Of a stretch of DNA of 34,375 bases, positions 1 through 34,375 are shown piece by piece. Made by a program: the position numbers and the translations under genes. Location of the stretch: the NCBI GenBank assembly GCA_903828665.1, contig CAIKMZ010000049.1, forward strand, positions 1 to 34,375. The letters run 5' to 3'. Each line of letters starts with the position of its first letter. The stretch's first letter is position 1. Below the pieces are notes generated by a model. That model searched no databases, was not told the origin of the DNA, and was given only the letters and a program-made list of their open reading frames with translations. This DNA is from an uncultured beta proteobacterium. GTDB taxonomy: Bacteria > Pseudomonadota > Gammaproteobacteria > Burkholderiales > Burkholderiaceae_C.

Positions 1-26
1 CGTTTGATTTTCCCCAAAATTTCCAT
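1..26 (-). CDS. istA: IS21-family transposase IstA, N-terminal fragment
   Basis: Only the first eight codons are in the window: the minus strand reads ATG at 26-24 and encodes MEILGKIK before the edge. IstA proteins of this family commonly begin with a short M-E-hydrophobic-K/R start of this kind. A ribosome-binding signal is present just upstream, where the perfect palindrome GGTGATCACC at 27-36 is preceded by AAAA and extends an anti-16S-like AAGGTGATC; a second purine stretch, AGGAG, lies further up. The call depends on the combination of start, ribosome site and adjoining terminal repeats, because eight residues alone would not identify a protein. Confidence 0.55.
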
Positions 27-80
27 GGTGATCACCTTTTTTGCTCCTGCCTAAAAATCAGGCAGAGCCAGTAAAACACC

Positions 81-134
81 TGGGTCAGTTTTGGGTCGGC
101 ACAACCTCTATAAGTGGGTCAGTTTTCGGTCGGC
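81..134. repeat. Two 20-bp terminal direct repeats of the IS21-type end
   Basis: Copy 1 is at 81-100 (TGGGTCAGTTTTGGGTCGGC) and copy 2 at 115-134 (TGGGTCAGTTTTCGGTCGGC). They differ at one base and sit 34 bp apart. Spaced terminal repeats next to the end are typical transposase-binding sites in IS21-family elements. Confidence 0.8.
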
Positions 135-135
135 G

Positions 136-1920
136 TCAACAGCCAGTGGCTTGCAGACGCGCCACTTCCAGCGCCAGGTCGATCGCCAGGACCAACTCAT
201 CGAGCCGAACCGGTTTGGCGAGGTAGCGGAAAAAACCGGCGGCCAGGCCGTCTCGGATGTCATCGGGCATGGCATTCGCACTAAGGGCCAGCACCGGAAT
301 CTGACGAGTAGCCGGGTCGCCTCTCAGGAAGGACAAGAGTTCAAGTCCGCTCATATCCGGCAGATTGAGGTCCAGCAAAATCACATTGGGTCGGTGGCTG
401 CGCGCCATGTTGAAGCCCTGTGCCGCATCCGGCGCGCCCAACAAATGCAGATCGGGTCGGTCGGCGATCAATTGCCGAACCAGTTCCATATTGGCCGGAT
501 TGTCTTCCACATACAAGACGCTGTGCTGCTGGGTTCCGCCCTGCGGCACAGCTTCTTGTGCCAGCGCTGGTCGCTGCGTCGCAACCGTCACCGGCACTGC
601 CACAAGCGGGAGCTCGAACCAGAACATTGAACCTACGCCCTCCACGCTTTCGACGCCAATGGTGCCCCCCATTATTTCAACCAGGTGTTTGGATACCACC
701 AGCCCGATGCCGGTTCCATCGATCAAACCATGCTCCTGCCCAAGGCGGTTGAAAGGTTGAAATAGATGGGTCAGTTTGTCTGCACTCAGGCCTTCACCGC
801 TGTCACGCACCTCAATGCGCAGGCGATCCGCGCCAACGCTGGCAAAACTGACCTGGACCGTTCCGCCCGGGCGGTTGTACTTAACGCCGTTGGAGAGCAG
901 GTTCAAGAACAACTGCGTCAAGCGTACCCGGTCTGTCTGGACAAAGTACCGACGATCAAGCTCGGCAATGTTCAGGTGAATGTGATGTTGATCGGCCATC
1001 GGCTGAATCATGCCGGCGCAGTCGGCCAGGATGTCGGCCAGGCGAATGGCTTCCGGCAGGAGCGACAGATGGCCGGATTCGATCAATGACAAATCGAGAA
1101 TTTCCGTAATCAGGCCCAGCAGATACCAACCGGCCTTGAGGATGTGGTCGATTCTGACTTTCTGGGCCGGTGTTGGCATTGGCGAGGTCGCAGCCGCCAT
1201 TAACTGAGAAAATCCGAGAATGGCGTTCAGCGGTGAGCGCAGCTCATGGCTCATGCGCGAGAGAAAGTCGGACTTGGCCAGATTGGCCTTGTCCGCTGCC
1301 TTCACGGCGTTATCGAGCGCCAGGGCCTTTTCCTTCAAGGCCTGGTCAAGATGAATGCGATCTGAAATATCGGCCAGCAAGACATGGTGCATCCTTGCGC
1401 CGACACCGTCTTGTGTGACCCTGGCCTCCATGTGGGCCCAAAAGGTTTGCCCCTCTTTCGTCACCATGCGCAGTTCGCTGGACTGCGTCTGGCCGCTCTC
1501 GACAAGTCGCTTCAGGTGAAGGTAGTAAGCATCCTGATCGTCCTTGAGGATGAAACGATTGAATGGCTGTTTGATCAGCGCACCGCGGTCCATCCCGAGC
1601 AGCTTTGCAATGGTGAGGTTGGCCTTCAGTATGCTGCCCGAATCGCTCAGGCTGAGATAACCGACTGGCGCCAGTTCGTACAGATCAAAGTAACTGGCAC
1701 GCTCTTCATCAAGTTGCAGCTGGATGCGGCGCAACTCGTCGTTCTGCATTTCCAGCTCGATCTGGTGCACGCGCAACTCGTGCAGTGACTGCAGCAGTTG
1801 CTCGCGTGACAAGGCGTCGTCGCCCAGGGCCGCTTGCGCAAAGCGCTCACTGACCATCGCCGTGGCGCGCTGTTTTAATGCCGACATCAAAGGGGACTGA
1901 TGCGCGTCGTTAGCATCCAT
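136..1920 (-). CDS. PAS-containing hybrid histidine kinase with C-terminal receiver
   Basis: A 594-residue cytoplasmic sensor kinase with no evident transmembrane segment. A coiled-coil-like N-terminus (about 40-80) leads into a PAS domain (about 77-190, with YELAPVGYLSLSDSG). The HisKA dimerisation helix follows, with phospho-acceptor His225 in SHELRSPLNAILGF. The HATPase domain has N-box LNLLSNGVKY and G-boxes DSGEGLS and GTGIGLV. A receiver domain ends the protein, with Asp517 in VILLDLNLPDMSG and the conserved Lys in YLAKPV. The start is supported by GGAGG seven bases upstream of the ATG. The last codons are Gly-Cys-stop, where TGT TGA belongs to the IS21-type terminus, so the native C-terminal tail was probably replaced. 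The receiver itself looks complete. The partner HPt or output regulator is not in the window. Its position downstream of the pilus genes suggests, without proving, a role in surface or biofilm control. Confidence 0.9.
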   Translation of the reverse strand: MDANDAHQSPLMSALKQRATAMVSERFAQAALGDDALSREQLLQSLHELRVHQIELEMQNDELRRIQLQLDEERASYFDLYELAPVGYLSLSDSGSILKANLTIAKLLGMDRGALIKQPFNRFILKDDQDAYYLHLKRLVESGQTQSSELRMVTKEGQTFWAHMEARVTQDGVGARMHHVLLADISDRIHLDQALKEKALALDNAVKAADKANLAKSDFLSRMSHELRSPLNAILGFSQLMAAATSPMPTPAQKVRIDHILKAGWYLLGLITEILDLSLIESGHLSLLPEAIRLADILADCAGMIQPMADQHHIHLNIAELDRRYFVQTDRVRLTQLFLNLLSNGVKYNRPGGTVQVSFASVGADRLRIEVRDSGEGLSADKLTHLFQPFNRLGQEHGLIDGTGIGLVVSKHLVEIMGGTIGVESVEGVGSMFWFELPLVAVPVTVATQRPALAQEAVPQGGTQQHSVLYVEDNPANMELVRQLIADRPDLHLLGAPDAAQGFNMARSHRPNVILLDLNLPDMSGLELLSFLRGDPATRQIPVLALSANAMPDDIRDGLAAGFFRYLAKPVRLDELVLAIDLALEVARLQATGC

Positions 1921-2012
1921 GGGGCGCCTCCGGCGTCGGGTTGTAGTGTCCGATTATCACCGGTTTGCAAACGATTCGGCTACCGGGTCAAGGTCCCCTG
2001 GCCGGTGCAGTT

Positions 2013-3518
2013 CTAGCAGCCGCTGGCGGTCACGCCCTTGCCGTTGTCCTGAATCGTCAAGACGCTGGTCGCGGCGGCGCCGAGCGCATCAACCACCGTG
2101 ATGGTGATCGGGTAGGTACCCGAGAGCACATAGTCAGCCACGCCCCCTGGTGTGATGCAGCGTGTGCCGCTCACGGGCGAGGGTCCGACGGTGAGCGTTG
2201 AGCCAGTGAACTCGCCGACCGGCACGCTGCTGAGCAGCAGGTCACTGGTGAACGTGCGGTAGGGGCCGGTGCCGTTCTGGATCGCCAGCGCAATCGGCGC
2301 CGTGTAGTCTTCACCAATGCTCAGGGCAGCAGGCGAGAGCACAAGCACAGCAGGCGTCGGCAGGTTGGTCGTCGCGGTCAGCGTCAGCAGGCTGCTTTGT
2401 CCCAGCGCATCAATCACGGCCACCGTGGTGATGCCACCATGGAGCAAGGTGGCACTGAAACTGTCGCCACTGTTGCTCACCGAGCCCGGGACCAGCGTGG
2501 CAATGGCGGGATTGTTGACAACCAAACCATAGGAAGGAGATCCGCCGCTGACGCGGAAGGTCAGGACATCGCCGACATTGGCCGTGGCCGCGCTCGGCGT
2601 CACGACCAGTGGTGTCGAAGTGGTGCCGGAAACGGTGACACTGAGGCTCTGCGTTGCACCCACTGCATCGGTAATCACAACGCTGGAGCTGCCAGCGGCC
2701 AGGCCGACGATGCTCAGTGTGCCCGCCGTCACGCTCGCCGTGGCGTTGACCACGTTGCTGCTGACGACGCGATACGGCGGGGTTCCGCCGCCGATGGCGT
2801 AACTCGGTGCAGCACCGGTGGCAATTGTGATGGATGGCGGTGCCGTGGTGAACAAGGCCAGAACCGGTGTCACCACCGTGCCACTGGCCGCCTGCACGGT
2901 CACGGCCAGTGACAAGCGTGCATGGGCGGCATCAAAAACGCTGAGTGTTGCCGTGCCGCTCGATACACCGACCAGGCTCAGGCTGCTGCCCACGACGCTG
3001 GCCGTCACCACAGCCGGATTGCTGCTCACTACTTGGTAGCCGGCGCTGCCGCCACCGATTGTGTAACTGGCAGTGCCGGCCACAGCCAGCGTCACGCCAG
3101 TCTCGGGCGCCATCAGGTAGAACGCGGTGGCGGTGCCGGCACCGAGTACGGTGACGTCCAGTGTGACCGACAGGTTGGATGAATCGAAAACAACAATTTG
3201 TGCCGTGCCGGCGCTGTTGCCAGGGACGATCAGGCTGGTGCCGCCGAGCAGCGTAGCCGGCGAAACCGCGCTGTTGCTGCTGACCACCAGGTAGGGCGCT
3301 GCGCCACCACTGATGGCGTAGCTCTGGGCCGAGCCCAGCGTGACCGTGACCGCACTGGGCGCTATCACCCGCAGCGCCGCGACCTCGGCCACCGCTGCAA
3401 CCTCGTTGCGGTAGCCCGGAAAGCCATCACCACCACCGCAGGCGGCCAGTGTCAGTGTGGCCAGAAACAGGGCCAGGAAGCGGATCAATTGACCCTGCAG
3501 GCGGATGGTGGATTTCAT
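2013..3518 (-). CDS. Secreted lipoprotein with about five tandem Ig-like repeats
   Basis: A 501-residue protein with a lipoprotein signal: a basic start, a hydrophobic stretch FLALFLATLTLAAC, and a lipobox LAAC followed by GGGDG. The rest consists of about five repeats of 70-95 residues. The recurring pattern is a Thr/Val-rich strand, then SYxIGGGxxPYxVVSSN, then a loop and a V-x-D-x-x-G-x-x-x-x-L-x-V strand, as expected of bacterial Ig-like beta-sandwich domains. I chose the ATG at 3518 because GAGGAAAACAAT lies directly before it and the signal peptide starts there; an in-frame start at 3566 would add an implausible leader. It lies 44 bp downstream of mshN on the same strand and is probably co-transcribed, so an accessory pilus or adhesion role is likely. 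I do not recognise an exact family. Two cysteines late in the protein (about residues 450-501) could form a disulfide. Confidence 0.85.
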   Translation of the reverse strand: MKSTIRLQGQLIRFLALFLATLTLAACGGGDGFPGYRNEVAAVAEVAALRVIAPSAVTVTLGSAQSYAISGGAAPYLVVSSNSAVSPATLLGGTSLIVPGNSAGTAQIVVFDSSNLSVTLDVTVLGAGTATAFYLMAPETGVTLAVAGTASYTIGGGSAGYQVVSSNPAVVTASVVGSSLSLVGVSSGTATLSVFDAAHARLSLAVTVQAASGTVVTPVLALFTTAPPSITIATGAAPSYAIGGGTPPYRVVSSNVVNATASVTAGTLSIVGLAAGSSSVVITDAVGATQSLSVTVSGTTSTPLVVTPSAATANVGDVLTFRVSGGSPSYGLVVNNPAIATLVPGSVSNSGDSFSATLLHGGITTVAVIDALGQSSLLTLTATTNLPTPAVLVLSPAALSIGEDYTAPIALAIQNGTGPYRTFTSDLLLSSVPVGEFTGSTLTVGPSPVSGTRCITPGGVADYVLSGTYPITITVVDALGAAATSVLTIQDNGKGVTASGC

Positions 3519-3562
3519 ATTGTTTTCCTCGACCGTTACTCTGGATATACCTTGTGCTGCGC

Positions 3563-4609
3563 TCAATGCAGTTGTTGCAGCTGCTGCTCGACAAACTGAA
3601 GCAGTTGCGCACTGAGCAGGCCGCCGTCGCGGGCGCGCATGAAGGCCTCAGCGGCATCACTGTCCTTGCCCTGCGCCTGTAGTGAAATTCCGATACCGAC
3701 CAACCAGTTGGGCATTGCCGGATCGCTGCGCAGGGCGACAAGATAGTGCTGCACCGCTTCATCGTGGCGTTTGGCCCGCTGCAAGAGGACGGCATAAAAC
3801 CCGTGGTATTGCGGCTCGTCGCCGGCTGTCTGAACGCCCTGTGCCAGTGTGGCCAGGGCGTGATCGGTGTCGCCACGTTCGAGTTCCAGTCGCGCCAGCG
3901 CCATGGAGAAGCCGGTCTCGGTCGGGCTGCGCTTCAAGCCCTCACGCAAGAGCGCTGCGGCATCGTCGAGTGCATTGACTTCCACCAGCAGTGTTGCCAG
4001 CAACTGGCGCGCTTTGACGTGGTCCGCGTTCCGGCCCAACGCCTGCTGCAGGATCTGGCGGGCATCAACGCTTTGCCCCTGCTGCAACTGCGCAACGGCT
4101 TGCTTGTACAGGTTGTCGGCCTGCTGTTGTGGCGTGAAATGCTTGTGCGAATTGGCCGGCGCCGCTGCAGCGGGCGAACTTGCTACGCCGAGCGCATCGA
4201 ACGCCGCATCTTCAGGTGCCACGCGCGACGGCCGCTTGATCACCGCCTGCGCCAGTATTGGAGCGGAATCGACGGCAACCCTGACTTTGACTGGCAATGG
4301 CGCTTCGGCCACCGCTGCAAGCGTTGGCTGCGTCGGCACATCCAAAGTCGTTTGTGTGCGCATTGCGGCCACCGCTGGGCTCGATGCACTCAGTAACAGA
4401 TTGGGCAGGACTGCGCTTGGCTGCAACACCACCCAGGCTGAGACCAGGCCAGCGATTCCCAGCGCCAGCACCCCGGCCAGCGTTGCCGCGCGCGGCGCCG
4501 AAGTGCCAGTGGCAGACACTGCGTGCACATCGCCCGCCAGTGGCTGGCTACGGCTGTCGGCATCATGGCGCTGCTCCAAATCCTGCAGCATCTTGTTGAT
4601 CAGGCTCAT
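3563..4609 (-). CDS. mshN: MshN-like TPR protein of the MSHA pilus
   Basis: A 348-residue bitopic inner-membrane protein. The N-terminus MSLINKMLQDLEQR is characteristic of MshN-type proteins. One transmembrane helix (about 43-62) follows, then an Ala/Pro-rich linker. The C-terminal half (about 150-348) is made of TPR-like helical pairs, for example the segments starting ADNLYKQAVAQLQQG and HVKARQLLATLLVEV. The family assists assembly of the mannose-sensitive haemagglutinin pilus, probably as a periplasmic scaffold. The ATG overlaps the mshM stop in an ATGA arrangement, which fixes the start and implies translational coupling. An in-frame upstream extension to 4879 is read inside mshM and is rejected. 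Confidence 0.85.
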   Translation of the reverse strand: MSLINKMLQDLEQRHDADSRSQPLAGDVHAVSATGTSAPRAATLAGVLALGIAGLVSAWVVLQPSAVLPNLLLSASSPAVAAMRTQTTLDVPTQPTLAAVAEAPLPVKVRVAVDSAPILAQAVIKRPSRVAPEDAAFDALGVASSPAAAAPANSHKHFTPQQQADNLYKQAVAQLQQGQSVDARQILQQALGRNADHVKARQLLATLLVEVNALDDAAALLREGLKRSPTETGFSMALARLELERGDTDHALATLAQGVQTAGDEPQYHGFYAVLLQRAKRHDEAVQHYLVALRSDPAMPNWLVGIGISLQAQGKDSDAAEAFMRARDGGLLSAQLLQFVEQQLQQLH

Positions 4610-5511
4610 AGTCGGTACACCCATGCAGCGGCAGCCAGGCAGCTGCCCAAAAGAATCAGCAGCAGAACACCTTGCCTGCCGGCCAGGGGCTGACCACGCA
4701 GCGATGCGGTGTCGCCCAATGCGGAAAGAACATCGAACGCGCCAACCGTCTTCTTGCCCTTGCCGTAGGCGCTGAGCATGGCCTTGTGCGCCACGATGTT
4801 GAGCAAGCGTGGCGTGCGATGCGTTCTTCTTTGCATCAGCCACAGCGCCAGTGGGCTGAACATGCGGCCACCGCCCCAACCCGCCACCCGCAGGCGGTGG
4901 TGCAGGTAGTAGTCGGGTTCGCTGCGCGAGAGCGGACCGAGGTGGTAGTCGAAGGTAATACGTTGTTTGAGTTGGCGGATGGAAGGATGGTTGAGCTTGG
5001 TCTCAAGTTCGGGCTGCCCAAAGATGATCACTTGCAGCAGCTTGCGCTTTTCTGTTTCCAGGTTGGTCAGCAGGCGCAAGGCCTCCAGTGTCTCGATCGG
5101 CATGGCCTGGGCTTCGTCCAGGCACAGCACCACGCGCTTGCCGTCGCGCGTGAGGTCCATCAACCGGTGCGTCAAGGCCCTTTGCAGTTGGTGCTGGTTC
5201 GGGTGAGCGTCAGGCGCGAATTCAAGGCCGAGTTCAGAGCCCAGTTCCATGAACAGGGACAGGGGTTCCAGATAGGGGTTGGGAATGTAGGCGACATGAA
5301 AGTCCGGCCCCAGGCTCGTGATGAGCTTGCGGCACAACAAGGTCTTGCCAGTCCCGACCTCGCCGGTGATCTTGATGAAACCCTCGCCTGTGCGCGCCGC
5401 AATCAGCAAGGTATTGAGTGCCTCCTGCGAGCCGCCCGAGGCAAAGAAATAGCTGGTATCGGGCGTGATACTGAATGGAAACTCCCGAAGACCAAAATGC
5501 GCAAGGTACAT
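4606..5511 (-). CDS. mshM: MshM-like AAA ATPase (ExeA/GspA type)
   Basis: A 301-residue AAA+ ATPase of the ExeA/GspA type. The start MYLAHFGLREFPFSITPD is the typical opening of the family. Walker A is GEVGTGKT at residues 50-57 and Walker B is VVLCLDEAQA at about 130. Family-typical NLETEKRKLLQVIIFGQPEL and RLKQR-like elements follow. A hydrophobic helix near the C-terminus (about 281-299) should anchor it in the inner membrane. GspA-type ATPases help insert or multimerise the secretin through the cell wall, which fits its place directly after the secretin gene mshL (8 bp gap). It overlaps mshN by 4 bp. Confidence 0.9.
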   Translation of the reverse strand: MYLAHFGLREFPFSITPDTSYFFASGGSQEALNTLLIAARTGEGFIKITGEVGTGKTLLCRKLITSLGPDFHVAYIPNPYLEPLSLFMELGSELGLEFAPDAHPNQHQLQRALTHRLMDLTRDGKRVVLCLDEAQAMPIETLEALRLLTNLETEKRKLLQVIIFGQPELETKLNHPSIRQLKQRITFDYHLGPLSRSEPDYYLHHRLRVAGWGGGRMFSPLALWLMQRRTHRTPRLLNIVAHKAMLSAYGKGKKTVGAFDVLSALGDTASLRGQPLAGRQGVLLLILLGSCLAAAAWVYRL

Positions 5512-5519
5512 GGCGATGC

Positions 5520-7438
5520 CTAGTTGCGGGAGGCGCCTGGCGCGGTGGCGTCGAGGCGCTCAATGCGGCTCTGCGTGGCGGCGATGTCGTTGCCCCATGT
5601 GCTGTCGCCCTTGACCACGGTGGGCTTGAGTAGGATCACGAGTTCGCGTTTGACCGACTTCTGTTCGCCCCGGCTAAACAGGCTGCCTGCGGCCGGGACG
5701 TCGCCCAGGCCGGGGACCTTGGAGCGATTGTCGGCGCCGCTTTCGGTCATCAGACCACCAATTACGATCACCTGGCCGTCTTTGGTTTTGACCACGCTGT
5801 CGGTTTCGCTGATGCTGTTCACGGCAAAGGGCAGCGAACGGTCACCAGAAGATGAGATGATGGCAATCTTGTCGCGCACGGCAATGCTGTTGACCATCGA
5901 GTGCACGTGCAGCGTGATGCGGTCGCTGTCGTCAATTTGCGGGGTCACGTCCAGCGAAATACCGGAGAAAAAGGGCTGGTAGGTAATGGTCGGGTTGGTG
6001 GTGGTCGATGCGCTGCCGCCGGTGCCGGCCGTGATCTGGCCACCGGAGGCGTTGGTTACAAACGATTCTTCGCTGCCCACTTTCAGCACCGCTTTCTGGT
6101 TGTTCAGCGTCGCGATGCGCGGGCTGGAGAGCACGTGCACCTGCCCCTGGGTTTGCAGGAAGTTGATCAGCGCTGAAAAGTTGGTGAACTGCAGTGCCAC
6201 GCCCAGGCCAGCCGAGAAGGCATTGGGCGTTGCCACGCCCAGAAGTTGGGTGTTCAACAGCGAACCCAGACTGGTGCCGGCGTTGATGCTACCGGCTGCG
6301 GAGCTCTTGGTGCCGTCGATCAAACTGGTATTGGCGCCGACCGACACCTGATGCCAGCCGCGATTGAAGCCGGCCCAGTTAATGCCCTGCTGCGAGTCGG
6401 AGTTCAGCTCAACGTCGATGATCTTGGCCTCGATGATGACCTGGCGTTCAATATTGACCTGCATGGCGCGCAGCATGCTCTCGATGAGACGCAGTTCCTT
6501 GGGCATGCCGCGTACCAGAATTGTTCCACTCATCTGGTTGACCGTCATGGCGCGGCCTTCGCTGCAGCCGTCTACGCCGCGCAGACGCTCGCCCAGCTGT
6601 GAATCACCCACATAGGAGACATCGGCGCGCGAGGAATTGCCGGCATTGCTGCTACCACTGCTGCCACCTCGGGGCTGCTCCTTGGCGATCTGGCAGCCCA
6701 GCACGGTGCGCAGCGCATCTTCCATCTCGCCCCAGACATCTGACTTTGAAATTGTGCTCAGTGCGCTGGCCTGGATCGAGGCATAGCTGCCGGTGCTGCT
6801 ACCAGAAGCGCTACTGGCTGTGCTGTTGCCGATAGTGCTGCCCGACGCGGAGCCGCTGGAGCCGGAAGACGAGCCGCCAATCACCTGCAGATCACTCACA
6901 CCGCGGCGCTGACCCAGGATGTAGTTGACCTGGTAAAGCGAAGTCCGCAACTCGGGTGGCTGAACGTAGATGCGTGTGCCGTCCAGCGTGTACTCATAGC
7001 CATACAACTCGCGCACCGCATCGAGCGCCTCGAACACCGTGACGTCCTTGAGGTTGACCGTCAACCGCTCGGCGGCCTTGACTGTCGTTGCAGTGGCACT
7101 GGTCGTTGCCTGCGCACCCGCTACCGGTGCTGGCGTCGGTGGCACCGTCTTGGGGCTGAGCAGGATGCTGTAGCGCGTTTCGGAAACAATGGCCATCAGC
7201 ACCTGGTTGATCGGCGCATCAGTCACGACCAAATCGAAGCGTGCCTCCATCTGGCGCATGGATGTCTTGGGCATACCACCGCGCTGGGCAAGGCCACGGT
7301 GGCGGCCTTTTCTGCGGGCACTGCGGCTTGCTTGAGCGTGTCGCTGATGCGGTTCTGGGCCGAATGGTCCGGCTCTGGATAAAGGGAACTGCAGCCACAC
7401 AAGACGGCGACCGCGCAGGGAACTAGAACTCGTTTCAT
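5520..7438 (-). CDS. mshL: MshL outer-membrane secretin, apparent frameshift near N-terminus
   Basis: This is the outer-membrane secretin ring through which the pilus exits. The conserved body, read from 7274 down to 5520, has an STN/N-domain with FDLVVTDAPINQVLMAIVSE, a Ser/Gly-rich loop, N-domains, and the beta-domain with the secretin signature around VIVIGGLMTESG and RELVILLKPTVV. The natural start is at 7438, where ATG overlaps the mshK stop (ATGA) and begins the lipoprotein signal MKRVLVPCAVAVLCGCSS. That frame leaves the secretin frame at about 7274-7300 and ends at 7223. The span 5520-7438 is one base short of a whole number of codons, so a 1-nt deletion (real or a sequencing error) is the simplest cause. 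A single open frame beginning at 7451 exists, but its N-terminus is nonsense. Intact, the protein would be about 639 residues. Confidence 0.85.
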
Positions 7439-7860
7439 TGACCTTCTCCATTCAACACTTTGGTGCCGGGTTCAGTCCCGCCGCGCACAGGCTTTGACAG
7501 GTAAACCTTTTTTCTGACCGCAGGATTCATGCGCAAATCGGCCTTGGCCCCGTCCTTTTGCATCAGCACACCCTGTGAACCAATGGACAGCAGCCTGGCG
7601 CCCTGGTAACTTTCGCCGACACGAATCAGCTGGCCGTCGATGACGGCGAACTGGCGTTTGGCGCCCATCACAATGATTTGCACGCCGGCCGGTTCAGGAT
7701 CAGGGGCCGCTGTATCGCCACCTGCTGGCCGTGCTTGTGCTGCCAGCCATTGGGCAGCCGGCCGGGTGGGATCGTTTGGCAGGACGGTCTGCGCCGCAGC
7801 ACTTGCAAGCAAAGCGCAAAACAGCCAGGCCAGGATGCTGGAACGGTAGACGTTTTTCAT
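7435..7860 (-). CDS. mshK: MshK-like periplasmic protein of the pilus machine
   Basis: A 141-residue protein with a cleavable signal peptide (hydrophobic LAWLFCALLASAAAQ, cleavage probably after AAA near residue 23). A short Pro-rich linker contains NDPTRPA, a motif typical of MshK and of related PilP/GspC-type proteins. A small beta-domain follows with VQIIVMGAKRQFAVIDGQLI and VGESYQGARLLSI. Such proteins link the inner-membrane alignment complex to the secretin. GGAAGA lies just upstream of the ATG. The gene sits 12 bp after mshJ and its TGA overlaps the true mshL start. The symbol rests on gene order and the DPTRP-type motif rather than on strong sequence identity. Confidence 0.75.
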   Translation of the reverse strand: MKNVYRSSILAWLFCALLASAAAQTVLPNDPTRPAAQWLAAQARPAGGDTAAPDPEPAGVQIIVMGAKRQFAVIDGQLIRVGESYQGARLLSIGSQGVLMQKDGAKADLRMNPAVRKKVYLSKPVRGGTEPGTKVLNGEGQ

Positions 7861-7872
7861 GCTTCTTCCGTT

Positions 7873-8550
7873 TCAGCCCAGAGGCGATTCGGCGCGGTCG
7901 CTCACGGTGTAAATCGTTAGCATCAGCGTCGCTTGCGGGTAGGTTTGAACATCGAGCTTGACCTTGGCCCAGAACAGCCGGTTAGGGTTGGCTTGCAGGC
8001 TCTGCAGATAAGGCATCAAGCTCAGGTACTCGCCGCGCACAACCACCTCAACCCCGTGCTTGTACAGCGACTGACGCTGTTTGGTCGCAGGTGCTGCTGT
8101 TGCGCTGCCCGGGGCAGCAGCGGACGCGGTTGGTGACTTGTAAATCTCTTCCGGTGCCAGTGTCTTGAGCGACACCAGTGTCAGATCTGGGCGTGCTGCG
8201 ATTAGCTTGCGCAGGACTTCGCCTAGGCGCGCCTCGGTAAGCGCCGGCCCTAGCAGCAACTCGGCCTGTGCGAGCCGACGGCGCAAATCATCACGTTCGG
8301 CTTGCTCGGCAACGGAACCATCGGGTATCGGGCTGCCCGCCGGCTGCGCCAACACCTTGGCCATGGCGTCGAACTGTGTCTTCTGCTGGGCGATCTGCTG
8401 CTGCAGGCCCTTGTTCTTGTTGCGCTGCGGCCCGAGCAGGCTCAGGTCCAGCAACACGCTCAGCACCACCACAGCCGCCGCCACGGCCAGCAGGCGTTCG
8501 CGCAAGCTGAGTGCTTGAAACTTGAGCAGGACGGATCGCAGGTATTTCAT
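7873..8550 (-). CDS. mshJ: MshJ-like (PilO/GspM-type) alignment protein
   Basis: A 225-residue bitopic inner-membrane protein. A short cytoplasmic start is followed by one transmembrane helix (about 20-40, LLAVAAAVVVLSVLLDLSLL). A coiled coil rich in Gln, Lys and Glu (about 45-100) leads to a small ferredoxin-like periplasmic domain ending in KLDVQTYPQATLMLTIYTVS. This architecture is that of PilO/GspM-type proteins, which pair with PilN-like proteins to align platform and secretin. It lies 9 bp downstream of the PilN-like gene. The gene name follows position in the msh order. Confidence 0.8.
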   Translation of the reverse strand: MKYLRSVLLKFQALSLRERLLAVAAAVVVLSVLLDLSLLGPQRNKNKGLQQQIAQQKTQFDAMAKVLAQPAGSPIPDGSVAEQAERDDLRRRLAQAELLLGPALTEARLGEVLRKLIAARPDLTLVSLKTLAPEEIYKSPTASAAAPGSATAAPATKQRQSLYKHGVEVVVRGEYLSLMPYLQSLQANPNRLFWAKVKLDVQTYPQATLMLTIYTVSDRAESPLG

Positions 8551-8559
8551 GGCAGGTAC

Positions 8560-9162
8560 TCAGAACAGTCGGAAGTTCACGCTGCTGAGCAGCGGCTTGC
8601 CCGCTTCGCCGCTGCGCACCAGATCTTCGGGCGTCATCTCGACCGAGTTGAACTGCACGCCTTGCGTGCCGAATGCCTGGTTGAGTTTCTCGGCATAGCG
8701 CAACACAGCCTCACTTTGCAGGGCGCGCCCTCCCAGATTGACCAGTTTGCCGCCATCGCTGATCTGAACACTGGTGAGCCACAGGCCTGGTTCGGGCACG
8801 CTGGCCAGGGTGTTGAAGTGCTGCACATAACCGGCGGGGCTGCCCAGACTGCCACTGCTGATCAGTTCGCCCCATTGCCGTGCCAGGGCCAACCTGGACT
8901 TGAGCGCGTCGATCTCGGCGCTGACGCCGGTGCTGTCAGCATTGGCCGTGCTGCGCGCACCCATTGCTGCGAGCGCGGCCTTGGTCTGAAGCAGTTGGCG
9001 TTCGCCGGCCAGGATTTGCTGGCGCAGTTCAGCGCTCTGCTGGCGAAGTACCTTGTCATACACCAGCAGCGCCAGCAGCAGCACCAGCAGCACAGCGATA
9101 GCCCAGAGCGCCGAGCCGATGGGCTTGCGCGTGCGCTGCAGCAGATTGATTTGCTGGCTCAT
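8560..9162 (-). CDS. PilN/GspL-C-like protein (MshI2-type)
   Basis: A 200-residue bitopic protein with the typical PilN opening QQINLLQRTRKPIGSALW, a transmembrane helix (about 18-38), a coiled coil (about 40-95) and a fimbrial-assembly-type domain at the C-terminus. PilN-like proteins bind the PilM-like actin-fold protein through the conserved INLL segment on the cytoplasmic side, and PilO-like proteins in the periplasm. Both expected partners flank it: mshI upstream with a 4-bp ATGA overlap and mshJ downstream. Some genomes name this gene mshI2; I leave the symbol empty because naming is not uniform. Confidence 0.8.
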   Translation of the reverse strand: MSQQINLLQRTRKPIGSALWAIAVLLVLLLALLVYDKVLRQQSAELRQQILAGERQLLQTKAALAAMGARSTANADSTGVSAEIDALKSRLALARQWGELISSGSLGSPAGYVQHFNTLASVPEPGLWLTSVQISDGGKLVNLGGRALQSEAVLRYAEKLNQAFGTQGVQFNSVEMTPEDLVRSGEAGKPLLSSVNFRLF

Positions 9163-10115
9163 GGTGGATTACCCATGCCGCGCAGGGCGGCGCCGAGCGC
9201 GATGAAGTAGCGCGACTGGTTTTCAGACGCTGTCAGTTCGGGTGTCAGCGACAGATCGAAAAGGGTTGCCAGATCGAGTTGCTCAACCGGCAGCGAGAGG
9301 TTGCCTGCCAGATAGTCACGCAAACCGATAGGCGCGGGCAGCGGTGCGAGCACCATGCGCTGCACCGGCATGAAGGGGAAATTGCGGCTGATGAAGTCAA
9401 TCGAGCGCGACACCTGCAAGGCAATCCGCTCGAATATTTCCTGCCGACCGGTCTCGTCTGCGGCAAGAACTTCGGCCAGTGGTTGTTCGATAAAGCGATC
9501 CAGGTAAAGCTCGCCGGCAAAGGTAAAGCTGATGCTCACTCCGTCGGGCGCAACGCGCAACAGGCCCAGGCCCTCGCCTTTTTTCTCAATCAAGGCAGCC
9601 ACGTTGCGCTGCGCAGTTTCACGTACATCAATGGCGCGCAGATTGAGTTTGCATTTCTGGAACAGCACCTGCTGCGTCTTGATCAGCGCATGCCGCGCCA
9701 CAACGGCGTAAAGGTGACGTGCGTGATTCGGTTGCAGTTCGGCCGTGGGAATCTTCATCCACGTCAGATGGGCTTCATCCACTGGGTAGTCGATCAAGTT
9801 GCCCATGGTCCAGCGCAGGCTGTGTTCCATCTCGGAGGCAAGCACGGCAGGCTCGGCCAGCACCAACATCTGGTACTCGCCACGCTGCAAGGCAAGGGTC
9901 CAAGGGAAGCCGACAACGCCAACCTGATGCGCCAGTTCCGTAAGTGCTTCGGACAGAGCCAACCCGGCACTGCTGTGCGCACATTTGATGACAGTGGGCC
10001 GGCCACCTGCGCCGCGCCGCACGCTCACAGCGAGTAATGCGCCATCAGCTCGGGCGTCGAGTGCGGTCCAGCCCTTTGCCCCGCTTGCGATGATGGGCCA
10101 CTTGAATTGCATCAT
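9159..10115 (-). CDS. mshI: MshI-like (PilM/GspL actin-fold) pilus biogenesis protein
   Basis: A 318-residue soluble protein that resembles MshI and the actin-like PilM/GspL cytoplasmic proteins. Recognisable parts are an N-terminal strand region WTALDARADGALLAVSVRR, a central section VDEAHLTWMKIPTAE followed by NHARHLYAVVARHALI, and a late segment SRSIDFISRNFPFMPVQRM. In PilM relatives this fold binds the N-terminal INLL peptide of PilN, here encoded next. It is the first gene of the minus-strand msh operon. ATG codons occur in tandem at 10115 and 10112. No strong ribosome site is visible, so the start is the first of the pair by convention. Confidence 0.8.
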   Translation of the reverse strand: MMQFKWPIIASGAKGWTALDARADGALLAVSVRRGAGGRPTVIKCAHSSAGLALSEALTELAHQVGVVGFPWTLALQRGEYQMLVLAEPAVLASEMEHSLRWTMGNLIDYPVDEAHLTWMKIPTAELQPNHARHLYAVVARHALIKTQQVLFQKCKLNLRAIDVRETAQRNVAALIEKKGEGLGLLRVAPDGVSISFTFAGELYLDRFIEQPLAEVLAADETGRQEIFERIALQVSRSIDFISRNFPFMPVQRMVLAPLPAPIGLRDYLAGNLSLPVEQLDLATLFDLSLTPELTASENQSRYFIALGAALRGMGNPP

Positions 10116-10307
10116 GTCGTCTGGCTGTGCCGGCTACCCGGTATCACAGCGGCCTGCCTTTTCTTGCTGACTAAAGTTGTTTGCAGCTTAGCAAGCAACA
10201 GGCTTTTTATATGTGCGCTAGCACACAGACCGCGAAAAATGTTCTCTGTACATTTTCAAGCGATCGCAGTGATCAAGCATTTCAGCAACTCTTATTGGAG
10301 GTTTACC
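10116..10307. promoter_or_regulatory. Divergent control region between the two msh operons
   Basis: 192 bp separate the mshI and mshA start codons, so both operons must be controlled from here. An imperfect inverted repeat TGTGC-GCTA-GCACA lies at 10212-10225 and could be an operator. Plus-strand promoter elements are not clear: TTGCAG at 10181-10186 and the T/A-rich TTTATA at 10206-10211 are too far apart for a good sigma-70 pair. A strong ribosome site TTGGAGG at 10295-10301 precedes the pilin ATG by six bases, which suits high expression of a major pilin. Confidence 0.55.
10170..10198 (-). promoter_or_regulatory. Candidate sigma-70 promoter for the mshI-mshN operon
   Basis: On the minus strand a -35-like TTGCTT (10198-10193) and a -10-like TTTAGT (10175-10170) are separated by 17 bp, about 55 bp upstream of the mshI start. 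The match to consensus is partial (3 of 6 and 4 of 6), so this is a prediction only. Confidence 0.35.
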
Positions 10308-10688
10308 ATGCGCACGAAGAACTCACCCAGCCGACTGCAAGCCGGTTTCACCCTGATCGAACTGATCATCGTCATCGTCATCGTCGGCATTTTGGCGGCG
10401 GTGGCGATCCCAAAATACTTGTCGTTGACGGCGGACGCGGCGCAGGCTTCGCTGCAGGCGGTTGGCGGTAATTTGGCGGCAGCCTCAGCGACCAATTTTG
10501 CAATCCGATCGGGCTTTCCAGCAAAGGGGTCCGCTGTAGCAGCTTGCGCTGACGTAGCAACCCTGATGCAAGGCGGTGTGCCCGCGGATATGTCAATTGC
10601 GGGAACGGCGCCGAGTTGTACAGTTAACTACACAGCACCAAAAACGGGTGTGACCGCCGTTACCTTTGCGATTCAAACGATCATCTGA
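10308..10688 (+). CDS. mshA: Major type IV pilin, MshA-like
   Basis: A 126-residue prepilin. The leader of 13 residues ends in Gly, and cleavage before FTLIELIIVIVIVGILAAVA would leave the N-methylated Phe and conserved Glu5 of the mature pilin. The hydrophobic helix is followed by IPKYLSLTADAAQ, common in MshA pilins. Two cysteines about 35 residues apart in the C-terminal half can form the usual disulfide loop. The ATG at 10308 is chosen because TTGGAGG sits six bases upstream and the leader length fits; an upstream in-frame start at 10107 would add a non-coding-like extension. It is the first gene of the plus-strand msh operon and is processed by a prepilin peptidase not found in this window. 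Confidence 0.9.
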   Translation: MRTKNSPSRLQAGFTLIELIIVIVIVGILAAVAIPKYLSLTADAAQASLQAVGGNLAAASATNFAIRSGFPAKGSAVAACADVATLMQGGVPADMSIAGTAPSCTVNYTAPKTGVTAVTFAIQTII

Positions 10689-10756
10689 GTTACGCTCCCG
10701 TCCGTTTGCGCGATGTCATCTAGGCATTCGCCTTTGCACAATGAAGGAGCAAGCTG

Positions 10757-11230
10757 ATGCCTTCGTCCGAACGCGGGTTTACGGTTGTCGAGCTGGTGCT
10801 CGTGATGGTCTTGCTTGCCTTGCTCAGCGTCTATGCGGTCATGAGAAGTGTTTCGCCGGCTGAAGTTACGCTGCCATCGCAGGCGCAAAAAATGGCCAGC
10901 GACATCCGCCACGCGCAGACGCTGGCCAGCACTTGGGGTCGACGTCTGCGTATCAGCACTGGCGGCAGCAGCTATTGGGTAACCTGTACCAGTTCTGTGG
11001 TGGCACCGTGCCCGGCGGCCATCACAACGCCAGTGACCGACCCGGCCACCGGCAGCAGCTTTCAAGTCAGTCTGCAAAAAAATGTTATTTTCGTGAGCCC
11101 GTCCACCGCAACGCTGGACATCAACAGCTTGGGCCAGCCGCTTGCGGCTGCCAGCTACACCCTGAGCGCCGGCAGTATCAAGACCGTTGCCGTGACGACG
11201 CTGACCGGTTTTGTGACGGTGACACCATGA
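10757..11230 (+). CDS. mshC: MshC-like minor pilin (GspH type)
   Basis: A 157-residue minor pilin. The leader MPSSERG is short and cleavage before FTVVELVLVMVLLALLSVYA retains Glu5. A GspH/FimT-like segment follows (AQKMASDIRHAQTLASTWGR), then a beta-rich domain ending in a hydrophobic tail. Minor pilins of this type prime pilus assembly and probably cap the tip. GAAGGAGCAAGCTG upstream of the ATG gives a clear ribosome site. It lies 68 bp after mshA with no obvious terminator between them, and its stop overlaps the next start (ATGA). The symbol follows the mshA-C-D-O-P order. Confidence 0.8.
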   Translation: MPSSERGFTVVELVLVMVLLALLSVYAVMRSVSPAEVTLPSQAQKMASDIRHAQTLASTWGRRLRISTGGSSYWVTCTSSVVAPCPAAITTPVTDPATGSSFQVSLQKNVIFVSPSTATLDINSLGQPLAAASYTLSAGSIKTVAVTTLTGFVTVTP

Positions 11231-11628
11231 GACCCAGTGGCTTTACCCTGATCGAAACCCTGATGGTGGTGGTGGTGCTGGGCGTCGCTGCCGCCACCAT
11301 CGTCACCCTGCAGGGCAATATCTTTGTCGGACAAGGCGCCAACAAGGACATGCAAGTCGGCGTGCACCTGATGCAGGAATGCGCCGAGCAGGTGCTGGCC
11401 ATTCGCCGTCGCTCGCCCGCCACGGGTTATGTTGCGGTCACGACCGCTGCCTGTGCCGGACTGGGTAATTTTGGCGACTTTGGTGTGCCCCAGGTCACAC
11501 TGGCGGATGACGGCGGCGTCAGCGTGTCGGCCTGCGCCAGCACCAGCAGCTACTGCACGGCCAGCATCACCATCGGCAAGGACGGAGCGAATCTCTCGCC
11601 GATCACCTTACGGCTGAGCAAGTACTGA
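11227..11628 (+). CDS. mshD: MshD-like minor pilin
   Basis: A 133-residue minor pilin with a very short leader MRPSG and the class III/IV signal FTLIETLMVVVVLGVAAA, with Glu at position 5 of the mature protein. The family-typical GQGANKDMQVGVHLMQECAEQ segment follows. Several cysteines in the C-terminal half suggest disulfides. The start is set by the 4-bp overlap with mshC and by the pilin signal; the longer in-frame reading from 10933 lies inside mshC and is not real. It is closest to MshD by position and by the HLMQECAEQVLAIR-like helix, but a GspI-type role in a priming complex is equally consistent. Confidence 0.75.
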   Translation: MRPSGFTLIETLMVVVVLGVAAATIVTLQGNIFVGQGANKDMQVGVHLMQECAEQVLAIRRRSPATGYVAVTTAACAGLGNFGDFGVPQVTLADDGGVSVSACASTSSYCTASITIGKDGANLSPITLRLSKY

Positions 11629-11629
11629 T

Positions 11630-12220
11630 ATGCGAAGCATGTCACGATCAACGTCGCATCAGGGTTTCACCCTTGTGGAGTTGATCATCGTCATCGTCCT
11701 GCTCGGCATTCTTGCGGCGGTTGGCTCGAACATGCTGTCCGACAGTTTCACGACAACGCGCATGGTCGACGACAGCAACGCCAGCAAGGCCGAGGCGCGC
11801 TACGTGCTGGAGCGGCTCACGCGCGAGATTCGCGAAGTCAAGTACCTCAATGTCGGCAACTACTGTATCGAGCGCATCAGCGGTGTCGATACGATGACGG
11901 CATCGCGATTGGTGTTCGACAAGCGCAGCAATAACCTGAGCCTGGACCGGGACACCTGCAGCATCGACAGCAACCGCGTCACCATCAATTACAGTGCGCC
12001 CAACCTGACATTGGCCTACGCGACGCCGGCGCAAAGCGCCACATTGAGCGACCGGGTAGCCCCCGCCGGCTTTGCCTTGCGCTACCTCAGGAGCGACGGC
12101 ACGACAGCGGCCAGCACCAGCGAAACGGTTTATTTTGTCGAAATTTCACTGACGCTGACCGATGCAACTGGTGCGCAAGGTATCGCCCAGCGTGTGCGCG
12201 TTGCGCTGAGGAACTCCTGA
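11630..12220 (+). CDS. mshO: MshO-like minor pilin (GspJ/PilW type)
   Basis: A 196-residue minor pilin with leader MRSMSRSTSHQG and the signal FTLVELIIVIVLLGILAAVG retaining Glu5. After the helix comes KAEARYVLERLTREIREVKY, the conserved arginine-rich segment of PilW/GspJ/MshO proteins, then a beta-rich domain. It starts one base after the mshD stop and its own stop overlaps the next ATG (TGATG), so translation is coupled. Expected to sit in the tip complex with the MshC-, MshD- and MshP-like proteins. Confidence 0.8.
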   Translation: MRSMSRSTSHQGFTLVELIIVIVLLGILAAVGSNMLSDSFTTTRMVDDSNASKAEARYVLERLTREIREVKYLNVGNYCIERISGVDTMTASRLVFDKRSNNLSLDRDTCSIDSNRVTINYSAPNLTLAYATPAQSATLSDRVAPAGFALRYLRSDGTTAASTSETVYFVEISLTLTDATGAQGIAQRVRVALRNS

Positions 12221-14487
12221 TGCGAGGCCTGATGACTCCGGCATGGCGGCGCTCCCGGCTACGGCAGCGCGGCGTTGCTGCGCTGGTGGCCGTGCTCTTG
12301 CTTGTCACCGCCGTGATCTTTGTATTGACACAAACACTTGGCATGTCCGGCGCAGCCGGCAGTGACAACCTGCAGCAACTCAACAGCACGGCGGCGCTTT
12401 TTCTGGCCGAGAGCGGCATCGAAAGCGCCCAGGCCAGTTTGCGTAGCGCAGCGCTGGCGGGCACCATCAACAACAGCAGTTGTACCGGACTGAGCGCGCT
12501 GCCCGCGGTCAATCTGGGCCGTGGCACTTTTCTATACAGCGCGGCGATTTCAACGCCGACCCTGTGTGGCGGCGCCAATCCGGCTTGCACCAGTTGCGCG
12601 CTTACGGTGCGGGGCGACGTCGGCACATCGTCACGCAGCATCCTGACGCAGATGTCGGCCAACCGCTCCGACGGCGTGGAGGGCTACGGCCACCAATTCA
12701 CGCTGAGCCTTGAAACTTCGGTGGACAATATGTTCGCCTTCACGCACCTAGCCTACAACCCGCAGACCAACTGGGGTGGTGACGCGGTCGCGGGCTTCTG
12801 CCGGAACAACGGCCCTGGCAGCCTGACCACCTGCACCGAGAGCTGGAAGATTGCCGGTACCTATTACAACAACACCGCCAGCCAAGGTGTCTTTGCCGCA
12901 GTCGCGAGCGCGGGCATGTACAGCATCACAGAGGAACTCAAGACCTTCGACCTGCCACCGGTCAATACCGACCGCAACTATGTGCAGACCGGCGTCACCT
13001 TTCGTCCGTTGACCGGCGTTTCCTCGGTCACACATGTTGGCTCTTTCGCCAGTTCACCCAACAATATTTGCGTCGCTTCAACAACGCCCAGAACACAGCC
13101 CATCACCTACTATGTCGGCGAGGGAACCAATACCTATTGCTCACGCTACGAATACCAGACTGCGCAGCTGAGCGCCAACTGGACCTGCAATGCCAATAGC
13201 GGGACAACGGTCGACTGGACCAACGCTGCCAATGCGGACACCCTGATCGTGGGCTTTGGCGGCAAGCCCTATTACGACGGCGGAACCCGGCGCACCAATC
13301 AATTGAGTGCGCTGAGCCTCAACGGCCAAGCCATGTACCGGCAGTTGACCATGTCAGGTACACAGGGTGACAACATGTATTCGCAAATCTGGTTTGCCTA
13401 CAACCCGGGCTACTACGCGACGACCGCTAGCGCCAGCAATCTGGCCGTTGTCGCAAGCTTTACCGGCACCATGGGCGCGACCTTCACCGGCCACACCACC
13501 AACAATGGATCCCGACTGGTGCTGGATTCCAGTCTGGCCAGCGACGAGCTGTTCACCCTTGCCGACAGTATCCGGAACACGGCAGGCACGACCAGCTACG
13601 GCGCGCTGGGCACGCTGCGCTCCGGCACGGCGCGTCAGGCAGGCGCGATTTATAACGTGACGGGCGGGTCAAACCCCCTCCTTCCCAACAACACATCCCT
13701 GCGGTCCTACGGCACCATCCTTCGACTCTCCATCGCACCATCGGGTGGCGCCATGGCCTTGAATGACACGATCACCAATGCCGCCGGCGGTACCAGCTAC
13801 GGCGTTCTCAGCAGCGTGTTGACCGGCACCCTGAATGCGGCAGGCAGCACCTATCAGTTGACGGGTGGCTCGGTGCAGCAGGTTTCGGCTACCGTTAGCA
13901 ACATGCGTTCCACGCGCATCGGCACCACCATCACCCTGAGTGGCGCCACAACATTGCCCGTTGTGGGCACTGCGCTGGGCGTTGTTGCCGGCACGGGACA
14001 GTTCCTGCCCGACAGTGTGACAGCCGCCATCAGCGGCACGACACTGTCCGTCAGCGCTGCCAGTGGCACAAATTTGAGTGTGGGTGACGCGCTGTTCGGC
14101 GCCAGGCTTCTTGCCAATACGCGCATCACGGCACGCCTAACGGGCGCCGGAGGCACCGGAACCTACAGCGTCACGCCGAGCCAGACGGCAGCCAGCGGTC
14201 TGGTCACAGCGCGGGCGGCGGTGCTGACGGTCAGCTCGGCCAATTCCTTCACGATTTCGCGTCTGCCCACCACCACACTCAATTTGGCAAGACTCTGCGG
14301 CGGCCTTTGCCCGTTCCTGCTCAGTGATGGCGTCCACACCGTTGGCCAGGTTGACCTGACCAACATCCAGGACTACGACGATTGGTCGGCCGGATTCGCC
14401 TGTCTGCGCGGCGTGGACCCGGCCAGCATCGAAAACCTGGGAACGATTTTGTCCAAACGCAGTGGCTGGAGCGAGGTCGTGCAGTAA
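12220..14487 (+). CDS. Large MshP/MshQ-like tip protein with inserted phage-type repeats
   Basis: 755 residues. The N-terminus (1-110) resembles MshP/PilX: a basic leader, RQRG, a helix VAALVAVLLLVTAVIFVLTQ without Glu5, and FLAESGIESAQ, the usual segment after the helix. A long extracellular part follows with many aromatic, Asn and Cys residues (CGGANPACTSCALTV; later cysteine pairs), as expected of an adhesin. About residues 430-665 hold two Gly/Ser/Thr-rich units sharing TSYG and TGGS landmarks, then a module with ISGTTLSVSAASGTNLSVGD and GAGGTGTYSVTPSQTA, a pattern common in phage tail and other bacterial surface proteins. The C-terminus (665-755) is distinct and has four Cys. MshP homologues are much shorter, so this is either a fusion of MshP with an MshQ-like adhesin or a lineage-specific tip protein in the manner of PilY1. 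The start overlaps the mshO stop by 1 bp. Confidence 0.8.
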   Translation: MRGLMTPAWRRSRLRQRGVAALVAVLLLVTAVIFVLTQTLGMSGAAGSDNLQQLNSTAALFLAESGIESAQASLRSAALAGTINNSSCTGLSALPAVNLGRGTFLYSAAISTPTLCGGANPACTSCALTVRGDVGTSSRSILTQMSANRSDGVEGYGHQFTLSLETSVDNMFAFTHLAYNPQTNWGGDAVAGFCRNNGPGSLTTCTESWKIAGTYYNNTASQGVFAAVASAGMYSITEELKTFDLPPVNTDRNYVQTGVTFRPLTGVSSVTHVGSFASSPNNICVASTTPRTQPITYYVGEGTNTYCSRYEYQTAQLSANWTCNANSGTTVDWTNAANADTLIVGFGGKPYYDGGTRRTNQLSALSLNGQAMYRQLTMSGTQGDNMYSQIWFAYNPGYYATTASASNLAVVASFTGTMGATFTGHTTNNGSRLVLDSSLASDELFTLADSIRNTAGTTSYGALGTLRSGTARQAGAIYNVTGGSNPLLPNNTSLRSYGTILRLSIAPSGGAMALNDTITNAAGGTSYGVLSSVLTGTLNAAGSTYQLTGGSVQQVSATVSNMRSTRIGTTITLSGATTLPVVGTALGVVAGTGQFLPDSVTAAISGTTLSVSAASGTNLSVGDALFGARLLANTRITARLTGAGGTGTYSVTPSQTAASGLVTARAAVLTVSSANSFTISRLPTTTLNLARLCGGLCPFLLSDGVHTVGQVDLTNIQDYDDWSAGFACLRGVDPASIENLGTILSKRSGWSEVVQ

Positions 14488-14547
14488 TGGCTCCGCATAT
14501 CCCATCTCCTTTGACAAGGCCAATTCCATCAACGCGGGAGCATCCTG

Positions 14548-16248
14548 ATGACCAATAACCAAACCCATCCAACACTTGGCGCCACACTGGTCAAGCAGGG
14601 TTTGCTCAAGCCTGCGGACCTGACCGAAGCCCTGGCAAAGCAGAAACGCAGCGGGCAGTTGCTCGGGCGCATCCTAGTTGACAACAACTACGTCACTGAG
14701 GAGCAGATCTCGCAGGCCATCGCGCAGCAGCTTGACTTGGCATACATCGATTTGCGGCGCTATGAGGTGCAGCCGCAGGCCGTGCAACTGCTCACCGAGT
14801 TGCAGACGCGACGTTTTCGCGCCCTCGTGCTAGAAGACCGGGGCGACACCTGTCTACTGGGCGTGGTAGACCCGTCGGATCTGCGTGCGCAGGACGAGAT
14901 GGCCGTCGTGCTCAAGCGCCACGTCCATCTGGCCGTCATCACCAACCAGCAACTGTTGCAGACCATCGACCGGGTTTACCGCAAGACCGAGCAGATCGGC
15001 GAATTCGCCCGTGAAGTGGAGCGCGAGGTGGGGGACCAGGACAAGGTGATCGACGTGATGTCAATGGGACGCAGCATTGACGACGCCGATGCGCCAGTGG
15101 TCAAACTGCTGCAGACCATTTTTGATGACGCAGCGCGTGTCAACGCCTCGGACATCCACTTTGAGCCGCAGGAAGATAAGCTGGTGGTGCGGTTTCGCAT
15201 TGACGGTGTGCTACACGTCCAGGTACAGGCCGATCTGAGCATTGCCTCGATGCTGATCGTGCGCCTGAAACTGATGGCAGGTCTCGATATTGCCGAGCGG
15301 CGATTGCCGCAGGATGGACGCATGGCAATCAAGTCGGGCGAGTCGCGCTTTGATATCCGCATGTCCACCATGCCAACCCAGTTTGGCGAATCGGTGGTGT
15401 TGCGCTTGCTGCGCCAGGACGCAGTGCGCAAAGGCTTGCGCCAGATGATGCCGACGCGCGTTTGCGATATCTTCGAGCGGGTGATTCGCGCACCGCACGG
15501 CATTGTGCTGGTAACCGGCCCTACCGGCAGCGGCAAGACCACCACGCTGTATGCGGCGCTCGCGCAGTTGAACCGGCCCAGCGTCAAAATTCTGACCTGC
15601 GAAGACCCGGTGGAATACCACATTGCCGGCATCAGCCAGGTACAGATTAACGAGAAGATAGAACTCAGCTTTGCCCGTGTGCTGCGCTCTTTTCTGCGAC
15701 AGGACCCGGACATCCTGCTGGTTGGCGAAATCAGGGATGACGAGACTGCTGACATTGCAGTGCGAGCCGCCATGACGGGCCACATGGTGCTTTCCACATT
15801 GCACACCAACGATGCGCGCTCCACGCCACTGCGCCTGTTGGACATGGCGGTGCCAGGCTACATGATTGCCTCGACATTGCTGGCCGTGCTGTCGCAGCGC
15901 CTGCTGCGTGTGGTTTGCAGCTACTGCGCAGAACCGGCAACGCCAGCGCCGGAGGAACTGGCTTGGTTCAAGCACCATGTGAGCGAAGCCGAGGTGGCGC
16001 AGACCAAGTTCATGCGCGGACGCGGTTGTGCGCGCTGCAACGGCGTGGGCTATTCGGGCCGACGCGGCGTGTTTGAAATCATCGAGATGACGTCCACCCT
16101 GGCGCAAGCGCTGCAACAGGAGGATCCGATGGTGTTTGACCGTCTGGCGCAGGAGCAAATGGGAGTCAACACCTTGGTGCGCAACGCGCTGGACATGGTG
16201 ATCGCAGGTGAAACCAGCATCGCCGAAGCGATGACCGTCGCCGCCTGA
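14548..16248 (+). CDS. mshE: MshE pilus-extension ATPase (GspE/PilB family)
   Basis: 566 residues, full length for the family. The N-terminal MshEN-type domain (about 8-60) has the duplicated pattern LGATLVKQG and LLGRILVDNNYV. A GspE N-domain and the RecA-like motor follow: Walker A GPTGSGKT at 324-331 (Lys330), an Asp-box around CEDPVEYHIAG, Walker B DPDILLVGEIRDDETA, and a His-box GHMVLSTLHTNDA. A zinc motif with Cys457/Cys460 and Cys494/Cys497 is present. It powers pilin addition at the inner membrane with MshG. In characterised MshE the N-domain binds c-di-GMP; here the residue before the first LG is Thr9, where the family motif usually has Arg, so binding may be weakened. GGGAG precedes the ATG. 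Confidence 0.95.
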   Translation: MTNNQTHPTLGATLVKQGLLKPADLTEALAKQKRSGQLLGRILVDNNYVTEEQISQAIAQQLDLAYIDLRRYEVQPQAVQLLTELQTRRFRALVLEDRGDTCLLGVVDPSDLRAQDEMAVVLKRHVHLAVITNQQLLQTIDRVYRKTEQIGEFAREVEREVGDQDKVIDVMSMGRSIDDADAPVVKLLQTIFDDAARVNASDIHFEPQEDKLVVRFRIDGVLHVQVQADLSIASMLIVRLKLMAGLDIAERRLPQDGRMAIKSGESRFDIRMSTMPTQFGESVVLRLLRQDAVRKGLRQMMPTRVCDIFERVIRAPHGIVLVTGPTGSGKTTTLYAALAQLNRPSVKILTCEDPVEYHIAGISQVQINEKIELSFARVLRSFLRQDPDILLVGEIRDDETADIAVRAAMTGHMVLSTLHTNDARSTPLRLLDMAVPGYMIASTLLAVLSQRLLRVVCSYCAEPATPAPEELAWFKHHVSEAEVAQTKFMRGRGCARCNGVGYSGRRGVFEIIEMTSTLAQALQQEDPMVFDRLAQEQMGVNTLVRNALDMVIAGETSIAEAMTVAA

Positions 16249-16276
16249 GCCTACAAATACCAACGCAAAGGCCAGC

Positions 16277-17512
16277 ATGGACACCTACCAATACAAGGGC
16301 CGCAACAAGCACGGCGAAATCCAGCAGGGGACCATCGAGTCACCCAGCCCGCAGGCGGTGGCGCAGTGGCTGATGGACACCGGCATTGCGCCGATTTCGA
16401 TCAACAGCCAGGAGCCCACACGCACCGACCCAGCTTGGTTCACTCGGTTGATGGGCGAAGACAAGGTGACGCCGGTGGATCTGTTGCTGTTTACGCGCCA
16501 GATGGGCAATCTGGTGCGCGCTGGCATGCCCATGATGGAGTCGATCGAGGGCATCCAGAAATCAACCGGCAACAAGGCGCTTGCCCGCGTGTTGCAGGCT
16601 GTGCGCGTTGATCTGGACAAGGGCAGCCAACTCAGCACCGCGCTGGCACACCACCCAAAGGTGTTTGATGAGTATTACGTCGCCATGGTGCGAGTGGGCG
16701 AGGAATCGGGGCGACTGGAGGAATCGTTTCAAAGCCTGTTCCAGCAGATCGAGTTTGACCGCAACATGCGCAAGAAGATCAAAAGTGCCTTGCGCTACCC
16801 GAGCTTTGTGATGATGGCCATCGGGGTTGCGATGGTCGTCCTCATGCTCTTTGTGATTCCGGTGTTCGCTAAGACCTACGCCAGCATGCACGTTGAGTTG
16901 CCGCTGCTGACGCGGGTATTGATGGCAACGTCGGATTTCGCCATTCGTTTCTGGTGGCTGGTTATAACGGTCGCCGGTGTGCTCTATTACCTATTTCATT
17001 TCTACACCCACTTGCCGCAAGGAAAGTACGCATGGGACAAGTTCAAGCTCACACTGCCCATCATCGGCAAAATTCTCGTCAAGGCAACGGTTGCGCGCTT
17101 TTGCCGCAGCTTTGCCATCGCGGGCAAAAGCGGCGTGCCCATTGTGCAGGCCTTTCTACTGGTCTCGCGCGTGGTAGACAACGCTTACTACGAGGACCGC
17201 ATTTTGCAAATGCGACGCGGTGTGGAGCGCGGCGAAACCCTGAGTCGGGTGGCGCGCACGGCAGGCATATTCACTCCGATTGAACTACAGATGATCGCCG
17301 TGGGTGAGAGCACGGGCGATGTGGACAGCATGGTGGAACAAATCGCCCTGATGTACCAGGAGGACGTCGAATACGACGTCAGCAAGCTCAGTGAGAGCAT
17401 CGAGCCCCTGCTGCTGGCCATGATGGGCGTGCTGGTGGGCATTTTGCTGCTGGGCATCTTCATGCCTTTGTGGGACCTCGGTCAAGCCACGCTGCACCCG
17501 AGCCGGCCTTGA
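16277..17512 (+). CDS. mshG: MshG inner-membrane platform protein (GspF/PilC family)
   Basis: A 411-residue polytopic platform protein of the GspF family. It begins with the usual YQYKGRNKHGEIQQGTIES strand region. Two GspF domains follow: the first with FTRQMGNLVRAGMPMMESI and ALRYPSFVMMAIGV, the second with ARFCRSFAIAGKSGVPI and ELQMIAVGESTGDVDSM. Three predicted transmembrane helices lie at about 175-197, 215-236 and 378-405. It couples the MshE motor to pilin extraction from the membrane. The gene is 28 bp after mshE and 4 bp before the FNR-type gene, so the latter may be read from the same transcript. Confidence 0.95.
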   Translation: MDTYQYKGRNKHGEIQQGTIESPSPQAVAQWLMDTGIAPISINSQEPTRTDPAWFTRLMGEDKVTPVDLLLFTRQMGNLVRAGMPMMESIEGIQKSTGNKALARVLQAVRVDLDKGSQLSTALAHHPKVFDEYYVAMVRVGEESGRLEESFQSLFQQIEFDRNMRKKIKSALRYPSFVMMAIGVAMVVLMLFVIPVFAKTYASMHVELPLLTRVLMATSDFAIRFWWLVITVAGVLYYLFHFYTHLPQGKYAWDKFKLTLPIIGKILVKATVARFCRSFAIAGKSGVPIVQAFLLVSRVVDNAYYEDRILQMRRGVERGETLSRVARTAGIFTPIELQMIAVGESTGDVDSMVEQIALMYQEDVEYDVSKLSESIEPLLLAMMGVLVGILLLGIFMPLWDLGQATLHPSRP

Positions 17513-17516
17513 GCCC

Positions 17517-18323
17517 ATGAACAACGGTTCAACCAATCCGATCAGCGCTGGGCTGGGTGCGCCAGCGCCCCTGCTGGGCATCAGCTTCAACAGCAGCAAG
17601 GTGGCTTGCAACAATTGCAGATTGCGTGCACATTGCATGCCGGCCAGTTTAAGCACGCACGACTTAAGCAGCATTCATAACCTGATTGGCACGCGCCGCC
17701 GAGTCATGCGAGGCACAGCGCTATTTCACCAGGGTGAGAAGTTCGCCAGCGTGTATGCCATCCGATCCGGATTCTTCAAAACCTGCACTGCATCACCGGA
17801 GGGTCGGGAGCAGATCACCGGCTTTCAGATGGCCGGTGAGATGATGGGGTTTGATGGCATTGTGAACGACAAATACGCCTGCGATGCGGTTGCGCTGGAA
17901 GACGCAGAGGTCTGTGTCATGCCGTTGGACGGGCTTGTCAATTTGTCGCGCAACATGAAGGTCTTGCAGCACCACATGCACAGAATCATGAGCCGCGAAA
18001 TCGTACGCGAGCACGGCGCGATGCTGATGCTCGGCGGCACGCGCGCCCGGGCACGTCTTGCCGCTTTCCTGCTCAACCTGGTGCAGCGACTCCATGCACG
18101 GGGCTTTTCGAATTCGGAATTGATCTTACGCATGTCGCGCGAAGAGATTGGTAACTACCTTGGCTTGAAGCTTGAAACGGTGAGCCGGACCTTCTCAATG
18201 TTTGGGGCCGCGAGCATTGTGGCAGTACAAAAGCGCCATATCCATATCCTCAATAGCGCCGCCTTGCAGGACATCGTCAACCAGACGGCTTTTCCTAGGG
18301 CCGGTTCTGGCGGGTCACACTGA
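17517..18323 (+). CDS. fnr: FNR-type oxygen-sensing [4Fe-4S] transcription regulator
   Basis: A 268-residue Crp/Fnr regulator. Cys31, Cys34 and Cys40 form C-x2-C-x5-C (CNNCRLRAHC), and Cys133 in AEVCVMP lies 93 residues after Cys40. This is the same spacing as between Cys29 and Cys122 of E. coli FNR, so all four cluster ligands are present. The sensor beta-roll has GTALFHQGEKFASVYAIRSG and EQITGFQMAGEMMGFDGI. The helix-turn-helix carries EIGNYLGLKLETVSR, with the Glu, Ser and Arg that in FNR read the TTGAT half site. Known members switch on anaerobic or microaerobic genes. It follows mshG by only 4 bp and overlaps the next gene by 1 bp. No convincing FNR box was found upstream of the operons here. 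Confidence 0.9.
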   Translation: MNNGSTNPISAGLGAPAPLLGISFNSSKVACNNCRLRAHCMPASLSTHDLSSIHNLIGTRRRVMRGTALFHQGEKFASVYAIRSGFFKTCTASPEGREQITGFQMAGEMMGFDGIVNDKYACDAVALEDAEVCVMPLDGLVNLSRNMKVLQHHMHRIMSREIVREHGAMLMLGGTRARARLAAFLLNLVQRLHARGFSNSELILRMSREEIGNYLGLKLETVSRTFSMFGAASIVAVQKRHIHILNSAALQDIVNQTAFPRAGSGGSH

Positions 18324-19210
18324 TGACCATCAAGTCGGACACTCGTTTAAAGAATGCCACGAAGTCAGCTTCGGTCAAGACGTTGGGTTGCATCGCTAGT
18401 ACCTTGCTTATTCCGCTGGCCGCACGCGCCAGAGGAGCATCCATGTTCGCTCACCTGGACCCGCACGACCGTGATGCGCAGGCCGCATTCGATGCAACCG
18501 GCGCCGGGGCCGACGAGTTCCTGAATGATTGGGCCACGGTGCTCAACATCCTGTGGCGCACCGACTGCATCAAAAAGATGGGCGCAGCGTTCTTCGCCCA
18601 GCACCCCGACAGCCCCGGACTGAACCTAGGGGCCGGTTTGTCAACTTACTTTCAGTGGCTCGACAACGGGGCCAACAGCTGGACCGATACCGATCTGCCC
18701 GAAGTCATCTCGCTACGAGAACTTCTGCTTGCTCCGGTACAGCTGCATTGCAGAAACCACCCACTCGACATCATGCAGCCGGGCTGGTGGATCGGTCTGC
18801 GGCCCAAAAGGTACAGGGATGCAAAACCGGTTCTTATCATTTGCGAGGGTGTTCTGATGTACCTGGGTGCGGCCGAGGTGGCCGTGGTGTTGCGGGAAAT
18901 CGGCGAGCACGCACCGGCGGGTTCCGAGTTAATTACGGACTTCATAGCTCCCGCATTGATCGGCAAGGCTGCGTTTCATCCGAGTGTGCGCCGCACCGGC
19001 GCCGAGTTCGCCTCGGGCGCCCACAATGGCCAGGAGCTGGCCAATACCCATCCGCGGTTGCAGTTGCTGACCCAGCACAGCGCGGCCGAAGCCTACGGCT
19101 GGCTCGGGCATATGGCTGAGTTCTGCTGGCAGCCCTATACCAGCGGCCCCTTGTACAGTCTGATACGACTGGGTGTCACGGACGGCGCAGTGGCGCCACT
19201 GTCCAGGTGA
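18323..19210 (+). CDS. LCM/TcmP-family SAM-dependent O-methyltransferase
   Basis: A 295-residue class I methyltransferase of the leucine carboxyl methyltransferase (PPM1/TcmP) family. Typical features are TLLIPLAARARG near the N-terminus (not a signal peptide), the SAM-binding loop LNLGAGLSTYFQWLDNG at about 101-117, the acidic strand SWTDTDLPEVISLRELLL, and the late motif LIICEGVLMYLG. Members methylate carboxyl or hydroxyl groups of small molecules or proteins, and the substrate here cannot be read from sequence. Translation is coupled to fnr by a TGATG overlap. The Gly usually followed by Asp in the family loop (GAGLDTR) is followed by Ser-Thr here. A short GAAAG-TCAG-CTTTC hairpin lies just after the stop but lacks a good T-run. 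Confidence 0.8.
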   Translation: MTIKSDTRLKNATKSASVKTLGCIASTLLIPLAARARGASMFAHLDPHDRDAQAAFDATGAGADEFLNDWATVLNILWRTDCIKKMGAAFFAQHPDSPGLNLGAGLSTYFQWLDNGANSWTDTDLPEVISLRELLLAPVQLHCRNHPLDIMQPGWWIGLRPKRYRDAKPVLIICEGVLMYLGAAEVAVVLREIGEHAPAGSELITDFIAPALIGKAAFHPSVRRTGAEFASGAHNGQELANTHPRLQLLTQHSAAEAYGWLGHMAEFCWQPYTSGPLYSLIRLGVTDGAVAPLSR

Positions 19211-19634
19211 GTGCACTGCGATCCGAAAGTCAGCTTTCTGATTCTTTGGCGAAAATCGAACGTCAGATTGACTCAAGCGGGAGCACCCGCAATGGGCACA
19301 CAGTTCGTGTCCACCAGTGACAGCAGTCTGGCGACCTGATCTTTATGTTGGCTCCGGGGCTTGCCTGTCAGGAATGACAATCTCAGGAGGCGACCAATAG
19401 AAGCCATTTTGGATTGAAGCTCGGTAGCAGCCATACCTGCAAGGCGTGGTGCGACTCGACGGGTGCCCGCGCATTTTTTGTGTACATAACCGGCGCCACG
19501 CTGGACGCGTTCAAGGTTGGTCAGCCAGTCTATGGCGAAGGTGCCAGATTCTGTTTCAGTTTCGTCCCCTCGACGGCCCCGTCCGCTTCTGCCATACCTA
19601 GCACGATCAGGGATGGCGTCGACGTTTTGGTTTG
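19211..19634. other. Gene-poor interval with a coding-like open frame on the minus strand
   Basis: No recognised gene lies between the methyltransferase and lysR stops. The minus strand holds a frame that stops at 19273-19275 and is open for more than 120 codons back into the 3' end of lysR. It includes GTFAIDWLTNLERVQRGAGY, then further on LAGMAATELQSKMASIGRLL and LSLVDTNCVPIAGAPA before the stop. The first ATG in that stretch would give only a 53-residue product. On the plus strand an 86-codon frame at 19414-19674 overlaps it. Neither has a good ribosome site. It may be the remnant of a mobile element or gene, or chance. No tRNA, clear terminator or repeat array was seen. Confidence 0.3.
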
Positions 19635-20573
19635 TCAGTACAGCAGTTCCACGCCTTTCCAGGCGCCCGACTGAACCAGGTTCTTCACGGTTTCCTTCAG
19701 TTCGGTTCGAACCACGGCAGCGGCGGGGGACAGCCGTTCCGGAACAACCGAATAGAGAAAATTTTGTCGCTTCATGTTGGCATCAGAAATAGCCAGGCAG
19801 CGCCAACCTTTTCGCAGTTGACCGGCCTGCAACGCTGCGGCCATGGGCTTGATTGTGACGCCTATGCCCTCGTCCACACAGGCCAGCAGCAGCGACAGTG
19901 AGTCGATCTCGGCAACGACTGTGGCGGACAGATTGCGCTGCTCGAACTCTGCCACGATTCGACGCCTGAGGCCGTGCATGCTGGTTGGCAGGATCAAAGG
20001 CAATTGCGCCGCCTCGGCGATGCTGACTTTGACGCGGCGCTGGGCGATCAACTTGCTGTGGGTCGGCAACAGCACAAACAATTCCTCATCAACCAGGGGA
20101 TCGGCGACAAGCTCAGGGATGGCGTCCCTGGCAAAAAGTATCACCAAATCAAGCTGCCCGGTCTGCATCATTTGTCGAAGATGGCCGCTCATGCCCTCCA
20201 CCACATTGAGAACAATTCCCGGATACCGCTCGCGAATCCTTCGCACGAAAGGCACGCCCAAGGCGCAAATGGTGGTCGCCGCCAAACCAACTGACACCAT
20301 GCCATGAACCGTTCCCGGCTCCTGACGGGCAACCGACAGCGCCTGCTCAAGTTGACGCAACATGAAGCGGGCATGGTGCAACAATGCGGCGCCGTTTTCC
20401 GTTGGCGTCACGCCCTTGGAAGAGCGTATGAGAAGGGGCTTCCCAACCTCTGCTTCGAGCTTGGACAACTGCTGGCTCAACGCTGGTTGGGCGATGTAGA
20501 GTTGGCGTGACGCCTTGGCTAGGCTACCGCTATCGACGATTTGAACAAAGTACTTGAGCTGCCTGAGGTCCAT
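19635..20573 (-). CDS. LysR-family transcription regulator
   Basis: A 312-residue LysR-type regulator. The winged helix-turn-helix occupies residues 1-60 with MDLRQLKYFVQIVDSGSLAK, ASRQLYIAQPALSQQLSKLE and GKPLLIRSSKGVTPTENG. The remaining 240 residues form the periplasmic-binding-protein-like effector domain. The family-typical start at 20573 is preceded by AAGGGA, while an in-frame upstream start at 20651 would add 26 residues that do not fit. It is divergent from the transporter and catabolic cluster starting at 20719, the classical arrangement for a LysR activator that responds to a pathway substrate or intermediate. Overall it resembles the CynR/CbbR-like subgroup that acts on aromatic and organic acid pathways, but the ligand is unknown. 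Confidence 0.92.
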   Translation of the reverse strand: MDLRQLKYFVQIVDSGSLAKASRQLYIAQPALSQQLSKLEAEVGKPLLIRSSKGVTPTENGAALLHHARFMLRQLEQALSVARQEPGTVHGMVSVGLAATTICALGVPFVRRIRERYPGIVLNVVEGMSGHLRQMMQTGQLDLVILFARDAIPELVADPLVDEELFVLLPTHSKLIAQRRVKVSIAEAAQLPLILPTSMHGLRRRIVAEFEQRNLSATVVAEIDSLSLLLACVDEGIGVTIKPMAAALQAGQLRKGWRCLAISDANMKRQNFLYSVVPERLSPAAAVVRTELKETVKNLVQSGAWKGVELLY

Positions 20574-20603
20574 TGAAATATCCCTTGGTTGGACGACGGG
20601 CAA

Positions 20604-20645
20604 GGTATAAGAAATACCTATAGCCCATCTCGGAAAACGGTATTT
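20604..20645. promoter_or_regulatory. Candidate LysR operator (inverted repeat plus second half site)
   Basis: GGTAT-AAGAA-ATACC at 20604-20618 is a perfect inverted repeat with T-N11-A geometry, as expected for a LysR recognition site. A further half site GGTATTT lies at 20639-20645 and could be the activation site nearer the cluster promoter. Both lie in the 145-bp gap between lysR and the transporter operon. Confidence 0.55.
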
Positions 20646-20697
20646 TCTCATCTCCCGGGATGTTCATAGAATCGAACGGACAACGACTGTTTCAGTT

Positions 20698-20712
20698 TAA
20701 TATAACGAGGAG
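20698..20712 (+). promoter_or_regulatory. Weak -10 element and ribosome site of the transporter operon
   Basis: TAATAT at 20698-20703 may serve as a -10 box. The -35 position (about 20675) reads AACGGA, a poor match, consistent with a promoter that needs an activator such as the divergent LysR protein. If this -10 is right, transcription would start inside or just after the ribosome site, so the true promoter could also lie further upstream. GAGGAG at 20707-20712 is six bases before the ATG at 20719 and is a strong ribosome site. Confidence 0.35.
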
Positions 20713-20718
20713 ATAAAA

Positions 20719-21990
20719 ATGGAAATCAGCAAAGAAGTCAGCGAATTGGGTTTGCCGTCATCACAGCGGCGGCGCGCGTTGAAGGCGGGTGCCGCAATGC
20801 TTGGGGCTTCGGCTCTTGGTTTCCCTGCCATTGTTCTGGGTCAGTCGGACAAGATTCGGATCGGTCACCTGACGCCGCTGACAGGTTTTTTAGGTGCACT
20901 GGGCGAATACGCCGTGATGGGCATCAAGATGGCCACCGACGAGATTAACGCCGCCGGTGGCGTCCTGGGTCGCCAGCTCGAGGTGATGAGTGAAGACTCG
21001 GTTAATCCGCAGGTGGCTTCGACCAAGGCGCAGCGCATGATCGAACGCGACGGCGTGGCGGTCCTCATGGGCGAGATCAACTCGGCGTCGGCCCTGACCA
21101 TTTCGCAGGTCGCGGCGCGCAACAAGAAGCTGTTTTTGAGCGTGGGTGCGCGCTCCGATTCGCTGCGCGGCAAGGATTGCAACCGCTACACCTTCCACGT
21201 TGACATTCCAGTGACGGTGTTGGTCAATGCTGCCGGTCAGGCGCTGGTACGCGAGGGCCTGGTCAAGGGCAAAAGAATTTACAGCCTGACGGCTGATTAC
21301 CTTTTTGGTCATGACCTGTCCAAAGTCGCAAAGAATTTTTTCACCGCCAACGGCGGCAACCAAATTGGTGACGAACTGGTCGCCACGGACGTGACTGACT
21401 TCAGCCCCTACCTGCTGAAAATTCGTCAGGCCAAGCCCGACTTGGTGGCAACTAATCTGGCGGGCAACCAGGTGACCAACTTCGTTAAACAATACGCCGA
21501 GTTTGGTCTGCCCTACCCGGTGGCCGGCTTTAACCTCAACACAGCTGACGCCTGGGCCTCAGGCGAGGGCAACCTCGGTGGAATCTGGCCAACCGTCTGG
21601 CACCACGAACTACAGACACCTGCGTCGAAAGCCTTTACCGCCGCGTTCATCAAAAAGCATGGTAAGCCGCCCGAGAATCATGCCTGGATCGAATACGTGT
21701 CGCTGAAAATTCTGGCTCAGGCGATGAACCAGGCAAAGTCCACCGACACCGATAAACTTATCGCCTATTTCGAGTCTGAAGCACAGTTCGACTTGCTCAA
21801 GGCGCGCAAGGGTTACTTCCGCTCATGGGACCATCAGCTGATGCAGGAAGCTTATCCGTTTACGGTCAAGGCCAAGGGGCAGGCCAAGGACAAATGGGAC
21901 TTTCTGAAGTTCGGTGAGGCGGTGCCGGCAGCGAACCAGCCGCTCGAACTATTGGCCTCCGTAAAGGCAGACAACGTCTGCAAGATGTAG
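20719..21990 (+). CDS. HAAT-type ABC transporter substrate-binding protein (LivK family)
   Basis: A 423-residue periplasmic binding protein of the hydrophobic amino acid (HAAT, LivJ/LivK) class. The N-terminus SSQRRRALKAGAAMLGASAL has a double arginine before a hydrophobic stretch and may be a Tat-type signal; cleavage is likely near residues 38-42. The mature part has the family opening IRIGHLTPLTGFLGALGEY, then AVMGIKMATDEINAAGG, and the central VAVLMGEINSASALTISQVA. Relatives bind amino acids, aromatic or alicyclic carboxylates, amides and urea. The catabolic neighbours rather than this sequence suggest the ligand. It is the first gene of the LysR-controlled cluster and is followed after 57 bp by the permease. 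Confidence 0.9.
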   Translation: MEISKEVSELGLPSSQRRRALKAGAAMLGASALGFPAIVLGQSDKIRIGHLTPLTGFLGALGEYAVMGIKMATDEINAAGGVLGRQLEVMSEDSVNPQVASTKAQRMIERDGVAVLMGEINSASALTISQVAARNKKLFLSVGARSDSLRGKDCNRYTFHVDIPVTVLVNAAGQALVREGLVKGKRIYSLTADYLFGHDLSKVAKNFFTANGGNQIGDELVATDVTDFSPYLLKIRQAKPDLVATNLAGNQVTNFVKQYAEFGLPYPVAGFNLNTADAWASGEGNLGGIWPTVWHHELQTPASKAFTAAFIKKHGKPPENHAWIEYVSLKILAQAMNQAKSTDTDKLIAYFESEAQFDLLKARKGYFRSWDHQLMQEAYPFTVKAKGQAKDKWDFLKFGEAVPAANQPLELLASVKADNVCKM

Positions 21991-22047
21991 CGAGAACCTG
22001 AGGCTGCCCGCAAGCCTGCGCGGCATCTTCAGACAAGCACTGAACTT

Positions 22048-22923
22048 ATGGAAATTGCATTCCTGCTCGAGCAGGTGGTCAATGGGCTCGTGCTCGGTGG
22101 CTACTACCTTTTGTTGGCCCTGGGCCTTTCGCTGATCTTCAGCGTCGGCGGAATTGTCAACCTTGCTCATGGCGCGTTTTACGCACTGGGCGCTTACGTT
22201 TCACTGGAGATTGGAAAGTGGCTCGGTTTCGGTGCGGCGGTTCTGCTCTCGCCCATTGTGGTCGGCGTACTGGGCATCGCATTCGAGCGCTTCCTGCTGC
22301 GGCGCTTTTACAGCGCGGATCCGATACTGAGCCTGCTCGTCACTTTTGGTCTGGCCATGGTGGCCGAGCAGGCGATCCGCATGATCTGGGGCGCGGCGCC
22401 GCTTGCGTCGACGATGCCGCCGGAGTTCAAGGGTAGCCTGATGGCGGGTGACTTCATGTTTTCGCGCTACCGGCTGTTTCTGCTCTGCGTTGTAATTGCC
22501 GTGATGACGGCGCTCTGGCTGCTGTTGCACAAGACCGCCTTTGGCCGTGTCGTGCGCGCCGGTGTGCAGCGGCCCGACATGGTGGCGGTGCTTGGCATTC
22601 GCCTGCAGCCCTACATGACCGCAATCGTGGTGCTCGGCGTCGCGACCGCTGCACTCGGTGGTGCATTGTTCGGACCGATTGCCATCGTGCACCCGGCGAT
22701 GGGGACCGAGATCATGACGGTCGCTTTCGTCGTGGTCGTGATTGGTGGTCTGGGCAGTTTTTGGGGCGTGGTGCTCGCGGCCATTCTGGTGGGGGTGGTG
22801 CGCGGCATCACGATCCATTTCATTCCGGCTGCTGGTGAGGCGTCGATGTACGTGCTGATGTTTATCGTCCTGCTGTTGCGCCCGCGCGGCTTGCTTGGCG
22901 AGCGAATCGAGCGCTTCGAATGA
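22048..22923 (+). CDS. LivH-type ABC transporter permease
   Basis: A 291-residue inner-membrane permease with about eight hydrophobic helices. It shows the LivH opening EQVVNGLVLGGYYLLLALGL followed by SLIFSVGGIVNLAHGAFYALGAY, and the cytoplasmic coupling region with FGRVVRAGVQRPDMVAVLGI. It pairs with the LivM-like domain at the start of the next protein to make the membrane channel. The reading ends at 22923, and the next gene probably begins 13 bp later at a GTG. Confidence 0.92.
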   Translation: MEIAFLLEQVVNGLVLGGYYLLLALGLSLIFSVGGIVNLAHGAFYALGAYVSLEIGKWLGFGAAVLLSPIVVGVLGIAFERFLLRRFYSADPILSLLVTFGLAMVAEQAIRMIWGAAPLASTMPPEFKGSLMAGDFMFSRYRLFLLCVVIAVMTALWLLLHKTAFGRVVRAGVQRPDMVAVLGIRLQPYMTAIVVLGVATAALGGALFGPIAIVHPAMGTEIMTVAFVVVVIGGLGSFWGVVLAAILVGVVRGITIHFIPAAGEASMYVLMFIVLLLRPRGLLGERIERFE

Positions 22924-22936
22924 GAAGGTCCCTGGC

Positions 22937-25459
22937 GTGAGTCAAAACAAGTTTCATACGCTCGCTATTGGCGCTGCGGCGTTAGTGGTGTTGCCATTTG
23001 CGATGCAGGCGATCGGCCTGACGATCGACACGGCGACCGTCGCAGTGATGTTAGCGATGGCGGTGATGGGCCTCAATCTGCTGGTCGGCTACACCGGCTT
23101 GGTGTCGTTCGGCCAAAGCGCGTGGTTCGGCATTGGCGGCTATGCGGCCGCACTGGCACAAAAACACTGGTTCCCTGGGCAGATGTTCATGCCACTGGTC
23201 TTTTCCGTTGTTTTCACAGCGCTACTGGCGTTGGTCGTGGGCTTTGTCATTTTGCGCCGGCGCGGAGTTTACTTCTCGTTGCTGACACTGGCGCTGTGTG
23301 CGCTCGCGTTCGCCATCGCGTTTCGCTGGACGGCTGTTACGGGCGGTGAAGGCGGCCTGGGCGGGCTCGAGCGCGGCAAATTTGGCCCCTTCGACCTCAA
23401 TGACGACCGTATTTACTATGTCTTTGTTGCCCTCATCGGCTTTGCGGTTTTGGCCGCGCTGCTGCGCGTCATTCGCTCGCCGTTCGGCCATGTGTTGGTG
23501 GCGATTCGCGAGAACGAGCAACGCGCGAGCTTCCAGGGCTACGACATCGACAAGTACAAACTCGTTGCCTTTCTGCTATCAACCTGCGTAACCGGGCTTG
23601 CGGGTGCACTGCTGGTGTTTGACCACCGGCTCGCCGCTGCCGAATCAACAACGGTGGCATTTTCGGGCGAGATGCTGGCGATGGTCGTGATCGGTGGTAT
23701 GCGCAACTTCCTCGGGCCAGCTGTGGGCGTGTTGTTTTACCTGCTGTTTCGCGAGTTCTTCTCAATCTGGACCGACAACTGGCTACTCTGGTTTGGCCTG
23801 GTTTTTGTTGGCTTTGTGATCTTCTCGCCGACTGGCTTGACGGGCATTTGGGCGCAGGTGCAACGGCGTTGGCGGCCGCCACCCGAGGAAAGCGCCGCGA
23901 TGAGCCGGCGCAAGATCTACGAAGGCCTGCCATTGCCGGCATTTCTGCGACCGGCGCCGTGTGTGGGCGCGGTGCTCGAGGTGGTCAGCATCGACAAGCA
24001 GTTCGGAGGCATACGGGCCGTGATCGGCGCGCAGCTCTCGCTTGAGGCGGGCCAGGTGCATGCCTTGATCGGCCCCAATGGCGCGGGCAAGACCACCACC
24101 TTCAACTTGGTCTCCGGCATGTTCGCGCCAGACCAGGGTGCGGTGCGTCTGAATGGTCGCGAAATACACCAACTTAGCCCGCATCAAATTTGCCAGCAGG
24201 GTCTGTCGCGTTCGTTCCAGATCACCAACCTGTTCAAGGGGCTCACGATTTATGAAAATCTGCGCCTGTCACTGCAGGCGCGCCACCCAGGACGCTATAA
24301 CTGCTGGCGCGACATCGACAGCTATTCCCAGGTACACGCCGAGACCCAGGAGTTGATGAAGTTCCTCGGCCTGGAGGGCATCGAAGACACCTTGGGTGGC
24401 GACCTTTCGTACGGCGGCCAGCGCCTGGTAGACCTTGGCATCGCACTCGGCTCCAAACCGTCGGTGGTGCTGATGGACGAGCCACTCGCTGGACTGGCTG
24501 CAGCCGAGCGCGAACGCGTGAGCCGGCTCATTAAATCGATAGCGCTCAATATCCCGGTCTTGATCGTCGAGCACGACATTGACCGGGTGCTAGGATTTTC
24601 TCAACGCGTTACCGTCATGAACCAGGGGCGGGTGTTGATGTCGGGAACGCCCGACGAGGTACGCGCTGACGTCCGCGTGCAGGAAATCTACACCGGTTCG
24701 GGCACGCCGCCTGTGACCGGTCGAATCGCCGGCGAGGTGGGTCATCGGCCGCAGTTGTTGCGCTTCGAAGGTGTGAACGCGTTCTACGGCAAGAGCCATA
24801 TCCTCAACGACGCAAGCCTGGATGTGCGCGAAGGAGAGATCGTCGCGCTGCTGGGGCGCAACGGTGCGGGCAAGTCGACGCTGCTCAAGGCGCTGTGCGG
24901 CTTGCTGCCGGCCTCGGGCAGCATTGAATTCGAAGGGCGTGACATCGCCGGCATGGCAGCGCCAGATATCGCACGCCTGGGTATAGGCTATGTGCCGCAA
25001 GGGCGCGGTCTGTTCGCCGGCATGACGGTCGCTGAAAACCTGGCGCTGGGTCGTCTGGCACGCAACACCGATGGTAGCCACGGTGTTGCCTGGAGCGAGG
25101 AGAAGATCTACGAGATGTTCCCGCGCCTGGGTGAGCGCCGCAACATTGCCGCCGATTACCTCTCGGGTGGCGAGCAGCAAATGGTGGCAGTGGCGCGGGC
25201 CTTGTCCGGCAACGTCAGGTTGCTGCTGCTGGACGAACCCTTTGAGGGGCTGGCGCCGACCATCGTGCAGGAACTGTTCACGGTGTTCGATCGTCTGCGT
25301 GGACAAGTCTCGATCGTCATCGTGGAGCACAACTTGGACCTGGTTCTAGCCCTGGCAGATCGTGTATTTGCGCTCGAGCGGGGTGCCGTCTTCCATACAG
25401 GACCGGCCGAGCCCCTGCTAACTGACCTGAACTATCGCAAGCAGATTCTCTGGATCTAA
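22937..25459 (+). CDS. Single-chain LivM-LivG-LivF fusion: permease plus two ABC ATPases
   Basis: An 840-residue triple fusion. Residues 1-310 are a LivM-type permease (NLLVGYTGLVSFGQSAWFGI, VLVAIRENEQRASFQGYD). A charged Pro-rich linker (about 310-345) leads to a LivG-type ATPase with Walker A GPNGAGKT at 379-386, signature LSYGGQ and Walker B VVLMDEPLAGL. A second linker is followed by a LivF-type ATPase with Walker A GRNGAGKS at 640-647, signature YLSGGEQQ and LLLLDEPFEGL. These are normally three separate proteins. The joins show no stop or frameshift, so the fusion is seen directly. I prefer the GTG at 22937, which has GAGAAGG just upstream; an in-frame TTG at 22895 would overlap livH by 29 bp and has no such site. 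Confidence 0.92.
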   Translation: MSQNKFHTLAIGAAALVVLPFAMQAIGLTIDTATVAVMLAMAVMGLNLLVGYTGLVSFGQSAWFGIGGYAAALAQKHWFPGQMFMPLVFSVVFTALLALVVGFVILRRRGVYFSLLTLALCALAFAIAFRWTAVTGGEGGLGGLERGKFGPFDLNDDRIYYVFVALIGFAVLAALLRVIRSPFGHVLVAIRENEQRASFQGYDIDKYKLVAFLLSTCVTGLAGALLVFDHRLAAAESTTVAFSGEMLAMVVIGGMRNFLGPAVGVLFYLLFREFFSIWTDNWLLWFGLVFVGFVIFSPTGLTGIWAQVQRRWRPPPEESAAMSRRKIYEGLPLPAFLRPAPCVGAVLEVVSIDKQFGGIRAVIGAQLSLEAGQVHALIGPNGAGKTTTFNLVSGMFAPDQGAVRLNGREIHQLSPHQICQQGLSRSFQITNLFKGLTIYENLRLSLQARHPGRYNCWRDIDSYSQVHAETQELMKFLGLEGIEDTLGGDLSYGGQRLVDLGIALGSKPSVVLMDEPLAGLAAAERERVSRLIKSIALNIPVLIVEHDIDRVLGFSQRVTVMNQGRVLMSGTPDEVRADVRVQEIYTGSGTPPVTGRIAGEVGHRPQLLRFEGVNAFYGKSHILNDASLDVREGEIVALLGRNGAGKSTLLKALCGLLPASGSIEFEGRDIAGMAAPDIARLGIGYVPQGRGLFAGMTVAENLALGRLARNTDGSHGVAWSEEKIYEMFPRLGERRNIAADYLSGGEQQMVAVARALSGNVRLLLLDEPFEGLAPTIVQELFTVFDRLRGQVSIVIVEHNLDLVLALADRVFALERGAVFHTGPAEPLLTDLNYRKQILWI

Positions 25460-25487
25460 CTTATCCCCCTTCACCACGGAATACACC

Positions 25488-25880
25488 ATGACCCATACAC
25501 AACAGGCCAGAGGCAAGGCGCTAGTCGAGAAGATGGCGAACCTGCCGTGGAAAGAATATCCCGGCCATTTTGGCGGTGCCTTGTCGAAGGCGCTGGCGGC
25601 AAAGGAGAACACCGGTTCGAGCCGACTCGATTTCCGGATTTCACGCTATGCACCCGCGGCCTATGTAGGTGAACATGTGCACAAGGTGCAGGAGCAGGTG
25701 TACTACGTGCTCGAGGGTGAAGGCATTCTTACGCTTGATGATGAGCGGCATTTAATGCGTTCCAATGACTACGTCTACGTGCCACCCGGTGTCCGGCACA
25801 GCTTCACCAACACCGGCGTTTCCGGATTGGTGTTTCTGGTGATCACGACGCCCGCCAGCGATGACGAGGAGATGCTGTGA
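25488..25880 (+). CDS. Single-domain cupin protein
   Basis: A 130-residue small cupin. Cupin motif 1 supplies His63, His65 and Glu69 (GEHVHKVQEQVYYVLEGEG) and motif 2 supplies His104 (DYVYVPPGVRHSFTNTG), the usual 3-His/1-Glu metal site. Such proteins act as dioxygenases, isomerases, decarboxylases or simple ligand sensors, and the sequence does not decide. It sits 28 bp after the transporter fusion and its TGA overlaps the aldehyde dehydrogenase ATG (TGATG), so it is made together with the pathway enzymes. A role in isomerising or hydrating a cyclic intermediate would fit, but this is inference. Confidence 0.85.
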   Translation: MTHTQQARGKALVEKMANLPWKEYPGHFGGALSKALAAKENTGSSRLDFRISRYAPAAYVGEHVHKVQEQVYYVLEGEGILTLDDERHLMRSNDYVYVPPGVRHSFTNTGVSGLVFLVITTPASDDEEML

Positions 25881-27340
25881 TGAATCGACTGCATTCTTCG
25901 GTGGACGATGCGATGCAGCAGGACGTCTGCCGTTTGCTGATTGACGGCGAGTGGGTCGAGGGTGCGGGTCCGCGCTTGTCGGTGCGCGACAAATACCGGC
26001 AACATGAGTTTGCGTCCCTGACCTTGGCCGATGCGGCACAGGTCAAGCTCGCTGTCGACTGCGCGCAGGCTGCCTTTGAACGCGGTGTGCCGGTGGCGTT
26101 CGAGCGCGGAGCCGTCCTGGAACGCGCGGCTGCGCTCGTTGAAGCGCGTCTCGACGATTTTGTTCGCACCATGCAAATGGAAGCGGGTTTCACGGCCTCA
26201 GACGCCACTGGCGAAGTGCGCCGCTGCATCCAGACACTCAAGCTGTCAGCTGAAGAAGCGCGCCGGGTTGCCGGCGATGTGATTCCACTGGCCGGCGCCC
26301 CCAATCAGGCTGGGCGCTTGGCCTTTACGCTGCGTGTGCCTCTTGGCATCGTGGCGGCGATCACGCCGTTCAACTCGCCGCTCAACACCGTTGCCCACAA
26401 GGTGGCGCCGGGTTTTGCTGCCGGCAACGCCGTGATTCTCAAACCATCCACCAACACACCACTGACCGCCTGCAAGCTCGCCGCGGTGCTGATCGAGGCT
26501 GGTTTACCGCGTGGCTTTCTTTCGGTCCTGCATGGTAGCGCTGATGTGGTCAAGTGGCTGCAAGAGGATGATCGTGTTCGTTTCTTCGCCTTCACTGGGA
26601 GCACCGAGGTTGGACGAAAGATCCAGCAGGCGGCCGGTTTACGCCGCACGCAGATGGAGTTGGGCTCGATTGCCAGCACCATTCTGTGCGATGACGTCCA
26701 ACTCGACGTGGCGCTGCCCAAGGTCGTGAATGCCGGCTATCGCAAGGCTGGGCAGGTTTGCACTTCGGTGCAGCTGCTGCTGGTACACCAGTCGCTGCTG
26801 AAGGAAGTGGAAACGCGGCTGACTCAACTGGTCAAGGCTTTGCCCTATGGTGACCCGCAGGATCCGAAGACCGTGGTGGGTCCCGTCATCAGTGAGAATG
26901 AAGCTGTGCGCATCGATGCTTGGATTCAGGCGGCGGTAGCCGCAGGCGCCAGATGTCTGGTTGGCGGACAGCGCCAAGGCTCCGTGGTGCCGCCGACGCT
27001 TCTTACCGCGATCGACGATTCGATGAACGTCGGATGTTGTGAAATCTTTGGCCCCGTGGTTTGCATTGTGCCGTTCACGACGCTGGACGAAGCCATCGCG
27101 CGCGTTAACTCCACGCCGTTCGGTCTGGCCAGTGGCATCTTCACAAACCGGCTTGGCGATGCCTTTGCCGCCGCGCAACGGTTGGAAGTTGGCGGCGTTC
27201 ACATCAATGAGACATCAAGTTCCCGCGTTGACCTGATGCCCTATGGTGGCTCCAAGGACAGCGGTTTCGGTCGCGAAGGTCCACACTATGCGGTTCAGGA
27301 AATGACCGAAGAACGCATTGTCACGTTCACGACTTGCTGA
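25880..27340 (+). CDS. NAD(P)-dependent aldehyde dehydrogenase
   Basis: 486 residues, full length for the superfamily. Oxyanion Asn165 lies in ITPFNSPLN, the nucleotide-binding region has FTGSTEVG, general base Glu260 lies in QMELGS, and catalytic Cys294 lies in KAGQVCTSVQ. The late EIFGPVVCIVPF element is present. The family oxidises aldehydes to acids with NAD or NADP. The overall pattern is like the lactaldehyde/semialdehyde group, but the substrate is not determined. In this cluster it would oxidise the aldehyde released by the thiamine-diphosphate enzyme encoded 10 bp downstream. GAGGAG lies eight bases before the chosen ATG; a GTG three bases earlier is an alternative. Confidence 0.9.
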   Translation: MNRLHSSVDDAMQQDVCRLLIDGEWVEGAGPRLSVRDKYRQHEFASLTLADAAQVKLAVDCAQAAFERGVPVAFERGAVLERAAALVEARLDDFVRTMQMEAGFTASDATGEVRRCIQTLKLSAEEARRVAGDVIPLAGAPNQAGRLAFTLRVPLGIVAAITPFNSPLNTVAHKVAPGFAAGNAVILKPSTNTPLTACKLAAVLIEAGLPRGFLSVLHGSADVVKWLQEDDRVRFFAFTGSTEVGRKIQQAAGLRRTQMELGSIASTILCDDVQLDVALPKVVNAGYRKAGQVCTSVQLLLVHQSLLKEVETRLTQLVKALPYGDPQDPKTVVGPVISENEAVRIDAWIQAAVAAGARCLVGGQRQGSVVPPTLLTAIDDSMNVGCCEIFGPVVCIVPFTTLDEAIARVNSTPFGLASGIFTNRLGDAFAAAQRLEVGGVHINETSSSRVDLMPYGGSKDSGFGREGPHYAVQEMTEERIVTFTTC

Positions 27341-27350
27341 AAGGAAGACC

Positions 27351-29132
27351 ATGCCAAAGATGAAAGGTGGCGAACTGATCGCCGAGTACCTGGTACAGGA
27401 AAAAGTACCCTACGTTTTTGGCGTCTGCGGACACGGCAACGTTGGTATCCTGGATGCACTCTACGACGTTCGTGACAAAGTCCAGTTGATATCACCGCGC
27501 CACGAGCAGTGCGCCGGGCACATGGCCGATGCCTATTTTCGTGTCAAGCACCAACCGGTTGCTACCTTGACATCGACCGGCCCCGGCTCGGCCAATATGG
27601 TGATGTCGCTGGCAACGGCACTGTCGGATTCGTCTGCCTTCCTGGCGATCACGGCCAACGTTCCGACTTCGCAGGCAAACCGGGCGCCGTTTCAGGAGTT
27701 GTACAAGCACAATCAGTCTGATTTTCCGGCGGTGCTGCGCCCGGTTGTCAAGCGCACCTTCCAGCCCTCGCGTGTGGACATGCTGCCACTGGCCCTGCGC
27801 CAATCGTTTGACACGATGGTCACGGGTCGCCCCGGGCCGGTCAATTTGGACATTCCCTACAACGTGTTCCAAGAAGAGGATGAGGTGACGCTGCCGCCAG
27901 CAGCGCATCGGTTTGGTTCTCATCGTCCGGGCGCTTCTGATCAGGACATCGCCGCAGCCTTGAATTTGTTGGCGACTTCGCACAAGCCAGTGTTCTTTAT
28001 CGGTCAGGGCGTTGCTCTGGCCGAGGCTGGCCCGGAGATTACCGCCTTATCGCAGCGACTCGGCATTCCGGTCATCACCTCGCCTAATGGTATGGGCTGC
28101 GTGCCGGCCGACGATCCGCTGACGCTGGGCTTCATCGGACGCAATGGTGCTTATCCAGCGAATCAGGCGGGCCGATTTGCCGATCTGGTGATCACCATCG
28201 GAACGCGCTTCGACGATCGCTCCTCTTCGAGTTGGCAGCCAGGCTACTCGTGGAACTTCCCCAAGACCAAGCTGCTACACGTCGACATTGATCCGCAGGA
28301 GCTTGGGCGCAACTACCCGCCAACGCTGGGCATCATCGCCGACGCCAAGGTGTTCGCGACGCAACTGCTGGCAGCGATGGTGGCACGGCGCGAACTCGAT
28401 GCCGCGCGCTTTGCACCCTGGCGGGCTGAGGTGGTGCGCTGGCAAGCGGAATGGGAAGCCCATGTGCGACCCCACTTCAGTGACATCACTTCACCCCTTC
28501 GCCCCGAGTACGTGGTCGATGCCGTTCAGCATGTGCTGCCCGAAGATGCCATCCTCTCGCTCGACTCTGGCGTGCACCACAACTGGTTTATGCAGTTTTG
28601 GAAGCCACGGAGGCCGCAGAGCATGCTAAACAGTTGGGGGTATTCATCGATGGGTTTCGGCGTTTGTGGCGTGCTCGGCGCCAAACTTGCCGCGCCAGAG
28701 CGACCCTGCATTGCAGTGGTGGGCGATGGTGGTTTTACGATGACACCTTATGTTCTGTGCACCGCAGTTGAATTCAATCTGCCCTGCATCTGGGTGGTCT
28801 GGAATAACTTTGCCTGGGGTGCGATTCGCGACATCCAGCACGGACTTTTCAACGGCCGCGAACATGGCACTGCCTTTTATCAGGGACAAGGCAGCGGCAA
28901 GCCCTACAACCCCGATTTTGCGGCCTGGGCACGTGCCTGCGGCGCTGATGGCGTCACCGTGACGAAGAGCGAAGATCTGCGCGGTGCGCTTGAGCAAGCG
29001 ATCAAGAATAACCGACCTTGCGTCATCGACGTGCACGTCGACGCCAACGTGCGTCCGCCTTCCACGGGCACCTGGCAACTGCCCCCAATTCCGTTCAAGG
29101 AACCCGTATTCGGCAAGCCGTGGATCGCCTGA
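27351..29132 (+). CDS. Thiamine-diphosphate enzyme, cyclic 1,2-dione hydrolase-like
   Basis: 593 residues with the acetolactate-synthase fold: PYR domain 1-170, central domain about 190-340, PP domain about 370-560. Glu52 (RHEQCAGHMADAY) is the expected cofactor-activating Glu. The ThDP/Mg motif runs from GDG at 458-460 to Asn485-Asn486. The first active-site loop is FGVCGHGNVG with His28 and Asn30. A GHGN at this place is, from memory, shared by IolD and fits cyclohexane-1,2-dione hydrolase of Azoarcus, whose active-site mutants at His28 and Asn484 are known and whose length (about 589) is close. Both cleave a ring C-C bond between vicinal carbonyls. Acetolactate synthases lack this loop, and no regulatory subunit is nearby. 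AAAGGAAG precedes the ATG. The exact substrate is inferred only from neighbours. Confidence 0.85.
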   Translation: MPKMKGGELIAEYLVQEKVPYVFGVCGHGNVGILDALYDVRDKVQLISPRHEQCAGHMADAYFRVKHQPVATLTSTGPGSANMVMSLATALSDSSAFLAITANVPTSQANRAPFQELYKHNQSDFPAVLRPVVKRTFQPSRVDMLPLALRQSFDTMVTGRPGPVNLDIPYNVFQEEDEVTLPPAAHRFGSHRPGASDQDIAAALNLLATSHKPVFFIGQGVALAEAGPEITALSQRLGIPVITSPNGMGCVPADDPLTLGFIGRNGAYPANQAGRFADLVITIGTRFDDRSSSSWQPGYSWNFPKTKLLHVDIDPQELGRNYPPTLGIIADAKVFATQLLAAMVARRELDAARFAPWRAEVVRWQAEWEAHVRPHFSDITSPLRPEYVVDAVQHVLPEDAILSLDSGVHHNWFMQFWKPRRPQSMLNSWGYSSMGFGVCGVLGAKLAAPERPCIAVVGDGGFTMTPYVLCTAVEFNLPCIWVVWNNFAWGAIRDIQHGLFNGREHGTAFYQGQGSGKPYNPDFAAWARACGADGVTVTKSEDLRGALEQAIKNNRPCVIDVHVDANVRPPSTGTWQLPPIPFKEPVFGKPWIA

Positions 29133-29169
29133 ACACACTAACTCTATTTCACAACATCTGAGGTTTTCA

Positions 29170-29892
29170 ATGAGCAATAAACTTGCACTGGTTTTTGGTG
29201 GCTCGCGCGGTATCGGCGCGGCCTGTGTCCAGGCACTCGCAGACAGCGGATTCGATGTCGCTTACACCTATGTCGCCAGTGGTGCCGGTCTGCCGGAGCA
29301 AATTGCCGGCGCGCGCGTCAAAGCTTACGCCGTTGACATCTGCGATTCGGCACAAGTGGCCCAGGTATTTGCAGATGTGCTGCGTGACTTTGGAACGGCG
29401 CCGCAGTGTGTGGTCGCCAATGCGGGTATCAATGTACCGCCCGGGCCGATGGCGCAATTCAATCCGGACGATTTCCGTAAATTGGTGGAGGTCAATATTG
29501 TTGGCGCTTTCAACGTGCTGAGCGCAGCGGCCAAGCATGTGCTGGACGCAGGCAACATCATTGCCCTGACCACTTCGATGGTGCGTGTCGGTGTACCCGG
29601 CGGTGGCCCCTACACCGCAACCAAGGCTGCTGTGGAAAGTCTGGTGCGATCAATGGCCAAGGAGTTGGCGCCGCGCCGGGTGCGTGTGAATGCAGTGGCC
29701 CCGGGTCCGGTTGACACCGATCTGTTTCGCGCCGGCAAGACCGACGAGGCCAAGGCGCGCGCTGCCACGATGAGCCCTTTCAATCGCATCGGGACACCGG
29801 CTGAGGTGGCTGAAGTGGTGAGCTTCCTCGCCTCGGACAAAGCATCCTGGGTTCATGGCCAGATCATTCAGCCCAACGGCGGTATGGTCTGA
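29170..29892 (+). CDS. Short-chain dehydrogenase/reductase (SDR)
   Basis: A 240-residue classical SDR. The cofactor loop is GGSRGIGAA (residues 10-18), the NAG element has Asn84, and the catalytic set is Ser136, Tyr148 and Lys152 (YTATK). The C-terminal PGPVDTD and GQIIQPNGG elements are typical. It would oxidise an alcohol to a ketone, or the reverse, with NAD(P). In this cluster the likely role is making the keto group of a cyclic diol or hydroxyketone. The ATG at 29170 follows TGAGG and begins the nucleotide-binding fold, so the longer in-frame reading from 28984, which lies in the preceding gene, is rejected. It is 37 bp after the ThDP enzyme gene. Confidence 0.92.
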   Translation: MSNKLALVFGGSRGIGAACVQALADSGFDVAYTYVASGAGLPEQIAGARVKAYAVDICDSAQVAQVFADVLRDFGTAPQCVVANAGINVPPGPMAQFNPDDFRKLVEVNIVGAFNVLSAAAKHVLDAGNIIALTTSMVRVGVPGGGPYTATKAAVESLVRSMAKELAPRRVRVNAVAPGPVDTDLFRAGKTDEAKARAATMSPFNRIGTPAEVAEVVSFLASDKASWVHGQIIQPNGGMV

Positions 29893-29942
29893 CAATTTTG
29901 GGTCACACGTGAAGGCTGCGTGAAAGCAACGAGTTAAAAAAT

Positions 29943-31430
29943 ATGAGCGGCGTCGAAGAGATATTTGATGTGGTGGTGGTCGGTGGTGGCGGTGCCGGTC
30001 TGGCGGCGGCGATCGAGGCGCGCGCGACCGGTCACAGCGTGGTGCTGTTGGAGAAGAATTCGCAGCTCGGCGGCTCGACTGCCTGGTCCATTGGGTCGGT
30101 TAGTTCAACCCAAACACCGCATCAAAGGAAGCGCGGCATTGTGGACTCGCCGGCCGATCACTGGGCCGATATGCCCGGCTTTGCTGGTGATTTCGCTTCG
30201 CGCGACAACGCTGAATTGCGAAAAGTTCTGTGCGACGAAATCCCGGACACATTCCAGTGGCTGCTCGATTCGGGTGTGCGTTTCATGGGCCCTATGCCCG
30301 AGCCGCCGCACCGCCAGCCGCGCATGCACAACGTGCTGCCCAATTCGCATTCCTTTATCTACCACCTCGGCCGCCGTGCGCGTCGCTCGGGCGTTCTGAT
30401 TCGGACCGACACGCAGGTGAGCGCCCTGGTGCAGGATGAGCGCGGGCGCATCAATGGCGTAGACGCCCAGGGCCCAACCGGTTCAATCCGATTCAGCGCT
30501 CGGGGTGGCGTGGTCTTGGCCGCCGGAGACTTCACTAACAGTCCTCAGTTCAAGGCGCGCTTCATGGGGCCGCAGGAGGCCAAGGTCGAAGGCATCAACG
30601 CCACGGCCACCGGAGACGGTCAGCGCATGGCGGAAGCGCTCGGTGCGCAAATAATCAACGGTGACCTGGCCTTGGGTCCGGAGATCCGTTTCATCCCACC
30701 AAGCGGCGAGAATTTCATGCGTTTGCTGCCGCCGTGGCGCTGGTTGGCGGTATTCATGGCGTGGGCTATCGATCATCTGCCGGCGGCAATCCTGCGCCCG
30801 TTCATGATGAAGTTCCTGACCACGGCGCTGGCGCCTTCGCTGGCACTGTTTGAGGCTGGCGCCTTGTTGGTGAACCAGCAAGGTGAACGTTTTGGAGATG
30901 AGCTTGATCGTCCGGCCTGGCGTCTGCCTGACCAGCCTGAAAAAGTCGGTTACATCCTGATCGACCAGGCATTGGCGCAGCGCTTTTGTGCGTGGCCTAA
31001 TTTCATTTCCACGGCGCCGGGCATTGCCTATGCCTACATTCCGGACTACCGCAAAAATCGCCCCGATGTCTATACCGAGGCGCCGACGCTGCAAGCCCTG
31101 GCGGGCAAGCTGGGCATGGATGCATCGGCACTGACCAGGAGCGTGGCATCGGCGTCGTTGCGCCCATTCGGCGACGGACCCTTTGTTGCATTGGGACCTG
31201 TACGCTCGGCTTTCGTGCACAGTGAAGGGGGCTTAAAGGTCGACCGTCAGCACCGGGTGTTGGCTGGCGATGACCAGCCTTTGCCCGGCCTGTTTGCGGC
31301 CGGCTCAACAGGACAGGGCGGACTGCTACTCAAAGGACATGGTCATCATCTGGCCTGGGCCTTTGTCTCAGGGCGGCGCGCCGGCAGATTCGCAGCTCAG
31401 TCGGTCAAAGGGACAGCACGGTTCTCATGA
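29943..31430 (+). CDS. FAD-dependent dehydrogenase (fumarate reductase/KstD family)
   Basis: A 495-residue flavoprotein of the fumarate reductase/3-ketosteroid-delta1-dehydrogenase family. The Rossmann FAD loop is VVVGGGGAGLAAAIEA (about 11-26), with GGSTAWSIGS near residue 43 and the C-terminal FAD element FAAGSTGQGGLLLKGHG. A hydrophobic segment at about 270-290 could contact the membrane or a hydrophobic substrate. Such enzymes introduce or reduce a C=C next to a carbonyl, often in rings. Together with the SDR and the dione-hydrolase-like enzyme this suggests desaturation of an alicyclic ketone or acid. No strong ribosome site precedes the ATG; GAG at about -10 is the best. It is 50 bp after the SDR gene. 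Confidence 0.85.
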   Translation: MSGVEEIFDVVVVGGGGAGLAAAIEARATGHSVVLLEKNSQLGGSTAWSIGSVSSTQTPHQRKRGIVDSPADHWADMPGFAGDFASRDNAELRKVLCDEIPDTFQWLLDSGVRFMGPMPEPPHRQPRMHNVLPNSHSFIYHLGRRARRSGVLIRTDTQVSALVQDERGRINGVDAQGPTGSIRFSARGGVVLAAGDFTNSPQFKARFMGPQEAKVEGINATATGDGQRMAEALGAQIINGDLALGPEIRFIPPSGENFMRLLPPWRWLAVFMAWAIDHLPAAILRPFMMKFLTTALAPSLALFEAGALLVNQQGERFGDELDRPAWRLPDQPEKVGYILIDQALAQRFCAWPNFISTAPGIAYAYIPDYRKNRPDVYTEAPTLQALAGKLGMDASALTRSVASASLRPFGDGPFVALGPVRSAFVHSEGGLKVDRQHRVLAGDDQPLPGLFAAGSTGQGGLLLKGHGHHLAWAFVSGRRAGRFAAQSVKGTARFS

Positions 31431-31511
31431 TTCGACCACCGCCCAGCTCAATGACAATTCTCTGCGCCTGGTACCCATGCGTTGACATGGGGAAGAGGGA
31501 GACTCTGGGCG

Positions 31512-32915
31512 ATGCTTGACGTACTGGTTATCGGCGGCGGTAACGCCGCGCTGTGCGCGGCCCTGATGGCGCGCGAGGCTGGTGCCTCTGTGCTGCTGCT
31601 CGAAGCCGCGCCACGCGCCTGGCGCGGCGGCAACTCGCAGCACACGCGCAATCTGCGCTGCATGCACGATGCGCCGCAGGACGTGCTGATCGACGCCTAC
31701 CCCGAGGAAGAATACTGGCAGGACCTGCTCAAGGTCACCGGCGGCATCACCAATGAGGAACTGGCGCGCCTGACGATCCGCGCCTCCTCCACCTGCCGCG
31801 ACTGGATGCGCAGCCATGGCGTGCACTTTCAGCCACCGCTCTCGGGCGCGCTGCACGTGGCGCGCACCAATGCCTTCTTCATGGGTGGTGGCAAGGCCCT
31901 GGTCAACGCCTATTACCGCAGCGCCGAAAAGCTTGGCGTGCAAGTGCGCTACGAGACGCCGGTGAACTCGGTCGAAATGGACGGCGAGCGCTTTGTCGCC
32001 GTGCACACGGCAGCGGGTGAGCGCATCGCGGCCCGAAGCTGCGTGCTGGCCGCCGGCGGCTTCGAATCCAACCTCGATTGGCTGCGCCAGGCCTGGGGCC
32101 AGAACGAACGCGGCGAATGGCCGGCCGACAACTTTTTGATCCGTGGCACGCGTTTCAATATGGGCGTGCTGCTCAAGCACATGATCGCTGCTGGCGCCGA
32201 CACCATAGGCGACCCGACGCAGGCGCACATGGTGGCGATCGACGCGCGCGCGCCGCTTTTTGATGGTGGCATCTGCACCCGCATCGACTGCGTCTCGCTT
32301 GGCGTCGTGGTCAACCGCGAGGGCGTGCGCTTCTACGACGAGGGCGAGGACTTCTGGCCCAAGCGCTACGCAATCTGGGGCCGCCTGGTGGCGCAGCAGT
32401 CGGGCCAGGTCGGCTACTCCATCATTGACCAGAAAGCCATCGGACGCTTCATGCCGCCGGTCTTTCCCGGTACCAAAGCCGACACCCTCGATGAACTCGC
32501 GCGCAAGCTCGGCCTGCCCGAAGCGGCTTTTGTCAAGACCGTGCAGGACTACAACGCCGCCTGCCAGAGCGGCACGTTCGACCACACGGCGCTCGACGAC
32601 TGCACCACCGCCGGCCTGACACCGGCCAAGACGCACTGGGCGCGTCCCATCGACCATGCGCCCTTCTATGGCTACGCGCTCAAGCCCGGCATCACCTTCA
32701 CCTACCTCGGGCTCAAGGTCAATGCCCAGGCGGCCGTGCACTTTGCTGGCCGGCCCAGTCCGAACCTCTTTGTCGCCGGCGAGATGATGGCCGGCAATGT
32801 GCTGGGCAAGGGCTACACGGCCGGCGTTGGCATGTCCATCGGCACCGCTTTCGGGCGCATCGCCGGCACACAGGCGGCGATTGCTGCGCGGAGGATCGAC
32901 CATGCAAGCGCTTGA
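31512..32915 (+). CDS. tcuA: Tricarballylate dehydrogenase-like FAD protein TcuA
   Basis: A 467-residue FAD protein, the length I recall for TcuA. It opens with [20 protein letters not shown] (dinucleotide-binding loop), then [20 protein letters not shown], a GGNSxHTRN element characteristic of TcuA-type proteins. The late FAD element [19 protein letters not shown] follows. TcuA oxidises tricarballylate to cis-aconitate and passes electrons to TcuB. The downstream tcuB overlaps it, which supports the call, but no tcuC transporter or tcuR is seen in the window, so the true substrate may differ. I chose the ATG at 31512; a TTG at 31482 is in frame but the fold starts here. Third codon positions look richer in G and C than in the upstream genes. 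Confidence 0.85.
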
Positions 32916-34101
32916 AGCCCTGGGCCGCGAGGCCGCTGCGCTGGCCAATGGTGGCCGTCCCGTGATTGCTATCCTGAGCGCCAACGAGGCCGAGGTCGGC
33001 CGCCAGATGCAGATTTGCAACGCCTGCCGCTACTGCGAGGGTTTTTGCGCCGTGTTCCCGGCCATGACGCGCCGGCTCGAATTCGGCAAGGCCGATGTGC
33101 ACTACCTGGCCAATCTGTGCCACAACTGCGGCGCCTGCCTGCACGCCTGCCAGTACGCGCCGCCGCACGAGTTCGCCGTCAACGTGCCGCAAGCCATGGC
33201 GAAACTGCGGCTGGACACCTATACCGATTACGCATGGCCGTCCGCCTTGGGCCGCCTGTACCAGCGCAACGGCCTGACGCTGAGCCTGGCCAGCGCTTTC
33301 GCGCTGGTGCTGTTTCTGCTGCTGGCGCTGCTGGCGCGTGGCACGCTTTTTCCGGGGCCACTGCAGGGCAATTTCTATGCGGTCTTTGGCCACAATCTGC
33401 TCGGTCTGATGTTTGGCGCCGTGTTCGGCATGGCCGTGCTGGCGCTGGCTATCGGCCTTGCAAGATTCTGGCGCGGCGTGTCGCTGGCCACAGCAGCGCA
33501 GGACGCGCCAACGCCGGGTCTGTACCGCGCGGCCGGCACCGAGGCTGTCAGCGATGTGCTCAGTCTCAAGTACCTGGGCGGCGGCCATGGCCAGGGCTGC
33601 AACAACGCCGACGATGCGTTCACGCTGTGGCGTCGGCGCTTTCACCATTTCACCTTCTACGGCTTTGGCCTGTGCTTCGCAGCGACCGGTTTGGCCACGC
33701 TTTACCACTACCTGCTGGACCGCCACGCGCCCTATGCCCTGGACAGCCTGCCGGTGTTGCTGGGCACTGCCGGCGGCATCGGTCTACTGATCGGGCCCGT
33801 CGGTCTGCTCTGGCTCAACCTGCAGCGCGACCCGGCGCATGGCGATGTGGCGCAGCGTCCGATGGACCGGGGCTTTATCGCACTGCTGCTGCTGGTGAGT
33901 CTGAGCGGCCTGGCGCTGCTGCTCTGGCGCGACAGCGGCGCCATGGCGCTGCTGCTGGCGCTGCACCTGGGCGTGGTGATGGCCTTGTTTCTCACCATGC
34001 CCTACGGCAAGTTCGCGCACGGCATTTTCCGCAGCGCTGCTTTGCTAAAGTCGGCACTTGAAAAACGCGTACCGAACAAACTTGGGCTTGGCAGCGATTG
34101 A
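32902..34101 (+). CDS. tcuB: TcuB-like membrane iron-sulfur electron-transfer protein
   Basis: A 399-residue inner-membrane protein. The N-terminal part binds two iron-sulfur clusters through [11 protein letters not shown] at about 35-45 and [11 protein letters not shown] at about 73-83. The rest has about six transmembrane helices with several His residues ([23 protein letters not shown]) that could hold haem. TcuB is known to reoxidise the flavin of TcuA and feed electrons to the quinone pool. GGAGG seven bases before the ATG sets the start, which overlaps the end of tcuA by 14 bp; the in-frame reading from 32797 is inside tcuA. It might also serve the homologous flavoprotein at 29943-31430, but that is speculation. 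Confidence 0.9.
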
Positions 34102-34375
34102 GTCGTGAAAGGACTGATCGCCGCTCTTTAGACCATGAACTAACAAGTTGAAGGTGATAGGGATTGGCTGCGACGTTCAATCCGACAATCTGAGTGTCTT
34201 CTTTGGCACAAATAGTCGTACGCACGAAGGGCAGGTTTTCAATATTGCCACCGGCTGCCATGGGCACGTTGTTCGCGGTCATGACTGTCAGTTGTCCGGC
34301 AGCCTGATTTGATGAAACCCTGAACGTCAAGTTTCGGGCGAGCACTTGGCGGTGCGTGCTGGCTCTGGGCGACCA
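33992..34375 (-). CDS. Unrecognised minus-strand open frame, partial, runs off the window
   Basis: The minus strand is open from the right edge down to a stop at 33992. The part outside tcuB (34102-34375) encodes a plausible peptide, with [20 protein letters not shown], then [20 protein letters not shown] and [16 protein letters not shown]. The last 110 bp overlap the end of tcuB on the opposite strand and read as Arg/Cys-rich nonsense, so any real gene is probably shortened or its stop has been lost. An internal ATG lies at 34345, but the frame is open beyond it to the edge. I do not recognise a family. No terminator for tcuB is evident in the interval. Confidence 0.25.

Follow-up and report, generated by a model that had tools for sequence, protein, structure and literature searches.

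Gene content and order

The window, i.e., the whole stretch of 34,375 nucleotides that was analysed, originates from an uncultured beta proteobacterium (contig CAIKMZ010000049.1). A putative operon spans positions 20719-34101 of its plus strand; the gene order is consistent with an operon and the frames are free of internal stops. The following features were assigned.

19635..20651, minus strand: LysR-type regulator, divergent from the operon (Pfam HTH_1 and LysR_substrate)
20719..21990, plus strand: HAAT-type substrate-binding protein (Peripla_BP_6, 266 bits)
22048..22923, plus strand: HAAT permease, LivH type (BPD_transp_2)
22895..25459, plus strand: fused HAAT permease with two ATPase domains (BPD_transp_2 and two ABC_tran stretches)
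25488..25880, plus strand: small metal-type cupin (Cupin_2, 65 bits; HxHx3E and PPGxxH in the sequence)
25877..27340, plus strand: aldehyde dehydrogenase (ALDH), presumed semialdehyde dehydrogenase (Aldedh, 457 bits)
27351..29132, plus strand: ThDP enzyme (Pfam TPP N, M, and C domains; CGHGNV at 26-31, Glu52, GDG at 458-460, NN at 485-486)
29170..29892, plus strand: classical SDR (adh_short_C2, 190 bits; YxxxK present)
29943..31430, plus strand: FAD_binding_2 oxidoreductase, fumarate/urocanate-reductase-like (Pfam, NCBIfam, and PDB comparison)
31512..32915, plus strand: tcuA, FAD-dependent tricarballylate dehydrogenase (NF006130 and TIGR02485 over cut-off)
32902..34101, plus strand: tcuB, 4Fe-4S electron-transfer partner of TcuA (NF011607 and TIGR02484 over cut-off)

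Open frames and Pfam place the LysR regulator, the HAAT proteins, the cupin, the ALDH, the ThDP enzyme, the SDR, and the FAD_binding_2 protein where the initial annotation had them, and the lack of a CoA ligase or thiolase noted there was borne out by a Pfam scan of the eight genes of 20719-31430 and the LysR gene. The operon end proposed at 31430 has to be revised, since tcuA and tcuB come next. The gap between the FAD gene and tcuA, both on the same strand, is 81 bases, in which no terminator-like site was found on the plus strand, and tcuA and tcuB overlap. In case of the fused permease/ATPase gene at 22895, the real start is possibly situated slightly further in.

Both Tcu proteins exceed the cut-offs of two curated models each: TcuA with 767.8 bits for NF006130 (cut-off 369) and 696.8 bits for TIGR02485 (372.55), TcuB with 674.2 bits for NF011607 (524) and 402.4 bits for TIGR02484 (246.6). 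For the remaining proteins the family models are less specific. The substrate-binding protein stays under the cut-off in all four NCBIfam models matched, including urea and branched-chain amino acid types, as does the ALDH in every model among the 25 of 45 matches listed, and the SDR reaches no cut-off among the 25 of 228 matches listed. PDB matches of the cupin are weak, with quercetinase on top and sugar phosphate isomerase-like cupins among the others. The FAD protein had been described as a ring-ketone-type dehydrogenase, but among PDB sequences it is nearer to urocanate/fumarate reductases (best 109 bits) than to ketosteroid dehydrogenases (best 69 bits).

Conservation of the gene set and linkage to tcuAB

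The gene set is conserved in many environmental Burkholderiales and occurs in Bradyrhizobium, Methylobacterium, Azospirillum, and others as well. By tblastn, 59 of 80 related loci have an ALDH gene no further than 150 bases from the ThDP gene. Identities of at least 50% were observed for the LysR regulator in 44 and for the FAD_binding_2 protein in 29 of these loci. These counts are based on tblastn because a codon-usage gene caller left genes out: it returned no genes in five loci (L062, L073, L075, L078, and L082) and missed others. A neighbour table based on the longest open frames was discarded; the loci are GC-rich, and one mixed family comprised 227 frames. Some related clusters contain CoA-dependent or sugar-type enzymes instead, and a KstD-like protein is present in other related loci.

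Of 78 searched genomes that carry the ThDP gene, 74 contain a tcuA gene over cut-off (36/37 and 38/41), compared to a background of 42 out of 150 genomes in the window's family. In 24 of 37 genomes, against 0.38 expected, tcuA is no more than 20 kb away from the ThDP gene, 18 times on the same strand; of the 13 genomes without tcuA inside this distance, one has no tcuA at all. The Methylobacterium nodulans cluster contains the tcuAB pair as well. In the genome studied here two tcuA copies exceed the cut-off, the second being separate from the operon. The linkage of tcuA to this ThDP gene is a new observation.

The tcuAB genes indicate a polycarboxylate as end product. The initial annotation, which did not include them, had a cyclic dione converted to a plain dicarboxylate, in which case tcuAB would be an irrelevant neighbour. 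The 13 genomes without tcuA inside 20 kb, together with its fairly common occurrence in the family, fit such a version, but the 24 linked cases against 0.38 expected and the presence of tcuA in nearly all genomes with the ThDP gene render it unlikely.

Active site and relatives of the ThDP enzyme

The ThDP enzyme displays the features of its superfamily, namely three domains, the catalytic Glu, and GDG...NN. Among 81 rows (window and 80 related loci), 25 of the 26 inspected positions are invariant, and CGHGNV is unchanged in the window and in all of 80 open frames, one per related locus. The enzyme had been compared with cyclohexane-1,2-dione hydrolase (CDH) of Azoarcus, described as a hydrolase of a cyclic 1,2-dione in PMC12247030. 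With the CDH reference sequence checked against PDB 2pgn, His28 of the stretch FGVCGHGNVG indeed falls in the column of CDH His28. The supposed equivalence of Asn485/486 to CDH Asn484 was contradicted by the alignment: Ile492 (WGAI) lies opposite CDH Asn484 (YGAN), and Asn485/486 constitute the NN of the GDG...NN metal motif, common to acetolactate synthases too. Of the CDH active-site residues His31 and His76, the former is matched by Val31 and the latter falls in the stretch TSTGPGS. One of four CDH active-site residues (His28) is kept. A predicted structure of the ThDP enzyme (13 close relatives) had a mean pLDDT of 62.3, with values below 50 at residues 26-29, 75-163, and 486-520; due to the low pLDDT over active-site parts it was left out of the comparison of folds and pockets.

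In the PDB search, BbmA scored 272 bits, acetolactate synthases 242, CDH 165, and benzaldehyde lyase 143, so that the CDH analogy retains His28 but is weakened by three other residues and by a score below those of BbmA and the acetolactate synthases. The enzyme stays under the curated cut-offs of three characterised families: for the acetolactate synthase large subunit (TIGR00118) 386.3 bits were obtained against a cut-off of 538.35, for IolD, trihydroxycyclohexane-1,2-dione hydrolase (TIGR04377), 258.8 against 715, and for sulfoacetaldehyde acetyltransferase (Xsc; TIGR03457) 265 against 676.4. Membership in CDH is opposed by the differences at Asn484, His31, and His76. In the trees the window family forms a clade of its own (support 100/100), as do the IolD sequences (100/100), and is not part of the acetolactate synthase clade (100/99 or 100/100). 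Placement in another ThDP clade, initially named as an outcome that would speak against the reading, therefore applies only in part: the enzyme has its own clade rather than a characterised one.

Grouping of the GH-motif enzymes is less stable. In two trees a single branch sets the four IolD sequences, CDH, and the window family apart from the rest, but support for one group ranges from 99/98 to not recovered, tree by tree: the group is missing from the first tree, reaches 70/84 without CDH, and is absent in the free tree without IolD. A clade with CDH alone had a p-AU of 0.08, CDH being situated on a long branch that shifts when IolD is removed, and kinship with IolD alone had p 0.05 in the clade test; these values neither establish nor firmly reject either relationship. 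Because the outcome depends on the long-branch rows included, we do not count the GH-motif clade among the findings.

TIGR00118 is the top NCBIfam model, matched over nearly the full length, and the enzyme retains RFDDR and FQE stretches alignable to yeast acetohydroxyacid synthase, as would suit a carboligase of the acetolactate synthase type that serves anabolism or overflow. We consider this very improbable, given a score far under the cut-off, a ThDP loop with GH in place of GG, another gene of the same genome that groups with E. coli IlvI (100/99), and an operon context of uptake and catabolism. A ThDP lyase that, like benzaldehyde lyase, splits an alpha-hydroxyketone by retro-acyloin cleavage, so that two aldehydes arise and the ALDH oxidises one of them, would explain the adjoining ALDH gene and is in line with the remote relationship to that lyase. 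It appears quite unlikely, however, as benzaldehyde lyase carries HGAH rather than CGHGN and groups with oxalyl-CoA decarboxylase, apart from the window enzyme.

Candidate route and known systems

Tentatively, we favour a catabolic pathway with tricarballylate as its end product, formed through ThDP-dependent cleavage of a 1,2-dicarbonyl and the ALDH and passed on to TcuAB. Gene content and order, open frames, conservation, and the tcuA linkage are observed; all reactions are inferred, in the case of TcuA and TcuB from the curated family models. A carboxylated, oxygenated compound would be imported through the HAAT transporter and prepared as a 1,2-dicarbonyl by the SDR and the FAD oxidoreductase, perhaps with help of the cupin as isomerase or hydratase. 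As CDH and IolD do, the ThDP enzyme would split the C-C bond between both carbonyl carbons to an acid and an aldehyde, the latter being oxidised to tricarballylate by the ALDH. TcuA, re-oxidised through TcuB, would yield cis-aconitate for the citric acid cycle. Should the cleavage be a ring-opening hydrolysis and the route yield precisely tricarballylate, the carbon skeleton would suggest 3,4-dioxocyclopentane-1-carboxylate as ThDP substrate.

This route is favoured by tcuA and tcuB on the same strand, their recurrence and proximity among the genomes, the ALDH adjacency, and motifs in common with cyclic 1,2-dione hydrolases (GHGN with IolD, GH with CDH). Against it count the single CDH residue kept, the unstable GH grouping, the higher scores of BbmA and the acetolactate synthases, the 13 genomes without nearby tcuA, and the CoA-dependent or sugar-type enzymes of some clusters; furthermore, a 3,4-oxygenated cyclopentanecarboxylate has no source known to us. 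The general scheme of a catabolic operon in which ThDP-dependent C-C cleavage precedes oxidation of a semialdehyde to a polycarboxylate fits well, but the analogy to CDH is less strong than initially claimed.

The ThDP enzyme may open the ring of a cyclic dione carboxylate, and decarboxylation of a 2-oxo acid by this enzyme is almost equally likely. In the decarboxylase version, as a complete pathway possible but doubtful, 4-carboxy-2-oxoadipate would be converted to tricarballylate semialdehyde and CO2. The ALDH would then yield tricarballylate and TcuAB cis-aconitate, with the SDR or the cupin contributing to formation of the 2-oxo acid. The tcuAB and ALDH evidence serves this equally. Many ThDP enzymes of the same fold act on 2-oxo acids, the top PDB matches are not named hydrolases, and near the Neorhizobium relative a gene is annotated as ligK, the aldolase for 4-carboxy-4-hydroxy-2-oxoadipate, the hydroxylated analogue of the proposed substrate. 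The GH motif and GHGN, in contrast, are those of IolD, and IolD, CDH, and the window family share one side of a branch, though not robustly.

For the preferred route, the tcuAB link provides the conserved gene set with a definite predicted end product and hence a direct test. To our knowledge, tcuAB genes are known only from growth on tricarballylate itself; the link would widen their part in catabolism. Provided that the ThDP enzyme does hydrolyse a dione, it would represent a third family of this kind, beside CDH and IolD. It is a rather speculative thought that hydroaromatic or alicyclic carboxylates, such as rings of the shikimate type or the alicyclic, carboxyl-rich fraction of dissolved organic matter, might be broken down without aromatising, via a vicinal dione carboxylate, this third ThDP family, and tricarballylate/TcuAB, by a route widespread and undescribed in soil and freshwater Proteobacteria. 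In the titles and abstract openings listed from the open-licence literature on CDH, IolD, tricarballylate, quinate, and alicyclic molecules, no account of the operon or its substrate was found.

Compared to known systems, BbmA (PDB 8x3x, 8xod) is the best PDB match, but it carries GG instead of GH; nothing apt on its function was found among the papers listed from the open-licence literature. Acetolactate synthases likewise have GG at this place. CDH resembles the window enzyme in its about equal length and in Gly-His at 27-28, but differs in Asn484, His31, and His76. CDH oxidises its aldehyde itself, whereas a separate ALDH is encoded in the window operon. IolD is a hydrolase of a cyclic 1,2-dione; GHGN is present in 4/4 IolD sequences over the TIGR04377 cut-off, as had been stated, and IolD has GHGNV and Ile at the CDH 484 column in common with the window enzyme, but carries one extra residue after GHGNV, forms its own clade, and represents a model whose cut-off the window enzyme misses widely. 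TcuA and TcuB of Salmonella serve tricarballylate utilisation; in the window, by comparison, their genes are joined to an operon of transporter, ThDP, ALDH, SDR, FAD, and cupin genes, with a second tcuA elsewhere in the genome.

The operon and its tcuA and tcuB genes

The predicted operon comprises ten plus-strand genes with intergenic gaps of at most 81 bases, in the order HAAT binding protein, permease, fused permease/double ATPase, cupin, ALDH, ThDP enzyme, SDR, FAD oxidoreductase, tcuA, and tcuB, and is preceded by a divergent LysR gene. The genes assigned to 20719-31430 in the initial annotation were recovered, but not the operon end, since tcuA and tcuB continue beyond it to 34101.

20719-34101, plus strand: operon of ten genes
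27351-29132, plus strand: ThDP enzyme gene
31431-31511: gap between the FAD gene and tcuA
31512 (best start), plus strand: tcuA
32902 (best start), plus strand: tcuB
2013-17512, both strands: MSHA or type II secretion-like pilus cluster
17517-19210: Crp/FNR-type regulator, then a leucine carboxyl methyltransferase-family (LCM) protein

With these starts, the predicted TcuA reaches 767.8 (cut-off 369) and TcuB 674.2 (cut-off 524); the gene names are those used by NCBI. In a pattern scan, the stretch between the FAD gene and tcuA was free of terminator-like sites on the plus strand, and over 19500-34375 both terminator-like sites (20 versus 15.9 in shuffles) and promoter-like sites (2 versus 3.5) occurred at about chance level. 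The pilus cluster contains a secretin, PilM-like and N-methylation pilin-like proteins, an MshEN/T2SSE ATPase, and a T2SSF membrane protein.

Gene neighbourhoods and co-occurrence with tcuA

A genome scan gave 280 loci, and the 80 best, each with a relative of 74 to 85% identity, were retained. Many of these 80 are short; their neighbours were counted by tblastn with set identity limits. ALDH was present in 65, cupin in 61, SDR in 54, and the FAD gene in 29 of the 80 loci; transporter genes occurred in 41 to 43, diverged versions of 30 to 50% identity included, and tcuA and tcuB inside 13. For the 53 loci flanked by 8 kb on either side, the counts were 48 (ALDH), 47 (cupin), 37 (SDR), 24 (FAD gene), 34 (transporter), and 13 (tcuA and tcuB). 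Recurrent extra genes encode a sugar-binding protein without evident signal peptide, TctC-type receptors, and, in 26 loci, a KstD-like FAD protein. NAD epimerase-type proteins and a xylose-isomerase-type TIM barrel are found in alphaproteobacterial and Paraburkholderia-type loci, e.g., L012, L014, and L030. In a few loci, whose sequences were read by eye, the ThDP gene occurs with thiolase-like, MaoC, acyl-CoA dehydrogenase, and enoyl-CoA hydratase proteins or a CoA transferase. Of the annotated plasmid relatives, one carries tcuAB and another genes annotated as tcuR and ligK; a type II 3-dehydroquinate dehydratase lies on the opposite strand near one ThDP gene. Within the window's family the ThDP gene is uncommon, with matches at E 1e-150 in 8 of 299 genomes, six at 78% identity or above (the window's genome among these) and two at 45%.

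Plasmid pUSP3 of Aminobacter sp. MSH1 (locus L100, 8541-15776) has two ThDP genes that belong to the window clade, with identities of 51% and 65%. The cluster which they share also includes SDRs, Gfo/Idh/MocA, and a protein of TIM-barrel type; ferredoxin and desaturase-type oxygenase genes lie a few kb away. On Rhizobium and Arthrobacter plasmids (L128, 8001-11224; L130, 6348-9791), a separate GH-motif ThDP group with GHGIW adjoins histidinol dehydrogenase-like genes.

The genomes that hold the ThDP loci were searched with the TcuA model NF006130. TcuA exceeded the cut-off in 36 of 37 genomes of a first set, hand-picked for long flanks and including 12 in which a tcuA of at least 58% identity had been seen beforehand in the locus. 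The second set covered 42 of the other 43 loci (L056, sharing its assembly name with L042, was omitted); with L050 also out, TcuA was found in 38 of 41 genomes. The combined 74 of 78 compares with 42 of 150 sampled genomes of the window's taxonomic family, a set which differs in composition and includes ThDP carriers, e.g., G000, G002, G044, and G048.

With ThDP gene and tcuA of the first 37 genomes in one coordinate system and five sub-cut-off TcuA rows dropped, 24 genomes have tcuA at most 20 kb away from the ThDP gene (range 2.2 to 16.9 kb; about 0.38 expected by chance), counts that are not independent trials because the genomes are mutually related. tcuA is on the same strand in 18 of these 24 and the sole copy in 19. 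Among the 25 genomes without an earlier-seen match, 12 have tcuA within 20 kb, including that of L022 with a diverged TcuA (34% identity). Of the remaining 13 genomes, two carry it on the contig of the ThDP gene but far away, ten have it on a different contig (in some cases a contig ends close to the gene), and one lacks it. A diverged TcuA-type protein is situated near the ThDP gene in L016 (7128-8603), L022, L065, and L072; TcuA of these four genomes scores 569 to 589 bits, above the cut-off.

Proposed reaction and end product

TcuA is the enzyme that oxidises tricarballylate, yielding cis-aconitate; TcuB is its electron partner. Since the ThDP enzyme adjoins an ALDH, its product is suggested to be an aldehyde and that of the ALDH an acid; given tcuAB in the same operon, these two would be expected to be tricarballylate semialdehyde and tricarballylate, respectively. 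We regard tricarballylate as the end product of the operon with moderate confidence.

Ring opening of a cyclic 1,2-diketone, as initially proposed, is a tentative route to this product, which CDH and IolD would suggest by analogy. One publication reports that CDH breaks the carbon-carbon bond of cyclohexane-1,2-dione and that its H28/N484 variants join pyruvate to ketones (PMC12247030); another mentions CDH by name (PMC12655727). Worked backwards, with a four-membered ring set aside, hydrolytic dione opening would start from 3,4-dioxocyclopentane-1-carboxylate. Nearly as likely, the ThDP enzyme may instead decarboxylate 4-carboxy-2-oxoadipate, a commoner ThDP chemistry than dione opening, by which the route would still end in tricarballylate.

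The relative found in Azoarcus KH32C, 37% identical (L127, 9977-13454; motif GHTN), is located near shikimate dehydrogenase, type I 3-dehydroquinate dehydratase, CoA transferase, and citryl-CoA lyase genes. Genes of quinate and shikimate type close to the more remote relatives hint that the substrates may be hydroaromatic. A ring acid of seven carbons, however, would have to lose one further carbon to give tricarballylate, and such substrates therefore figure only in a more speculative reading.

The ThDP enzyme compared with CDH and IolD

In phylogenies with CDH, IolD, and acetolactate synthases, the window enzyme and relatives of at least 45% identity form a distinct clade (100/100 in three trees); the wider grouping of GH-motif enzymes ranged from 99/98 to absent, depending on the rows included. 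In the first tree, which retained two very long rows from the window's genome, GH-motif enzymes were scattered and CDH stood beside one such row, apart from IolD and the window clade. After removal of both rows, all GH-motif enzymes (window clade, Azoarcus KH32C protein, Rhizobium/Arthrobacter/haloarchaeal group, IolD, and CDH) fell on one side of a branch (99/98), with acetolactate synthases, BbmA, and others opposite. Support was 91/95 after dropping the motif columns and adding E. coli IlvI, Gcl, Oxc, and PoxB as well as benzaldehyde lyase, and decreased to 70/84 without CDH. Without IolD, the split is missing from the free tree, CDH moves to PoxB (support 32), and forcing the GH enzymes together carries no cost (p 0.52). 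Constraining the window clade with CDH alone gave p 0.08, and with IolD alone p 0.05. Judged from unrooted trees with shifting support, a putative single GH-motif group is neither shown nor rejected.

All three Pfam domains are present in the window enzyme, with catalytic Glu52, GDG at 458-460, and NN at 485-486; CGHGNV (26-31) does not vary between the window and the open frames taken from the 80 related loci, one per locus. In alignment with a CDH reference agreeing over its full length with PDB 2pgn, the proposed match of His28 to CDH His28 holds. Asn484 of CDH (YGANW) instead aligns with Ile492 (WGAI), and Asn485/486, previously equated with it, fall on the NN common to acetolactate synthases. 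His31 and His76 of CDH are likewise absent from the window enzyme. IolD, represented by four sequences exceeding the TIGR04377 cut-off, shares GHGNV and has Ile in the CDH 484 column, and the window motif is thus closer to IolD than to CDH; the window enzyme nevertheless scores only 258.8 with the IolD model, whose cut-off is 715.
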